DNA from: an uncultured Paracoccaceae bacterium
Lineage (GTDB): Bacteria; Pseudomonadota; Alphaproteobacteria; Rhodobacterales; Rhodobacteraceae
DNA: 64,000 nucleotides
Assembly (NCBI GenBank): GCA_947499715.1
Contig: CANMPL010000001.1
Span: 248,001-312,000 of the forward strand
Direction: 5' to 3'
Shown here: positions 1 through 64,000 of the stretch, piece after piece
Layout: each line of letters opens with the position of its first letter
Numbering within the stretch: position 1 is the first letter of the stretch
The notes under the pieces: model-generated
What the model was told of the DNA's origin: nothing
The model's input: the letters and a program-made list of their open reading frames with translations, nothing else
Database searches by the model: none
Position numbers and translations under genes: made by a program

Positions 1-1283
1 ATCTCTCCGCCGAAGTGACCAAGTTGTTCGGGCGATATATATTTGAATTTACCGGCCAATTGACCGTGCAGCGTGTTTTCTGCCATCTCGGTCGACTTTG
101 CGATACCAAAGTCAATTAGCACCGCCTCTGACACCTTTCCGTCGCGCAGCATCACGTTATCAGGCGACAGATCGCGGTGGACCACATCCATCTGGTGGGC
201 ACGGTCCAGACCACGGGCCACGCGGCGCAAAAGGCCGCGCGCTTCGTCTTCGGTCAGGGGGCGTTCATCCCGGACGAAATCCGAAAGGGACACGCCGTCG
301 ATGAACTCCATAATCAGGCAGAACCGATCAAGCGCTGCGTCTTTCACAAAGTTGAAATAACGCACGATGGCGTTGTCAGACAGGCCGCAAAGCACCTTGG
401 CTTCGCGCATGAAAAGGGCCGCGATCTTGCTGTCATTGGCCAGCGATTGCAGCACGATCTTGATCGCCACCGCATCGCCGGTAAAGGCGTTCACACCGCG
501 AAAGACCTCGCCCATACCGCCAGCGCTGATCAGTTCTTTGATCTCGTAGTTGTTGTTGATCATCGTGCCAACGGGCACGGCATCCTTGGGCGGAGAGGGC
601 TCATCTATCGGCGCGTCCGACAGATCGTCGGGCGGCGGTGCGATGGAGGGTTCTTTTGCCGCTTCAATGGGTTCCGGCGGCAGTGAAGGCGCTGGTTCTT
701 CCGCGTCCGGGGTGTCTTCTTCGGTCGTGTCGATCTCTTCCGGTGTGGCGATGCCAACTGCTGCGGCAGCCACAGCCTCCACCACCGGAGGAGAGGCGAT
801 CCCGCTGGTTGCAGCCATCGGGGCCTCTGTCACGGGCGGCGTCGCAATGCCGCTGTCGCCATCCGCGGGGGTTTCGGTCACGGGGGGAGTCGCGATGCCA
901 CTGTCACCTTCGGCAGGGGCCTCTGCCTTTGGTGGGGACGAGATGCCCGTTTCGCTATCTTCGGGCGGGGTCGTCACAGGCGGTGTTGAGAGACCTGCAA
1001 CAGGGGTGTCTTCGGGATCTTCCGGCAAAGCCTCGGCCGTGGGCGGGGCCACTGCGGGCGGGACATCATCATCGGTGGCGATCTGCGTGCGATCTTCGTC
1101 CACAGCCGGGGACTGGATCGGTTCGATCACGGTGCGATCTTCATCCGCCGAAGCAGGCGGCACGGCAGCACTGGAAATGACGGTGCGGTCAACATCTTCT
1201 GCGGGGGAGTCGACCGCAAAGATATCATCCTCTTCGCCCTGTGGCGGGATGGTCTTGTCAGGATCTGGCGTATCGTTTTGCAT
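1..1283 (-). CDS. ppkA: Hanks-type Ser/Thr protein kinase, T6SS-associated (PpkA-like), C-terminus truncated by the window edge
   Basis: Not in the ORF track because it runs off the edge. Reverse-strand reading from the ATG at 1283 gives MQNDTPDPDKTIPPQGEEDD..., a Pro/Thr/Asp-rich linker, then a kinase domain with VHRDLSPDNVML and LIDFGIAK motifs. Adjacent to a PP2C phosphatase and T6SS genes. Confidence 0.88.
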   Translation of the reverse strand, partial: MQNDTPDPDKTIPPQGEEDDIFAVDSPAEDVDRTVISSAAVPPASADEDRTVIEPIQSPAVDEDRTQIATDDDVPPAVAPPTAEALPEDPEDTPVAGLSTPPVTTPPEDSETGISSPPKAEAPAEGDSGIATPPVTETPADGDSGIATPPVTEAPMAATSGIASPPVVEAVAAAAVGIATPEEIDTTEEDTPDAEEPAPSLPPEPIEAAKEPSIAPPPDDLSDAPIDEPSPPKDAVPVGTMINNNYEIKELISAGGMGEVFRGVNAFTGDAVAIKIVLQSLANDSKIAALFMREAKVLCGLSDNAIVRYFNFVKDAALDRFCLIMEFIDGVSLSDFVRDERPLTEDEARGLLRRVARGLDRAHQMDVVHRDLSPDNVMLRDGKVSEAVLIDFGIAKSTEMAENTLHGQLAGKFKYISPEQLGHFGGE

Positions 1284-1294
1284 CACGCGACCCC

Positions 1295-2044
1295 CTAGAA
1301 GAACGGCTCTGGCGGCAGGCATCGCACCACCACCGCCGTGACGTTATCTTTGGCCCCGCGATCAAGGGTCTGGGCAATCAAATCGTTGCAAATCGACTGC
1401 GCCGTTTCCCCCCGCTGAAGGGCGGCGACGATATCGGCATCGCTGTTATGTTCCGTCAGCCCGTCAGAGCACAAAAGCAACATGTCGCCCTGTCGGATCT
1501 CACCGCTGACAACGTCGCAATTGGGTTCCTCTGACACGCCAATCGCGCGGGTGATGACGTTCTTGCGTGGCCAATTTTCGGCCTCTTCTTCGCCGATCAT
1601 ACCGGCATCGAGCAGTTCCTGCACTTCGGTATGGTCGCGGGTCAGCTGTTCAAGCGATCCGTTGCGCATCCGGTAGATCCGACTGTCCCCGGACCAGATG
1701 CAAGCATAGCTTTCTTCGTAGACCAAAAGCGCCACCAGCGTCGCGCCAACAGTGCCGCCGCCCAGCGAAATCGCATGTTCGCCAATCTTGTGATGCGCCC
1801 GGCCAAGCCGTTCCATAAAGCGGGCTTGCAGATCCCCGGCTGAGATTGAAAAGCCGACCGTCTCCATCTCTCCGGTGATGGTTTGGCTGGCGAAATCGCC
1901 CGCGTCATGGCCGCCCATGCCATCCGCCACGACCCAGACGCCGGATTCAGGGCGCACGAAATAGCTATCTTCGTTGTGGTCACGGACGCGGCCCGTGTCT
2001 GTTGCCGCCCCTGTGTCAAACAGGAAGAATTCAGTCTGCATCAA
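1295..2044 (-). CDS. pppA: PP2C-family Ser/Thr phosphatase, T6SS-associated (PppA/Stp-like)
   Basis: 249 aa; VRDHNEDSYF, VVADGMGGHDAGDFAS, SGDSRIYR, LLLCSDGLTEH and GAKDNVTAVVV are PP2C motifs. Confidence 0.92.
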   Translation of the reverse strand: MMQTEFFLFDTGAATDTGRVRDHNEDSYFVRPESGVWVVADGMGGHDAGDFASQTITGEMETVGFSISAGDLQARFMERLGRAHHKIGEHAISLGGGTVGATLVALLVYEESYACIWSGDSRIYRMRNGSLEQLTRDHTEVQELLDAGMIGEEEAENWPRKNVITRAIGVSEEPNCDVVSGEIRQGDMLLLCSDGLTEHNSDADIVAALQRGETAQSICNDLIAQTLDRGAKDNVTAVVVRCLPPEPFF

Positions 2045-2870
2045 TCGCCCCTTCGTCCGTCATCTGCGGCAGGACCACAGGCGCGACGGTGTTATCATTA
2101 TCTGCCATTGGTGGCACTGTTTTATCGGGTTCCGGGGCCATGGCCTGCGGTTGTTCATCAAGTGCCGGCATCGGGACGGCAGCCGGTGCGGTGGCCCGCA
2201 CCGCATCCGTCATCAGCCAGGCCAGGACCGGTGCATCAGGCAGGCCGCGCGTGACATGCACCGCCGCACCACCGGGGCCTTCACACCACAGATAGCTGCG
2301 GGTTGCCGCCGCACGCAGGTGATCGACACCGGCCACGTCACCCCACAGCCGGTCAAGGTCGCCATCGGCGCGGGCGGCCCAGAAATCTGGTTCCAGTTCT
2401 GTCGCCGGTGGCGGGAGCATGGCGGACACCGCACGATGCACATGTGCGGCATAGTCGCCTGCCCCGGTTGAGGGGTCGCGGGCATAGCTGCGCATTGCCT
2501 CTGTCAGGGCCACATAGATCGCTTGATCCCCCGATTGAACCGGGGCGGGTTGACTGGATCCGGCGACCGCAGCGGCCAATGGAAAGCGGCGACCAACGGT
2601 GTCACGCGATGGGGCCATCACGCCAAAGATCGGCGCGACCTCGCCGATCAGCCCTGCGCCGAACCAGAACCGGATCACCGGACTTGCATCGAACAACGGC
2701 CCCCAATCATTGCCCCAGCCATCGCGAATAGCGGGCATGACGTGGTGCAACCATTTTTCCAAAGTGTCTTGCGGTCCATCGGGCAGGCCATTGGTAACAA
2801 AATCGCCAAACGCGGGGTGTTTACCATAAAGGCCTACTGCGACGCCGTGATCCTCTGTCCCCTCCATCAT
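2031..2870 (-). CDS. tagF: TagF/ImpM-family T6SS-associated protein
   Basis: From the internal ATG at 2870 (ORF track starts at 2975, inside tssM): MMEGTEDHGVAVGLYGKHPAFGDFVTNGLP...W...GWGNDWGPLFDASPVIRFWFGAG...GVMAPSRDTVGRRFPL, typical of TagF. Confidence 0.85.
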   Translation of the reverse strand: MMEGTEDHGVAVGLYGKHPAFGDFVTNGLPDGPQDTLEKWLHHVMPAIRDGWGNDWGPLFDASPVIRFWFGAGLIGEVAPIFGVMAPSRDTVGRRFPLAAAVAGSSQPAPVQSGDQAIYVALTEAMRSYARDPSTGAGDYAAHVHRAVSAMLPPPATELEPDFWAARADGDLDRLWGDVAGVDHLRAAATRSYLWCEGPGGAAVHVTRGLPDAPVLAWLMTDAVRATAPAAVPMPALDEQPQAMAPEPDKTVPPMADNDNTVAPVVLPQMTDEGAIDAD

Positions 2871-2874
2871 GGCG

Positions 2875-5800
2875 TCAGTCCAGACTTTGCGGGCAGCTGA
2901 ATTCGCTGAGTTCCCGCATGGTAAAGGGGTTGGTGGCAGCGCTAAAGCCGAAGTCATAGCTGATCGAGCGGCCACCGATATTGAACGTCAACCGCTGCTG
3001 GCCGCCGTTGTCCTGAATCGACGCTGCACGCTTCATCAAACGCAGGATCGCCCAAGGGCCATCCTGAAAGCCGATGGCAGAGGTGCGGTCAAGCGATGGG
3101 AACAGCAGGATCGTGGCCGAGCCACCAGCGCCGGGCCAGTCAAAGGCTTTGGCCGGGTCGCCGGTGCGCGACAGCATGATCGCGCTGTTGATATCCAGCT
3201 GCGCCTGTTCGACAGAGGCATGGTTGCCCACGTGGCGCACGGTGATCTTGACCTCTGGCGCAGGCGTGCCTGCGGCAAAGAAGGCGCGGCGAATTTTCTC
3301 GGCACGGTCAAACTGGCGCAGGGTGGCGGGTGACAGGCGGTCGGACAATGGGCTGTTTGGGTCAACCGAAAGGCCGTCACCGGTGCGGATCACATGCGGT
3401 GAAAGGTAGGTGTTAAAGTAGCGGTCCATCGTGCCGCCGGGGCCAAAGAACTGCCCAAAGGTGGCGGGCGGCAGTTGCCGCGGCGTATCCGCAAAGGGGA
3501 AGAACGACGCGATTTCTTCGCGGCAGGTGAACGCGATTTCATTGGTCAGCGCGCGGTTCATTTCGGCCAGCGTGGCGTCAGACGCTTCGTTGCGGAAATC
3601 CTTTTCGGCATCGTTCACGAATTCGCGCAGATCGCCCGGCAGGCGGGAATTGTTGCGCGTGAGGTTCGACAGAAGCTGCGGCAGAAGGGCGGCCGACTGG
3701 CCGGGGTTTGACGACGCAAGCCGTAGGTTGTCGCGGATCGCCGCCAGATCAGCGAGCACGATGTCGATGGGGCGCTGGCCTTCGGCGCCTTCAAGCAGCA
3801 CATGCCAGTCGCGGAATTGTTCTTGGATCCGTTCCACCGGGCGCAGCGGGCCATCGGCGGCCCCGCTTACGCGGTTTTGGTTCTTGTTGTCGCGGGCGGC
3901 ATCCAGCAGGACCTTACCGGCCTTGTCCGACCGGCGACGCGCGCCATCAAGGAACACATTGCCAAGCGCACCTGCGATTCCGGCACCACCACCCTCGGCA
4001 GCGGCGGCTTCCGCCTCTTCCGCAGCGGCAGCGATACGTTCAAGTTCACGCATCAATTGGGTTTCGCCGTCCACGGCCTCGACCAGTTTCAAGATCGGGG
4101 ACGAAAACGGCGCAGAGGCGGCGGCAAGGATGTCATACTGCGGCTTGTCGGCGGACAGATTGGCCAGCTGGATGTTGTCGAACATCGCATACCACGCATC
4201 GCGGAAGTCTTGCCCATAGCGCGATTGCAGCGCCTGATCGAGGCCCCGCATCTGGTTGTCAAAGTTCACCAGATCGGCCTGATCGCCCAACACCCATTTG
4301 TCACGCTCGAGCGCGTCACGCACATCCAGAAGCTGGTCAAAGAAGAACGACCAATAACCTTCGTAGGTATAAAGCCCCGGCACGCCAACGGTCGACAGGT
4401 CAGCCCCGTCCTTGGTGATGAACACCAGATTGGCGTCATTGCCGGTGGATTGCACAAGATTGTAATCAATCAGCCCGGCAGTGCTGGCGCGGTCCGTAAT
4501 CAGCGCATAGGCCTGATCGGCCAGCGACATCTGTACGATAGCGGAACGTGCGGCGTTGACGGTTTCCTGATCAATCTCGACCTGAATATCGCGTGTGTCG
4601 TCGAGTTTGAGCATCGCATCCAGATGCGCGTTCAGCGCGTCGCGCTGGTTGATCTGGAAGGCGCCGGAATATTCCTCGCGCCAGACACTTTCAAACCATG
4701 CCTTGATTGCGGCGTCGTCCGTCTGGGGCGCTTGCCCGCCCAGCAGCATATAGACCTTGAGCGCGCGATAAATCTGCGCGGGTTCACCTGCGGCACGGAT
4801 CTGCGGCAGTTGCGTTTCCAGATCAAGGATCAACCGCGGGCGCAGCATTTGTTCCAGCGCATCAGCATAGGCGCTGTCGGTGGCGACGCTAAGCCGGTCG
4901 CGCTGTCCAAGGCCAAGACCTTCCCAAAAGGTCGGTTCCGTCGCGACGCCGTAACCGGCAGGCATATCGCGAAGCTGGTCAAGGTAAGGCAGGATGGGTT
5001 CAAGGCCCGGATCGCTGATCTCGGTCCGGGCGATTTCATCCTGTGCGGCGCGGGCGTATTTGCCGGTTTCTTCCTCGGCGTTGCCCAGCAGATTGTAGTT
5101 CTGCCAAAAGCTGAACCCGAAAACAGCCAAAAGGCCAACCGTGGCCAGAGAGATGGCAGAGAAGCCTAGCGTGCGCAAAATCGCCGTGCGGCGGACGGCG
5201 CGGGCGTCATGGCTGACCCAATCGCGTTCTTCAAAGATCACGCGCTTGAGAAGGTCATGGATGAAAAAGGACTTGCCCTGCCCCGACATAAACGCAGGCG
5301 CAAAGGCACCGCTGGCGTTGTCGGTCTGGGACATCGCACCCAGCACCTGGTCAATCGGCGTGCCCTCTTGCGTGCCAGAAGTAAAATAGAACCCCCGCAG
5401 AATGGCGTTGGTCTTGTGCTTGGAGGGCGCAAAGACGCGGCGCAGAAATTCGCTGACGTTTTCGCGCATCAGCGCCATCTGGCCGGGCAAGCCAAAGATC
5501 GCCACGCGGCTGATGCCATCGGGTTCTTCGGACAGACGGTCGATCAATTCGTCCGACAGACGGCTGACCAGCTTGTCAAATTCTGGGCCCACATCTTCGT
5601 GGGTCTGCGCCTTGCGGTCTTTGGTCTGAAACGTGACACCCCAAACGGATTTTCGGCGGTGCTGGCTAAAGCTCGAGAAATACTCGCGGAAGCCGCTGAT
5701 CAGGTCGGCCTTGGTAAAGAGGACATAGACGGGGAAATCGACCCGCAGTGCGTCGTGCAACTCGGCCAGACGGTCGCGCACGATATTGGCGTGTTCGGTC

Positions 5801-6480
5801 AATTGCTCATCGGTGGAGGTCATCATGTCCTCGGCCGAGAAGGCCAGCATGACGCCGTTGATCGGCTGGTTGGGCCGCGAGCGTTTCAGCAGGTTGAGGA
5901 ATGACGTCCAGCTTGCGCCGTCCGCCTCTGCGTCGCTGTCTTGCGTGGTGTAGCGGCCTGCGGTGTCGATCAGGATCGCATCTTCGGCAAACCACCAGTC
6001 GCAATAGCGCGTACCACCAAACCCTTCCATGCCGCCGTCTTCGTCACCGGCGACGGGAAATTCGATGCCGGAGTTCTTGAGCGCCGTGGTCTTGCCCGCG
6101 CCGGGTGGGCCAATGATGATGTACCACGGCAGATCATAAAGGTAGGTTGAGCCGCCGGACTTTTTCAGCCGCGCAAGGGCGGTGTTCATCTTTTCGGCCA
6201 GCACCTTGCCGTCGCCCGCTGGTTCCTTGACCAGCTCTTCTTCCATCTCGCGGGCAAGCTTGCGGCGTTTGCGCCATTTCAGGAATTGAACGATGAAGAT
6301 GATGCCCAAGAGCACACCGATCACGGTGGCGCGGAACCAGACGGCTTGGGTCAGCCACCACGGGATCATGCCAAAGCCGAACCAGATCGCCAGACACAGG
6401 CAGATCACCCCGATGATGATCGCGGGAATGCGCATCCACGGCTTCCATTTCAGAAAGCGGAATAGTGCGGTGAACCTCAA
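2875..6480 (-). CDS. tssM: T6SS membrane subunit TssM (IcmF family)
   Basis: 1201 aa; N-terminal TM segments, intact Walker A (GPPGAGKTT), IcmF-type C-terminal region. TTG start overlaps the tssL stop. Confidence 0.95.
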   Translation of the reverse strand: MRFTALFRFLKWKPWMRIPAIIIGVICLCLAIWFGFGMIPWWLTQAVWFRATVIGVLLGIIFIVQFLKWRKRRKLAREMEEELVKEPAGDGKVLAEKMNTALARLKKSGGSTYLYDLPWYIIIGPPGAGKTTALKNSGIEFPVAGDEDGGMEGFGGTRYCDWWFAEDAILIDTAGRYTTQDSDAEADGASWTSFLNLLKRSRPNQPINGVMLAFSAEDMMTSTDEQLTEHANIVRDRLAELHDALRVDFPVYVLFTKADLISGFREYFSSFSQHRRKSVWGVTFQTKDRKAQTHEDVGPEFDKLVSRLSDELIDRLSEEPDGISRVAIFGLPGQMALMRENVSEFLRRVFAPSKHKTNAILRGFYFTSGTQEGTPIDQVLGAMSQTDNASGAFAPAFMSGQGKSFFIHDLLKRVIFEERDWVSHDARAVRRTAILRTLGFSAISLATVGLLAVFGFSFWQNYNLLGNAEEETGKYARAAQDEIARTEISDPGLEPILPYLDQLRDMPAGYGVATEPTFWEGLGLGQRDRLSVATDSAYADALEQMLRPRLILDLETQLPQIRAAGEPAQIYRALKVYMLLGGQAPQTDDAAIKAWFESVWREEYSGAFQINQRDALNAHLDAMLKLDDTRDIQVEIDQETVNAARSAIVQMSLADQAYALITDRASTAGLIDYNLVQSTGNDANLVFITKDGADLSTVGVPGLYTYEGYWSFFFDQLLDVRDALERDKWVLGDQADLVNFDNQMRGLDQALQSRYGQDFRDAWYAMFDNIQLANLSADKPQYDILAAASAPFSSPILKLVEAVDGETQLMRELERIAAAAEEAEAAAAEGGGAGIAGALGNVFLDGARRRSDKAGKVLLDAARDNKNQNRVSGAADGPLRPVERIQEQFRDWHVLLEGAEGQRPIDIVLADLAAIRDNLRLASSNPGQSAALLPQLLSNLTRNNSRLPGDLREFVNDAEKDFRNEASDATLAEMNRALTNEIAFTCREEIASFFPFADTPRQLPPATFGQFFGPGGTMDRYFNTYLSPHVIRTGDGLSVDPNSPLSDRLSPATLRQFDRAEKIRRAFFAAGTPAPEVKITVRHVGNHASVEQAQLDINSAIMLSRTGDPAKAFDWPGAGGSATILLFPSLDRTSAIGFQDGPWAILRLMKRAASIQDNGGQQRLTFNIGGRSISYDFGFSAATNPFTMRELSEFSCPQSLD

Positions 6481-8027
6481 AACGTGCCCTCTTTCGCCAT
6501 CATGATCTCGACCCGGCGGTTCAGGGCGCGGCCCTCTGCGGTGCTGTTATCTGCGATTGGATCGGCTTCGCCTCGGCCTTCGATGCTCAGCCGGTCGGGG
6601 TTGTTCATCAGGTCATCCAGCACATCCTTGACGGCGGCGGCACGGCCAACGGACAGGTCAAGGTTGGTCTTATATAGGCCGCGGCCAGAAGGCTGGATGT
6701 CATCGGTATAGCCCAAGACCCGGATCGGCCCCTGTTCTGCATTCAGCGTATTGACGATATTTGCGGCAAGTTCTGCGAATTCGGGCCGCACAGTGGCGCT
6801 GCCAGAGCGGAAAAGCAGCGTGTTGCCGACCCGAATAAAGATAAACGCGCCCTTTTCGCCGACCTCGACCGACCCATCGGCAAGCTGCGGTGCAAGCGAG
6901 GCGCGAATGCGGTCAAGTTGGGTGTTATCAACGGGCGCCACAAAGGCCTGCACAGGCGCGGTGCGCACAAGGCTGATGTTGGCGGCATTTGGGTGCATGG
7001 TGAATAGTTGGCTGGCCAGCGCACCACCTTCGCGGTTGATATAGGTCGACATGCCCGCATAACCGGCCACAACGATCACCGCCGCGACGCTGGCCACAAT
7101 CCACATCGGCAACCCGCCAAAGCGCTTCTTGGCCGCCATCGGCACAGCGGCCCAGTTCACAGCGATGTCTTCATCGGGGCGCGGCTTCACCCGGCGCAAA
7201 GTTTCATAGATGGCAGAGCGGATGCGGGCGAGTTCAACCGCACCGTTGGGCATGGTGCGATATTGCCCCTCGAACCCAAGTGACAGGCAGACCAGCATCA
7301 GTTCCAGCAGGCCATAACGTTGCGCGGGCGCCTGCATCGCCTTTTCAGCCTCTTGGAAAAAGCCCACACCGGAATCGCGCTTTTGGAAGAAGCGGGCGAC
7401 CATGGAATATTGCAGCCAGGTGCTTTTGTCGGTGCCCGGCAGGTTTTGCACGATGTCATCGGCGGTGCCGCACAGGACATAGGTGCCGATCTGCGCCTCT
7501 TGCGGGTCAGCGCCTTCTTGCACGGCGTTGCGTTCAAATTGCTCAATCTCGCGGACGACGTGGTTCATCAGCGGTTCGGCCTGCATTTCAACCATGCCGG
7601 TGCGCAACCGACCAAAGAGGATCAACAGGTTTGCGGCTGCGGCCAAAAGCGGGTTGGACGGACCGCCCTTGCCAAGGCCGGTGGCGCGCAAGGCCTCTTC
7701 CAGTGCGATGCGCGGGGTTGCAACGCCTTGCGGCTGTTGCGGTTGACCAGACGGCACGTCGGGGAAAAACCCTTGCGGCTGTGCCGCAGGTGCCTGACCC
7801 GGCGCTGGCTGCGCGGGCGGCAGCGCACCACCCAGCCATGTGTTGCCATCTTGGGGACCCGGTGCAGGTGTGCCAAAGCCACCCCCCGGTGCGGGACGCT
7901 GTGGCGGCAAAGCACCGCCAATGACAGTGCGGTCAGCGCTTGGCGCGCCAGGGGCCGCACGCGGCGGCTGGGCTGGCTGCTGCGGCAGCTTGCCCCCAAA
8001 GACCGTCTTGTCATCGTCCTTTGACAT
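6477..8027 (-). CDS. tssL: T6SS protein TssL (DotU/IcmH) with C-terminal OmpA-like peptidoglycan-binding domain
   Basis: 516 aa; DotU region (NPLLAAAANLLILFGRLR...), a TM helix, then an OmpA-like domain (LLFRSGSATVRPEF...GYTDD...LNRRVEIMM). Confidence 0.95.
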   Translation of the reverse strand: MSKDDDKTVFGGKLPQQPAQPPRAAPGAPSADRTVIGGALPPQRPAPGGGFGTPAPGPQDGNTWLGGALPPAQPAPGQAPAAQPQGFFPDVPSGQPQQPQGVATPRIALEEALRATGLGKGGPSNPLLAAAANLLILFGRLRTGMVEMQAEPLMNHVVREIEQFERNAVQEGADPQEAQIGTYVLCGTADDIVQNLPGTDKSTWLQYSMVARFFQKRDSGVGFFQEAEKAMQAPAQRYGLLELMLVCLSLGFEGQYRTMPNGAVELARIRSAIYETLRRVKPRPDEDIAVNWAAVPMAAKKRFGGLPMWIVASVAAVIVVAGYAGMSTYINREGGALASQLFTMHPNAANISLVRTAPVQAFVAPVDNTQLDRIRASLAPQLADGSVEVGEKGAFIFIRVGNTLLFRSGSATVRPEFAELAANIVNTLNAEQGPIRVLGYTDDIQPSGRGLYKTNLDLSVGRAAAVKDVLDDLMNNPDRLSIEGRGEADPIADNSTAEGRALNRRVEIMMAKEGTF

Positions 8028-9358
8028 CAGTTTTTCTCCGGTATGGCCCAGAGTTCCAGTTTCAGTTCAGGCCAGTCGCCCGCAAAGTGCATCCCGATAG
8101 CGGGTGCGGTCGAAAATTCCTGCCACATGGGCGTGTTTTTCTCGAGCAGGAAGTAGACGTTGGTGCTGACCACCCTGATCTGACGCGGCGGATTTGGCAA
8201 ATGCACAAGGCTGATGCCGGGCAGGTTGTTGGTCACGATCTCGCGCATGCGGGTGTTGGGGCCGACTTTGCACAGTTCGGGGAACTGGCTTTGGACCTGG
8301 GTCAGCGGCTTGGCGCTTTCGACCTCGATCACAAAGGTTGCGTCGCGGAACAGGTTGCGGTCGCTGACCTCTGCCAGATAGGAATTCTGGCGGACCTGGT
8401 TCAGGTTCAGGCGCACCGCACGGCCCACATCGCGCGACAGGGCCCGCTGGATGTCGGACACGACGGGACCAAAGGTTTCCTTGGGGTCGCCATGGTCATA
8501 TTGGCCGTAATCACGCGCCATACGTTCGCCTTGGTCAAAGGTTGCAAGCTCGCCCGCCAGCGCGATCAGATGTTCATACAGCCGCTCGGGATGCACCGCC
8601 CGGCTGGTCGCCATGTGTCGCAACACGCCGATATTGCGGTTCAGCGTCATCAGCATCAGGTAATCCGTCGCCTGCATCCCACCGCCCGCAGAGGGGTCAG
8701 AGGCATAGCGCGCAAGGCTTTCCAGCTTTGCCTCGATCCAGCCGATCACGCGGGTCAGATAGCCGACCGTCACCGGATGCACCGCGATGATCAGCGCCGG
8801 TGGCGGGACGGTATCATCCAGCGAAATGACACCATCGCGGACTTCGTTGATGCGGGCAATGCGCAAGCATTGATAGCCCGGCTTGGCCGATTTGCGCACG
8901 TCAAGTTCAAGACGCGGCACAGCAGTTTCAATCAGATGTTCCACCCGCGCGTTTGAGGCGTTATCCGCGACAGTGGCAGAGGAAAGCGCATAGCGCGTCG
9001 TTGCCGCCTCTGGCCCGACGCCAACGTCTTGGCCGTTTTGGGACATATCGGGCAGGGTCAGCCAGATAAAAAGGCCCTTGGCGTCTTCGGGCACATCAAC
9101 CGGTGTCGGCAGATCGCCCGCATTGGGTGCGTCAAAGGGTGTCCCATCCGGCATGATGCCAGTCACGGTGCGCAAACCAAAGCGGCCCTGCTGGGCCATG
9201 TCACGATCCACGGTCATTTCCGAAATGCCCCATGGATAGGGCGTAATCACATCGGTGCGGGCTTGAATCAGCTTTTCGACGTACCGATCACTTTGCTGTA
9301 GGTGTTGCGGCTGCAGAAACAGACCTTCTTTCCAAGCAACCTTGCTAAACCACGACAT
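8027..9358 (-). CDS. tssK: T6SS baseplate subunit TssK
   Basis: Starts MSWFSKVAWKEGLFLQPQHLQQSDRYVEKLI, the conserved TssK N-terminus. ORF track start at 9427 is an upstream extension. Confidence 0.95.
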   Translation of the reverse strand: MSWFSKVAWKEGLFLQPQHLQQSDRYVEKLIQARTDVITPYPWGISEMTVDRDMAQQGRFGLRTVTGIMPDGTPFDAPNAGDLPTPVDVPEDAKGLFIWLTLPDMSQNGQDVGVGPEAATTRYALSSATVADNASNARVEHLIETAVPRLELDVRKSAKPGYQCLRIARINEVRDGVISLDDTVPPPALIIAVHPVTVGYLTRVIGWIEAKLESLARYASDPSAGGGMQATDYLMLMTLNRNIGVLRHMATSRAVHPERLYEHLIALAGELATFDQGERMARDYGQYDHGDPKETFGPVVSDIQRALSRDVGRAVRLNLNQVRQNSYLAEVSDRNLFRDATFVIEVESAKPLTQVQSQFPELCKVGPNTRMREIVTNNLPGISLVHLPNPPRQIRVVSTNVYFLLEKNTPMWQEFSTAPAIGMHFAGDWPELKLELWAIPEKN

Positions 9359-9465
9359 TGCAATCCAATCATCTTCAATAGGCTGTGCGTTCCGCGCAAG
9401 TCTGGAACCTTGGCCCTGCGCGGTCAAGCCTTGGGCCGCGCAAAAAGCGGTCCCTTCAATATGTT

Positions 9466-9493
9466 AAGGGCCGGGTTTTTCTGCCCGGCCCTT
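9466..9493. other. 10-bp-stem hairpin between the autotransporter stop and tssK
   Basis: aagggccggg (9466-9475) / cccggccctt (9484-9493). No U-tract follows on the minus strand. Confidence 0.55.
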
Positions 9494-9501
9494 GAACCTG
9501 A

Positions 9502-12500
9502 TTAGAACTGGAAGCGCGCCTGTGCCGTCACACCCCAGCTATCAAGCCGGTCGCTGACACGGAAGTCGCCACGCACAGAGGCGTTGAATTGCTTGACCGC
9601 ACCAAATTCGCCCGGCTGCAAAATCCGCACATAGTTCAGACCGGCGCTGATTTCGCCATATGCCCCAAGGTTCTCGGAAGAGATCCGCGTGACGTCACCG
9701 TTGTCAGACCGGGTAAAGGTCGACGTCGGATTTTCAGCAAAGTCCTTGTAAAGCGTCAGCGTTCCGAATTGCGTCAGTGCAGAGACGCCATCATCACCGA
9801 CAATCGTGCGGGTCACGGTACCACCTGCAAAGCCGATCTGACTGTCAAAGTCGTCGATCTGCACCACACCGCGACCAACAAAGTTGATCGGGTCGGTTGA
9901 GATCTGGCTGTAAGCAAAACCAACGGTCGGCACAAAGGTCAGACCCGTTTCCTGAATCGGCAACGAATAGGAGACCGCACCAGACAAGGTTTTGCCGTCG
10001 GACGTGAATTTCTCGTCCGTCAGACCAAGTGACGCGCCGCCGGTCGCTTCGACGTTGGTGGCGGTGTAGTCGGTCTTTTCGATCCGGTACTGCAGATCAA
10101 CGGCCAGACGATCCCGCACCGCGGCAACGTAAACGCCACCATAGGCTTGGGTAAAGTCAACGTCAGTCACCGATGTCTGGATGTCAGACAGACCCGTGTC
10201 AGAGCTGGTATCGGGGGCAAAGATCGGCTGATTAGATTTACCGATGTTCACACCACCGATGGCACCAAATGCGACGTCCCAACCATTGTAGAAGCCGTTA
10301 AAGCAGGCATAGTCCCCGCCCAGCTGCACACCGTAGTAGTCAGCCGAGATGCTGCTGTCGAAAGGTTCTGTCGTGCCATTGACCTGGTCGATTTCACCTG
10401 TTGCATCAGCCGAACCGCCAATGCCGCGTGCCCAAAGGCCTGCACCACATGGATCTTCGTCTTCAAATGCCAGACCGCTGACGAAGGGGCTGGAAGGACG
10501 GTTGATCACCGAACCGATCAGCGACTGCGCCAGAACGATTGTGCCGGCGATGGACGAGATACCTTGGTCAAGCGCATCAAAGACCACCAGATCGCCTGCG
10601 CTGTTCTGGGTCAGGCCGTAGACGATGATACCATCGGTCAGCGACAGATCAGACGCGTCCGGCAGGCCATTTGCAATTGCGTTGATCGTGTCCTGACCCG
10701 TCGCCGCATCCAGCACGACGACATCTTCGTCCTGCTCTCCGCCTGCGCCAAGCACGTTAAAGTTCAGAACCACATCACCCGTCACAAAGGCCCCGGGGGA
10801 CATGACAATCGTATCAGCCGTCCCCGTGGTGCCGCTCAGGTCGATATCAAGGTCAAAGGTCTGCGCACCAAGGTCGCCGCCGATATTCACCCGGTCAGAC
10901 GTCGCGCTGTTGCTCGCAAGGTTCACACGACCGCCACCGGTCAGACCATCTGCAAAGCTGAGCGTGCCTGTTCCGATGATGACGCCACTGTTAGAGAACG
11001 CGCCTTCGACCATGCTGCCATCCGCGAATGTCGCGTTGCCTGTGTTGGTCCCAAGGCCCGAGGTGCGCAGTGTTGCACCGGCGCCCAGCGTCAGATCGCC
11101 ATTGCTGGTCAGATTCCCGGCCTGCAGTGTCGCACCGTCGTTCACAGTCAGAACCGTGTCGCCATCCGTGGTGATATCACCGCTGACAGAGAACAGATCA
11201 CCATCGACGACAAGCTGCCCAAGACCGCTGAGCGCAAGATCAGCAGGGCCAGCGCCGTCCGTCAGGATCCGTGTCGTGCCAGCCGAAGAGATCAGCGTTT
11301 GCGAAGTCACATCGCCTTCCAGCGTTGCATCTGTCAGATCGACAGTCGCACCGGCGGCAAAGCTCATGTTACCGGCAAGCGTGCCATCGTTGATGGTCAG
11401 CGTGCTTGGCGCGCCAAAGTCGGCGTCACCGGTTGAGGCAAGCACAAAGCCATTCTCGATCGTGATTGTGCCAAGGTTCGAAATATAGCCCGCTTCGATG
11501 TTACGGTCGTCAAGTTCAAGCACACCTGTTCGAGTGTTTTCAAAAATCCCGATCCGCGAGGTCGGTCCGCTCAGTGTATAGGCCCGGTCGTTGCTGATTG
11601 TCTTGGCACGCGCGTCGCCCGGATCCGTGTTGATGGTGCCCGTGTTGGTCAGCGTGCCGGTCACATCGCCGAAGTAGTCAACCAAACCACGATTGATCAA
11701 GTTGCCGTCGATGCTGCCATCAAGCCGGACATAGCCGGCCTCAAGATTGCGCACAAAGCCGGTAATCTCTTGACCGGAGTTGATGAAGAAATCGCCGGAA
11801 CGGTTGATCATGTTTGTCGTGATGTCTGCGTTCAGGTTCACAACACCACCGTTGTTGACAATGCTATTTCCAACCGAGCCGCCGTTTAGGTTCAATTCTC
11901 CGCCAGTCAGATTTGAGGTCCCATTGATGGAACCTGCGTCATGATCCACCGTGCCGGTGCCGCCGACCACAAGGCCGTTGGTCATAGATCCGTTGTTCGT
12001 CAACGTGCCGCCATTTACGGTCACAAGACCGCCAAGTTCACCGTTGTTAGTTGTTGTGCCGCTGATTTGGGTCAACTTGCCATTCAATTGCCCTGCCGCA
12101 CCGATAGCAACGCTTGCTCCAACGTTGCGGATATCAGCTATGACGCTTGCGTTGACATTCAGGTCGCCTGAAACTGAGCGCACCTCTTCAGTGAAAGTAC
12201 CGCCGTTCATATCAAGCTGACCGGTACCCGTGAGGGTGGTCGCACCATTGACGCGCGAATTGGCGCCTGTGCTGACAAGGTTGTCAGAGATCGCGAGATC
12301 ACCAAACAGCTTACCATTTAGCTGCAACGTCCCACCACTATTGGTGAAGTCACCAAAAACTGAACGGGCCGTGCCGATCGTGAGCGCAATCCCGTTATTG
12401 CGAATATCCGCGTAAGTGTCAGCGGCAATGGTCAGGCTGCCAGCATTTGCGACGATACCGCCGTCAAAGCGGCCACCGTTTGCGATGAGTGTGCCACCTG

Positions 12501-15500
12501 TCAAAAGCGTTGTTTGGCCCAGCGTGTTCGCGCCGGAATTCTGGCTCCAGCTGTTGCCGCGGACTTTCAGGGTGTCTGTCACGACGCCGTTGTTGTTCGC
12601 CACGCCACCGTTGTGGGTCACGCCGCCGATCCAGCGCGCGCCTGCGTCAATTGTCAGGGTGCTGGCATTTGTAAGCGTCCCGGTCGTGTTGCCGGCAACA
12701 GTCAGCGTTCCTGCGTTGTTGCGTGTCGCGCCGTCGATCCGGCCGCCATCAGCAACGACGTCACCACCGTTGTTGGTCAGGTCCAGATTGACCCGGCCCT
12801 CGGCGTTGTATGTGCCCCCAGAAACAGTGACGCTATCCGTCACAAGACCTTCCTGTGTGGTTGTGCCGGAAAGGCTGTTCACACTGCCGTTCACTTGACC
12901 TGCACCATTGATGTTCAAGGTGCCACCTGCGTTTGTCAGAGTCGCGACGGTGATTTCACCATCGATGTCAGTCTGACCAGCGTTCGTGCGCAACTGCCCC
13001 GCAAAAGTGCCGCCTGACGCTGCAATGTTCCCACCTGCGTTGATCACATCAGCATTCAGCATCCCACCGGTTGGTGTGAATGTGCCGCCTGCGTTCACGG
13101 TGACCTTTTCTGTAATCGTGCCACTGCTGCTGACGTTGCCACCGCTGATTTTCACGGTGCCATCCAGCGTGCCTTGGTTATTAATTGTGCCGCTGGTATT
13201 CACGACAGCGCCCGTCAGGGTTTGGCTGCCCTGCACAGTGACTGCCGCGCCAACATTGGTCAGGGCCGCGGTCGTATCGCCATCGACGATGATCGTGCCA
13301 CCTTGCCCGCGCAAACCGCCCGAGAATGCGGTGCCGCCCGCATTCAGCTGACCACCCAAGACAGTAGTTTGGCCCAGAATTTCGCCGCTGTTGGCATCCA
13401 TGTTGCCCGCGTTCAGGCGCACGGTGCTGTTCATGTCACCTGCGTTGGTGACGGAACCGCCAGTAATGACCAATGCACCCGTCAGCGTGCCAAGGTTGTT
13501 CATGTCGCCGCCGATGTTATCGACTTTGCCGGTCAGCGTTTCGCCATTTTGGATCGTCAAAAGCCCTGCCGTATTGCGCACGTCAACCGTGGTCGCGCCA
13601 GCGATATTCAGCGCACCACCCTGGTTCAGGATCTCTTGGTTGAACGTGCCGCCCTTGGCGTTCACGACACCGCCGTCAAGTATGAGCTTGCCCTGAAGCG
13701 TGCTGCCAGATTCCGCATCCAGCACGCCCGATCCATCCACCGTCACATTGCCGATGATGTCGCCGTTGTTGGTGAAGACATCTGCAATTGCGTCTGTGTC
13801 ATCGCCCGACAGCATCAGGGTGCCCATCAGAGTCCCATCATTGATGGTGGCACCCTTGTTGCTGACGTAATTGTGGGTCCAAGTTGTCGCAGCATCAATG
13901 TTGACGGTCCCGCCTTCATTGGTGACGGCAGTCGTTGTGGCCGGGACGTTGAAAAACACGTTGCCGCTATTGTTGACGATACCACCCGTAAAGGTGCCAC
14001 CGTTGTCGTTGACCGTGCCGCCGTTGTTTGTCACCAACCCGGCAACTTCACCGTTCAATTCATTATTCAACACACCAGAGCCTGAGACCGCGACCGTGTC
14101 GTCGATCAGACCTGTCGCAAGCACATTGATGTCGCCACCTGACAAGGTCACCGGACCCGCAATGGTGCCGATGACATTGGTGTCACCATCCGTGCTGCCA
14201 TAAGCGCCCGTCAAGGTGAACGTGTCGGTTATAGTGACCGTACCGCCTGCATTGGTGACGGGTGCGGTTGTATCGGCCAACAGATCAACCGTGCCCGATT
14301 GGTTCAGGATACCGGTGGTAAAGCCACCACCCAGCAGATTGATGTCGCCACCTTGATTGGTAACAAGACCTGTGGCGGTGCCTCCATTCGCATTAAAAAT
14401 ACCACCACCATTCACAAGGGCTGTGCCCGTGAGAGTGTTGTTGTTGTCGAACGTCCCACCATTCACCGTGACAGTACCAATGATTTCACCGTCGTTGGTG
14501 GTTGTACCATCTTCGTTGATCACGCCACCCGTCAGAACTCCTGTGCCGGTGATATTCAGAGTTCCCGCGGTCATATCGTCGCCGTTGGTCACGGTCGCGC
14601 TGGCAGCGCCGTCAACTGTGGTGGTGCCGGCTTTGTTCAAGACACCTGCGGTGACGGTACCACCGCTAAGTGTAATCTTGCTTTCGACAGCATTGGTCGA
14701 AACAGTGCCTGTGATTGTGCCACCTTCGACCACAAGCATGCCCATACCAGTGACGTCGATCGCGCCTGTCACGTCGCCATCATTGGTAAAGACGCCGCCC
14801 CCTACATCAGCCGTTCCGACGTAGATACCGTTGTTGTTTACTGCGCCTGCGGTTTGGGTGATGTCGCCCGTCAAGGTATTGCCACCGACGATCAGCAACT
14901 CACCGCCATTGACGTTCACATCAACTTCGCGGTCTGCATCAGTGATGGGATCAGAGCCGTGACGTACCCGTACAAGTCCCGTGGTGATATCAATCTGCCC
15001 GGTGCCGCCACCTTCCGAAAAAGTGCCGCCCCGCAAGACCAGCTCTCCGCCGTCAACAGTGACCACGTCCTGGATCTCGCCTTCCAACGCAAGGAATAGG
15101 CCACCATTCACTTCAACCTCACCACCCCAGTCCCCACGGTTGGTCAGCTGGCCACCTTGCAGGTCGAGTGTGCTGACGGCGTCGGTATTATCGCCCGTAA
15201 GCTGCAAAGTGCCATCACCAGAACTATTGATCGTAAAGGTACGGTCGTCTTTGCCAGCCGAAGAGAGGTTAGTGGAGATCTGTGCAATGTCGTCAACGTT
15301 CGTCACGTCGATGGACATTCCTGCAGGAATTGCATTCCCGACCTTGCCCTTTGCAACAATCTCGGGATTTACGGCGCCATCGGCGGGGCGGATCACATAG
15401 CCAGTTACGTCAAAGGTGATCGAGCGTGGGCGCACAGGCACTTCGACATCGACCGTGACACCGGTCGCGCCAAAAATAACGTCATCACCGCGGTTGTTTT

Positions 15501-15753
15501 CGAAAGAAAGCTCGGACCCCGTGCCATCATCATCGTCATTCCAGTTTTCGGTCGACGTGTTCCATACACCACCGTCTACAGTGCCGATTACACCGCCAGG
15601 CGTTTCATTGTCGTAGTAGATCGTATCGGCAGCAGCCGCGCTTGGCAGCGAACCTGCCAGAAACGCTGTTGTTAGGACCAATGCCGAAGAACCCAGCAAA
15701 CGTGCTTTGACGGGCGAACGGGAGGGCTGAAATGAAAACAGGGCACGCATCAC
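9502..15753 (-). CDS. Giant autotransporter-like outer-membrane protein with repetitive beta-helix-like passenger
   Basis: 2083 aa; signal-peptide-like N-terminus (LLGSSALVLTTAFLAGSLPSAAAA), about 1,600 aa of Gly/Asn/Thr-rich repeats, barrel-like C-terminus ending ...GVTAQARFQF with terminal Phe. Start is GTG 15753 or ATG 15750. Confidence 0.85.
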   Translation of the reverse strand: MMRALFSFQPSRSPVKARLLGSSALVLTTAFLAGSLPSAAAADTIYYDNETPGGVIGTVDGGVWNTSTENWNDDDDGTGSELSFENNRGDDVIFGATGVTVDVEVPVRPRSITFDVTGYVIRPADGAVNPEIVAKGKVGNAIPAGMSIDVTNVDDIAQISTNLSSAGKDDRTFTINSSGDGTLQLTGDNTDAVSTLDLQGGQLTNRGDWGGEVEVNGGLFLALEGEIQDVVTVDGGELVLRGGTFSEGGGTGQIDITTGLVRVRHGSDPITDADREVDVNVNGGELLIVGGNTLTGDITQTAGAVNNNGIYVGTADVGGGVFTNDGDVTGAIDVTGMGMLVVEGGTITGTVSTNAVESKITLSGGTVTAGVLNKAGTTTVDGAASATVTNGDDMTAGTLNITGTGVLTGGVINEDGTTTNDGEIIGTVTVNGGTFDNNNTLTGTALVNGGGIFNANGGTATGLVTNQGGDINLLGGGFTTGILNQSGTVDLLADTTAPVTNAGGTVTITDTFTLTGAYGSTDGDTNVIGTIAGPVTLSGGDINVLATGLIDDTVAVSGSGVLNNELNGEVAGLVTNNGGTVNDNGGTFTGGIVNNSGNVFFNVPATTTAVTNEGGTVNIDAATTWTHNYVSNKGATINDGTLMGTLMLSGDDTDAIADVFTNNGDIIGNVTVDGSGVLDAESGSTLQGKLILDGGVVNAKGGTFNQEILNQGGALNIAGATTVDVRNTAGLLTIQNGETLTGKVDNIGGDMNNLGTLTGALVITGGSVTNAGDMNSTVRLNAGNMDANSGEILGQTTVLGGQLNAGGTAFSGGLRGQGGTIIVDGDTTAALTNVGAAVTVQGSQTLTGAVVNTSGTINNQGTLDGTVKISGGNVSSSGTITEKVTVNAGGTFTPTGGMLNADVINAGGNIAASGGTFAGQLRTNAGQTDIDGEITVATLTNAGGTLNINGAGQVNGSVNSLSGTTTQEGLVTDSVTVSGGTYNAEGRVNLDLTNNGGDVVADGGRIDGATRNNAGTLTVAGNTTGTLTNASTLTIDAGARWIGGVTHNGGVANNNGVVTDTLKVRGNSWSQNSGANTLGQTTLLTGGTLIANGGRFDGGIVANAGSLTIAADTYADIRNNGIALTIGTARSVFGDFTNSGGTLQLNGKLFGDLAISDNLVSTGANSRVNGATTLTGTGQLDMNGGTFTEEVRSVSGDLNVNASVIADIRNVGASVAIGAAGQLNGKLTQISGTTTNNGELGGLVTVNGGTLTNNGSMTNGLVVGGTGTVDHDAGSINGTSNLTGGELNLNGGSVGNSIVNNGGVVNLNADITTNMINRSGDFFINSGQEITGFVRNLEAGYVRLDGSIDGNLINRGLVDYFGDVTGTLTNTGTINTDPGDARAKTISNDRAYTLSGPTSRIGIFENTRTGVLELDDRNIEAGYISNLGTITIENGFVLASTGDADFGAPSTLTINDGTLAGNMSFAAGATVDLTDATLEGDVTSQTLISSAGTTRILTDGAGPADLALSGLGQLVVDGDLFSVSGDITTDGDTVLTVNDGATLQAGNLTSNGDLTLGAGATLRTSGLGTNTGNATFADGSMVEGAFSNSGVIIGTGTLSFADGLTGGGRVNLASNSATSDRVNIGGDLGAQTFDLDIDLSGTTGTADTIVMSPGAFVTGDVVLNFNVLGAGGEQDEDVVVLDAATGQDTINAIANGLPDASDLSLTDGIIVYGLTQNSAGDLVVFDALDQGISSIAGTIVLAQSLIGSVINRPSSPFVSGLAFEDEDPCGAGLWARGIGGSADATGEIDQVNGTTEPFDSSISADYYGVQLGGDYACFNGFYNGWDVAFGAIGGVNIGKSNQPIFAPDTSSDTGLSDIQTSVTDVDFTQAYGGVYVAAVRDRLAVDLQYRIEKTDYTATNVEATGGASLGLTDEKFTSDGKTLSGAVSYSLPIQETGLTFVPTVGFAYSQISTDPINFVGRGVVQIDDFDSQIGFAGGTVTRTIVGDDGVSALTQFGTLTLYKDFAENPTSTFTRSDNGDVTRISSENLGAYGEISAGLNYVRILQPGEFGAVKQFNASVRGDFRVSDRLDSWGVTAQARFQF

Positions 15754-15880
15754 GCAAATCCTTTGGTAAAATAACCGTTAACGCGAACCGAACCACGGTA
15801 AAGCGCTGCAATCAACAGGAAACATTGGTTAATGGCGCTTTGACTTCAGGGTGTTGTCGTCAACGCAACGCGAAATTTAC

Positions 15881-16108
15881 CTACACCTCAAAGGCGATTA
15901 ACCTGAGAATCGCTTTCGTCATTGGGACATACGCCCCGTTTGCAACGACGCATAAGTTTTGTAGCGCGACGGGCATCTGCCCCAACAATCCCGGCTCATA
16001 GGGCAATTTGTTGATGAAGCGACGCAGTCGAACCGGCAGGCGCGCACCTGATTCCAACTGCAAAACCTCGCTTTGGGTCATGTGCTGCAATGCCATCCCA
16101 CGCGCCAT
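15881..16108 (-). CDS. Small hypothetical protein (75 aa) directly after vgrG
   Basis: ATG lies 2 nt after the vgrG stop on the same strand, suggesting translational coupling. No family recognised. Confidence 0.5.
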   Translation of the reverse strand: MARGMALQHMTQSEVLQLESGARLPVRLRRFINKLPYEPGLLGQMPVALQNLCVVANGAYVPMTKAILRLIAFEV

Positions 16109-16110
16109 TT

Positions 16111-18144
16111 TCAGTTAATCTTGACCATTTTGCCAAGCACTTCGACCAAGGCGCTCGCGTTCAATCCGATCTTGGTGCCATTGACCTGAATGTCGCCGCT
16201 GGATGTCATCTCGATCCGGCTTTTGCCCACGGTGATCGCGATCTTGTCGCCCGCAGTGATGTTAATGGTCTTGCCCGCCCGCAATTCATAATCGTCACCC
16301 ACGACCGAAGTTTTGTTGCGGCGAACGTTTTCGGCGTGATTTTCGCCAATGGTCTGGGTTTTGTTGGTGTCCACCGAAAGGTTCAGCGCCCCTTCACCGG
16401 GGTTGCTTCCGGCCTTGCCGAAGGTCTCGGGCAGATCCGGCAGCCCTTCTGGCGCCTTTGACGCGCCCGCCGGGGTAACCGTGTTCTTGTTGGCGGGCCC
16501 CACGCGAATATCCATATTGCCGTCGACAACCTGCAACATGTTGTTGCCAACCTCGCTGGCCTTATCGTGGCCTACGCTTTCGACCTTGTTGACGTTGACC
16601 CGCTCTGACTGGTTGTTTTCAACCTTGGCGTTCCGGTCCTTTGAGGCGTGGACATAGATTTCTTCCGCGCCGGTTTTGTCTTCGAACCGAAGCTCGTTAA
16701 ATCCCTTACCCTGATGGGTCTTCGTCTTGAACGTGCTGCGGGTTTTGTGATCTGGCAAGTCGTAGGGCACGTCGTTTTTGCCGTTGTAGACACAGCCGGT
16801 CACAAGCGGTTTGTCAGGGTCCCCTTCAAGGAATTCGACCACCACCTCCATGCCGACGCGCGGCACGATCATCCCGCCAAAACCGCTGCCAGCCCAGTTC
16901 TGGCTTACCCGGCAGCGCATGGAATTGGCCCCGGCGAGGTCCCAATGGAATGTCACGATGATGCGGCCGAAATCGTCGCAATCAATCTCTCCCTCACCCG
17001 TGACGACAGCCGTTTGCGGGCCGTGAACCAAGGCCAAGGGTGTCTTGCGCGCGGCAGCATAGGGTTCGTCAACCGGCACAAAGCTGTAGTGCGCCTTGAA
17101 AATCAGCCCGGTCTCTGCATCGCCGGAGGCATAGGACTGATCGGCAAAAAAGTGCGTCGCCGACAAACAAAGATAGCTGTCGTCCACGACCTGACCCGCG
17201 GCTTGCCCGGTGAGCGTGATCTTCATACCCGCGCCCAAACTGACGCAATCACCCTCTGCGGTGTGGCGATGATCCTTGCCGCGCTCTTGCGCGACACGCG
17301 TGGCGATCAGATCCTTGCCGTCCGCCTCCGATGTATAATCGCCAGGATAGTCGAACGCCTCTATCGCGCCTTCGGAATAAGTTGCGTCGCCCGTGCGCTC
17401 CACGTCCATTTTCGCGGTCGGTGACTTGAAATTGAAATCCTTAAGCATGACCGCCCCGGTGGTCATATGCCGCGCCTTTTGCCACTGCCAAAAATGTTCT
17501 TCATCAGCGTCGTGGCTGGCGGTGACATCCAGAAACGGGCGGTTCTTGCCGGGTGCATCGTCAAAGCGGTCGACGGCATCTGTGATGACCATCGTGTGCG
17601 ATCCCATGGCATGTTTGAAGTGAAACGAAAGGCCGAAACGTTCCATCATGCGGCGGGCAAATGCCAGATCGCTTTCGCGGTACTGCACGGTATATTCAAG
17701 GTCGGGGTAGCTTTTGGTCAGGCGCATCTCGACCGCTGGATCGCCAAGGCCGGCATAGGCGTTGAAAAGCTCTTCCAGGATCCCGACAACCGATTTGTTG
17801 TGAAAAATCCGCTGGTTCCGGCGCTGTTCAAGCAAGGCAAACCACGGGCGCAGCGTCAGGCGAAAGACTGCGCGATCATCCGTTTCGCCAACCCAGCGCC
17901 CGGCAGTGACGATCCCGTCAAAATAGCGGTCGCCGTGATCCTTTGTGGTGATCGCAACGGTGGCGTGGGTGCCAAGAAGGCTATCAAGTTTCGCGTCCGT
18001 ATCGGCACATTGTGCCTCGACCTCGTATTCAAACAGGTCATCGACGTGGTCGGTGCCGTTGAACTGCCGCAGTTGCAGCGCATCGCGGCCCAGCGCCGTT
18101 ATCACCTGTGCGGCCCGCATCACTTGAGAGGTCTTCGCTACCAT
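16111..18144 (-). CDS. vgrG: T6SS spike protein VgrG (TssI)
   Basis: 677 aa; FEYEVEAQC, WFALLEQRRNQRIFHNKSV, MRCRVSQNWAGSGFGGMIVPRVGMEVVVEFLEGDPDKPLVTGCVYNG. Confidence 0.96.
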   Translation of the reverse strand: MVAKTSQVMRAAQVITALGRDALQLRQFNGTDHVDDLFEYEVEAQCADTDAKLDSLLGTHATVAITTKDHGDRYFDGIVTAGRWVGETDDRAVFRLTLRPWFALLEQRRNQRIFHNKSVVGILEELFNAYAGLGDPAVEMRLTKSYPDLEYTVQYRESDLAFARRMMERFGLSFHFKHAMGSHTMVITDAVDRFDDAPGKNRPFLDVTASHDADEEHFWQWQKARHMTTGAVMLKDFNFKSPTAKMDVERTGDATYSEGAIEAFDYPGDYTSEADGKDLIATRVAQERGKDHRHTAEGDCVSLGAGMKITLTGQAAGQVVDDSYLCLSATHFFADQSYASGDAETGLIFKAHYSFVPVDEPYAAARKTPLALVHGPQTAVVTGEGEIDCDDFGRIIVTFHWDLAGANSMRCRVSQNWAGSGFGGMIVPRVGMEVVVEFLEGDPDKPLVTGCVYNGKNDVPYDLPDHKTRSTFKTKTHQGKGFNELRFEDKTGAEEIYVHASKDRNAKVENNQSERVNVNKVESVGHDKASEVGNNMLQVVDGNMDIRVGPANKNTVTPAGASKAPEGLPDLPETFGKAGSNPGEGALNLSVDTNKTQTIGENHAENVRRNKTSVVGDDYELRAGKTINITAGDKIAITVGKSRIEMTSSGDIQVNGTKIGLNASALVEVLGKMVKIN

Positions 18145-18169
18145 GGTCCTGATCCTGAAAATCGTTAAA

Positions 18170-18589
18170 TCAAATGCACGTCTGGCGGGGGTCCATAAAC
18201 AGAAGCCGCCCGATCGTGTTGCCGGGGCCGTGCGGCCCGGCGCAGTTCATTTCATAAAGGTGGTTGTTGCGGATCAATTCCCGCCCGCCGACCATCACCG
18301 TCACATCGTTTGACATCGGACGGCACCAGCCACGGTTCACGTTGGATTTAATGCCGCCAAGGTTGCCCGGCTCGTCGCCCATCACCTTGTTGGTGCGCGA
18401 CGCCATGTTGAACGCCTCTTGATTGGTGATCTTCACGTCCGGCACCGTCTGCGTCGCCCAATCCAACCGCGACACGATCATGTAAGGGATTGGTACCACC
18501 GCAGAGCCTACGGGCGTTTTGCAGACATCTGGTGCCATGCATATGATGGTCGCGTTAGCACCTTGTTTGCGGGCGGCAGAGTTGAGCAT
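18170..18589 (-). CDS. PAAR-like protein (DUF4150 type), T6SS spike tip candidate
   Basis: From the internal ATG: MLNSAARKQGANATIICMAPDVCKTPVGSAVVPIPYMIV...KVMGDEPGNLGGIKSNVNRG...VGGRELIRNNHLYEMNC; immediately upstream of vgrG. Confidence 0.82.
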   Translation of the reverse strand: MLNSAARKQGANATIICMAPDVCKTPVGSAVVPIPYMIVSRLDWATQTVPDVKITNQEAFNMASRTNKVMGDEPGNLGGIKSNVNRGWCRPMSNDVTVMVGGRELIRNNHLYEMNCAGPHGPGNTIGRLLFMDPRQTCI

Positions 18590-18752
18590 TTGGGGTCCAG
18601 TCGTATTGCGTTTGTTGCATCCACAATAATCGCTGACGGCCCTGTCCGGGGCTTGCCGTATCCAAAACGATGCCCCGCGAATCCCTGTCAGGCCTTGACC
18701 ACAACGCCCGACCACCCCTTATAGGTAGGCGCGCATTGGGAATACGCTTGCC

Positions 18753-20981
18753 ATGTCAAAGACACTGCAACTTCAAGTATCGGGACTGTCCTGCGCGTCA
18801 TGCGTTGGGCGGGTCGAAACTGCGTTGATGGCCGACCCTGCCGTGCAGGCGGCCTCTGTCAACCTTGCGACCCGCACAGCATTTGTGACCTACACAGAGG
18901 GCGGCACGACAGCAGCGGCGCTGGCGGACCATGTGGCAAAGGCAGGTTATGCTGCCGAGGTCGCGCCCACTGATCCCCAGATTGACCAAACCGCAAAAGA
19001 AGCGAACGCGTTAAGGCGGGCAACCATGATCGCGGCTGCGCTGACGCTCCCGGTTGTGGTGTTAGAGATGGGCGGCCATTTGTTCCCCGCATTTCACCAT
19101 CTGATTGGGCGTACAATCGGGCATCAGACCAGCTGGATCATTCAATGCGTGCTGACCACCCTTGTTCTGATTGGCCCCGGACGGGTGTTCTTTCGGGCAG
19201 GCGTCCCCGCCCTGTTGCGCGGCGCGCCAGAGATGAATGCACTGGTGGTCTTGGGCACATCTGCGGCTTGGGGGTATTCAACACTGGCGCTTTTGGCCCC
19301 CGGTTTGTTCCCCGCTGGCACGCGCGCCGTGTTCTTCGAAGCCGCTGCGGTGATTACCACGCTAATCCTTTTGGGGCGCTGGCTAGAGGCGCGGGCCAAG
19401 GGCCGCACTGGCGCGGCGATCCGGCGTCTGGCCGGTTTGCGCCCTGCGACGGCCCGCGTGATCCGCAACGACAAGACCGTCGAACTGCCGCTTGATCAGG
19501 TGCGTATCGGGGATGTTCTTACGGTCAAACCTGGTGAACGTCTGCCCGTCGACGGCAAGGTGACAGACGGGCAATCCTGGGTCGATGAAAGCATGCTGAG
19601 CGGCGAACCCGCACCGGTCGAAAAGACCATCGGCGCGGCTGTCACTGGCGGCACCGTCAACGGCAACGGCGCCTTTCGGTATCGGGCGACCGCCGTGGGT
19701 GAGGCGACCGTGCTGTCGCAAATCATCCAGATGGTGTCTCAGGCGCAGGGCGCGAAGCTGCCCGTTCAGGCGCTGGTCGACAAGATCACCCGCATCTTCG
19801 TGCCGATTGTCATGGCACTCAGCGTGCTGACTGTTCTTGCTTGGCTGGTGTTTGGTCCCGATCCTGCGCTGGCCTTTGCGCTGGTTGCAGGTGTCTCTGT
19901 CCTGATTATCGCCTGCCCCTGCGCGATGGGCCTTGCGACGCCCACGTCTATCATCGTGGGCATTGGGCGCGCGGCAGAGATGGGCGTGCTGTTTCGCAAG
20001 GGCGACGCGCTGCAATCCATGGATACCGTCGGCATCGTGGCCTTTGACAAGACCGGCACCCTGACCGAAGGGCGCCCGGAACTGACCACCTTGCGGCTTG
20101 CACCGGACCAAAGCCGCGACACCATTCTGCCAATCCTTGCAGCGGTTGAGGCGCAGTCCGAACATCCAATCGCCCAAGCCATCCTGCGCGCCGCCGACGA
20201 CGCCCCCCTGCCCGACGTCACTGACTTTGCGGCCATCACCGGTATGGGCGCGCGTGCCCGCGTTGACGGTGTCGACGTCCTGATCGGGGCAGATCGTCTG
20301 TTTGCTAGCCGTGGCATTGCGCTGGGCGATTTGTCGGCCGCTGGTGCGGAAATCGCAGCATCCGGGGCAACCCCGCTTTATGCCGCAATTGCCGGACAGG
20401 CCGTTGCCGCCATCGGTGTTTCCGACCCGGTCAAGACGACAACGGCAGATGCGATAAAGGCGCTGCACGAGCGGGGGCTGAAGGTCGCGATGATCACCGG
20501 CGACAATCAAACCACCGCAGATGTGATTGCCCGCGACCTTGGCATCGACCATGTGGTGGCAGAGGTTTTGCCCGACGGCAAAGTTGCGGCCCTGAACAAC
20601 CTGCGCGATCAGCATGGGGCTATTGCCTTTGTGGGCGACGGCATCAACGACGCCCCAGCCCTTGCCACCGCAGACGTCGGCATCGCGGTCGGAAATGGCA
20701 CCGATGTTGCCATTGAAGCGGCGGATGTGGTCCTGATGTCAGGCGCGATAACCGGTGTGGCGACGGCCCTTTCGCTCAGCCGCGCGACCATGCGCAACAT
20801 CCGCCAGAACCTGTTTTGGGCCTTCGCCTACAATGCCGCCCTGATCCCCGTGGCCGCAGGCGTGCTATATCCGCTTCTCGGGGTGACGCTGTCGCCAATG
20901 CTGGCCGGTGGGGCCATGGCGCTGTCGTCGGTTTTTGTCGTCAGCAATGCATTGCGGCTACGCACGACCGCATTGCGCTAG
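18753..20981 (+). CDS. copA: Heavy-metal (Cu+-type) translocating P1B-ATPase
   Basis: 742 aa; N-terminal [45 protein letters not shown]. Confidence 0.93.
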
Positions 20982-21943
20982 AACGCCACCTCAATCGCGC
21001 TGCCTTGCGCGATCGCAAGATCAAGCACCACACTGGCAACCGCAAGATCCTGCAACCCGACGCCAGTGCCATCGAACAAAGTGATCTCGTCCGCGCTGCT
21101 GCGGCCCGGATGATCCGCGTTGATGACCGCACCAATCTCAACAAGATCCTTGGCATTGATAAGCCCGGCGGCAATCGCGTGCTGCGCCTCTCCGATTGTG
21201 GTGGATTGGGCGATTTCGTCAGTGAAAACAGTGGCGTGGGCCAATATGGCCGCTTCGACCTCTTGCTTGCCTTTCGTGTCGGTCCCCATACAGGCAATAT
21301 GGGTGCCGGGCCTGACCTGTGCGTCAGACAGGATCGCCGCGTGTGACGAGGCGATGGTGATGATCACATCCGCCTCTGACGCCAATGTCGGCAGATTGAC
21401 CGCCTCAAACGGCAGGCCCAGCGCGTCAGCACATGTTGCCAGACGCGCCAGTTTTTCAGGGCTGCGGTTCCAGCCAACGACCTTTTCAAAATTGCGCTGC
21501 TTCACCGCCGCTTGCATCTGAAAGACCGATTGGTGGCCCGCACCGATGATCCCCAAAACCTTGGAATCCTCTCGCGCCAAATGCTTGATCGACACGGCAG
21601 ATGCAGCGGCCGTGCGCAATGCTGTCAGCAAATTGCCCCCCACGACTGCGCGGCACTGTCCCGTATCGGCATCAAACAGAAACACCGTGGATTGGTGATT
21701 GGTCAGACCCTTATCCGCATTTCCCGGCCAATAGCCGCCGGATTTCAGACCCAGGGCCAGGCCCTTGCGGTCAAACCCGGACTTAAAGCCATAAAGTGCG
21801 CCAGCATGGCCAATGTCTTCTCGGATCACCGGGAAATTATAGGCGTCCTTGCTAGCCATGGCCGCAAAAACGCTTTCGATTGCGGCAAAGGCCGCTTCTG
21901 GCGTCATCAGCCCTGCGATGTCCTTTTCTGGCACGATAAACAT
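20978..21943 (-). CDS. bhcD: Iminosuccinate reductase (ornithine cyclodeaminase/mu-crystallin family), beta-hydroxyaspartate cycle
   Basis: 321 aa OCD-family protein ([39 protein letters not shown]) as the last gene of a bhcABCD-order cluster. Confidence 0.88.
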
Positions 21944-21946
21944 GGA

Positions 21947-23110
21947 TCAGAACGCCTTCCCACGGGCCGAGACGGGCCAAATAGTTTCAACCTTGCCGTC
22001 ACGGACGCCCACATACCAATCATGGACATTGCAGGTTGGGTCGCAGTGGCCCGGCACAAGACGCAGCTTGTCGTTGACCGAGAGTACGCCATGCGGGTCC
22101 GCCACCACGCCATGTTCATCCGAGCATTTGACGTATGTGACATCGGTGCGACCAAAGATCACGGGCAGACCGCTATCCACCGACTGCGCCTTGAGGCCCG
22201 CATCAACGATGGCTTTGTCCGCTTTTGCATGGCTCATTACGCTGGTCAGAATGAACAGCGCATTTTCCCATTCGCCATTGTCGATCCGGTTGCCATCCTT
22301 ATCCAGAATCCGGCCATAATCGGCGTCCATGAAGGCATAAGATCCGCATTGCAGTTCGTTGAACACGCCAGAGGCGCTTTCAAAATAGTAGGATCCCGTG
22401 CCACCACCGCCAACGATATCGCAGTCCAGGCCAGCCGCCTTGAGCATCGCGACGCTTTCGCGCACCTGATCAATGGCGATTTGTGTCTTTTCCTGACGAT
22501 CCGCATAGGTATCAAGGTGCTGCATCGCGCCTTGATAGGCTTGGATGCCTGCAAATTTCAGCCCCTCTGCGGCGGCAATCGCAAGGGCAAGGTCCACGAC
22601 AGGTTGTCCGTATTGCACGCCACATCGCCCCGCGCCCACGTCGATTTCAACAAGACATTCAATCTGGTTCCCGTGCTTTGTTGCGGCAGCGGACAGGTCC
22701 GCCACATTGGCCAGATCGTCCACACAACAGATAGCGCGCGCGCCATGATTTGGGATCCGCGCAAGCCGGTCGATTTTGGCGGGATCGCGCACTTGATTGG
22801 ACACCAGCACGTCCTTGATACCGCCTCGGGCAAAGACTTCCGCCTCGCTCACTTTTTGGCAGCAAACGCCGCAGGACCCACCAAGACGTTCTTGCAGCAA
22901 TGCCACATCAACCGACTTGTGCATCTTGCCATGAACGCGGTGCCGCATCCCGTGGCTCGCCGCAAAGTCGCCCATCTTCTTGATGTTCCGTTCCAGCGCG
23001 TTGAGGTCCAGCACAAGCGCTGGCGTCTGGATATCCTCGGCGTCCATACCCGGCAATGCGGGCACATCATAACCAACTTCAAGACCTTCAAGTTTCGTAA
23101 TCGCGTTCAT
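21947..23110 (-). CDS. bhcC: Beta-hydroxyaspartate aldolase (D-threonine aldolase-like, fold-type III PLP)
   Basis: From internal ATG: MNAITKLEGLEVGYDVPALPGMDAEDIQTPALVLDLNALERNIKKMGDFAASHGMRHRVHGKMHKS...; position within the bhc cluster. Confidence 0.9.
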   Translation of the reverse strand: MNAITKLEGLEVGYDVPALPGMDAEDIQTPALVLDLNALERNIKKMGDFAASHGMRHRVHGKMHKSVDVALLQERLGGSCGVCCQKVSEAEVFARGGIKDVLVSNQVRDPAKIDRLARIPNHGARAICCVDDLANVADLSAAATKHGNQIECLVEIDVGAGRCGVQYGQPVVDLALAIAAAEGLKFAGIQAYQGAMQHLDTYADRQEKTQIAIDQVRESVAMLKAAGLDCDIVGGGGTGSYYFESASGVFNELQCGSYAFMDADYGRILDKDGNRIDNGEWENALFILTSVMSHAKADKAIVDAGLKAQSVDSGLPVIFGRTDVTYVKCSDEHGVVADPHGVLSVNDKLRLVPGHCDPTCNVHDWYVGVRDGKVETIWPVSARGKAF

Positions 23111-23123
23111 CGCATTGTCCCTT

Positions 23124-24095
23124 TCACTGAAGCCATGGCAGCGTGTCGAGGTCGACATTCCCGCCCGTGATGATTACCCCGACCCGCTTTCCCGCGAACC
23201 GGTCTTTGTTCTTAAGGATGGTCGCCAGCGGCACGGCACAGCTTGCCTCCATCACGATTTTCATGCGTTGCCACGTCAGCTTCATCGCCGCGATGATCTC
23301 ATCCTCGGACGCCGTCAGAATGTCGGTGACGTGATTGCTGACAAAGTGCCAGGTCAGCTCTTTCAGGGGTACCTTTAGACCGTCGGCAATCGTCACTGGG
23401 GCGTCATCGGCAATGATGTGGCCCGCCTTGAAACTGCGATAGGCATCGTCCGCCTGTTCCGGTTCTGACGCGATGATCTTAACGTCTGGCGCGATATTCG
23501 ACAGCGTCAGACAGGTGCCGGAAATCATGCCGCCGCCGCCGATTGGCGCAACAACCATGTCCAGCCCGTCGGTCTGTTCCATCAGCTCGCGCGCACAAGT
23601 CCCCTGACCAGCGATGACCCTTGGGTCATTATAAGGATGCACGAAATTGCCCCCTGTCGCTGCCCGAACATCAGCAAAAACGGCCTCACGCGATGACGTG
23701 GACGGCTCACATTCTGTAATGATACCACCATAGCCTTTGACTGCGTCCTTCTTTGCTTGCGGCGCCGTGCGCGGCATCACCACATTGCAGGGGATGCCTC
23801 TACGCCCCGCAGCGTAGGACAGGGATAAAGCATGATTTCCTGAACTATGTGTGCACACACCCTTTTGGGCTTCTGCATCCGACAATCCGAACACCGCGTT
23901 AGACGCACCGCGCACCTTAAAAGCGCCCGCCTTTTGAAAATTCTCGCATTTAAAGAACAATCGCGCGCCGGTCAGATCATTCAGATAGGACGACGTCAGA
24001 ACGGGTGTCCTGTGGATATGTGGCCGGATCCTGTCATGGGCGTCCAGCACGTCCTGAAAGGTCGGGATTGTCAGGTCAGGGTTATCCAACATCAC
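23124..24095 (-). CDS. bhcB: Beta-hydroxyaspartate dehydratase (threonine/serine dehydratase-like PLP enzyme)
   Basis: 323 aa; FFKCENFQKAGAFKVRGASNA, THSSGNHALSLSYAA, PIGGGGMISG. Confidence 0.9.
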   Translation of the reverse strand: MMLDNPDLTIPTFQDVLDAHDRIRPHIHRTPVLTSSYLNDLTGARLFFKCENFQKAGAFKVRGASNAVFGLSDAEAQKGVCTHSSGNHALSLSYAAGRRGIPCNVVMPRTAPQAKKDAVKGYGGIITECEPSTSSREAVFADVRAATGGNFVHPYNDPRVIAGQGTCARELMEQTDGLDMVVAPIGGGGMISGTCLTLSNIAPDVKIIASEPEQADDAYRSFKAGHIIADDAPVTIADGLKVPLKELTWHFVSNHVTDILTASEDEIIAAMKLTWQRMKIVMEASCAVPLATILKNKDRFAGKRVGVIITGGNVDLDTLPWLQ

Positions 24096-25282
24096 GCTGC
24101 CGCCCTCACCGAAATCTCAAGCGTGCCGCGATAGTATTCCTGCGCCGCCGCGACGCCTGACCCGAGCTCGATATCAAGGCCCAGATCGACCATGCACATT
24201 TCAGCGGTGGCAATACCTGACAGGGCCATCACATCGGTCATCGACCCTAGGTGGCCGATGCGGAACACCTTGCCCGCGACCTCGCCCAGCCCCACACCAA
24301 ACGCCACGCCATAGCTTTCCGCGGCCCGCGTTACGATATTGGTCGCGTTGAAGCCTTCGGGCGTCCTGATCGCACTCACCGTATCGGAATAAAGGTCAGG
24401 GGACGCGGCACAAAGCTCCAGCCCCCATGCGCCAACAGCATGTCGCACACCTGTTGCGATCCGCGTGTGGCGCGCAAAGACGTGATCAAGCCCCTCAGTC
24501 AGCAATGTCTCACAGGCAAGGCGGAGACCGTTCATCAACCCAACCGCAGGCGTGTAGGGATAGGCGTTGTTGTCATACCCCTTTGCCATATCGGTGATGT
24601 CGAAAAAGGTGCGCGGCAAGGTCGCTGTCTTTTGCGCGTGAAGTGCCTTTGCGCTAAACCCCACAATCGCCAGACCAGCAGGCAACATAAAGCCTTTTTG
24701 CGACCCGGTGACCGCAACATCGACACCCCATTCATCAAACCGAAAATCCATCGACCCGATGGAGCTGACGCCATCCACAAACAGCATCGCCGGATGCGCG
24801 GCGTCGTTCAACGCCTTGCGGACCGCCGCAATGTCAGACGTCACACCTGTTGCGGTTTCATTATGCGTGGCCAAAACGGCTTTGATTTGGTGGCTTTTGT
24901 CGGCGGCAAGGATCTCTGCATAAGTCGCAACCGGAATACCGTCTCCCCAGGCTGCCTCGACCACCTGCATGTCCAGCCCATGCCGCGTGCACATATCGAT
25001 CCAACGATGGCTGAACATCCCGTTCCGGGCAGCCAGAACCTTGTCACCGGCGGACAACGTATTCGTCAGCGCCGTTTCCCAACCACCCGTTCCGGTCGAC
25101 GGAAAAATGAAGATCTCTGCCGTTTCGCTTTTCATGACCTCTTGCACGCCGGCGCGGGCCGGATGCAAAATCTGCCCAAACAGTGGCGAGCGGTGGTCAA
25201 TCGTTGGCATATCGCAAGCCTTACGGATCGCCTCTGGCATGTTGGTCGGGCCGGGAATGAAGACCGGGTTTTGAAAACTCAT
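24092..25282 (-). CDS. bhcA: Aspartate-glyoxylate aminotransferase (class V)
   Basis: 396 aa; FIPGPTNMPEAIRKACDMPTIDHRSPLFG, TGSQKGFMLPAGLA; first gene divergent from the IclR regulator. Confidence 0.9.
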   Translation of the reverse strand: MSFQNPVFIPGPTNMPEAIRKACDMPTIDHRSPLFGQILHPARAGVQEVMKSETAEIFIFPSTGTGGWETALTNTLSAGDKVLAARNGMFSHRWIDMCTRHGLDMQVVEAAWGDGIPVATYAEILAADKSHQIKAVLATHNETATGVTSDIAAVRKALNDAAHPAMLFVDGVSSIGSMDFRFDEWGVDVAVTGSQKGFMLPAGLAIVGFSAKALHAQKTATLPRTFFDITDMAKGYDNNAYPYTPAVGLMNGLRLACETLLTEGLDHVFARHTRIATGVRHAVGAWGLELCAASPDLYSDTVSAIRTPEGFNATNIVTRAAESYGVAFGVGLGEVAGKVFRIGHLGSMTDVMALSGIATAEMCMVDLGLDIELGSGVAAAQEYYRGTLEISVRAAA

Positions 25283-25344
25283 CGGAATCTCCTTTGTGAT
25301 TCTGCGGTCAACCTAGCCACCTGTTGTGCACCACACAATTTTTT

Positions 25345-25359
25345 TGAAATCATTTTTCA
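25345..25359. promoter_or_regulatory. Candidate BhcR operator 1 (TGAAA-N5-TTTCA, extended arms)
   Basis: TTTTTGAAA tcatt TTTCAAAAA at 25341-25363, in the bhcA/bhcR divergent intergenic region. Confidence 0.5.
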
Positions 25360-25415
25360 AAAACCGAGTGAGCCAGAAATTGTTTTATTGTCAGTCGGTT
25401 AAATTTTTCATATTA

Positions 25416-25430
25416 TGAAATTGATTTTCA
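25416..25430. promoter_or_regulatory. Candidate BhcR operator 2 (TGAAA-N5-TTTCA)
   Basis: TGAAA ttgat TTTCA, same half-sites and spacer length as operator 1, just upstream of bhcR. Overlaps a second palindrome TTTCATA-t-TATGAAA (25406-25420). Confidence 0.5.
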
Positions 25431-25445
25431 AAACTGGAATAAACA

Positions 25446-26300
25446 ATGGAAAACACCGACCGCCGCGCCCGTGGACGCCCCCGCGATTGGGACGACAAGA
25501 CCGAACAAAATACGATAAAGGCACTGGACCGTGCCATGGTCGTGTTTGAACGCCTGAGCGAGATGGGCGGCGCAACCTTATCAGAACTTGCCGCCGACCT
25601 TGGCCAAGCACCAGCGAGCGTCTACCGCGTGCTTGTCACCCTCGAAGGCCGCAGCCTGGTGGATTTCGAACAGGCCAACCAGACATGGCACATCGGTGCG
25701 CGCGCCTTCCTGATTGGTGCCCGCTTCCTGCGTCGCAGCAGTCTTGCAGAACGTGCCCGTCCGATCTTGCGTCACCTGATGGAGGAAACCGGCGAAACGG
25801 CGAACCTTGGCATCGCGCGAGACGCGCATGTGTTGTTCGTCAGTCAGGTCGAAACTCACGCCAGCATCCGCGCTTTCTTTCCGCCCGGCACGCTGTCACC
25901 GATGCACGCCTCTGGCATTGGCAAGGCATTGATGGCGCAGATGGACAAGGATCGCCTTGCCCGCCTGTTTGCCAACCGCGCATTTGAGGCGTTCACACCA
26001 AAGACATTCAACGACCTCGCCGCAATGGCCTCTGATTTGTCTGCGACCCGCGACCGGGGTTACGCGTTTGATGACGAGGAACGCAATATCGGCATGCGTT
26101 GTATCGCCGCGCCGATCTTTGATCATCTCGGCGAAGCAATTGCCGGGATATCCGTGTCTGGACCGACAAGCCGCGTGCAGGACGATGCTGTGCCAGTCCT
26201 TTCCGACGCCGTCAGAACCGCCGCACAGGCCCTGTCAAAGGCTATGGGTGCGCCGTTGGGCGAAGATTCTCACCTGACTGCTACTGAACCAGATCAATAA
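25446..26300 (+). CDS. bhcR: IclR-family transcriptional regulator of the bhc cluster
   Basis: 284 aa; wHTH (GGATLSELAADLGQAPASVYRVLVTLE) plus IclR effector domain (HASGIGKALMA, IAAPIFDHLGEAIAGISVSGP); divergent from bhcA. Confidence 0.9.
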   Translation: MENTDRRARGRPRDWDDKTEQNTIKALDRAMVVFERLSEMGGATLSELAADLGQAPASVYRVLVTLEGRSLVDFEQANQTWHIGARAFLIGARFLRRSSLAERARPILRHLMEETGETANLGIARDAHVLFVSQVETHASIRAFFPPGTLSPMHASGIGKALMAQMDKDRLARLFANRAFEAFTPKTFNDLAAMASDLSATRDRGYAFDDEERNIGMRCIAAPIFDHLGEAIAGISVSGPTSRVQDDAVPVLSDAVRTAAQALSKAMGAPLGEDSHLTATEPDQ

Positions 26301-26342
26301 GAACTCAAATTTAATCCTTAACCGACATGTTCCACCAATGAT

Positions 26343-28406
26343 GTGGGAATCACGGATTTGAAATTCATGACGGCGATGAAACGCCTGGTTTTCGAGAGCA
26401 CCCAGCACGTGCGACCCGAACACCTTTGGCGGCGTTATGTCCTTGGCATGACGTCAGTTGTGTTGCTTGTCGCGGCCGCGCATGAAGCCCACAGATCGAC
26501 CATCGACAAAAGCGCCGTCGACGCCCGGTTTATCGAGACAGCTGGCGAAATGCAGATGTTGAGCCAGCGCATTCTTTTGCACGCCCTTGAACTCAAAAGC
26601 CGCGACAACACACAGACAGACCTTCTGGACCTCAGCGTTGATATTGACAGATTTGCCGCAATACATGCGGCATTGATACGCAAATCCGACCTGACGCCGG
26701 CATTAAACGCGGCCTACTTTGATGAACCGCTGCGCGCTGACGCACAGGTGAATTCATTCATCGACGCCGCGCGCGATGTGGTGCGCAGCGTCAATCAAGA
26801 CATCTCGGTTGATCCTGCACTTAGCGCATTGATGGATCTGGGACATAATGAACTTGTCGAGACGCTCGATCTGATCGTCGACCTCTACGTCGATGCAACC
26901 GAGGCGAGCACAGACACATTGCGCAACCTGCAATCCATGACGCTGGCCGCAGTGATTGTTGCGTTGCTTTTGCAGGCCCTCTTTATCTATCTGCCGGCGC
27001 ATTTGTCGGTGACCGCCAAAATTCGGGACCTGCGCAAAAGCGCCCGAAACTTACGGATCAACCAATCGCAATTGCGCTTGTCCAACCTTGCCCTGCAAAA
27101 GGCCGCGACCCATGACACTTTGACGGAACTGCCCAACCGCATGTTCCTGATCGAACGCCTGACAGAAGCGCTCAAAAAGAAGGATGCCGGATTAAGCGTG
27201 CTGCACCTCGACATTGATCGCTTTCGCGGGATCAATGATGCCGCGGGGGAGGCTATTGGCGATCAGGTCCTTTGTCGGGTCCGGGACATTTTGATCGAAT
27301 TTGCGGGGTCAGAGTTTTGTTTGGCCCGCACGGGTGGCAACCAATTCATGATCATGACCGATGGCGACCCTGAACAGTTGGCTGATGACATCGGCAAGGC
27401 ATTCGAAGACCCGCTTCAACTATCGGGCCGCACCTATCAGATCGGGTTTTGCATCGGTTATGCCACGTCTGATGCGGGCACGGTCGACGCGATGACGCTG
27501 ATATCAAACGCTGAATTTGCGCTGAAAGCCGCCAAAGACGAAGGGCGCGCTGCTGTAGTGGCCTTTTCAAAATCGCTGCGCGAGGCCCGCGACGAAAACG
27601 ACCAGCTTGCGCGCGAAATCGCGGGCGCCATGCAAGACGGCCAGATCGTTCCGTACTTTCAACCACAGATCAACCTGCAAGACATGTCACTTGCTGGGAT
27701 AGAGGTTCTGGCCCGCTGGAATCACCCCACGCGCGGTCTGGTGCCGCCGGATGTCTTTCTTCCACTTGCAAGGACCGAAGGGTTGACCCGCGCGCTTGAC
27801 CAACTGATTTGGTCGAAAGCGATGCGCCAGTTCCAAATCTGGACAAAGGCCGGATGCGAAATCCCGCGCATTTCGCTGAACGCCGCGCCCGACACCATCG
27901 CCGATCCGCGCATCGTTCCGCGGCTCATGGTGGATATGACGGCCTATGGGCTCACCCCGGAAAACATTGTGATCGAGGTTTTGGAAACCACATTTATCGG
28001 CAGTATCCATGATGCTGCCGCGATCAATATTGAACGGCTTATTGCGGCAGGCGTCACCATTGAACTTGACGATTTTGGCACCGGCTATGCATCCCTGTCC
28101 AAACTCATCCAGCTTAGCTTGTCTGGCATTAAGCTTGACCGCTCGCTTATTCATCCGCTGCCCTCACAAAACGCCGAAAGCATTGTGCGGGCCATGTTGG
28201 CCATCGCTAACGAAATGTCACTGCATGTTGTCGCCGAAGGCATAGAGACGGACGCGCAGGCAGAATACCTGCGGGACGTCGGCTGTGAGATTGGCCAGGG
28301 ATTCGGCTTTGGCCGCCCCATGCCAGCGGCGGATTTCGTGGACTGGCTCGCCTCCCATGACGCACAGTCGCGCAGGAAATCCGCGCAAGCCGCGCTCCGG
28401 GCTTGA
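26343..28406 (+). CDS. Membrane sensor with PilJ-like N-terminus, degenerate GGDEF and EAL domain
   Basis: 687 aa; two TM regions flank a sensor with MQMLSQRI; GGDEF-like LARTGGNQFMIM; EAL-like EVLARWNHP, ELDDFGTGYASL, VVAEGIET. Confidence 0.9.
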   Translation: MGITDLKFMTAMKRLVFESTQHVRPEHLWRRYVLGMTSVVLLVAAAHEAHRSTIDKSAVDARFIETAGEMQMLSQRILLHALELKSRDNTQTDLLDLSVDIDRFAAIHAALIRKSDLTPALNAAYFDEPLRADAQVNSFIDAARDVVRSVNQDISVDPALSALMDLGHNELVETLDLIVDLYVDATEASTDTLRNLQSMTLAAVIVALLLQALFIYLPAHLSVTAKIRDLRKSARNLRINQSQLRLSNLALQKAATHDTLTELPNRMFLIERLTEALKKKDAGLSVLHLDIDRFRGINDAAGEAIGDQVLCRVRDILIEFAGSEFCLARTGGNQFMIMTDGDPEQLADDIGKAFEDPLQLSGRTYQIGFCIGYATSDAGTVDAMTLISNAEFALKAAKDEGRAAVVAFSKSLREARDENDQLAREIAGAMQDGQIVPYFQPQINLQDMSLAGIEVLARWNHPTRGLVPPDVFLPLARTEGLTRALDQLIWSKAMRQFQIWTKAGCEIPRISLNAAPDTIADPRIVPRLMVDMTAYGLTPENIVIEVLETTFIGSIHDAAAINIERLIAAGVTIELDDFGTGYASLSKLIQLSLSGIKLDRSLIHPLPSQNAESIVRAMLAIANEMSLHVVAEGIETDAQAEYLRDVGCEIGQGFGFGRPMPAADFVDWLASHDAQSRRKSAQAALRA

Positions 28407-28458
28407 GAACACAAGCGCCAGACCGTATCTGAAGTGAAACCACCCGATTGGATGCCCT

Positions 28459-29070
28459 ATGGCCAACTACCTTTATCAAAACGATCTGCCTGACGGTCTG
28501 GACCTTGGTCCTGTCGTCGCAATCGACTGCGAAACGATGGGTCTGAACCCGCACCGCGATCGGCTTTGCCTGATCCAAATGTCAGGTGGTGATGGAAATT
28601 GTCACCTTGTTCAGGTCAGCAAAGGGCAGACCGCTGCCCCCAATCTTTGCGCGATGTTGGAAAACCCTGACGTGCTCAAGCTGTTCCATTTTGGCCGCTT
28701 TGATATTGCCGCCCTGATGCACGCCTTCGGCGCAACAACGGCACCGGTTTACTGCACCAAGATTGCATCGAAACTCGTGCGCACCTTTACTGATCGCCAC
28801 GGGTTGAAGAACCTGTTGCAGGAATTGGTCGGTATCGACATTTCCAAGCATCAACAGCAAAGCGATTGGGGCGCCGAAACCCTGACCGAGGCCCAGCTTG
28901 AATATGCCGCGTCCGACGTGCTCTATCTGCATAAGTTACGCGATGTGCTGGACGGAAAACTCGCCCGAGAGGGCCGGACCGACATAGCGCAATCCTGCTT
29001 TAATTTCCTGCCGACGCGCGCACGACTTGATCTTGCGGGCTGGCCCGAAATCGACATCTTTTCGCACTGA
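28459..29070 (+). CDS. rnd: Ribonuclease D-like 3'-5' exonuclease (exonuclease domain only)
   Basis: 203 aa; VAIDCETMGL, FHFGRFDIAAL, YAASDVLYLHKL. Confidence 0.88.
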   Translation: MANYLYQNDLPDGLDLGPVVAIDCETMGLNPHRDRLCLIQMSGGDGNCHLVQVSKGQTAAPNLCAMLENPDVLKLFHFGRFDIAALMHAFGATTAPVYCTKIASKLVRTFTDRHGLKNLLQELVGIDISKHQQQSDWGAETLTEAQLEYAASDVLYLHKLRDVLDGKLAREGRTDIAQSCFNFLPTRARLDLAGWPEIDIFSH

Positions 29071-30029
29071 TGGCCGACCAACCTGATCACCTTGCCACCG
29101 CCCGCCGCGTCATCGCGGACGAGGCGGCTGGCCTCACCGCCCTAGCCGATGGTCTGGGCGCGGGGTTTGTCGAAGCGGTCGAGCTTATACTTGAGGCGCG
29201 AGGCCGGATCATCGTCTCTGGCATTGGCAAATCTGGCCATATCGCGCGCAAAATCGCCGCAACACTCGCGTCAACCGGCACGCCCGCCCAATTCGTCCAC
29301 CCCGCCGAGGCTAGCCACGGCGATCTTGGCATGGTCACCAGCCACGACATCGTTTTGGCCCTGTCAAATTCCGGCGAAGCGCCGGAGCTTGCGAACCTTG
29401 TGGCCTATACCCGCCGCTTTCAAATCCCGCTGATCGCGATTTCGAGCCGCGATGAAAGCACCTTGGCAAAACAGGCCGACATCCGCATCAACATCCCGCA
29501 ACTGGGCGAGGCTTGCGGCTTTGGCGTGGTGCCCACGACATCAACCACAATGTCACTGGCAGTTGGCGATGCGCTGGCAATCACCCTGATGCAATCGCGC
29601 CGGTTTACGCCCGCAGATTTCCATGCGTTTCACCCTGGCGGCAAGCTTGGCGCCCAGCTTGCCCGAGTCAGCGACCTGATGCACACCGGCGATGCGATCC
29701 CTCAAGTGTCAGCCACGACCCCGATGGGCGATGCGCTTTTGGTCATCAGCCAAAAGGGCTTTGGCGTCGTCGGCGTCACGCAGCCCGACGGCACCTTGGC
29801 CGGGGTCATTACCGACGGCGACTTGCGCCGCCATATGGATGGTCTGATGTCCAAGACCGCCGGCGAAGTCATGACCGTTGATCCGACCACAATTGCCCCC
29901 TCAGCACTTGCGCAGGAAGCAGTCGCAGCCATGTCCGGCAAAATAACCTGCCTCTTTGCGGTGGATGATGGCCACAAGGTCGCAGGCGTGCTGCACATTC
30001 ACGATTGTCTGCGGGCTGGCGTTGTCTGA
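29070..30029 (+). CDS. kdsD: Arabinose-5-phosphate isomerase KdsD/KpsF (SIS plus CBS domains)
   Basis: 319 aa; SGIGKSGHIARKIAATLASTGTPAQFVHPAEASHGDLGM, FHPGGKLG, C-terminal CBS repeats. Confidence 0.92.
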   Translation: MADQPDHLATARRVIADEAAGLTALADGLGAGFVEAVELILEARGRIIVSGIGKSGHIARKIAATLASTGTPAQFVHPAEASHGDLGMVTSHDIVLALSNSGEAPELANLVAYTRRFQIPLIAISSRDESTLAKQADIRINIPQLGEACGFGVVPTTSTTMSLAVGDALAITLMQSRRFTPADFHAFHPGGKLGAQLARVSDLMHTGDAIPQVSATTPMGDALLVISQKGFGVVGVTQPDGTLAGVITDGDLRRHMDGLMSKTAGEVMTVDPTTIAPSALAQEAVAAMSGKITCLFAVDDGHKVAGVLHIHDCLRAGVV

Positions 30030-30033
30030 CGCC

Positions 30034-30636
30034 ATGACCACCAACAGCAACATTCACAGCAGGCTGGTTGGATGGTTCAAGATCCTGCTGCCGCTGAGCG
30101 CGCTTGCCCTGCTGTCGACGCTTTTTCTTTTCGCCCGCGCGCCGGGCGAAATACCGGCGATCCCCTTCGCCGAAATCGACCGACTTGCGCAGGAACAACG
30201 GATCTCTGCCCCGCGGTTTTCAGGCGTCGCGGACGACGGTTCAACCATTGCGATTACAGCGCTCGCGGCCAAACCCGAATCGACGGAAAAACTCACGATT
30301 GAGGCACCCCGCCTTTCGCTTGATGCCGTCGATGGCACATCGCTGACGGTGCAGGCCGGGTTTGGCAGCGTCGACAGCGCAGCGCAGATGGCCGAATTGC
30401 GCAGTCTGGCCCGGCTCGAGACGTCATCAGGCTACCTGATGGAAACCCAAGGCCTGCGCGTCAACCTTGCCAGCGGGGAAATCACCTCTACCGGGCCCCT
30501 TGAAATTCAGGCCCCCTATGGCGAAGTCACAGCAGGGCAGGTCAATATCCTGACCACACCCGACGGCACCGGGCAGCGGATGGATTTTACCAAAGGCGTG
30601 AAGCTGGTATATAACCCCGCAAGCCGCAACGAGTAG
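30034..30636 (+). CDS. lptC: LPS export protein LptC
   Basis: From internal ATG: MTTNSNIHSRLVGWFKILLPLSALALLSTLFLF...; followed by lptA and lptB. Confidence 0.85.
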   Translation: MTTNSNIHSRLVGWFKILLPLSALALLSTLFLFARAPGEIPAIPFAEIDRLAQEQRISAPRFSGVADDGSTIAITALAAKPESTEKLTIEAPRLSLDAVDGTSLTVQAGFGSVDSAAQMAELRSLARLETSSGYLMETQGLRVNLASGEITSTGPLEIQAPYGEVTAGQVNILTTPDGTGQRMDFTKGVKLVYNPASRNE

Positions 30637-30642
30637 GACCCG

Positions 30643-31125
30643 ATGATGACCCGATTGATCGCAATCCTTGTGGCCCTCGCGCTTGCAACGCCGCTTACGG
30701 CGCAGACCAACATTAACCTTGGCGGTATTTCGGCTGACCCTTCTGCCGCCGTAGAAGTCAGCGCCGACAGCCTGTCGGTTGATCAAGACAGCGGCACGGC
30801 CATTTTTGCCGGTAACGTCATCATCGGTCAGGGCGATCTGCGCCTTTCCGCGACCGAGGTTGAGGTCGTCTATTCCGATGCGACAGGGGATATCGCCCGC
30901 CTCAAGGCCTCTGGCGGTGTTACCTTTGTCACCGCGACCGAAGCGGCAGAGGCGCAATCGGCAGACTACGATCTGTCCGCGGGCACGCTTACTTTGCGCG
31001 GCGATGTCTTGCTGACCCAAGGTGCCAGCGCGCTCTCTTCGGATGAAATGCGGATCAACCTGACCACGGGCGACGCGCAGATGTCCGGCCGTGTCCGCAC
31101 CGTATTTCAGCAAGGCAACAACTGA
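30643..31125 (+). CDS. lptA: LPS transport periplasmic protein LptA
   Basis: 160 aa with signal peptide; VSADSLSVDQDSGTAIFAGNVIIGQGDLRLSATEVEVVY. Confidence 0.9.
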   Translation: MMTRLIAILVALALATPLTAQTNINLGGISADPSAAVEVSADSLSVDQDSGTAIFAGNVIIGQGDLRLSATEVEVVYSDATGDIARLKASGGVTFVTATEAAEAQSADYDLSAGTLTLRGDVLLTQGASALSSDEMRINLTTGDAQMSGRVRTVFQQGNN

Positions 31126-31880
31126 TGTCCCCGTCGCTGACAGTTCAAGACGGCGATGCCGGGCTGCGCGTTGTCAATCTGCGCAAAAGCTACCGCAAAC
31201 GCCCCGTCATCCGTGATGTCAGCATGACCCTTGGCCGCGGTGAAGCTGTCGCGCTTTTGGGGCCAAATGGCAGCGGCAAGACGACCTGTTTCTACCTCAT
31301 CGCGGGCCTCATCAACGCCGAAGGCGGGCGCGTGTCCGTTGACGGCGACGACGTAACAACCTTTCCAATGTATCGCCGCGCCAAACTTGGGATCGGCTAT
31401 CTGCCACAGGAAATGTCGATCTTTCGCGGCATGAGCGTTGAGGACAATATCAAAGCGATCCTCGAAATCAGCGTCCCCGACCGGCTTAAACGGCGCGAAC
31501 GGCTCGAAGATTTGTTGTCCGAATTCTCGATCGAACATCTGCGCCGCGCCCCTGCCATTGCCCTTTCGGGCGGGGAACGCCGCCGGGTCGAAATTGCACG
31601 CTGCCTTGCGGCGGGCCCGAAATACGTCTTGTTGGACGAACCTTTTGCCGGTGTAGACCCGATTGCGGTCGATGAAATCCGCCATCTTGTGGCCGATCTG
31701 AAGAATCGCGGTATTGGCGTGCTGATCACCGATCACAACGTCCGCGAAACGCTGCAAATCGTGGATCGCGCCTATATCCTGCATGACGGCAAAATCTTGA
31801 TGAGCGGGACAACCGATGAAGTTGTCCAAGACGAAAACGTGCGCCGCGTTTATCTTGGTAAGGGCTTCCGCGTTAACTAA
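31125..31880 (+). CDS. lptB: LPS export ABC transporter ATP-binding protein LptB
   Basis: 251 aa; Walker A GPNGSGKTT, LSGGERRRVEIARCL, LLDEPFAGVDPIAV. Confidence 0.96.
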   Translation: MSPSLTVQDGDAGLRVVNLRKSYRKRPVIRDVSMTLGRGEAVALLGPNGSGKTTCFYLIAGLINAEGGRVSVDGDDVTTFPMYRRAKLGIGYLPQEMSIFRGMSVEDNIKAILEISVPDRLKRRERLEDLLSEFSIEHLRRAPAIALSGGERRRVEIARCLAAGPKYVLLDEPFAGVDPIAVDEIRHLVADLKNRGIGVLITDHNVRETLQIVDRAYILHDGKILMSGTTDEVVQDENVRRVYLGKGFRVN

Positions 31881-32105
31881 TTTGCAGGGCCAAACGCGCA
31901 AGATTCGATTGACAGACACGCCCATTCTGACGCTCAATGAAGGGGATGAAAGACCCGGCTCAGATTCTTGTCCGCCACCAGGCCTCGCCGCCTGACGGTC
32001 AAGTAAAACCAAATGATGACGGGTTCCATCGCTCCCCGAAGGTGCGCGACTAACCTGCTACGGCAGGCCAAACGACGTGCCACCACGTCACGCAAAGGAG
32101 ACACG

Positions 32106-32681
32106 ATGCGGTATCAGATCAGCGGTAAACAGATCGACATTGGCGAAGCCCTGCAAACCCATGTCAAAACCGAACTTGATGAAATGCTCACGAAATACGC
32201 AGGTCGCCCGACCGAAGCGACCGTCGTGTTTTCCAAGTCTGGTCATGAATATGTCTGTGAAACGGTGATCCACCTTTCAACCGGGCTCACGGCGCAGGCG
32301 CGCGCCCATGATGCAGAGATCTATGCTGCTTTTGATGGCAGCAACGAAAAAATGGATAAGCAACTCAGGCGGTATAAGCGGCGGCTAAAGGACCACCATC
32401 GTGATCGCTCACAACCTGTTGAACTTTCCGCCGCCGACTCGTATATCCTCGCCGCAACGGATGAATCGCACGAGGCGGAAAAGGCAGACGACGCGCCAAT
32501 CATCGTCGCAGAGATGGAGACGAAGATACCGTCAATCTCTGTTGGTGAAGCAGTCATGCAGATGGAACTGGCGGATACAAAGGTCGTCGTTTTCCGAAAC
32601 GAGAAGCACAACGGAATAAACGTGGTATATAAGCGGGACGATGGAAACATCGGTTGGATCGACCCGCGTGCGACTGGTTAG
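32106..32681 (+). CDS. hpf: Long-form ribosome hibernation promoting factor
   Basis: 191 aa from MRYQISGKQIDIGEALQTHVK; C-terminal domain ...FRNEKHNGINVVYKRDDGNIGWIDP matches long HPF. Confidence 0.92.
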   Translation: MRYQISGKQIDIGEALQTHVKTELDEMLTKYAGRPTEATVVFSKSGHEYVCETVIHLSTGLTAQARAHDAEIYAAFDGSNEKMDKQLRRYKRRLKDHHRDRSQPVELSAADSYILAATDESHEAEKADDAPIIVAEMETKIPSISVGEAVMQMELADTKVVVFRNEKHNGINVVYKRDDGNIGWIDPRATG

Positions 32682-32709
32682 ACCCGTCGCGTAGTCGAAG
32701 GGAACAGAC

Positions 32710-33174
32710 ATGCAGGTGGCAGATATTCTAAAGCCAGATGCCGTCAAAGTGATCAACAGCTGCACAAGCAAGAAGCGGCTGTTTCACGATCTTGGTGCGC
32801 TGGCGGACGCCTGCTATGATCTGCCCAGCGCAGACGTGATCGATGCCCTGATCGAACGCGAAGGGCTTGGCCCAACAGGTGTGGGACACGGCATCGCCCT
32901 GCCCCATGCCCGTATGCCACAGGTCAAAGGCGTGCTTGGTGCGTTTCTGCGCCTTGAAAAGCCGTTGAACTTTGATGCGGTTGACCGCCAGCCGGTTGAC
33001 CTTGTCTTTGCCTTGCTCGCCCCCGAGGACGCCGGGGTCGAGCATCTCAAGGCCCTCGCCCTTGTATCCCGCACCATGCGGAACGAGGATGTATGCAGCA
33101 AATTGCGGGCCAATAATGACCCTGCAACGCTGTTTGCCTTGCTGACAGAAGCGTCGGCCAGTCAGGCCGCGTAG
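32710..33174 (+). CDS. ptsN: PTS IIA-like nitrogen regulatory protein PtsN
   Basis: 154 aa; GPTGVGHGIALPHARMPQVKGVLGAF with the active-site His context. Confidence 0.93.
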   Translation: MQVADILKPDAVKVINSCTSKKRLFHDLGALADACYDLPSADVIDALIEREGLGPTGVGHGIALPHARMPQVKGVLGAFLRLEKPLNFDAVDRQPVDLVFALLAPEDAGVEHLKALALVSRTMRNEDVCSKLRANNDPATLFALLTEASASQAA

Positions 33175-34598
33175 TCACCAAACCCGAACATCTGATAGTC
33201 GCGGGCATAGGCCAGCCGTGCGGCGCTTTCGACCTCTGGGTTGTAAATCCCGGCCAATCTTTCTGCCCACGGGTCCGTTGTGGCAGGCACCGCCGGCATC
33301 TTCGACCGCCCCAACTGCCCCGCCAGACCGGCCAGATCGGAGCGCAGCCGATCTTCGCGCAGGATGGCGTCAGGCGGGCCAAATTCCACCATGCTTTGCA
33401 AAACCGACAGCTGCGTTGACCATGCCGGATCAACGCGCGTTGCCGTCTGGGCTGACAAATTGCTTCGCAGAAACTGCAAAAACGTCAGAAACGCCGCGCG
33501 ATGGGCATCCAGATCGTATGCCGGGTCGGTCACCGGATCAGGCGCGTGATCGGGGATCTTTAACTTGTGAACTTTGCGCAGCGTCTCGCGAATCTCGGCA
33601 AAGCTGCCGGGACCTGTTGCCAGGATCTTGTCGCAAAAAGCCGTATGCGCCCAAGCCACCGGATGCCGTAGCACGGTAAAGCTGCGATGGCCGGGACGAT
33701 CGTTCATCCATTCCCGCAGGGATTTCTGCCCGAACTTGCGCTGCAAATCATCCGCCTCAACACCATCCAGCGCGGCCATCCAAGCCTCGACCACCGGCAC
33801 GGGCCCGGATTTGAGCGGCAAATACAGCAGCGGCGATTGCGCGGCCGCAACATAAGTCGGCACCAATGGCCCGCGACGCGGTTCAAAATTTGGCGTCCGG
33901 TTCAGATTGAACCGATCCATCCGCGCCAAGGCCTGCTCCATCTGTGGAAAATTTTCGACTTTGGATGACATCGGCGCCGGGTTTTGCTTTTTCAGCTTCC
34001 GGTCAAGGTTTGTGATCCGCCCCTTTGCGCCCAGGAATTGCGCAAGCCCGTTCATCACGTCGACGTCCTGCAAATCTTCATAAGCCACATAAAATGCGGT
34101 CTGACCGGTGCGCTGCAGCGCATTCAAAAGCTTGACCTGAAACGCCTGAAGCGCGGCCATATGCGCTTCAAACTCATCCGCGTCAAAATGCACGGCCTGC
34201 GTCTTGGCGTGGGTTGCATTGGTCAGCTTCCACTGCCCCGTCGCGCTGGCGATCTTCCAGCTGACAAAGCTGTCCACCGGGTTGCGCGTCAGAATGATCT
34301 TGGCACAGCGCGGATCCGCAAGACACTCATCCAGCACGCGCGGATCGTGGTCATTAAAGAACCGAAACCCCGCCAGTCCGGGGGCCGCTTTAACCGCCTC
34401 GATCAACGCCTCTGGCGCGACTTCGCGTTGCGCCTGCGTGATACCCAGCATGTCATCCTTGTTGGGATACCCAATAAAATGCGGATTGAACGCCTCACCC
34501 AGACAGCTGAGGTCATCAAAGGCGTTGATATTCGCCTCAAGGAAATTGGACCCGGTCCGCATTTCTGCAAAGACCACAAAATAATCAAATCGTTCCAA
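33162..34598 (-). CDS. Sulfotransferase-family (NodH-like) protein with a possible second sulfotransferase-like lobe
   Basis: 478 aa; N-terminal RTGSNFLEANINAF and ILTRNPVDSFVSWK; C-terminal FTVLRHPVAWAHTAFCDKIL. Confidence 0.75.
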   Translation of the reverse strand: MERFDYFVVFAEMRTGSNFLEANINAFDDLSCLGEAFNPHFIGYPNKDDMLGITQAQREVAPEALIEAVKAAPGLAGFRFFNDHDPRVLDECLADPRCAKIILTRNPVDSFVSWKIASATGQWKLTNATHAKTQAVHFDADEFEAHMAALQAFQVKLLNALQRTGQTAFYVAYEDLQDVDVMNGLAQFLGAKGRITNLDRKLKKQNPAPMSSKVENFPQMEQALARMDRFNLNRTPNFEPRRGPLVPTYVAAAQSPLLYLPLKSGPVPVVEAWMAALDGVEADDLQRKFGQKSLREWMNDRPGHRSFTVLRHPVAWAHTAFCDKILATGPGSFAEIRETLRKVHKLKIPDHAPDPVTDPAYDLDAHRAAFLTFLQFLRSNLSAQTATRVDPAWSTQLSVLQSMVEFGPPDAILREDRLRSDLAGLAGQLGRSKMPAVPATTDPWAERLAGIYNPEVESAARLAYARDYQMFGFGDYAA

Positions 34599-34600
34599 GG

Positions 34601-36301
34601 TTACCGTACCAGATAGGGTTTTCGGGGCTGCGGCACATTGTGATCCGCAGGTGGATCGACGGGGAAATCGCCCATCAAATAGGGGTGCATCCCCTGATTC
34701 TTGAGGTTTTGCAGAAACTGACCGAACCCGGTCAGATCGTGCATCCGCGGCGCCTCTGCCAAGCGGCCAAGGGTCTTGCCGGTCATGTCTTCGACCACGG
34801 TTTGCAGGGCCTCCATCGGGGCCTCGATAAAGTCGGCCATCGACCAGATCCGCACCCGCGCCTTGCCATAAGGCGATCGCAAACAGCTAAGGTGCTCATT
34901 CTCGATCCGCTGCAATTCGGCGGCCTCTTGCCGCAGATCTGCAAAATTGCGGTTGGATTGAAACAGCGGCACAGCCCAACTGCCCGTGACCACGGCAATT
35001 TGCGCATTCTTGTCGCGTGCAAGGTTCCAACTCATGGCCTGATGGTCGGTTGGCGAAAACTGAAACGCCTGACGCTCGCCACGCGTGTTCCAGATCAGGT
35101 TCGTCAGAAACATCTGCGGATTGTAGTCGCGCAGTTTCACATTATCGGTCAGCGCACCGTGGAAATGGCTTTGCCGTCCGTCAAATTCGACGCGTTGATA
35201 ATGATAAAGATGCCCATGCACGCGCGCGCCGGTCATCTTGGCCAACCACGGCTCAAAATTCTCGAACAGCTCGGTAAAGCCCTGAAGCACGGTGAACGGT
35301 TCGCAGGTAATCCCGTTTTCCCAATCATTGTTGGGGAAACGGCTTTGCATATAAAGTCCGGGCCGCCCGCGCGTCCGCCGCTCAACCGCCTTGGAAAAGA
35401 TCCTGTCAATCTTGCCGGGGTTGGGTTCGGCACCCTTCATCACGGCCATGTCGTCATTCAGAAACGTCTTGTAAAGGCGATCCGCCTGCGGCCAGATCTT
35501 GCGCGCGACAAAGCAGTCGGATCGGCGCAAAAGCTGCAGGTGATCATCATAGAAAATATGCGGCTTGCCCTGAAAATCGAACTTCGACAGCGTCAGCGAC
35601 CGACTTTCGATTTGTTGCGAATAAAGCCGGGATAGGGTCTGAAAATAGCTTTCGTCGGGGATCCAGACGCGTTTGAAATAGCGATCATAGGTTGGGCGAT
35701 CTGGGTCCTGCAAAATCGCCGAAAGCGTTTGCCGGGTCAGACACCACCACTGCGAACCCATATGCGGGATCAACCCCTCTGGGATCTTGCGGCGGAACCG
35801 GATGCGCCGCTGCAAAGCGACGTAGCGGTCAAACAGAAAACGCTGACGCTTCCATGAAAACGGGAACCGCAGGGTGAACCGTTCGTGATCCAATCCGCCA
35901 ACCGTCCAGGGCACATCGGCGGTTGTGGCGCTTTCGATAAAGTCGGTGCGCGGACGGCTCGCCAAGTAGCGGCGCAGTTCTTTCACGGGGCGCAACGGCA
36001 TACAGGACCCCGACGCCAGATAGACATGCGCGACCTTGGGAAAATTCCGCAGCATCATTTCCGACGCGGATTGGGCCGCCGCCACAATGCCCCATGTGCC
36101 CCACTCGCAGGCGTGACGCTTGCAAAACAGCACGTTGGATTCCAGATCGGCCAAGGCATCGCGAAAGGTCGCAAAGGTCGCGTCATCGACGTTCTTGTCC
36201 ACATGGATCACCACAGGGCAACCGCCCGCAACCCAATGCCGCGCGACCTGTTCAGCCCGGTCAAGGGCCGTATGCACCAGCATGACAATCCCGACCGTCA
36301 T
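34601..36301 (-). CDS. Core-2/I-branching (GT14-like) beta-1,6-N-acetylglucosaminyltransferase-like protein
   Basis: 566 aa; IVMLVHTALDRAEQVARHW, VIHVDKNVDD, VYLASGSCMPLRP, GSQWWCLTR, plus a long C-terminal extension. Confidence 0.8.
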   Translation of the reverse strand: MTVGIVMLVHTALDRAEQVARHWVAGGCPVVIHVDKNVDDATFATFRDALADLESNVLFCKRHACEWGTWGIVAAAQSASEMMLRNFPKVAHVYLASGSCMPLRPVKELRRYLASRPRTDFIESATTADVPWTVGGLDHERFTLRFPFSWKRQRFLFDRYVALQRRIRFRRKIPEGLIPHMGSQWWCLTRQTLSAILQDPDRPTYDRYFKRVWIPDESYFQTLSRLYSQQIESRSLTLSKFDFQGKPHIFYDDHLQLLRRSDCFVARKIWPQADRLYKTFLNDDMAVMKGAEPNPGKIDRIFSKAVERRTRGRPGLYMQSRFPNNDWENGITCEPFTVLQGFTELFENFEPWLAKMTGARVHGHLYHYQRVEFDGRQSHFHGALTDNVKLRDYNPQMFLTNLIWNTRGERQAFQFSPTDHQAMSWNLARDKNAQIAVVTGSWAVPLFQSNRNFADLRQEAAELQRIENEHLSCLRSPYGKARVRIWSMADFIEAPMEALQTVVEDMTGKTLGRLAEAPRMHDLTGFGQFLQNLKNQGMHPYLMGDFPVDPPADHNVPQPRKPYLVR

Positions 36302-37308
36302 GCCCAGTTCCCCTTGGACATCAGGCCCAAAATCTCAAGCTGGCGCCAGTTGATATACTTCTCGCTCCACTTGCACCACAGATCAGGGTTGTCTTCGTTC
36401 GCAGCGGCATAGGCGCGGTATTCGTGGCTATTGGCGTAATGTTCCTTTCGGATCAGCTCTTCTTTCGCCTTCTCCGCAAAAGTGCTGAGGAATTTGGTGT
36501 GCAGCATCACGCCAGAGGCTTTTTCACCGCCCCATTCGTCATAAACAAGGTTCAACCCGCGCGGCAGCAGCATATGGGTCGAACTCACATAGGCATAGCG
36601 GCGGTCCCATTTGACCAGCGGCACCTTGTTCAGCGCCGGGGCGCGGTTCGGTTCTTCGGCAAAGAACGTCCGCGCGCGCGGCCCGCCCTGGATCCACAAA
36701 TTGCCAAACGTGGGATTACGCTCAATCGTGTAGTTTCCGCTGTCAAACCACTCTGCCACTTCAAGCGGGTCGCGGCCGCGCAGGTAGGGTGTGTCGTTGA
36801 CCGGACCCTTGGGATACATGTCCAGCAACATCGCACCAAAGGACTTGATCGACGACGCATCAAGCCAATCTGTCAGCGCCCGCAAAGGCCGGGTATCGCA
36901 AAACGGATAAACCAGCAGCTCATCAGGGTCGGCCACAAGGCACCAGTGTCCGTGGCCATATTTGAACTGAAGCCAGTTCAGCCAGTCAACACCGAACCGC
37001 GCCCGCTTGTAGCTGCCTTTGGCCAACCAAAGCGACACATCGGGCTGCTCCTTTAAAAATGCCTGCGCGTCATCGGTGCTTTCGTTGTCCACCATCATGA
37101 AATGGTTCACGCCCATCTCGCGGTAGTATTGCAGGAAATACGGCAGCCGCAGATCTTCATTCCGAAAGGTCGAAAAGACGATAATGTCAGACGGCTTTAT
37201 CTGGTCTGTGCGATCAACAATATTGGTCAGCTCGCGGCGCTTACGAAAGGCGCGCGCAATCCAGCGCCGTCGCTGGGTTCGCAACCGATATGACTCCCAA
37301 ACGCCCAA
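36298..37308 (-). CDS. Glycosyltransferase family 2/92-like protein
   Basis: 336 aa; VFSTFRNEDLRLPYFLQYYREMGVNHFMMVDNESTDDAQAFL, CLVADPDELLVYP. Confidence 0.8.
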   Translation of the reverse strand: MGVWESYRLRTQRRRWIARAFRKRRELTNIVDRTDQIKPSDIIVFSTFRNEDLRLPYFLQYYREMGVNHFMMVDNESTDDAQAFLKEQPDVSLWLAKGSYKRARFGVDWLNWLQFKYGHGHWCLVADPDELLVYPFCDTRPLRALTDWLDASSIKSFGAMLLDMYPKGPVNDTPYLRGRDPLEVAEWFDSGNYTIERNPTFGNLWIQGGPRARTFFAEEPNRAPALNKVPLVKWDRRYAYVSSTHMLLPRGLNLVYDEWGGEKASGVMLHTKFLSTFAEKAKEELIRKEHYANSHEYRAYAAANEDNPDLWCKWSEKYINWRQLEILGLMSKGNWA

Positions 37309-37344
37309 TGTGATCCCTGTGTTACATGCCTCGCGATACGAGAC

Positions 37345-38514
37345 TTACCACCCATCCGTAAAGACTAACTTGAAATGTGTGTCCCAGTCAGGGGGAACTC
37401 GGGTCATTTTTGTGCCAATTTGCGCAGCCAAGCTCATATTCTTTAAGGTTTTTTCCCAAGCGTCCCGGTCGTTCGGGTCCAAATAAATGGCATCTTTGCC
37501 CAGAATTTCGCGGCAGGCGGGCAAATCAGAAACCACGACCGGTGTGCCAAGGGCCGCCGCCTCAACTGGCGGCAAGCCATAGCCTTCGGCAAATGATGGA
37601 AAAAGCAGCGCCCGCGCGCCACCCAAAAGGCTGATGATCTGACCGTCCGTCAGATCCTGCACCTCTTTGACGCCTGCGATACCAGCGTCCAACCGCGCAA
37701 AAACATCCGCGTTCTTCCACCCGCGGCGACCACAAATCAGCAGGTTTGGCGGTGCTTCCCAACTTTCCCAAATATCCAGCAACAGCGCATGGTTCTTGCG
37801 CGGCTCAATCGTGCCAAGGATCACAAAATAGGGGGAATTCGTGTCTAACACAGGCGGAATCGGCTCTGGCTTTGCCAATTCGACACCAAGCGGCGCGACA
37901 ACATGCGGCGGCATATCCGCCATGTGACGCCCCATATCAGCAACAACAGCGCGGGTTGAACAAATTACCCGGTCCGCAAGGGCCGCGATCAACGCAACCT
38001 TGCGGGCAAAGGCCTTTGCGGTTCCCTCTCTTTGCAGATCCGGCCAATCCAACGGGATCACGTCGTGCAACAAAACAGATGAACGCCCGCCCGCGCCACC
38101 GACGCTTAGCAGCATTCGCTGGGTCAGATTGCTATGGCCGACGTTGTAATAGGCAAAACTGCCGGGCAGATGCTTGCCCAGCATGCGCGGCAACCCATTG
38201 GGCCGGCACCGGGCCCTGGCATGACGCCGCACAAGGGATTGCCCGCGCTTTGCCGCATCTGTCAGCCGCCGATTTAGCCGGGATAGCAAATCAACCTGAC
38301 CCCAATCGCCGCTTTGATGCGCCGCAACAAAGGCCCGCATCCCGCCTTGGTCCAACAGCACATAGCCCAACGCCGTCCGCACGACCGCATTGGCTGATGG
38401 GTCCGCCGCAAACTGTTTGAGATAGGCAAATTCGACGCGATCAACGCCGGTATGAACAAGCCCCGCCCGACTGACCAAACGGGTCAAATCCAACAGGCGC
38501 GGCACCGCCATCAC
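37345..38514 (-). CDS. Glycosyltransferase family 1 (GT4-like)
   Basis: 389 aa; FVILGTIEPRKNHALLLDIWE, ALLFPSFAEGYGLPPVEAAALGTPVVVSDLPACREI. Confidence 0.9.
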   Translation of the reverse strand: MMAVPRLLDLTRLVSRAGLVHTGVDRVEFAYLKQFAADPSANAVVRTALGYVLLDQGGMRAFVAAHQSGDWGQVDLLSRLNRRLTDAAKRGQSLVRRHARARCRPNGLPRMLGKHLPGSFAYYNVGHSNLTQRMLLSVGGAGGRSSVLLHDVIPLDWPDLQREGTAKAFARKVALIAALADRVICSTRAVVADMGRHMADMPPHVVAPLGVELAKPEPIPPVLDTNSPYFVILGTIEPRKNHALLLDIWESWEAPPNLLICGRRGWKNADVFARLDAGIAGVKEVQDLTDGQIISLLGGARALLFPSFAEGYGLPPVEAAALGTPVVVSDLPACREILGKDAIYLDPNDRDAWEKTLKNMSLAAQIGTKMTRVPPDWDTHFKLVFTDGW

Positions 38515-38541
38515 AGGGCCTTAGCCGCATAGAAAGCGTGT

Positions 38542-39435
38542 CTATTGCGCGGCATTCTTCATGGAAATCATCTGGCTGAGGTATCGCGCAAAGTCATCCT
38601 TTAGCTGCGGATGCGCCAAGGCAAAGGCAACTGTTGCTTCCAGATATCCAGCCTTGGATCCGCAATCGTAACGCTGACCCTCAAAGCGGTAGCCATAGAC
38701 GTCGCGGCCCTGCGTAATCTCTGCGGCAATTGCGTCCGTCAGCTGTACTTCGCCGCCCGCACCTTTTTTGACGCTGCTGATATTGCGCAGCACATTGGGT
38801 GTCAGGATATAGCGACCGATCACCGCCAGATTGGACGGTGCCGTGCCCTCTGCTGGCTTTTCGACCATGCCTTTCACGGACACCACCCGTCCGTTTTCAG
38901 ACGCAACATCCAAAACACCATAGGCCTTGGTCTTTTCAGGGGAAACTTCCATCGCCGCGACCATCGCACCGCCTGTTTCGTGATAGGCCTCGACCATCTG
39001 CTGCAAGCAGGGGGTTTCACCGGCAATCACATCATCGGGCAGCATCACCGCAAAGGGCTCGTTCGCAATCAACCGACGACCGCACCAGACCGCGTGGCCC
39101 AGTCCCATCGCCTTGTGCTGGCGAATATAGGCAATCGCGCCGCTTTCCATGTTGGTGTTACGCAGCACTTCCAACAGCTCATCCTTGCCCGCAGACCGCA
39201 AGGACGATTCCAGATCCGGCGCGTGGTCAAAGTAGTCTTCCAGCGCGGATTTCCCGCGCGACGTCACAAAGATAAATTCCTTGATGCCCGCGGCGCGTGC
39301 CTCATCAATCGCGTATTGGATCAATGGGCGGTCGACCAAGGTCATGATCTCTTTCGGCACCGATTTCGTCGCGGGCAAAAAGCGCGTGCCCATTCCGGCA
39401 ACGGGGAAAATGGCTTTGGTAACTTTGGTCTGCAT
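38542..39435 (-). CDS. galU: UTP--glucose-1-phosphate uridylyltransferase
   Basis: 297 aa; AIFPVAGMGTRFLPATKSVPKEIMTLVDRPLIQYAIDEA. Confidence 0.96.
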   Translation of the reverse strand: MQTKVTKAIFPVAGMGTRFLPATKSVPKEIMTLVDRPLIQYAIDEARAAGIKEFIFVTSRGKSALEDYFDHAPDLESSLRSAGKDELLEVLRNTNMESGAIAYIRQHKAMGLGHAVWCGRRLIANEPFAVMLPDDVIAGETPCLQQMVEAYHETGGAMVAAMEVSPEKTKAYGVLDVASENGRVVSVKGMVEKPAEGTAPSNLAVIGRYILTPNVLRNISSVKKGAGGEVQLTDAIAAEITQGRDVYGYRFEGQRYDCGSKAGYLEATVAFALAHPQLKDDFARYLSQMISMKNAAQ

Positions 39436-39526
39436 CTCGAACCTGTAGGTCGTTTATTCTCTTTTGCTCTAAATGACCCGCGCTTGGAAACCAAGGCCCC
39501 CACGCGATTCGGTCACTGACCATGAC

Positions 39527-40741
39527 TTATCTATCATCAAATAGGCGAACTTGTGACAAACGCGCCAGTTCATGGGCCATACGGGCGCCAGCCCGCCACC
39601 ATCTGAAACGCGGCATTGCCCGGTCTGATGGGCCAAATTGCCCGCCCCGCTGAACCCAAAAACCGCGTGGATCAAACCAGATCTGATGCTTCCGTGCGCT
39701 TAGCGAAAACAAAAAGACGGTCACGCGCGACCCGTCGGATACAGCATCAAGCGCGCGTCTTGCGGCACCACGGGCCTGCCAGAACCGCGCCTTGATGGCC
39801 TGATGCCCCGCCACCTGCACCGAAATCGCGCGAAATTCTGCTGACGCCTCATAAGTGGTGGATTGATCCAATGCGCGTTCGAGGCCTGCGGCCCAGCCAC
39901 GATCAAACCCACGCAAAAGCCGCCGCACATCGCCGGGCATGATGTCGCCCGCCACCATATGTCGCAGCAGCCGCTGACGCTGCGCCTTGCGGAGTGCTAC
40001 CTTGTCCACCGTGTCGCTATGCTTGCGCTGAAAAACGGCCGTTGACGCGCCAATTTCGGTCAGGTCACGCGGCACCCGGTTTTGCGTGCGCCTGCTGCTT
40101 GCGGAAAATCCGTGATGCACCTGCGCCAAGGGCACCAAAGCGGTGGCCGCGCCACGGCCCGCCAACCGCATATTCAGATCCGTCTCATCCAGATAGAACG
40201 CAAAGGCTTCGTCAAAGCCGCCCGCCTCTGTCAGCAAGGACCGACGCACCGCCATATTGGTGCCTTCGGTCTTGGCGATCACCCCGTCCTTGGGGTCAAA
40301 GATCTTGGGATCACGCCCCCAGCCTTCCAGATCAGTCGCCGTGCCATCGCGGTGGACCTCTCGTGCGCCCCATTGCAGGCTGATCCCGTTGCGGCCAATC
40401 ACAAAACCGCCCGAAATCCCAATGTTAGGGTCTGAAAATGGCGCAATCAGGTGTCTTAGCCAGGTCGGCTCTGGCACCGCATCGTCGTCAAGAAACGCCA
40501 CAATCTCTCCGGTGGCTTGCGCGATCCCTGCGTTCCGCGCGGCAGAGATATTGGGCACCTCAAAATGCACCAGTTTGATCCGGCGCTGAAAAACGCCCAG
40601 GCCCGCATGGCTGCTCTGATCGGCAACGACCACGACCTCAAAGTTTGGGTAATCCAGCTGGCAAAGCCCTGCCAGACACCGGTTCAGGTCGTTGGGTCGG
40701 CCGCGGCTGACAACAACAACGCTGACCGGCAGATCGGTCAT
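39527..40741 (-). CDS. Glycosyltransferase family 2
   Basis: From internal ATG: MTDLPVSVVVVSRGRPNDLNRCLAGL...AARNAGIAQATGEIVAFLDDDAVPEPTWL. Confidence 0.9.
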   Translation of the reverse strand: MTDLPVSVVVVSRGRPNDLNRCLAGLCQLDYPNFEVVVVADQSSHAGLGVFQRRIKLVHFEVPNISAARNAGIAQATGEIVAFLDDDAVPEPTWLRHLIAPFSDPNIGISGGFVIGRNGISLQWGAREVHRDGTATDLEGWGRDPKIFDPKDGVIAKTEGTNMAVRRSLLTEAGGFDEAFAFYLDETDLNMRLAGRGAATALVPLAQVHHGFSASSRRTQNRVPRDLTEIGASTAVFQRKHSDTVDKVALRKAQRQRLLRHMVAGDIMPGDVRRLLRGFDRGWAAGLERALDQSTTYEASAEFRAISVQVAGHQAIKARFWQARGAARRALDAVSDGSRVTVFLFSLSARKHQIWFDPRGFWVQRGGQFGPSDRAMPRFRWWRAGARMAHELARLSQVRLFDDR

Positions 40742-41538
40742 GCCAGGCCCATCTCTTTCAACATCGCCTCGATCCGGGGGACGTCTTCGGGGTTGTTCAA
40801 CTCCCAAAACTGCCGCCCACGCGCCTCAACTTCAACGCACAGCACATGGCGCCCTTGCTCAAGAAACCGCAGTTGTTCAAGCCCTTCCAACTGCTCCAGC
40901 GGGCCCGCCGCCCAGCGCGGATAGGCCGCCAGCGCAGAGGGGCGATAGGCATAGACGCCGACATGATGAAACACAGGCGTTTCCGCGTCACCGGCATAGG
41001 TCTTTCCGGTGTAGGGAATGACCTCCTTGCTGAAATAAAGCGCGTTGTGATCGGCCCCGAAAACAGCCGTCGTGCCACCAACCCGCCCAGCCAGCCGGTC
41101 CTCCAGGAAACCGCGCAACGCGCGCCCTTCGGTGCGTAAAACCGGCGTTGCAACCTCTGCCACCGGGTGCGCCGCCAGGTCGCGCACAAGGTCTTCGATG
41201 AACCACGCCGGCGTCAGCGGTGCGTCCCCTTGCAGATTGACGACGATCTCATAGCCGCCGCCCAGCGCATCCAAGGCCTCTGCACAGCGTTCGGTGCCGT
41301 TTTGGCAGTTCTCAGAGGTCATTACGACCTCTGCACCAAAGGCCTCTGCCGCGTCTTTGATCCGGTCATCGTCCGTTGCCACGACCACGCGGTCCACGCC
41401 CTGCACCGACATGGCGGCATCCCAGCTCCGGCGGATCAGGCTGCGTGCCTCACCATCCGCACCCCGCAATTCCACCAATGGCTTGCCGGGATACCGGGTG
41501 CTTGCGAAACGCGCGGGGATGACGACAAGAACGCCCAT
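40738..41538 (-). CDS. kdsB: 3-deoxy-manno-octulosonate cytidylyltransferase
   Basis: 266 aa; VVIPARFASTRYPGKPLVEL, VNLQGDAPL, HVGVYAYRPSAL. Confidence 0.93.
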   Translation of the reverse strand: MGVLVVIPARFASTRYPGKPLVELRGADGEARSLIRRSWDAAMSVQGVDRVVVATDDDRIKDAAEAFGAEVVMTSENCQNGTERCAEALDALGGGYEIVVNLQGDAPLTPAWFIEDLVRDLAAHPVAEVATPVLRTEGRALRGFLEDRLAGRVGGTTAVFGADHNALYFSKEVIPYTGKTYAGDAETPVFHHVGVYAYRPSALAAYPRWAAGPLEQLEGLEQLRFLEQGRHVLCVEVEARGRQFWELNNPEDVPRIEAMLKEMGLA

Positions 41539-42341
41539 CAGCCTTTGACCAGATCAACGCCCGGTGCGTAGGCGATAAAAAACGGATTGGCGAAAGTGTC
41601 CTTGCCATAAGTCAGCGGCGTGTGATCATCGAACCTGACCACCCTGCCGCCTGCACCGTTCAAAACGGCATGACCTGCGGCGGTGTCCCATTCCATCGTG
41701 CGTCCCAATCGTGGGTAGATGTCCGCCTCTCCGGTGGCGACAAGGCAGAACTTCAGCGACGATCCTGCGCTTTTCATGTCAGCGGCGCTGTATTTGCCGA
41801 TATAGGCGTCTGTTGCGGCGTCCCTGTGGGACTTTGACGCAACAACCAAAAGCGCCGAATTGTCCGGGTTAGACACTGATATCGGCTTTGTTTCGCCGAT
41901 TTGATCCTTTGCGAAAGATCCCGTCTCTTCGACCGTCTGCCCACTTGCATCCGTATAGAACAACCGGCCCTTGGCGGGGGCATAGACCACGCCCGCAACC
42001 GGCGCACCATCGACCACATAGGCGATGTTCACGGTGAAATCGCCGCGCCGCTTGATGAACTCTTTGGTGCCGTCCAGCGGGTCAACAATCAAAAAGGTAT
42101 TGGCGCTTTCGCCGTGCGTATCGGCCTGTTCCTCGGTCACCAGCGCCACATCCGGGAACGCCTCGCGCAGTCCCGCAGAGATCAGCGCATCCGCCGCCTC
42201 GTCCGCGGCTGTCACCGGGCTGTCGTCACTTTTGGACCGCACGTCAAAGTCTGGGCTGTCGTAGATCTCCATGATCACATCGCCTGCCTCTAACGCCAAA
42301 CGCCGCATCACGGTTGTCAGTCGCCCAAAATCCATTGTCAC
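41538..42341 (-). CDS. cysQ: 3'(2'),5'-bisphosphate nucleotidase CysQ
   Basis: 267 aa; SPVTAADEAAD, VDPLDGTKEFIKRRGDFTVNIA, EWDTAAGHAVL. Confidence 0.95.
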   Translation of the reverse strand: MTMDFGRLTTVMRRLALEAGDVIMEIYDSPDFDVRSKSDDSPVTAADEAADALISAGLREAFPDVALVTEEQADTHGESANTFLIVDPLDGTKEFIKRRGDFTVNIAYVVDGAPVAGVVYAPAKGRLFYTDASGQTVEETGSFAKDQIGETKPISVSNPDNSALLVVASKSHRDAATDAYIGKYSAADMKSAGSSLKFCLVATGEADIYPRLGRTMEWDTAAGHAVLNGAGGRVVRFDDHTPLTYGKDTFANPFFIAYAPGVDLVKG

Positions 42342-42462
42342 ACCCTGCCTTTTGCCTGCCTTGTCACGATTGAAATACGTGAACGCCGTCCTTATGATCC
42401 GCCGTCAAGCGAACAGCAAGAATTTCGTGTCATCAGGGGCGCACCCCGACGAAGGAACACCC

Positions 42463-43284
42463 ATGTTTCAGGCACCCATCACCACCGAACGTCGCCGTGG
42501 CACCTTTGCCATGCTGGAACTGATTTATCATTCCATCGTGCGTGACGTGCGCAAAAGCCACCGCAACGCCTTTCTGGGGCTTGTGCTGAACATGCTGCAA
42601 ACGGTTGTCTTCGTGCTGACATTCTACTTGATGTATTCGCTACTGGGCCTGCGTGGCGCCGCCGTGCGCGGCGACTTTTTGCTGTATATCATGTCGGGCA
42701 TCTTTCTTTATCTGACCCATACCAAGGCGATGCAGGCCGTGATCCAGTCCGAAGGCCCCGCATCCGCGATGATGCAGCACGCGCCGATGACAACCGCCAT
42801 TTCGATCACGGCAGCCGCACTTTCATCGCTTTATCTGCAAATCCTGTCGCTCCTTGTGGTGCTTTTTTTCTACCACGTGATCTTTAATCCCGTGGTCATA
42901 GATGATCCCGCAGGTGCAATGGCAATGCTGTTGCTGTCATGGTTCACCGGCGTCGGTGTTGGCCTGATCCTTTTGGCGATCAAACCCTGGGCCCCTGATG
43001 TGGTCACCGTCGTCAGCTCTATCTATTCGCGGGCCAATATGATCGCCTCGGGCAAGATGTTCCTTGCCAATTCGCTGCCCGCTTCAATGCTTGTCCTGTT
43101 TGACTGGAACCCGCTGTTTCACACCATTGATCAGGCGCGCGGCTTTGTCTTTATCAACTACAACCCGCATTTCAGCTCTTCGATGTATCCACTTTACGTG
43201 GGCCTTGTGCTGGTCGCGATTGGCCTGATGGGCGAATTCTACACCCGCAAAAACGCCTCAATCAGCTGGGGCGCGTCACGTTAA
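42463..43284 (+). CDS. ABC-2 type (KpsM-like) polysaccharide export permease
   Basis: From internal ATG: MFQAPITTERRRGTFAMLELIYHSIVRDVRKSHRNAFLGLVLNMLQ; about six hydrophobic segments; ...FDWNPLFHTIDQARGFVFINYNPH. Confidence 0.8.
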   Translation: MFQAPITTERRRGTFAMLELIYHSIVRDVRKSHRNAFLGLVLNMLQTVVFVLTFYLMYSLLGLRGAAVRGDFLLYIMSGIFLYLTHTKAMQAVIQSEGPASAMMQHAPMTTAISITAAALSSLYLQILSLLVVLFFYHVIFNPVVIDDPAGAMAMLLLSWFTGVGVGLILLAIKPWAPDVVTVVSSIYSRANMIASGKMFLANSLPASMLVLFDWNPLFHTIDQARGFVFINYNPHFSSSMYPLYVGLVLVAIGLMGEFYTRKNASISWGASR

Positions 43285-43339
43285 CCGTGTCAGAGGTGAA
43301 AACTTCGCAAGAATCCACTTCTGAAAGGTCCGCAAGCGG

Positions 43340-43370
43340 TTGCAGCCCCCCAAAGCCAACCCTATATACG
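43340..43370 (+). promoter_or_regulatory. Possible RpoH-type heat-shock promoter upstream of dnaK
   Basis: cctatatacg (43361-43370) fits the alphaproteobacterial sigma32 -10 form CYTATNTNNG; weak ttgcag -35 at 43340-43345. Confidence 0.4.
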
Positions 43371-43480
43371 CCAAGTCTTGGGACGGGCACTGCCCCTCCC
43401 TTCCAATCATGAACGTAAGGCGCGGGTGCCGGAACGGGTTCGCGCCGCTCAAACCGCCTGAAGCAAAAGGGATTTGAAAC

Positions 43481-45397
<1,917 letters not shown>

Positions 45398-45417
45398 GGC
45401 CTTAGCCTAGCGAATTG

Positions 45418-45448
45418 GACCGGCCCCTTGAACCGGGCCGGTCTTTTT
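45418..45448 (+). terminator. Intrinsic terminator/attenuator between dnaK and dnaJ
   Basis: gaccggccc (45418-45426) / gggccggtc (45435-45443), then ttttt. Confidence 0.8.
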
Positions 45449-45473
45449 CCATTCCCAAAGGGGAAACCTGAAC

Positions 45474-46616
45474 ATGGCAAAACGCGATTACTACGAAACG
45501 CTCGGCGTCGCCAAAGGGGCTGACGCCGCTGCGATCAAAAAGGCCTACCGCCAAAAGGCAAAGGAACTGCACCCCGACCGCAACTCCGACAACCCCAAAG
45601 CGGAAGAGCAATTCAAAGAAGCCAACGAGGCCTATGAGGTCCTCAAGGACGCCGAGAAAAAGGCGGCTTATGACCGCTTCGGCCATGCAGCGTTTGAGGG
45701 CGGCATGGGCGGCGGCGGCCAGCGCCCCGGCGGCGGTCAGGGCGATTTCGCCTCTGCCTTCTCGGACGTGTTCGACGACCTGTTTGGCGACATGATGGGC
45801 GGCGGCCGTGGCCGCGGCGGCAACCGCGCCCAGCGCGGCAATGACCTGCGCTACAACCTGCGGATCAAGCTTGAAGACGCTTTCGCCGGCATGCAGAAAA
45901 CCATCAACGTGCCCACGGCTGTTGGCTGCGGGTCCTGTAATGGCACCGGCGCCGAAGGCGGGTCAGAGCCGCAGACATGCCCGACCTGTAACGGCATGGG
46001 CAAAGTCCGGGCGCAGCAGGGTTTCTTTACCGTCGAACGCACCTGCCCCACCTGCAACGGCATGGGCCAGACGATCAAGGATCCCTGCCATGTCTGCCAC
46101 GGTGCAGGCCGCGTCGAGAAAGAGAAATCGCTTTCCGTCAACATCCCTGCGGGTGTTGAGACCGGCACCCGGATCCGCCTCGCGGGCGAGGGTGAGGCCG
46201 GAATGCGTGGCGGCCCAACCGGCGATCTTTATATCTTTATCGAAGTCGCCGACCATGAATTGTTTGAACGCGAGGCCAGCAACCTCTTCTGCCGCGTCCC
46301 CGTCAGCATCGCCTCTGCCGCCCTCGGCGGAGAGATCGAAGTGCCAACCATCGACGGTGGCCGCAGCCGCGTGAAGATCCCCGAAGGCTCGCAATCAGGG
46401 CGTCAAATGCGCCTGCGCGGCAAGGGCATGCCGGCCCTGCGTGGCGGCGGTGCGGGCGATATGTTCATCGAGCTCAGCGTCGAAACGCCTGTGAACCTGA
46501 CTAGCCGCCAGCGCGAAATCCTCAAGGAATTCGACAAGCTAAGCGAAGAAAACAATCCAAACGGATCGAAATTCTTCAAATCGGTCAAGGGTTTCTGGGA
46601 CTCGATGAAGGGCTAG
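45474..46616 (+). CDS. dnaJ: Chaperone DnaJ (Hsp40)
   Basis: 380 aa; J-domain with HPD (ELHPDRN), four CxxCxGxG-type zinc repeats. Confidence 0.98.
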
Positions 46617-46687
46617 GTCAAGAACCGACAAAGCCGACCAGCCACGCCGTTAACCAAACATTCACCTGAATCGCGCGAAATGGGGCC

Positions 46688-47437
46688 ATGTCCCATTTCG
46701 CCGAAAGCCCTTCCCTGTTCCGCGACCTGGACGAGGCGACGCCTGTCCCCGTCCCCGCCAAACTGCCGTCCTATATCAAGGATCACCGCAGGCGCCTGCG
46801 TGAACGCTTTCTGGACGGTGGCGCGGCGGCAATGCCGGACTATGAGCTTCTTGAACTTGTCCTCTTCCGCGCCATTCCCCGGCAAGATGTGAAACCACTC
46901 GCCCGCGCGCTTCTGGACCAGTTTGGCGACTTCAACGCTGTTCTTGCTGCCCCCGCCAGCCAGCTCAAGGCAGTAAACGGCGTCGGCGATGCCGTGATCC
47001 TTGAACTCAAAATCGTCGAAGCATCCGCCCACCGCCTCGCCCGGTCCCGCGTGATGCAGCGGCACGTCATTTCAAGCTGGCAGGCAATCATCGACTATTG
47101 CCATACCGTGATGGCGCACCGCGATACCGAACAGTTTCGCATCCTTTATCTGGATACCAAAAACACGCTGATCGCTGACGAAGAACAGGCCAAAGGCACC
47201 ATCGACCATGTCCCCGTCTACCCGCGCGAGGTTGTCAAACGTGCCCTCGAACTCAACGCCGCCGCCCTGATCCTTGTGCACAACCACCCCTCTGGTGATC
47301 CCACGCCCAGCAGCGCCGATATCGAAATGACGGCCAAGATTACCAACGCCGCTTATGCGGTGGATGTGCAGGTCCATGATCATCTGATTATCGGCAAGAA
47401 CCGCGAACTCAGCTTCCGGTCCGAAGGGCTACTCTGA
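46688..47437 (+). CDS. radC: RadC-family JAMM/MPN+ protein
   Basis: 249 aa; helix-hairpin-helix region and intact [18 protein letters not shown] motif. Confidence 0.92.
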
Positions 47438-48985
47438 CACCCACAGCTCCACCCGGCGGTTCATCTGGCGGCCCCATTCGGTGTCATCACAGCCCATCGG
47501 CAAAGCCTCGCCAAAGGCCTCTGTCTCGATGGTCACCCCATCCGGCAATTGCCCGAGCAGATCCAGCAGATCGCGCCGCACCGCCTCTGCCCGTGCACTG
47601 GACAAATCACGATTCGCCAAGGCCGCCCCACGCCCATCGCTGAACCCGACCAGCCACAAGGCGCGGCCCGCGTAATCGCCATCCTTGATCCGTTGCGCCA
47701 ACATGATCAGGTTTGACCGTGATCCGGCATCCAGCCGCGTTGATCCCACCTCAAACCGGAACGACACCGATTGCCGGGTCAACGCGGTCAGGACGCGCAC
47801 CATGCGCTGCAATTCTTCCAGCCCCAGTTCCGGACCTGCCGCCGTAATCGCACTGACAAACCTTTGCCCCTGCGCATCCAACGGGATCGGCACCGCGCCC
47901 TGGTCCACAAACCCGGCGCGCCGCACGATCAACTGCGCTGCGGGCGTGCGCAGAAAGGCCAGAAAGTCGCGCGCCATCGGGTGCAAACGCCACTCTGGCA
48001 GGTAGATGAACAGCGGCGCGGTCAGCGGATAATCCTGCGCCTTCAGCGCCAATGGCCGGGGCACGGTGACAAAGCCACAGGCATCACGCAGCGTCAGCGC
48101 AGCGGCCACGCCCGTCTCTCCCATCCCGCCCACACCCAGTGCGCCGGGGTCACGGGCCACCGCCGCAGCCATCTCGGCCACACTGGCATGATGCACAACG
48201 GCATCGGCCAATGCACCGCCCAGCAAGCGACGCAAAAACTGCACCTGCCCATCGGACGCAGGCCCCAAATGCAAGGTCATCGGCAGATCCGGTCCACCAA
48301 TATCGACCCAGCCCGTCACCCGGCCCGCATAGGCCCGCGCCAGATCACTGATCGAGATAAAGGTGGCTGTGTTGCTGGGCGATACCACCGGCACCAGCGC
48401 GTCCAGACCCACAATCCGGCTTTGCTCGGCGCTGTCCAACGCGCCCAATCCCACCTCTTGCGCCAGCGCCAATTCGACCTCTGACACCTCTCGCAATGAC
48501 AGAACCATGTCGGCGCTGAACGTCATCAAATCGGCAAAGCCTTCGTCGGATGTTGTCCCATGCAGCGCAAATTCCGCGACCGTGTCAGAGTCATCCGTCA
48601 GGGTGATCTGCAACCGCGTTGAGCCCAGCTCTTTCAATGTGCTGCGCCAGCCCTTTGACCGCGCGAACCCGTCAATCAGCGCGGGCATCAATACATCGAC
48701 CATCCGCGCCGCGCCCGACAGGCGCACAACCGGGGTGTGGTTGATTGGATCCGGGCAGGTCGCGCCCTCACAGGTCACCCGCGTATAGTCCAGCGCTAGG
48801 GGTCCGTAGGGCGATTCAATTTGCAGATAGGTGCCGTCAAAACCGATCACCCGGCCCGTGACCGCCAGCCCGCCATTCTGGCTGGTGATCGTCACATCCT
48901 GCGCTTGGGCTGTGCCACAAACGAAAAGTGCGGCGAAGATCGCCGCACGTTTCAAAAGGTCATTGATCCGGTGCTTGCACGTCAT
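47429..48985 (-). CDS. PstS-like substrate-binding domain fused to an OmpA-like domain, exported
   Basis: 518 aa; signal peptide, PstS-like core ([24 protein letters not shown]...[12 protein letters not shown]), C-terminal OmpA-like ([18 protein letters not shown]...NRRVELWV). Confidence 0.82.
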
Positions 48986-50118
48986 TTCGACGCGAGTGTC
49001 AGGTCCTGAAACATGTTTTTCAATACAAGATATTCACCAACTGCGTCACAGCCCGGCATGGTCATGCTCAAATCGGTGGCATTAACCTCTGCGCCTTTCA
49101 TCAACTGGATGCTCTGGGCCTCGACCAGACGACCACAATTGCGCGTGGTCACTTCGGCCTCGACGCTGATCTCAATCGCGCCGTCACGCAGCGCAAGGCC
49201 GGTGGGGAAGGTATAGACTTCGACCATCAGCGCGTCAGGCGCAGCCGGATCACCAAGTGATGTCAGGAAGCCACCCAAACCGGCAACCGCCTGCTTTGGA
49301 TCTGCGGCGGAAGCGGCCCAAACGTGGCCCGCGTCGCCATAAGTCGCGCCGTATTCCAGCGCGTGAAGCTGCACATCATCTTCGCCCTGCCATTGCAGCA
49401 CGGCGCGGTCATACATCATCAGGCTTGGCACGCCGGTGATCGCGACAGCGCCTTCACCGTCGTCAAAGGCTGCAATAAAGAACGCTTCTTCGGCCAGCGC
49501 CGGCACTTTGAGGTTCAGGTTCCCCTCTGCGTCGGTGATGGCGTTGAACATCATGCCCTGATGATGGATCGCCACAACCGCATTGGGGCGGCAGGCGTCC
49601 GACAGGGACAAGTCAACCATGGCAAGATCGCTTGGCGTTGCGGTCATCACCGATTCGCAAGCGGGCGTCGTCAAAAGCTCTGGCATGGGCGCAAGCGTGG
49701 GCGCTTCCATGGCATCCGTCGCCACAATATCAGTCGCCGCGACCTCGATGGGTGAGGACATCATCGGCGTTTCCACCGGTGCGGGCATCAACGTAGCTTG
49801 CGGTGCTGCATCATCAGCCGCTGGCACCGACATCAGCGGTGCGTCAACATCGCTAAGGTCATTTGAATAAACGACTTTTTCAAACCGTGGCAGGCTCGCG
49901 CTTGGCATGGCCAATGTGGTCGGCACAGCAACGCTCGCCGCCACCGGGATCGCCACTGTTTCAGGGTCCAGCCGCGATTCAGGGCCCGTCACGGGTGCAT
50001 CCGCACCCCAACGGCCCGCGACCGCGTCGCCATATTGCATCACAAAGCCAATGCTTAGCGCGATGGCAAAGGTGCCACCCGCCGTCGCCAACTGCCGTTT
50101 CGTACGTGTCTGTGCCAT
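48982..50118 (-). CDS. Conserved-looking exported or membrane-anchored protein of unknown function
   Basis: From internal ATG: MAQTRTKRQLATAGGTFAIALSIGFVMQYGDAVAGRWG; 4-nt overlap with the downstream PstS-OmpA gene; lies after secA on the same strand. Confidence 0.75.
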   Translation of the reverse strand: MAQTRTKRQLATAGGTFAIALSIGFVMQYGDAVAGRWGADAPVTGPESRLDPETVAIPVAASVAVPTTLAMPSASLPRFEKVVYSNDLSDVDAPLMSVPAADDAAPQATLMPAPVETPMMSSPIEVAATDIVATDAMEAPTLAPMPELLTTPACESVMTATPSDLAMVDLSLSDACRPNAVVAIHHQGMMFNAITDAEGNLNLKVPALAEEAFFIAAFDDGEGAVAITGVPSLMMYDRAVLQWQGEDDVQLHALEYGATYGDAGHVWAASAADPKQAVAGLGGFLTSLGDPAAPDALMVEVYTFPTGLALRDGAIEISVEAEVTTRNCGRLVEAQSIQLMKGAEVNATDLSMTMPGCDAVGEYLVLKNMFQDLTLASK

Positions 50119-50222
50119 GTCAGTTTCATTCCCCAGCAAGAGATTTGGGTCGAAACTGTCACCTTCCCATGACCCAAGATGGACCGCGGAAAGGTATTAA
50201 CAAGTCGTAAATATGGCAGAGA

Positions 50223-52937
50223 TCAGGCGAGCTTGCCGTGGCAATGTTTGAATTTCTTGCCCGAGCCGCAGGGGCAAGCGTCGTTCCGACCGGGGCTGCC
50301 CCATGTGGTCGGATCATCCTCAACAAAGCCTTCTCGCGCGGTTGATCCCTGCCCTGTGGCATCCGCCGTGGCCCGTGCCACGCCGCCTTCTGCCGCCGCT
50401 GCCGCCTGTTGTTGGGCGGCCTGCATCTGGGCGATCAACTGCTGTTGCTCTTCGGCGGACATCGGCCGGATCTGACCCAGCTTTTGCGTCACATCCTCGC
50501 GCAGACTGTCCAAAAGCCGTTCAAACAACTGGAACCCTTCGGTCTTGTATTCGTTCAGCGGATCGCGCTGCGCATAGCCGCGGAACCCAACAACGGACCG
50601 CAGATGCTCCAGCGTCAACAGATGCTCGCGCCACTTGCCATCAATCGTCTGAAGCAACAGCTGCTTTTCGACGTTGCGCATGGTCTCGGCGCCAAAGGCC
50701 TCTTCCTTCTCGGCCATATGCTTGGCGGTCGCTTCTTCCAGCCGCTCTTGCATGACCTCGTCATCAACACCTTCTTCTTCGGCCCATTTCATCACCGGCG
50801 CATCAATGCCCAGCTTTTCAATGGTTGCAGCATATAGCCCTTCGGTGTCCCACTGATCGGCGTAGGATTTGGGCGGCATGTATTCTGTCACCAGATCCTC
50901 GATCACCTGTTCGCGCATGTCTCGCGTGACCTCGGACAGATCCTTGCTTTCCATGATTTCGCGGCGCTGGCTAAAGATCACCTTGCGCTGCTCGTTCATG
51001 ACATCGTCGAACTTCAAAAGCTGCTTACGAATGTCAAAGTTGCGGCCTTCGACCTTGGCCTGCGCCCGTTCCAGCGACTTGTTCACCCAAGGGTGCACAA
51101 TCGCTTCGCCCTCTTTCATGCCAAGCGTGCCCAGCACCTTGTCCAAACGCTCTGACCCGAAAATGCGCATCAGATCATCGTCAAGGCTCAGGAAAAACGA
51201 CGACCGGCCCGGGTCACCCTGACGGCCAGAACGGCCGCGCAGCTGGTTGTCGATCCGGCGGCTTTCGTGGCGTTCAGTCGCCAACACGAACAGACCGCCC
51301 GCGTCTTTGACCTTTTGCTCATCGGCGGCGTGCGCCTCTTCAATCCTGGAACGGATTTCATCGGGATCAGCATCAGGATCAGCGGCAATCGCTTCCATGA
51401 TCTTAAACTCGACGTTGCCGCCCAGCTTAATATCCGTGCCGCGCCCGGCCATGTTGGTGGCAATCGTCACCGCACCAAACTTGCCCGCATCGGCAATGAT
51501 CTGGCTTTCCTTTTCATGCTCACGTGCGTTCAGCACGTTGTGCGGAATTTGCTCTGCCTTCAGCAGTTGCGACAGGAACTCTGACTTGTCGATCGAGGTC
51601 GTACCAACCAGGATCGGCTGGCCTTTTTCGTTGGCCTTTTTGATCTCTTGCACAACGCCGTCGAACTTTTCCTTCGCAGTGCGATAGACCTGATCGTTGT
51701 CGTCAACACGCGCAATCGGGCGGTTCGTTGGCATCTCGACCACGCCAAGCCCGTAGATTTCCATGAATTCGTCCGCTTCGGTCAGCGCGGTGCCGGTCAT
51801 GCCCGCCAGCTTTTCATACAGGCGGAAATAGTTCTGGAATGTCACGCTGGCCAAGGTCACGTTCTCTGGCTTGATTGATGTGCCTTCCTTGGCCTCAATC
51901 GCCTGATGCAGACCGTCGGACAAACGACGCCCGACCATCATCCGGCCGGTGAATTCGTCAATCAGCACGACCTCTCCGTCGCGCACGATATAGTCTTTGT
52001 CCTTGGTGAACAGCTTGTGCGCCTTCAGGCCCTGACTGACGTGATGCACCAATGTGGCGCTTTCAGGATCATACAGCGTCTGCCCTTCAGGCAGCAGGCC
52101 GCTGCGCGACAATTGCTCTTCCAGCCAGTCGTTGCCTTCGTCGGTAAAGGTCGCCTGCCGGGTCTTTTCGTCCAGCGTATAATGCTGCTCTTCCACGCCG
52201 GGGATGAACTTGTCGATCTCGCGATACATCTCTGATCGGTCCTGTGCGGGGCCAGAGATAATCAGCGGCGTGCGCGCTTCATCAATCAGGATGCTGTCGA
52301 CCTCGTCCACAATCGCAAAATTGTGGGGGCGCTGATACATCTGGTCCAGCTCGGACTTCATGTTGTCGCGCAGATAATCAAACCCAAGCTCGTTGTTGGT
52401 GGCGTAGGTCACGTCACAGGCATAGGCCGCTTTCTTTTCGTCCTCTGGCTGCTGGGGCACGACCACACCGGTGGTCAGACCAAGGGCGGCATAGACCTTG
52501 CCCATCCATTCCGCGTCGCGTTTCGCCAGATAATCGTTGACCGTGACGATGTGCACGCCCTTGCCGGTCAGCGCATTCAGATAGGCCGGGAAGGTCGCAA
52601 CAAGGGTCTTGCCCTCGCCTGTTTTCATCTCTGCGATATTGCCCTGATGCAGGAAAATCCCGCCCAAAAGCTGCGTATCAAACGCCCGCAGGCCCAGCGC
52701 CCGTTTGGCGGCCTCGCGGCAGTTGGCAAAGGCCTCTGGCAGCAGATCATCAAGGCTTTCGCCGCCCATCGCGCGTTCGGCCAGTGCTTGCGTCTTTTCC
52801 TTCAGCCCGTCGTCGGACAGCGCCTGAAACTCTTCTTCCAGCGCATTGATCTTGGCGACCATGGGCCGCGCCTTTTTCACTTTCCGATCGCTCGGTGTGC
52901 CAAAGACTTTCTTACTGATCGTTTCAAACCCGAGCAT
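50223..52937 (-). CDS. secA: Preprotein translocase ATPase SecA
   Basis: [34 protein letters not shown]...; [21 protein letters not shown]-terminal [14 protein letters not shown] zinc motif. Confidence 0.98.
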
Positions 52938-53123
52938 ATCTTCTCCGAAATGGTGCCGCGCACCCGTCTGACGTCTATTTGAGAGGAGGTCGCTTGTGGG
53001 CAACACGCGCCCGGCCTAAACAGGGATCAAGACCAGCCCCCTCGAGGCTTCAAAGTGATGTAAGGGGCCGGTTATGCACTGTCAACGTCGCGCCCCATGC
53101 GCGACCCATCAAGGGATCGTTTA

Positions 53124-53957
53124 ATGCTGAAACATGTGACTTTTGCGGGCGTTTTTGCTTTGCTTGCCGGGGCTGCCACTGCGCAGGATGCCGATAGCGT
53201 CGTGGCCACCGTTGGCGACACCGACATCACGCTGGGCGAGATGATCATCATCCGTGCGCAACTGCCACGCCAATACGCTGATCTGCCCAATGATGTCCTG
53301 TTCACCGGCATTCTGGATCAGCTGATCCAACAACAGCTTTTGGCCGACTCTGCGGGCGAAATGCCGGCCCGTGTGGCCTATGCCTTGTCCAACGAAGAAC
53401 GGACATTGATGGCGGGTGAAACGATCAACGTCATCGCCGCAGACGCCATCAGTGAAGAGGCCGTCATCGCCCGCTTTGAAGAGATGACATCAAGTGCCGC
53501 ACCAGACGTGGAATGGAACGCGTCGCACCTGCTGGTCGAGACCGAAGAAGAAGCGGCAGCAGCCCGTGACCGTGTGACCGCAGGCGAAGAGTTTGCTGAT
53601 GTCGCCCGCGACGTCTCGACCGGGCCATCTGGCCCGTCGGGTGGCGCATTGGGCTGGTTTTCGGCTGGCATGATGGTGCCCGAATTTGAACAGGCCGCAG
53701 CAGCGCTTGAGCCGGGCAATATGTCCGACCCGGTGCAAACCCAGTTCGGCTGGCACGTTGTGATGCTGAACGACAAGCGCAACAAACCACTGCCGGAACT
53801 TGAAGCCGTGCGCGGCGAGATCGAGGGCCAATTGCAAGAGGCCGCGATCACCGCGCGGTTGGCAGAGCTTGAAGCAGCCACCACCGTGACCCGCCCCGAA
53901 GAGGGCGCATTCGACCCAGAGCTTTTGGGCGCGCTTGACTTGCTGGAGCCAAAGTAA
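53124..53957 (+). CDS. Parvulin-type peptidyl-prolyl isomerase (PpiC/SurA-like), exported
   Basis: Signal peptide MLKHVTFAGVFALLAGAATAQ; rotamase core (WNASHLLVETEEEAAAARDRV...GPSGPSGGALGWFSAGMMVPEFEQAA...TQFGWHVVML). Confidence 0.9.
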   Translation: MLKHVTFAGVFALLAGAATAQDADSVVATVGDTDITLGEMIIIRAQLPRQYADLPNDVLFTGILDQLIQQQLLADSAGEMPARVAYALSNEERTLMAGETINVIAADAISEEAVIARFEEMTSSAAPDVEWNASHLLVETEEEAAAARDRVTAGEEFADVARDVSTGPSGPSGGALGWFSAGMMVPEFEQAAAALEPGNMSDPVQTQFGWHVVMLNDKRNKPLPELEAVRGEIEGQLQEAAITARLAELEAATTVTRPEEGAFDPELLGALDLLEPK

Positions 53958-55171
53958 TGCCTGTCTCTCCGCTTGCACCTGCGTCATTTCCAAAGCTGCC
54001 CGCCATCGGCGGTGTGACCTTCGCGAGTGCCGCAGCGGGGGTGAGATACGCAGGGCGCACTGACGTCATGTTGGCGCTTTTGGATCCCGGCAGCACGGTT
54101 GCCGGGGTCTACACGACATCTGCCACACGTTCGGCCAACGTCTTGGATTGTCAGGCAAAAACCGGACTTTCCAGCGATGGCGGCGCGGCGATTATCGTGA
54201 ATTCCGGCAATTCCAACGCCTTTACCGGCAAGGCTGGCGATGGATCTGTGGCGCGGATCTGTGCGGCTGTGGCGGCCAAGACTGGCATCGCGGAAACCCG
54301 CGTCTTTACCTCTTCAACCGGGGTTATCGGGGAACCGCTGCCGGATGATCGCATCACCGCCAAGATTGATGAATTGATCGCAAGTCAATCACAAGACGGC
54401 ATCGCCGATGCGGCCAAGGCGATTATGACGACGGACACCTTTCCCAAGGGGTCGACGGCGACGGTCACGATTGACGGCAAACCGGTAAAAATCGCAGGTA
54501 TTGCAAAGGGTTCCGGCATGATCGCGCCGGATATGGCGACGATGCTCGTCTATATCTTTACCGATGCCGCGATCGGGTTTGACGCGCTGCAAGCACTGCT
54601 AAAGGGGCAGACAGATCAGACGTTTAACAACATCACTGTGGATAGCGATACGTCGACCTCGGACACGTTGATACTGGCGGCGACAGGGGCCTCTGGCGTG
54701 GATGTGACGGGCAACGCAGATTTCGAAAAAGCGTTACATTCCGTGATGTTAGACCTATCGCACCAAGTTGTCCGCGACGGCGAGGGGGCCACGAAATTCG
54801 TGACCATCGCGGTCACCGGGGCCGCCACAGACGCAGATGCCCGCAAGGTCGCGATGGCCACGGCGAACAGCCCGCTGGTCAAGACGGCGGTGGCAGGCGA
54901 AGACCCGAACTGGGGCCGGATCGTGATGGCGGTGGGCAAGTCCGGCGCTGCGGCGGATCGGGACACGTTGCAGATCACATTTGGCGATATTCTGGTGGCC
55001 GAGAACGGCTGGGTCGCGGCCAGCTATACCGAAGAGGCCGGATCTAACTATATGAAACAACAGGATATTGTGATCGGCGTAGACCTTGGGCTTGGCACTG
55101 GAACCAGCACGGTCTGGACCTGCGATCTGACCCACGGCTATATCACGATCAACGCGGATTACCGGTCTTGA
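53957..55171 (+). CDS. argJ: Bifunctional glutamate N-acetyltransferase/amino-acid acetyltransferase
   Basis: 404 aa; VNSGNSNAFTGKAG, AKGSGMIAPDMATML. Confidence 0.96.
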   Translation: MPVSPLAPASFPKLPAIGGVTFASAAAGVRYAGRTDVMLALLDPGSTVAGVYTTSATRSANVLDCQAKTGLSSDGGAAIIVNSGNSNAFTGKAGDGSVARICAAVAAKTGIAETRVFTSSTGVIGEPLPDDRITAKIDELIASQSQDGIADAAKAIMTTDTFPKGSTATVTIDGKPVKIAGIAKGSGMIAPDMATMLVYIFTDAAIGFDALQALLKGQTDQTFNNITVDSDTSTSDTLILAATGASGVDVTGNADFEKALHSVMLDLSHQVVRDGEGATKFVTIAVTGAATDADARKVAMATANSPLVKTAVAGEDPNWGRIVMAVGKSGAAADRDTLQITFGDILVAENGWVAASYTEEAGSNYMKQQDIVIGVDLGLGTGTSTVWTCDLTHGYITINADYRS

Positions 55172-55569
55172 TGAAAACGGTTCTGGTCTCTGCGGTGGCG
55201 CTGATTGACGTCGATGGCCGGGTGCTTTTGGCGCAGCGGCCAGAGGGTAAGTCATTGGCGGGCCTATGGGAATTCCCCGGCGGCAAGGTTGAGGCGGGCG
55301 AGACACCAGAGGTCGCCCTGATCCGCGAGTTAGAGGAAGAACTGGGCATCAACACATGGCAAAGCTGTCTGGCACCGCTGACCTTTGCCAGCCATTCCTA
55401 TGAGGATTTTCACCTGCTGATGCCGCTTTTTGCCTGCCGCAAATGGGAGGGCACGCCGCAGTCGAAAGAGGGACAGGCGCTGAAATGGGTGCGGGCCAAT
55501 CAGCTGCGGGATTACCCGATGCCTGCGGCGGATATTCCGCTGATTCCGATCCTGCGCGATTGGCTGTAG
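55171..55569 (+). CDS. mutT: 8-oxo-dGTP diphosphatase MutT (Nudix)
   Basis: Nudix box GGKVEAGETPEVALIRELEEELGI. Confidence 0.94.
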   Translation: MKTVLVSAVALIDVDGRVLLAQRPEGKSLAGLWEFPGGKVEAGETPEVALIRELEEELGINTWQSCLAPLTFASHSYEDFHLLMPLFACRKWEGTPQSKEGQALKWVRANQLRDYPMPAADIPLIPILRDWL

Positions 55570-55608
55570 CTTGCATAGGTTAACGCCGTAAAATCAGCAG
55601 GTTAACGG

Positions 55609-55663
55609 ATACACAAACCATGCAGAACCGATGCACACACCATACACAAGTGATGCATCAAAT
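55609..55663. repeat. Five-unit degenerate tandem array, exact 11-nt period, pattern ATRCANMANNN
   Basis: ATACACAAACC|ATGCAGAACCG|ATGCACACACC|ATACACAAGTG|ATGCATCAAAT read directly. Confidence 0.65.
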
Positions 55664-55678
55664 TTCCCAGATCCGGGG

Positions 55679-55700
55679 GGTTAAGGCACCGTGCTTAACC
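55679..55700. other. Hairpin GGTTAAG...CTTAACC in the mutT/infB convergent spacer
   Basis: ggttaag (55679-55685) / cttaacc (55694-55700). Confidence 0.5.
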
Positions 55701-55734
55701 ATGTTGCGTTAGGGAATTTTTAACCGGGTTTTCC

Positions 55735-55765
55735 AACAAAAAAGGTGGGCCAATGGCCCACCTTT
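55735..55765 (-). terminator. Intrinsic terminator downstream of infB
   Basis: Perfect 11-bp stem aaaggtgggcc/ggcccaccttt (55741-55751/55755-55765); on the minus strand the stem is followed by TTTGTTGG (TTTTTT across the stem end). Confidence 0.8.
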
Positions 55766-55807
55766 GGTTGTTCTTGCATGTCGGGTGGGCAATCTGCCCA
55801 CCGCATT

Positions 55808-58294
55808 TTAGAGGGTGCGTTCGACCTCTTCCCGCTCGAAGATTTCGATCACGTCATCGGGGCGAATGTCGTCGTAGTTTTCGAACGCCATGCCGCACTC
55901 TTGACCGGACTGAACCTCTGGCACTTCGTCCTTGAAGCGCTTGAGCGTTTTGAGCGTGCCTTCGTGGATGACCACGTTGTCGCGCAGCAGGCGGACACCT
56001 GCGGAACGGCGGGCGACACCTTCGGTAACCAGACAACCGGCAACCTTGCCGACGCCTGTCACCTTGAAGACCTCTTTGATGTTGGCGTAGCCGATGAACT
56101 TTTCCTTGATCTCGGCAGAGAGCAGGCCAGAGGCCGCTGCTTTGACGTCGTCAACAAGGTCGTAGATCACCGAATAATACCGGATCTCGACACCTTTTTG
56201 GTTCGCGACGTTCCGGGCCGTTGCATTGGCACGGACGTTGAAACCAAAGACCGGCGCGCCAGAGGCTTCGGCCAGACCCACGTCGGTTTCGGTGATCGCA
56301 CCGACGCCAGAGTGCAGGACCCGCACGCGGACCTCATCGTTGCCGATCTTCTCCATCGCTTGCACGATAGCTTCGGCAGAGCCTTGCACGTCGGCCTTTA
56401 CCAGGATCGGCAGTTCGGAGACATCCTCGTTCGCTTTGGCGTTGGCCATCAGCTGTTCGAGGGTTGTCGCGGCACCAGCGGCGGCGCGTTTGTCTTTCGC
56501 GGCCTTTTCACGGTAGTCGGCGATTTCACGCGCCTGCGCTTCGGTGTCGACCACGTTCAGCACGTCGCCCGCTTCGGGTGTGCCGTTGAGGCCAAGCACC
56601 TCGACCGGAACCGATGGGCCGGCTTCTTTGACGCGGTCACCTTTGTCGTCGATCAGCGCGCGGACTTTACCCCACTGCTCGCCCACAACAAAGATATCAC
56701 CCTGCTTGAGCGTGCCGTTCTGAACCAGAACGGTGGCCACAGGACCACGGCCCACGTCAAGCTGCGCCTCGATCACGGCACCAGAGGCGGAGCGGTCGGG
56801 GTTGGCTTTGAGTTCCAGAATTTCAGCTTGCAGCGCGATGGCCTCAAGCAGTTCTGGCAGGCCCTGACCGGTGATGGCGGAAACTTCGACGTCCTGCACT
56901 TCGCCGGACATCTCTTCCACGATGACCTCGTGTTGCAGAAGATCGGTGCGCACTTTCATCGGATCAGCCGCAGGGCGGTCGATCTTGTTGATCGCTACGA
57001 TCATTGGCACGTTGGCGGCCTTGGCGTGGTTGATCGCCTCGATCGTTTGCGGCATGACCGCATCGTCGGCTGCGACAACAAGCACAACGATATCAGTGAC
57101 TTGCGCACCGCGTGACCGCATCGACGTAAACGCCGCGTGACCCGGCGTATCAAGGAACGACAGCAGCTGGCCGCTGTCGGTTGTGACCTGATAGGCACCG
57201 ATGTGCTGGGTGATGCCGCCAGCCTCACCAGCGACAACGCGGGCGTTGCGGATGGCGTCGAGCAGCGAAGTCTTACCATGGTCAACGTGGCCCATGATCG
57301 TGATGATCGGCGCACGCGGCTTGAGATCTTCGGGCTTGTCTTCGACCTGGTCGATGACCTGTTCCACGTCCGCGTCAGAGACGCGCACAACGGTGTGGCC
57401 AAATTCTTCGATGATCAGTTCGGCGGTGTCGGCGTCGATGGTCTGGGTTTGCGTCGCCATGATGCCATTGGTCATCAGCGCCTTGACCACGTCAGAGACG
57501 CGTTCGGACATTCGGTTGGCAAGCTCGCCCACGGTGATCGCTTCGGGCAGGGCCACGTCGCGGAACACCTTTTCACGCTCGGCAGAAGCGCCCATCGCCT
57601 TGGCGCGGGCACGGTCCTGCTTGCGCTTCATCGCGGCCATGGATTTGGGGCGCGCGCCGCCGCCGCCACGCAGGGCGTCGTTCAGCGTCAGCTTACCAGA
57701 GCGGCGACCGTCATCGTCACCGCCACGGCCGGGCTTGGATTTGTTGTTACGGTCCTGATTGTCACGCTCGCGGTCCGTCTTGCTGGGCGCGCGGGTCGGA
57801 CGATCAATCGCGGCTTCGCCGGGAACGGCGGCAGCGGGAGGCGGTGCGGCGGCGGCGGCCTTTGCGGTTTCAGCGGCGCGTTTCTTCGCCTCTTCTTCCT
57901 CGGCTTTGGCCTTGGCGCGTTCCTCGCGTTCGCGGGTCTCTGCCTCTTTGGCTTCGGCCTCTGCCCGGCGACGGTCGCGTTCTGCGGCACGTTCTTTTTC
58001 TTCGGCTTCACGCTTTGCGGCGTCTTCGGCTTCGCGGGCTTTGAACGCCTGCAGGGCCTTCATCCGGCGCGCGTAATCCGCATCCGACACGCCCGCAGGA
58101 CGCTTGGACGGATCACCCGCAGTCGGGGTTCCGGTTGCGGCAGGCTTTGCAGCGCCCGGCTTGGGCACCACAACGCGCTTGCGCTTGGTTTCCACCACTA
58201 CGTTCTTGGTCCGCCCATGGCTAAAGCTTTGCTTTACGTTACTGGGGCGCGAACCGCCAAGACCGAGTGTCTTTTTGCCGTCGTTATCGCTCAT
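55808..58294 (-). CDS. infB: Translation initiation factor IF-2
   Basis: 828 aa; [25 protein letters not shown], charged Ala/Glu/Arg-rich N-terminus. Confidence 0.98.
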
Positions 58295-58298
58295 CTAG

Positions 58299-58925
58299 CT
58301 ACTTGTCCTTCCCGGTGGCATTCTCTCCACCGTCAATCTCGCGCAAGCCTTTCAGCTTTGCGGCTTCCTCTACTACACGGTCGCTGAGTCTGCCAGTGGC
58401 GAGCGCGCCATGTATCACACTTTGCCGTCCAAATGCCAAACCCAATTCCGCAGCTGTCAAACAGCCGTAATATCGGGCGCCTTCGGGCGTCCATAATTTC
58501 GTCTTGCCCCGTTCAGACCCGTCAGAGGCCTGCATCAGAACACGGACACGTTCCCCACCGGAGAGCCAGCCCTTTACCTTCTCAAATCCACAGACCGCGA
58601 GCCCCGCTTTGCGGGCCAATGCGATCAGATCAACGACGCGGCGCGCCAGTTGTCTTTCAACTTCCTGTGCCAAACCTTCCGGCACCGTCACGGAGGTCTT
58701 GGCCGCGCGACTGAACTGACCCTTGGAGGCCACCTGAAGTGCGGCATGGTCGGCCACGACATATATGCCCCGACCCGGCAGTTTGCCAAGAACATCGGGC
58801 ACAATCATATTGTCAGGCCCAACAACAAAGCGGATCAGCCCAGACTTGGGCTGGCTTTCGCCGGTGACGATGCACCGACGTTCCGGCCCATCGTCCCTGT
58901 TCTTTTTGCTACCGCCCCGCGTCAT
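58299..58925 (-). CDS. YlxR-family RNA-binding protein
   Basis: From internal ATG: MTRGGSKKNRDDGPERRCIVTGESQPKSGLIRFVVGPD...PGRGIYV; between nusA and infB. Confidence 0.88.
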   Translation of the reverse strand: MTRGGSKKNRDDGPERRCIVTGESQPKSGLIRFVVGPDNMIVPDVLGKLPGRGIYVVADHAALQVASKGQFSRAAKTSVTVPEGLAQEVERQLARRVVDLIALARKAGLAVCGFEKVKGWLSGGERVRVLMQASDGSERGKTKLWTPEGARYYGCLTAAELGLAFGRQSVIHGALATGRLSDRVVEEAAKLKGLREIDGGENATGKDK

Positions 58926-58947
58926 CGCGTCTGGGATCAGAGGCCCA

Positions 58948-60573
58948 TCAGGCCTCCGCCTCCGCGGTTGCGTCTGCGTCGTCGGCTTCGCCTTCTTCTT
59001 CGTCTGCGACCAAATCAGCAGGATCAACCCAACCCAGCATGACGCGGGCGGTCATGACCATATCTTGCGCCTCTTCGAGGCTGATTTCAAATGGTTCAAG
59101 CACACCGTCATCTTTGGTGCGTTCGCCATCAACGGTTGTCCAGCCGCCTGCCAGTTCCCAATCGGCGCAGGTGGCGAAGTCTTCGAGTGTTTTCACACCG
59201 TCTTCGGCCAGGGCCTGAATCATCAGTGGTGTCAGACCTTCGAAGTTCACAAGGCTGTCTTCGACGCCCAGCGCACGAGCGGCTTCCATCGCCTTGTTGT
59301 TGATCGCCTCAAGGTAATCGCGGGCACGGGCCTGCAATTCGCCAGCGGTGCCTTCGTCAACACCTTCGATGACCAGCAGTTCCTCAAGTTCGACGTAAGC
59401 GACTTCTTCGAGGTTGGTGAACCCTTCAGAGACCAGCAACTGGGCAAAGAATTCGTCCAGATCGAGCGCTTCCATAAAGAGACCGGTGCGCAGTTCGAAT
59501 TCGGCCTGACGACGCTTGGATTCTTCTTCTTCGGTCAGGATGTCGATGTCGAGGCCGGTCAGTTGCGATGCAAGGCGCACGTTCTGGCCACGGCGGCCAA
59601 TGGCCAGCGAAAGCTGTTCCTCTGGCACCACAACTTCGATTTTGCCGGCTTCTTCATCCAGAACAACCTTGGAGACCTCAGCAGGCTGAAGCGCGTTCAC
59701 AAGGAAGGTCGGCATGTCTTCATTCCAAGGAATGATGTCGATTTTCTCGCCCTGAAGTTCATTCACGACGGCCTGCACACGGCTACCCCGCATACCGACA
59801 CAAGCGCCGACAGGGTCGATGGAGCCATCATAGGAAATGACAGCGATCTTGGCGCGGCTGCCGGGGTCACGGGCGACGGCCTTGATCTCGATGATGCCTT
59901 CGTAGATTTCCGGCACTTCCATCTTGAACAGTTCGGCCATGAATTCAGGCGCTGTGCGCGACAGGAAGATCTGCGGGCCGCGCTGTTCGCGGCGCACGTC
60001 CTTGATGAAGCAACGGATGCGGTCGTTGGGGCGATAGGCCTCGCGCCCGATCTTTTCATTGCGACGCAGGATCGCTTCGCCTGCGCCGACATCGACGATG
60101 ACGTTGCCGTATTCTTCGCGCTTGACCAGCGCGTTGATGATCGTGCCAGCGCGGTCTTTGAATTCTTCGTATTGCTTGTCGCGCTCTGCTTCGCGGACCT
60201 TTTGCAAGATCACCTGCTTGGCGGATTGCGCAGCGATACGGCCCAGTTCAACCGGTGGCACCTCTTCGATCAGCTGTTGGCCGACCTCGGGGTTTTCCAT
60301 GTATTGCTTGGCCTGTTCAACGGTGAATTCGGCCTGATAATTCTCGAGCTCTTCTTCCTCGACCACGGTGCGGACGCGGGTGAAGGTTGCCTTACCGGTC
60401 TTGCGGTCAATCGCGACGCGGATGTCCATTTCGGCGCCGTAGCGGGATTTCGCCGCACGGGCGAGCGATTCTTCCATCGCTTCGACCACCAGATTCGGGT
60501 CGATCATCTTTTCGCGGGCCACGGCCTCGGCTGTTTGCAGCAGCTCTAGCTGGTTGGCAGAGGTGATTGCCAT
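58948..60573 (-). CDS. nusA: Transcription termination/antitermination factor NusA
   Basis: 541 aa; [47 protein letters not shown]1/KH regions. Confidence 0.97.
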
Positions 60574-61205
60574 CAGGTCTTCTCCTTGTTCGCGCTGGGG
60601 CGCTTTTTGGACTTGGTCTTTTTGCTGGGTGCGACGTTTTCGTCGCTGTCGATAATGGTTTCGATCTCGTCGAACTGGCTTTCGTCAATCTGGCCCGCGT
60701 CCTTGCGGCCCTTGAGCACATCGCGGATCAGCTCATCCGTCAGGATCAGCTTGGCGTCGGTGAGCCAGTCGAATTTCAGGCCAATGGTGCCTTCTTCGAT
60801 GTCGATCAGAACCTCATCGCCGTCGATGCCCGCAAGCTCGCCCTTAAAGCGGCGGCGGCCGTCGATCAGTTCTTCGGTTTCGATCTTCGCCTCAAAGCCT
60901 TTCCACTGGTCAAAGTCTTTCAACCGGGTCAGGGGACGGTCGATGCCGGGGCTGGAAACTTCGAGCGTATAGGCATCAATAATCGGGTCTTCGACATCCA
61001 GCACGGCAGAGATGGCGGTGCTGATCTGACCGCATTCATCAACCTCGATCGTGCCATCAGGCTTTTGCGCCATGATTTGCAGGATGCTTTCCTTCCCGCT
61101 CATCAAACGGACGCGCACAATCTCGAACCCCATGTCTTCTACGACAGGGGTGATAATCTCTGTGATGCGGCGGTCGATGGCCGCTTTGGCGATCATATCA
61201 GTCAT
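60573..61205 (-). CDS. rimP: Ribosome maturation factor RimP
   Basis: From internal [37 protein letters not shown]...[20 protein letters not shown]. Confidence 0.94.
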
Positions 61206-61220
61206 GGTTCGTCCAAGCAC

Positions 61221-61244
61221 AAAAAAACGGGCGCGCGGCCCGTT
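61221..61244 (-). terminator. Intrinsic terminator/attenuator directly upstream of rimP
   Basis: Minus strand: AACGGGC-cgcgc-GCCCGTT followed by a run of T; U-tract ends 15 nt before the rimP ATG. Confidence 0.7.
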
Positions 61245-61332
61245 GCGATTTCGGTGGTGCAGGGGGTGGAGGCCTGCGCCGCTGTTAAGGGGGATATAGG
61301 CCAAGCGCTGGGTCAGCGCAAGGCCCCCTGTG

Positions 61333-61941
61333 TTACTGACCCAAAAGCGCGTTCAACTCCGCGACAACGCCACCGCTGAGCGCCTGCCCACCGGTCAGAC
61401 CCGCCTTGGCCCGGTTGAGTTGGCGCGACGCCAAATAATAGACGTCCACGGCGGCATTATAGCTGACGGCAGAGGCGTGCAGATGTTCAAAGTGGTCGCC
61501 GTTGGGGTAGGCCGCAAGCGCCTGCTCGGGCGTCATCGTGTTCAGGCGGTCGTATTCGGCATAAAGCGTCCGCGTGCGCGTATATGCCAGTTGGGTCAGC
61601 CGGGTCATGGTGCGCACCATCTCAATCTTGCCTTGGTGGCTGGCGCGACGTTCCTGACGGTCATTACGGGAATTGGCGGCGCGACCTGCCTGATCAGAGC
61701 TGGCCGCCTGCAAGACAGACGTGACGTTTTGCACAGTCTCGACGTCAGAAGAATTGGTTTGGCGCGCACGATTGGAGCCTTTGCCCGAAGCGGCAACCGA
61801 TGAAACCGACAGCGTGGTCTGACCACTTTTATCGGCAAGGCCCGGCGTTGCGATACTGGAAAACAACAACACCAAAAGAGCGGATAAAGATCCGGTCCTG
61901 ATAGGCCCCCAAGGCACAAGATTTCGGGTGGTGATAGCCAT
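61333..61941 (-). CDS. Exported hypothetical protein
   Basis: 202 aa; hydrophobic N-terminal segment ([16 protein letters not shown]); no family recognised. Confidence 0.65.
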
Positions 61942-62049
61942 AAGGGCCTCTCCAATTACTGAACTAATCCTTTGTGGTTAACCATCAAATGCGGCAGTTT
62001 TCGGGCCATTCGGCAGGAAATTAAGCCAAAACCATCCCAAAAACGAAAA

Positions 62050-62071
62050 CGCCCCGCACAATGGCGGGGCG
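62050..62071 (-). terminator. Intrinsic terminator downstream of the peptide-binding protein gene
   Basis: cgccccgc/gcggggcg (62050-62057/62064-62071); followed on the minus strand by TTTTCGTTTTT. Confidence 0.8.
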
Positions 62072-62096
62072 CTTCCAGTGATTGTTTCGATTTGGT

Positions 62097-63647
62097 TTAC
62101 GCGACGGACCAACGCTCTGCCATGCGGGCGTTATCCATCTGCCAGAGGTTACCGACCACGTCAGGTGACTGAATCCGGTTGTTCACGGCCTGCACGTAGT
62201 TGGCGAACATTGGGATCAGGACGCCACCTTCATCCCGCAGGATCTCTTGCATCTCGAAATACTGGCTGCGGCGCTTGTCGCTGTCGAGTTCGGCACGTGC
62301 TGACAACAGCAGTTCCTGGAAGCGGGCGCTGTCTTTGCTGTCCCACTGGCTGTCATTCCACGGCACGCCTTCTTCGTAGGCGGTCGAGAACATCCAGTCT
62401 TCGGTCGCGCGACCGGACCAGTAGCAGGCACAGAACGATTTCTTCAGCCAAACGTTGGACCAGTAACCATCGGATGGCTCTTGCACCACGTTGATGTTGA
62501 TCCCGGCCTGAGCCGCGGAGGCCTGATACAGCTGAGCTGCGTCAACAGCACCTTCGAACGCAGCGTTTGACGCGCTGAGGTCGATGGTCAGAGAATCCAT
62601 GCCTGCCTCTTTGAGGTAGAACTTTGCCTTATCGGCGTCGAATTCAGTCTGTTCCATCTCAGAGTGGTAGTATTGGTTCGCAGGCCCGATGGGCGTGTCG
62701 TTACCAACAGCACCGTGACCCAGCAGGATCTTGTCGACGAGTTCCTGACGGTTGATGCCATACTTGAGCGCGCGACGGACGTTGACGTCATTGTATGGCG
62801 ACGTGTCGGTCAGCATCGGGAAAGTATACTGCTGGTTGCCGGTAACTTCCTGAATACGCAGGGCGGGGTTCGCCTTGAGCAGTGCTTCGGTCTTAAAGTC
62901 GATGCGGTTGATGGTATCAACCTGACCGGTCATCAGCGCGTTCATGCGTGCAGTGTTGTCGTTGATCGCGATGAATTCGACCTCATCAAAGAAGCCGGCG
63001 CTGTCGCCTTTGTAGTGACCTTCAAAGCGCTTACCGACAAAGCGGACGCCCGGATCAAAGGCCACAACGCTGTAGAGGCCCGTACCGATGCCCTGCGCGA
63101 TGGCGTTTTCGATGTTGCCCGCTGGGAACATCAGGATGTGATAATCCGACATCAGATATGGGAAGTCGGCGTTGCCGGAGGCAAGCGTGAACTGCACCTG
63201 ATGGTCGCCCAACTTCTTCATTTCGGTGATGGCTTCGACGATTGGCTTGGCGGCAGACTTTGATTCCTCACCGACGTGCATTTGCAGCGATTCAATCACG
63301 TCGTCAGCGCCAAATGGCTTGCCGTCGTGGAAGGTCACGCCCTGGCGCAGGTTGAATGTCCAGGTCTTGGCGTCTGCGGAAGCTTCCCAGCTTTCAGCCA
63401 GTTCGCCAACAAGGCTACCGTCAGCAGCAACTTCCGTCAGACAGTCAAAGACTGTGCCGTGTGCAGCAGCGATCATGAAAATGTCAGAGTGCGTCCGGCC
63501 ATCCCAGCTATCGGACGTGTTTGCGCCACCCAGACCTGCGGTCAGTTTACCGCCACGGGTTTGCGCACGCAGGGGCAGGCCAGTCAGGCCAAGTACACCT
63601 GCAGCAACACCGGTCTTGAGTAGACCGCGTCTGCTAAATTGAGTCAT
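62097..63647 (-). CDS. Peptide/oligopeptide-type ABC transporter substrate-binding protein (SBP family 5) with Tat-like signal
   Basis: 516 aa; MTQFSRRGLLKTGVAAGVLGLTGLPLRAQ; WEASADAKTWTFNLRQGVTFHDGKPFGADDVIESL. Confidence 0.93.
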   Translation of the reverse strand: MTQFSRRGLLKTGVAAGVLGLTGLPLRAQTRGGKLTAGLGGANTSDSWDGRTHSDIFMIAAAHGTVFDCLTEVAADGSLVGELAESWEASADAKTWTFNLRQGVTFHDGKPFGADDVIESLQMHVGEESKSAAKPIVEAITEMKKLGDHQVQFTLASGNADFPYLMSDYHILMFPAGNIENAIAQGIGTGLYSVVAFDPGVRFVGKRFEGHYKGDSAGFFDEVEFIAINDNTARMNALMTGQVDTINRIDFKTEALLKANPALRIQEVTGNQQYTFPMLTDTSPYNDVNVRRALKYGINRQELVDKILLGHGAVGNDTPIGPANQYYHSEMEQTEFDADKAKFYLKEAGMDSLTIDLSASNAAFEGAVDAAQLYQASAAQAGININVVQEPSDGYWSNVWLKKSFCACYWSGRATEDWMFSTAYEEGVPWNDSQWDSKDSARFQELLLSARAELDSDKRRSQYFEMQEILRDEGGVLIPMFANYVQAVNNRIQSPDVVGNLWQMDNARMAERWSVA

Positions 63648-63721
63648 CGTATTCTCCCTATTTTACGACTTGGGCGTTTCCCGCCCGTATTGATCATCCC
63701 GCGATGCGGGGGTGATTCGGA

Positions 63722-64000
63722 TTACATCTTACCAACGGCAGCGTCGCCAATGTTATCAACTCCGCGTTCTTGCAGCAGATTTGTGAGCCAATCGGGGTCC
63801 ATTTCGGGCACCGAGGACAACAATAGGTCGGTATAGGCGTGGTGCGGTGGGGTAAACATTGCCTTCTTTTCCCCCTGCTCCACGACGCGGCCATCTTTCA
63901 TCACCACAACTTCGTCCGCAATTGCGCGAACTGTCGCAAGGTCGTGGGTGATGAACATGTAGCTGAGTTTGAGCTCATCTTGCAGTTTCGCCAGCAGGCG
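63722..64000 (-). CDS. Peptide ABC transporter ATP-binding protein, C-terminal part only (5' end outside window)
   Basis: Frame open through the window end: ...MFITHDLATVRAIADEVVVMKDGRVVEQGEKKAMFTPPHHAYTDLLLSSVPEMD; H-loop and OppD/F-type tail. Confidence 0.88.
   Translation of the reverse strand, partial: RLLAKLQDELKLSYMFITHDLATVRAIADEVVVMKDGRVVEQGEKKAMFTPPHHAYTDLLLSSVPEMDPDWLTNLLQERGVDNIGDAAVGKM

Follow-up and report, generated by a model that had tools for sequence, protein, structure and literature searches.

The autotransporter gene and its T6SS locus

The window, a stretch of 64,000 nucleotides from an uncultured Paracoccaceae bacterium, contains a type VI secretion system (T6SS) locus in which all genes lie on the minus strand in the order PAAR, vgrG, autotransporter (AT), tssK, tssL, tssM, tagF, pppA and ppkA (Table 1). 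The original prediction of a 2,083-residue protein with a signal peptide, a long repetitive passenger and a C-terminal barrel, encoded between vgrG and tssK on their strand, was borne out; the open reading frame (9502-15753, 2,083 codons) is real, and the signal peptide was recognised by eye. Translation is likely to start at ATG 15750, which matches the starts in congeneric species; a GTG is also present at 15753. The protein carries the Sec signal peptide of a type Va autotransporter, AFLAGSLPSAAAA/DTIYY, which by eye would be cleaved near SAAAA/D and is conserved in position among the congeners, and it terminates in ARFQF at the end of the beta-domain. The gene was found at the same place in all five other congeneric species examined and is thus conserved; with six congeneric copies, a chance open frame is ruled out.

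Table 1. Features of the autotransporter (AT) and T6SS locus, in coordinates of the window.
Feature	Position	Strand	Remarks
PAAR-like spike tip (Tox-PAAR-like)	18170..18715	-	
vgrG	16111..18144	-	
Putative lipase effector gene remnant	15975..16019	-	45 nt, 80% identical, E 3e-4
Candidate AT promoter region	15754..15870	-	Upstream of AT; 117 bp at 89% identity to one congener
Type Va autotransporter (AT), predicted	9502..15750	-	2,082 aa from probable ATG 15750; stop 9502-9504; both ends conserved in 5 congeners
AT signal peptide, putative	15628..15750	-	About residues 2-42 of P0001; sequence judged by eye
Passenger	10564..15627	-	Repetitive Gly/Thr/Asn-rich beta-solenoid, Cys-free
Alpha-helical linker	10504..10566	-	Residues 1730-1750, N-terminal of barrel
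12-strand beta-barrel, predicted	9505..10449	-	Residues 1769-2083
GC-rich hairpin GGGCCGGG-N8-CCCGGCCC	9468..9491	-	Directly 3' of AT stop
Promoter-like element TTGACC-N17-CAGACT	9399..9427	-	69 bp 5' of tssK ATG
tssK (baseplate)	8027..9358	-	ATG 9358
tssL	6477..8027	-	C-terminal OmpA-like domain
tssM (IcmF family)	2875..6480	-	
tagF	2031..2975	-	
pppA, PP2C-type phosphatase	1295..2044	-	
ppkA 5' part, Ser/Thr kinase	1..1286	-	About 875 aa overall; exits window, to G000:C1:246656

The gap between vgrG and the autotransporter gene is only 357 bp in the window, whereas the congeners have genes for a lipase and an ankyrin-repeat protein at this site. The strain has lost a lipase effector/immunity pair that its relatives carry, with the short lipase-like segment as a probable trace. 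A 75-aa open reading frame in the same gap was found in the window only and was dropped.

Predicted structure of the protein

An AlphaFold model of the beta-domain consists of a helix and a 12-strand barrel (pLDDT 84.6, pTM 0.82), and its top matches in the PDB are EspP, EstA, AIDA-I, Hbp, BrkA and NalP (E to 2e-15). A conserved QSLIGSVINRPSSPFVSG motif spans the linker and continues past its end, and two cysteines in the barrel, C1769 and C1817, are invariant across the family and possibly form a disulfide. The window beta-domain gave no match above the cut-off to PF03797 in Pfam and none in NCBIfam, and a search for PF03797 across the strain's own genome found nothing; 14 of 46 homologous beta-domains do match this family, and the window domain is 41% identical to one matching homologue. 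It is thus the homologues and the predicted fold that identify the protein as a type Va autotransporter with a signal peptide, a beta-solenoid passenger and a 12-strand barrel.

The N-terminal 700 residues of the passenger were modelled as a beta-solenoid (mean pLDDT 82). A Foldseek comparison of the passenger model with the PDB gave no significant match to any solved adhesin, the best hits including Ag43 and TibA; one homologue contains 11 stretches of PATR repeats, and a search of the passenger for enzyme domains recognised none. Whole-protein lengths range from about 800 to 3,500 aa among the homologues. Within the genus the passenger is only 45-65% identical, compared with 70-89% for the barrel and 92-98% for TssK, and it diverges far faster, as expected for a surface recognition element. 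A role as a T6SS effector was rejected, since no toxin domain was found and the protein brings its own means of export, by type V secretion.

Transcription signals upstream of tssK

The hairpin that follows the autotransporter gene resembles a terminator, although its T tail is weak in the window copy, and similar hairpins occur between the two genes in other genera, some of them followed by runs of T. For tssK, the start was placed at the ATG rather than at TTG 9427. The full promoter-like element is present in 10 of 43 such gaps and in none of the shuffled sequences, and TTGA[CT]C in 26 of the 43 versus 2.3 in shuffles; a generic scan for promoters and terminators gave no excess over shuffles. 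The hairpin and the promoter-like element predict separate transcription, which suggests that the autotransporter gene and tssK form separate transcripts, and a single operon is not favoured.

Recurrence and inheritance in Rhodobacterales

A search blind to the T6SS, with the barrel as the query, retrieved 55 loci in Rhodobacterales, 42 of which end 23-233 bp upstream of tssK; the number beside tssK rises to 46 if intervening inserted genes are allowed. Among 397 genomes of the family, the autotransporter is upstream of tssK in 22 of the 31 members of one TssK score class versus 0 of the 74 others (Fisher 8e-16), a post hoc division by Pfam score for which a tree later supported the clade, and the former fraction is conservative because the score band includes G278, at only 29% identity. 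The linkage to T6SS core genes is recurrent and beyond chance, as is strongly supported by these counts, and the suspected recurrence within the lineage stands. A search of 385 genomes of the class gave only weak partial barrel matches outside the family. One match on a plasmid is labelled Martelella.

Distances between barrels correlate with those between TssK proteins (Mantel r 0.84), and the order of the two genes is kept down to barrel identities of about 35-40%, while the effector genes, the immunity genes and the flanking regions at this site change. The association is not universal in the clade, since the autotransporter is absent at tssK in three close T6SS loci (L046, L106 and L108). 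The trees fit a single gain with the T6SS followed by vertical inheritance and a few losses. Judged from these comparisons, the gene has long stood next to tssK in a single T6SS lineage that lacks TssJ and has been passed on there mostly by vertical descent, so that the picture of a gene inserted among T6SS genes was mistaken; an insertion confined to a single genome is ruled out by the congeners, the T6SS-blind loci and the tree. No description of the pairing was found in the literature searched, and public records of the homologues mostly read "hypothetical protein".

Autotransporter loci without tssKLM

In at least two lineages the autotransporter gene is found with pppA and ppkA but without adjacent tssKLM genes, and several of these orphan loci also contain ExbB/ExbD/TonB-like genes and a gene for a caspase-like protein. 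Another T6SS is carried by 7 of the 9 genomes with orphan loci (Fisher 3e-5). The draft genome of Roseivivax sediminis (G425) has the autotransporter with PppA, PpkA and FHA; TssK and TssC were not detected in this genome or in G429, and the autotransporter is thus not confined to T6SS genomes. Its persistence in R. sediminis points to a useful role without killing, or to decay. PpkA and the TonB-like protein have homologous C-terminal domains in the periplasm (hhalign 99.3%, E 1.5e-20). The orphan loci suggest that the autotransporter is tied to the kinase/phosphatase module at least as strongly as to the apparatus.

Possible roles of the autotransporter

The shared role in contact proposed in the original prediction is plausible, and the protein probably works with the T6SS in docking or in sensing contact, rather than being the product of a chance insertion. 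We tentatively favour, at slightly less than even chances, a docking adhesin that is a standing accessory of this one TssJ-less lineage. The barrel would be placed into the outer membrane by Sec and BAM, and the roughly 1,700-aa beta-solenoid would reach outward and grip neighbouring cells, thereby bringing them within range of the T6SS. The quickly evolving passenger may determine which partner is bound while the conserved barrel anchors the protein at the surface, and the gene would be expressed under the same conditions as the tssK half-cluster with TagF and PppA/PpkA, probably from its own promoter. The analysis itself shows what the gene encodes, the fold of the barrel, the recurrence, the mostly vertical co-inheritance with tssK, the position in the tssJ slot and the retention with PppA/PpkA, while we infer surface display, adhesion, prey docking and co-regulation. 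A precedent for a large surface protein in a T6SS island that can mediate contact is TasL of the V. fischeri T6SS2 island, a putative lipoprotein of >380 kDa that acts in target-specific contact for killing by the T6SS (PMC9040878). Against a docking adhesin stand the retention of the gene with no TssK or TssC detected in Roseivivax, its absence at the three tssK loci, the predicted separate transcription of the gene and tssK, and the lack of a significant match of the passenger to any solved adhesin.

These same observations bear on other explanations. The protein might be a contact sensor, the outermost part of a signalling chain that crosses the envelope and licenses T6SS assembly, in which binding or envelope stress would be relayed through domains that PpkA and an ExbB/ExbD-driven TonB-like protein have in the periplasm, and from there to the PpkA/PppA/Fha threonine-phosphorylation switch; the target is perhaps TssL, the N-terminus of which has the candidate phospho-Thr motifs DKTVFGG and DRTVIGG. 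The orphan loci, the Roseivivax gene set and the domain common to PpkA and the TonB-like protein all agree with such a chain, which we nevertheless consider rather unlikely: the barrel is linked to either protein by gene neighbourhood, and type Va barrels are not known to act as signal transducers. There are precedents in TagQRST, which acts upstream of PpkA, and in Agrobacterium, where TssL is the target of PpkA (PMC3953482). The broader proposal that the autotransporter, PpkA, PppA, Fha and the TonB-like/ExbB/ExbD proteins form one surface-to-kinase module that triggers the Rhodobacterales T6SS and outlives its loss is unlikely. An incidental association, in which an ancestral T6SS cluster captured the gene once and its descendants simply retained it, the gene having a promoter of its own and an adhesive function unrelated to the cluster, would account for the hairpin and promoter-like element, the nested losses in the tree and the T6SS-free Roseivivax. 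The original prediction would have called the association incidental if related genomes carried the same T6SS without the autotransporter and the gene was transcribed independently, with no effect on T6SS or contact phenotypes; the autotransporter-less tssK loci and the predicted separate transcripts correspond to part of this. The order with tssK has stayed constant at a site where effectors, immunity genes and flanks change, and the orphan genes adjoin those of the T6SS phosphatase and kinase, in most cases in a genome that carries a further T6SS. This explanation is distinctly unlikely.

Least probable is an outer-membrane anchor, in which the barrel replaces a lost TssJ lipoprotein and fixes TssM to the outer membrane. 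TssJ (PF12790) was undetected in all 8 autotransporter-bearing genomes tested, tssJ occupies the slot of the autotransporter directly upstream of tssK in G036, G014, G051 and G009 (closest outgroup), and TssJ-less T6SSs with substitute parts are known from Acinetobacter (PMC10564176). However, TssJ-less relatives do not always have the autotransporter, as the family's second large T6SS group, also TssJ-less, has none at tssK and both are lacking in G277 and G033; orphan autotransporters survive with no TssM nearby, and TssL already has an OmpA-like domain. A role as anchor is very unlikely.

Comparison with known systems

Few surface factors are known by which T6SS cells choose and hold their targets or by which PpkA/PppA is triggered, and the autotransporter is a conserved, mostly unannotated candidate for such a factor in numerous Rhodobacterales of sea and soil, among them species with a plasmid-borne T6SS. 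Relatives that lack the autotransporter or the T6SS provide natural controls.

The protein has the signal peptide, beta-solenoid passenger, alpha-helical linker and 12-strand barrel of the type Va autotransporters AIDA-I, Ag43 and EspP (PF03797), but differs from them in a beta-domain too diverged for Pfam, in its two family-invariant cysteines and in the linkage of its gene to a T6SS. The likeness to TasL, a very large surface-type protein in a T6SS island, is a functional analogy only, since TasL is a putative lipoprotein rather than an autotransporter and the genes next to its own differ in the direction of transcription (PMC9040878). TagQRST of Pseudomonas likewise ties envelope proteins to the threonine-phosphorylation switch, to which the autotransporter is connected by gene neighbourhood only. 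The Roseobacter T6SSs belong to the same host family and their T6SS1 clusters also lack tssJ; the study that described them emphasises a TssBC-like fusion, and no autotransporter is mentioned in it (PMC9515649). With TssJ/SciN (PF12790) the autotransporter has in common the slot immediately upstream of tssK and a predicted place in the outer membrane, whereas fold and size are unrelated and no autotransporter is present at this position in the family's other TssJ-less systems. The gene marks a T6SS lineage in which the gene for an outer-membrane barrel occupies the place of tssJ.

Recurrence of the autotransporter upstream of tssK

In each of the five further congeneric species examined, the type Va autotransporter gene (AT) was located beside tssK. 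A search of GTDB contigs that used the AT barrel only, and was thus blind to T6SS genes, yielded 55 loci. All belonged to Alphaproteobacteria, and nearly every one bore a Rhodobacterales label. At 42 of these, tssK lay 23-233 bp beyond the end of the AT, both genes being on one strand; at four more the AT was parted from tssK solely by inserted genes (an effector-like block in Litoreibacter; one MAG). One AT was situated within a rearranged T6SS cluster, six adjoined PppA-PpkA with no adjacent tssKLM, and two were found in other places.

A family sample of 397 genomes (roughly one for each genus) contained 33 AT barrels, 22 of them within 1.2 kb upstream of tssK. In one score class of tssK, 22 of 31 genes were preceded by an AT, versus none of the 74 other tssK genes (Fisher test, 8e-16, the genomes not being independent). 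The probability of an AT lying there by chance is about 0.0002 per AT. The 42 loci and the difference between tssK genes bear out the original prediction that the association may recur in this lineage, and the underlying observation is real and general. Gene order was identical in two annotated plasmids, one from Leisingera sp. S132 and one from Paracoccus aminophilus, where the AT is labelled "hypothetical protein". The distances of barrel, TssK and PppA were correlated (Mantel r 0.72-0.84), and the TssK tree is compatible with a single AT gain on the stem of a supported clade, followed by nested losses (loci L046, L106 and L108). One genome with AT and T6SS (G318:C10, locus L121) also encoded, away from T6SS genes, a further AT of 829 aa with a barrel of this family.

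A literature search returned no account of tssK in this group having an autotransporter as its neighbour, which is weak evidence since subscription papers were outside the reach of the search; the main paper on roseobacter T6SSs (PMC9515649) makes no mention of an autotransporter.

Organization of the locus and the protein

The predicted open reading frame was present, on the minus strand, and the expected shared orientation held for PAAR, vgrG, tssK, tssL, tssM, tagF, pppA and ppkA. A second half-cluster (tssB, tssC, hcp, tssE, tssF, tssG, tssH), immediately preceded at tssB by an FHA-domain gene, is located on the plus strand left of the window. Between the half-clusters are genes for ExbB, two ExbD-like proteins, a TonB-like protein (one TM, Pro-rich, with a C-terminal domain), an M23 peptidase and a caspase-domain protein. 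Repeated D(K/R)TVxGG / DRTVIEP motifs in the N-termini of TssL and PpkA look like candidate phospho-Thr/FHA docking sites.

Coordinates of features at the AT locus (window positions, or L001, the locus reaching left of the window, and G000:C1, the source genome contig)
Feature	Position	Strand	Comment
AT	9502-15753	-	ATG 15750 preferred as start
tssK	9358	-	start ATG
tssL	6477-8027	-	N-terminal motifs
ppkA	1-1286	-	N-terminal motifs
Lipase-gene-like piece	15975-16019		45 nt
ExbB, ExbD, second ExbD-like gene, TonB-like protein	L001:15725-18564 = G000:C1:243725-246564	+	adjoin ppkA; left of window
Caspase-domain protein (Peptidase_C14), M23 peptidase with SLT domain	L001:10236-14279	-	between half-clusters

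Two features were seen in the 143-bp gap between AT and tssK: a GC-rich hairpin, and the element TTGACC-N17-CAGACT, whose first hexamer occurred in 26 of 43 such gaps versus 2.3 in shuffles (relatives not being independent). In congeners (L050-L053), the interval from vgrG to the AT encodes a putative effector of Lipase_3 type and a putative immunity protein with ankyrin repeats; the window strain has neither gene and appears to have lost both, retaining a lipase-gene-like piece. In Litoreibacter (L061, L083), a four-gene insert between AT and tssK looks like a Tle1-like effector (DUF2235-type, judged by motif) with duplicated, putatively exported small proteins.

The window copy of the AT matched no Pfam or NCBIfam family. 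Over its C-terminal 384 residues it shared 41% identity with the beta-domain of a PF03797-matching protein of 4,001 aa; PF03797 was also matched by 14 of 46 homologous beta-domains. The AlphaFold barrel model, based on 46 homologues, showed a helix leading into a 12-strand barrel (pLDDT 84.6); the best PDB matches were EspP, EstA, AIDA-I, Hbp, BrkA and NalP. The only two cysteines, 1769 and 1817, are invariant across the family and may pair as a disulfide. The N-terminal 700 residues were modelled as a beta-solenoid, for which PDB comparison gave nothing significant.

Orphan autotransporters and the phosphorylation module

ATs without adjacent tssKLM were found in Szabonella, Pseudorhodobacter and G205, which form one nested clade, and also in Roseivivax sediminis and two more genomes. 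At these loci PppA and PpkA come after the AT with no intervening tssK, tssL or tssM; several continue with ExbB, ExbD, TonB-like genes and a caspase-domain gene, and caspase homologues adjoin them repeatedly. A different T6SS, mostly elsewhere, was present in 7 of 9 orphan-AT genomes of the family sample (Fisher test, 3e-5). Neither TssK nor TssC was found in the Roseivivax sediminis record, where PppA, PpkA and an FHA protein are kept beside the AT. The C-terminal domain of the TonB-like protein and the periplasmic domain of PpkA are homologous (hhalign 99.3%). The orphan loci, the retention in Roseivivax and the shared domain suggest that the AT is linked at least as closely to the phosphorylation module as to the T6SS apparatus.

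Role of the autotransporter

We infer that the AT most likely serves this T6SS lineage as a docking adhesin, at close to an even chance. A putative contact sensor for PpkA, to which the orphan loci are pertinent, is a rather unlikely reading. That the linkage is incidental is more doubtful still. Least probable is a putative substitute for TssJ. TssJ is encoded directly upstream of tssK in G036, G014 and G051, as well as in G009, which is the outgroup nearest to the AT clade, and was undetected in the eight AT-bearing genomes examined; this pattern places AT gain and tssJ loss on the same stem. TssJ was also undetected in four genomes from the main T6SS group that lacks the AT, so that its loss occurs without an AT too. 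For the AT, the nearest functional precedent is TasL of the Vibrio fischeri T6SS2 (PMC9040878).
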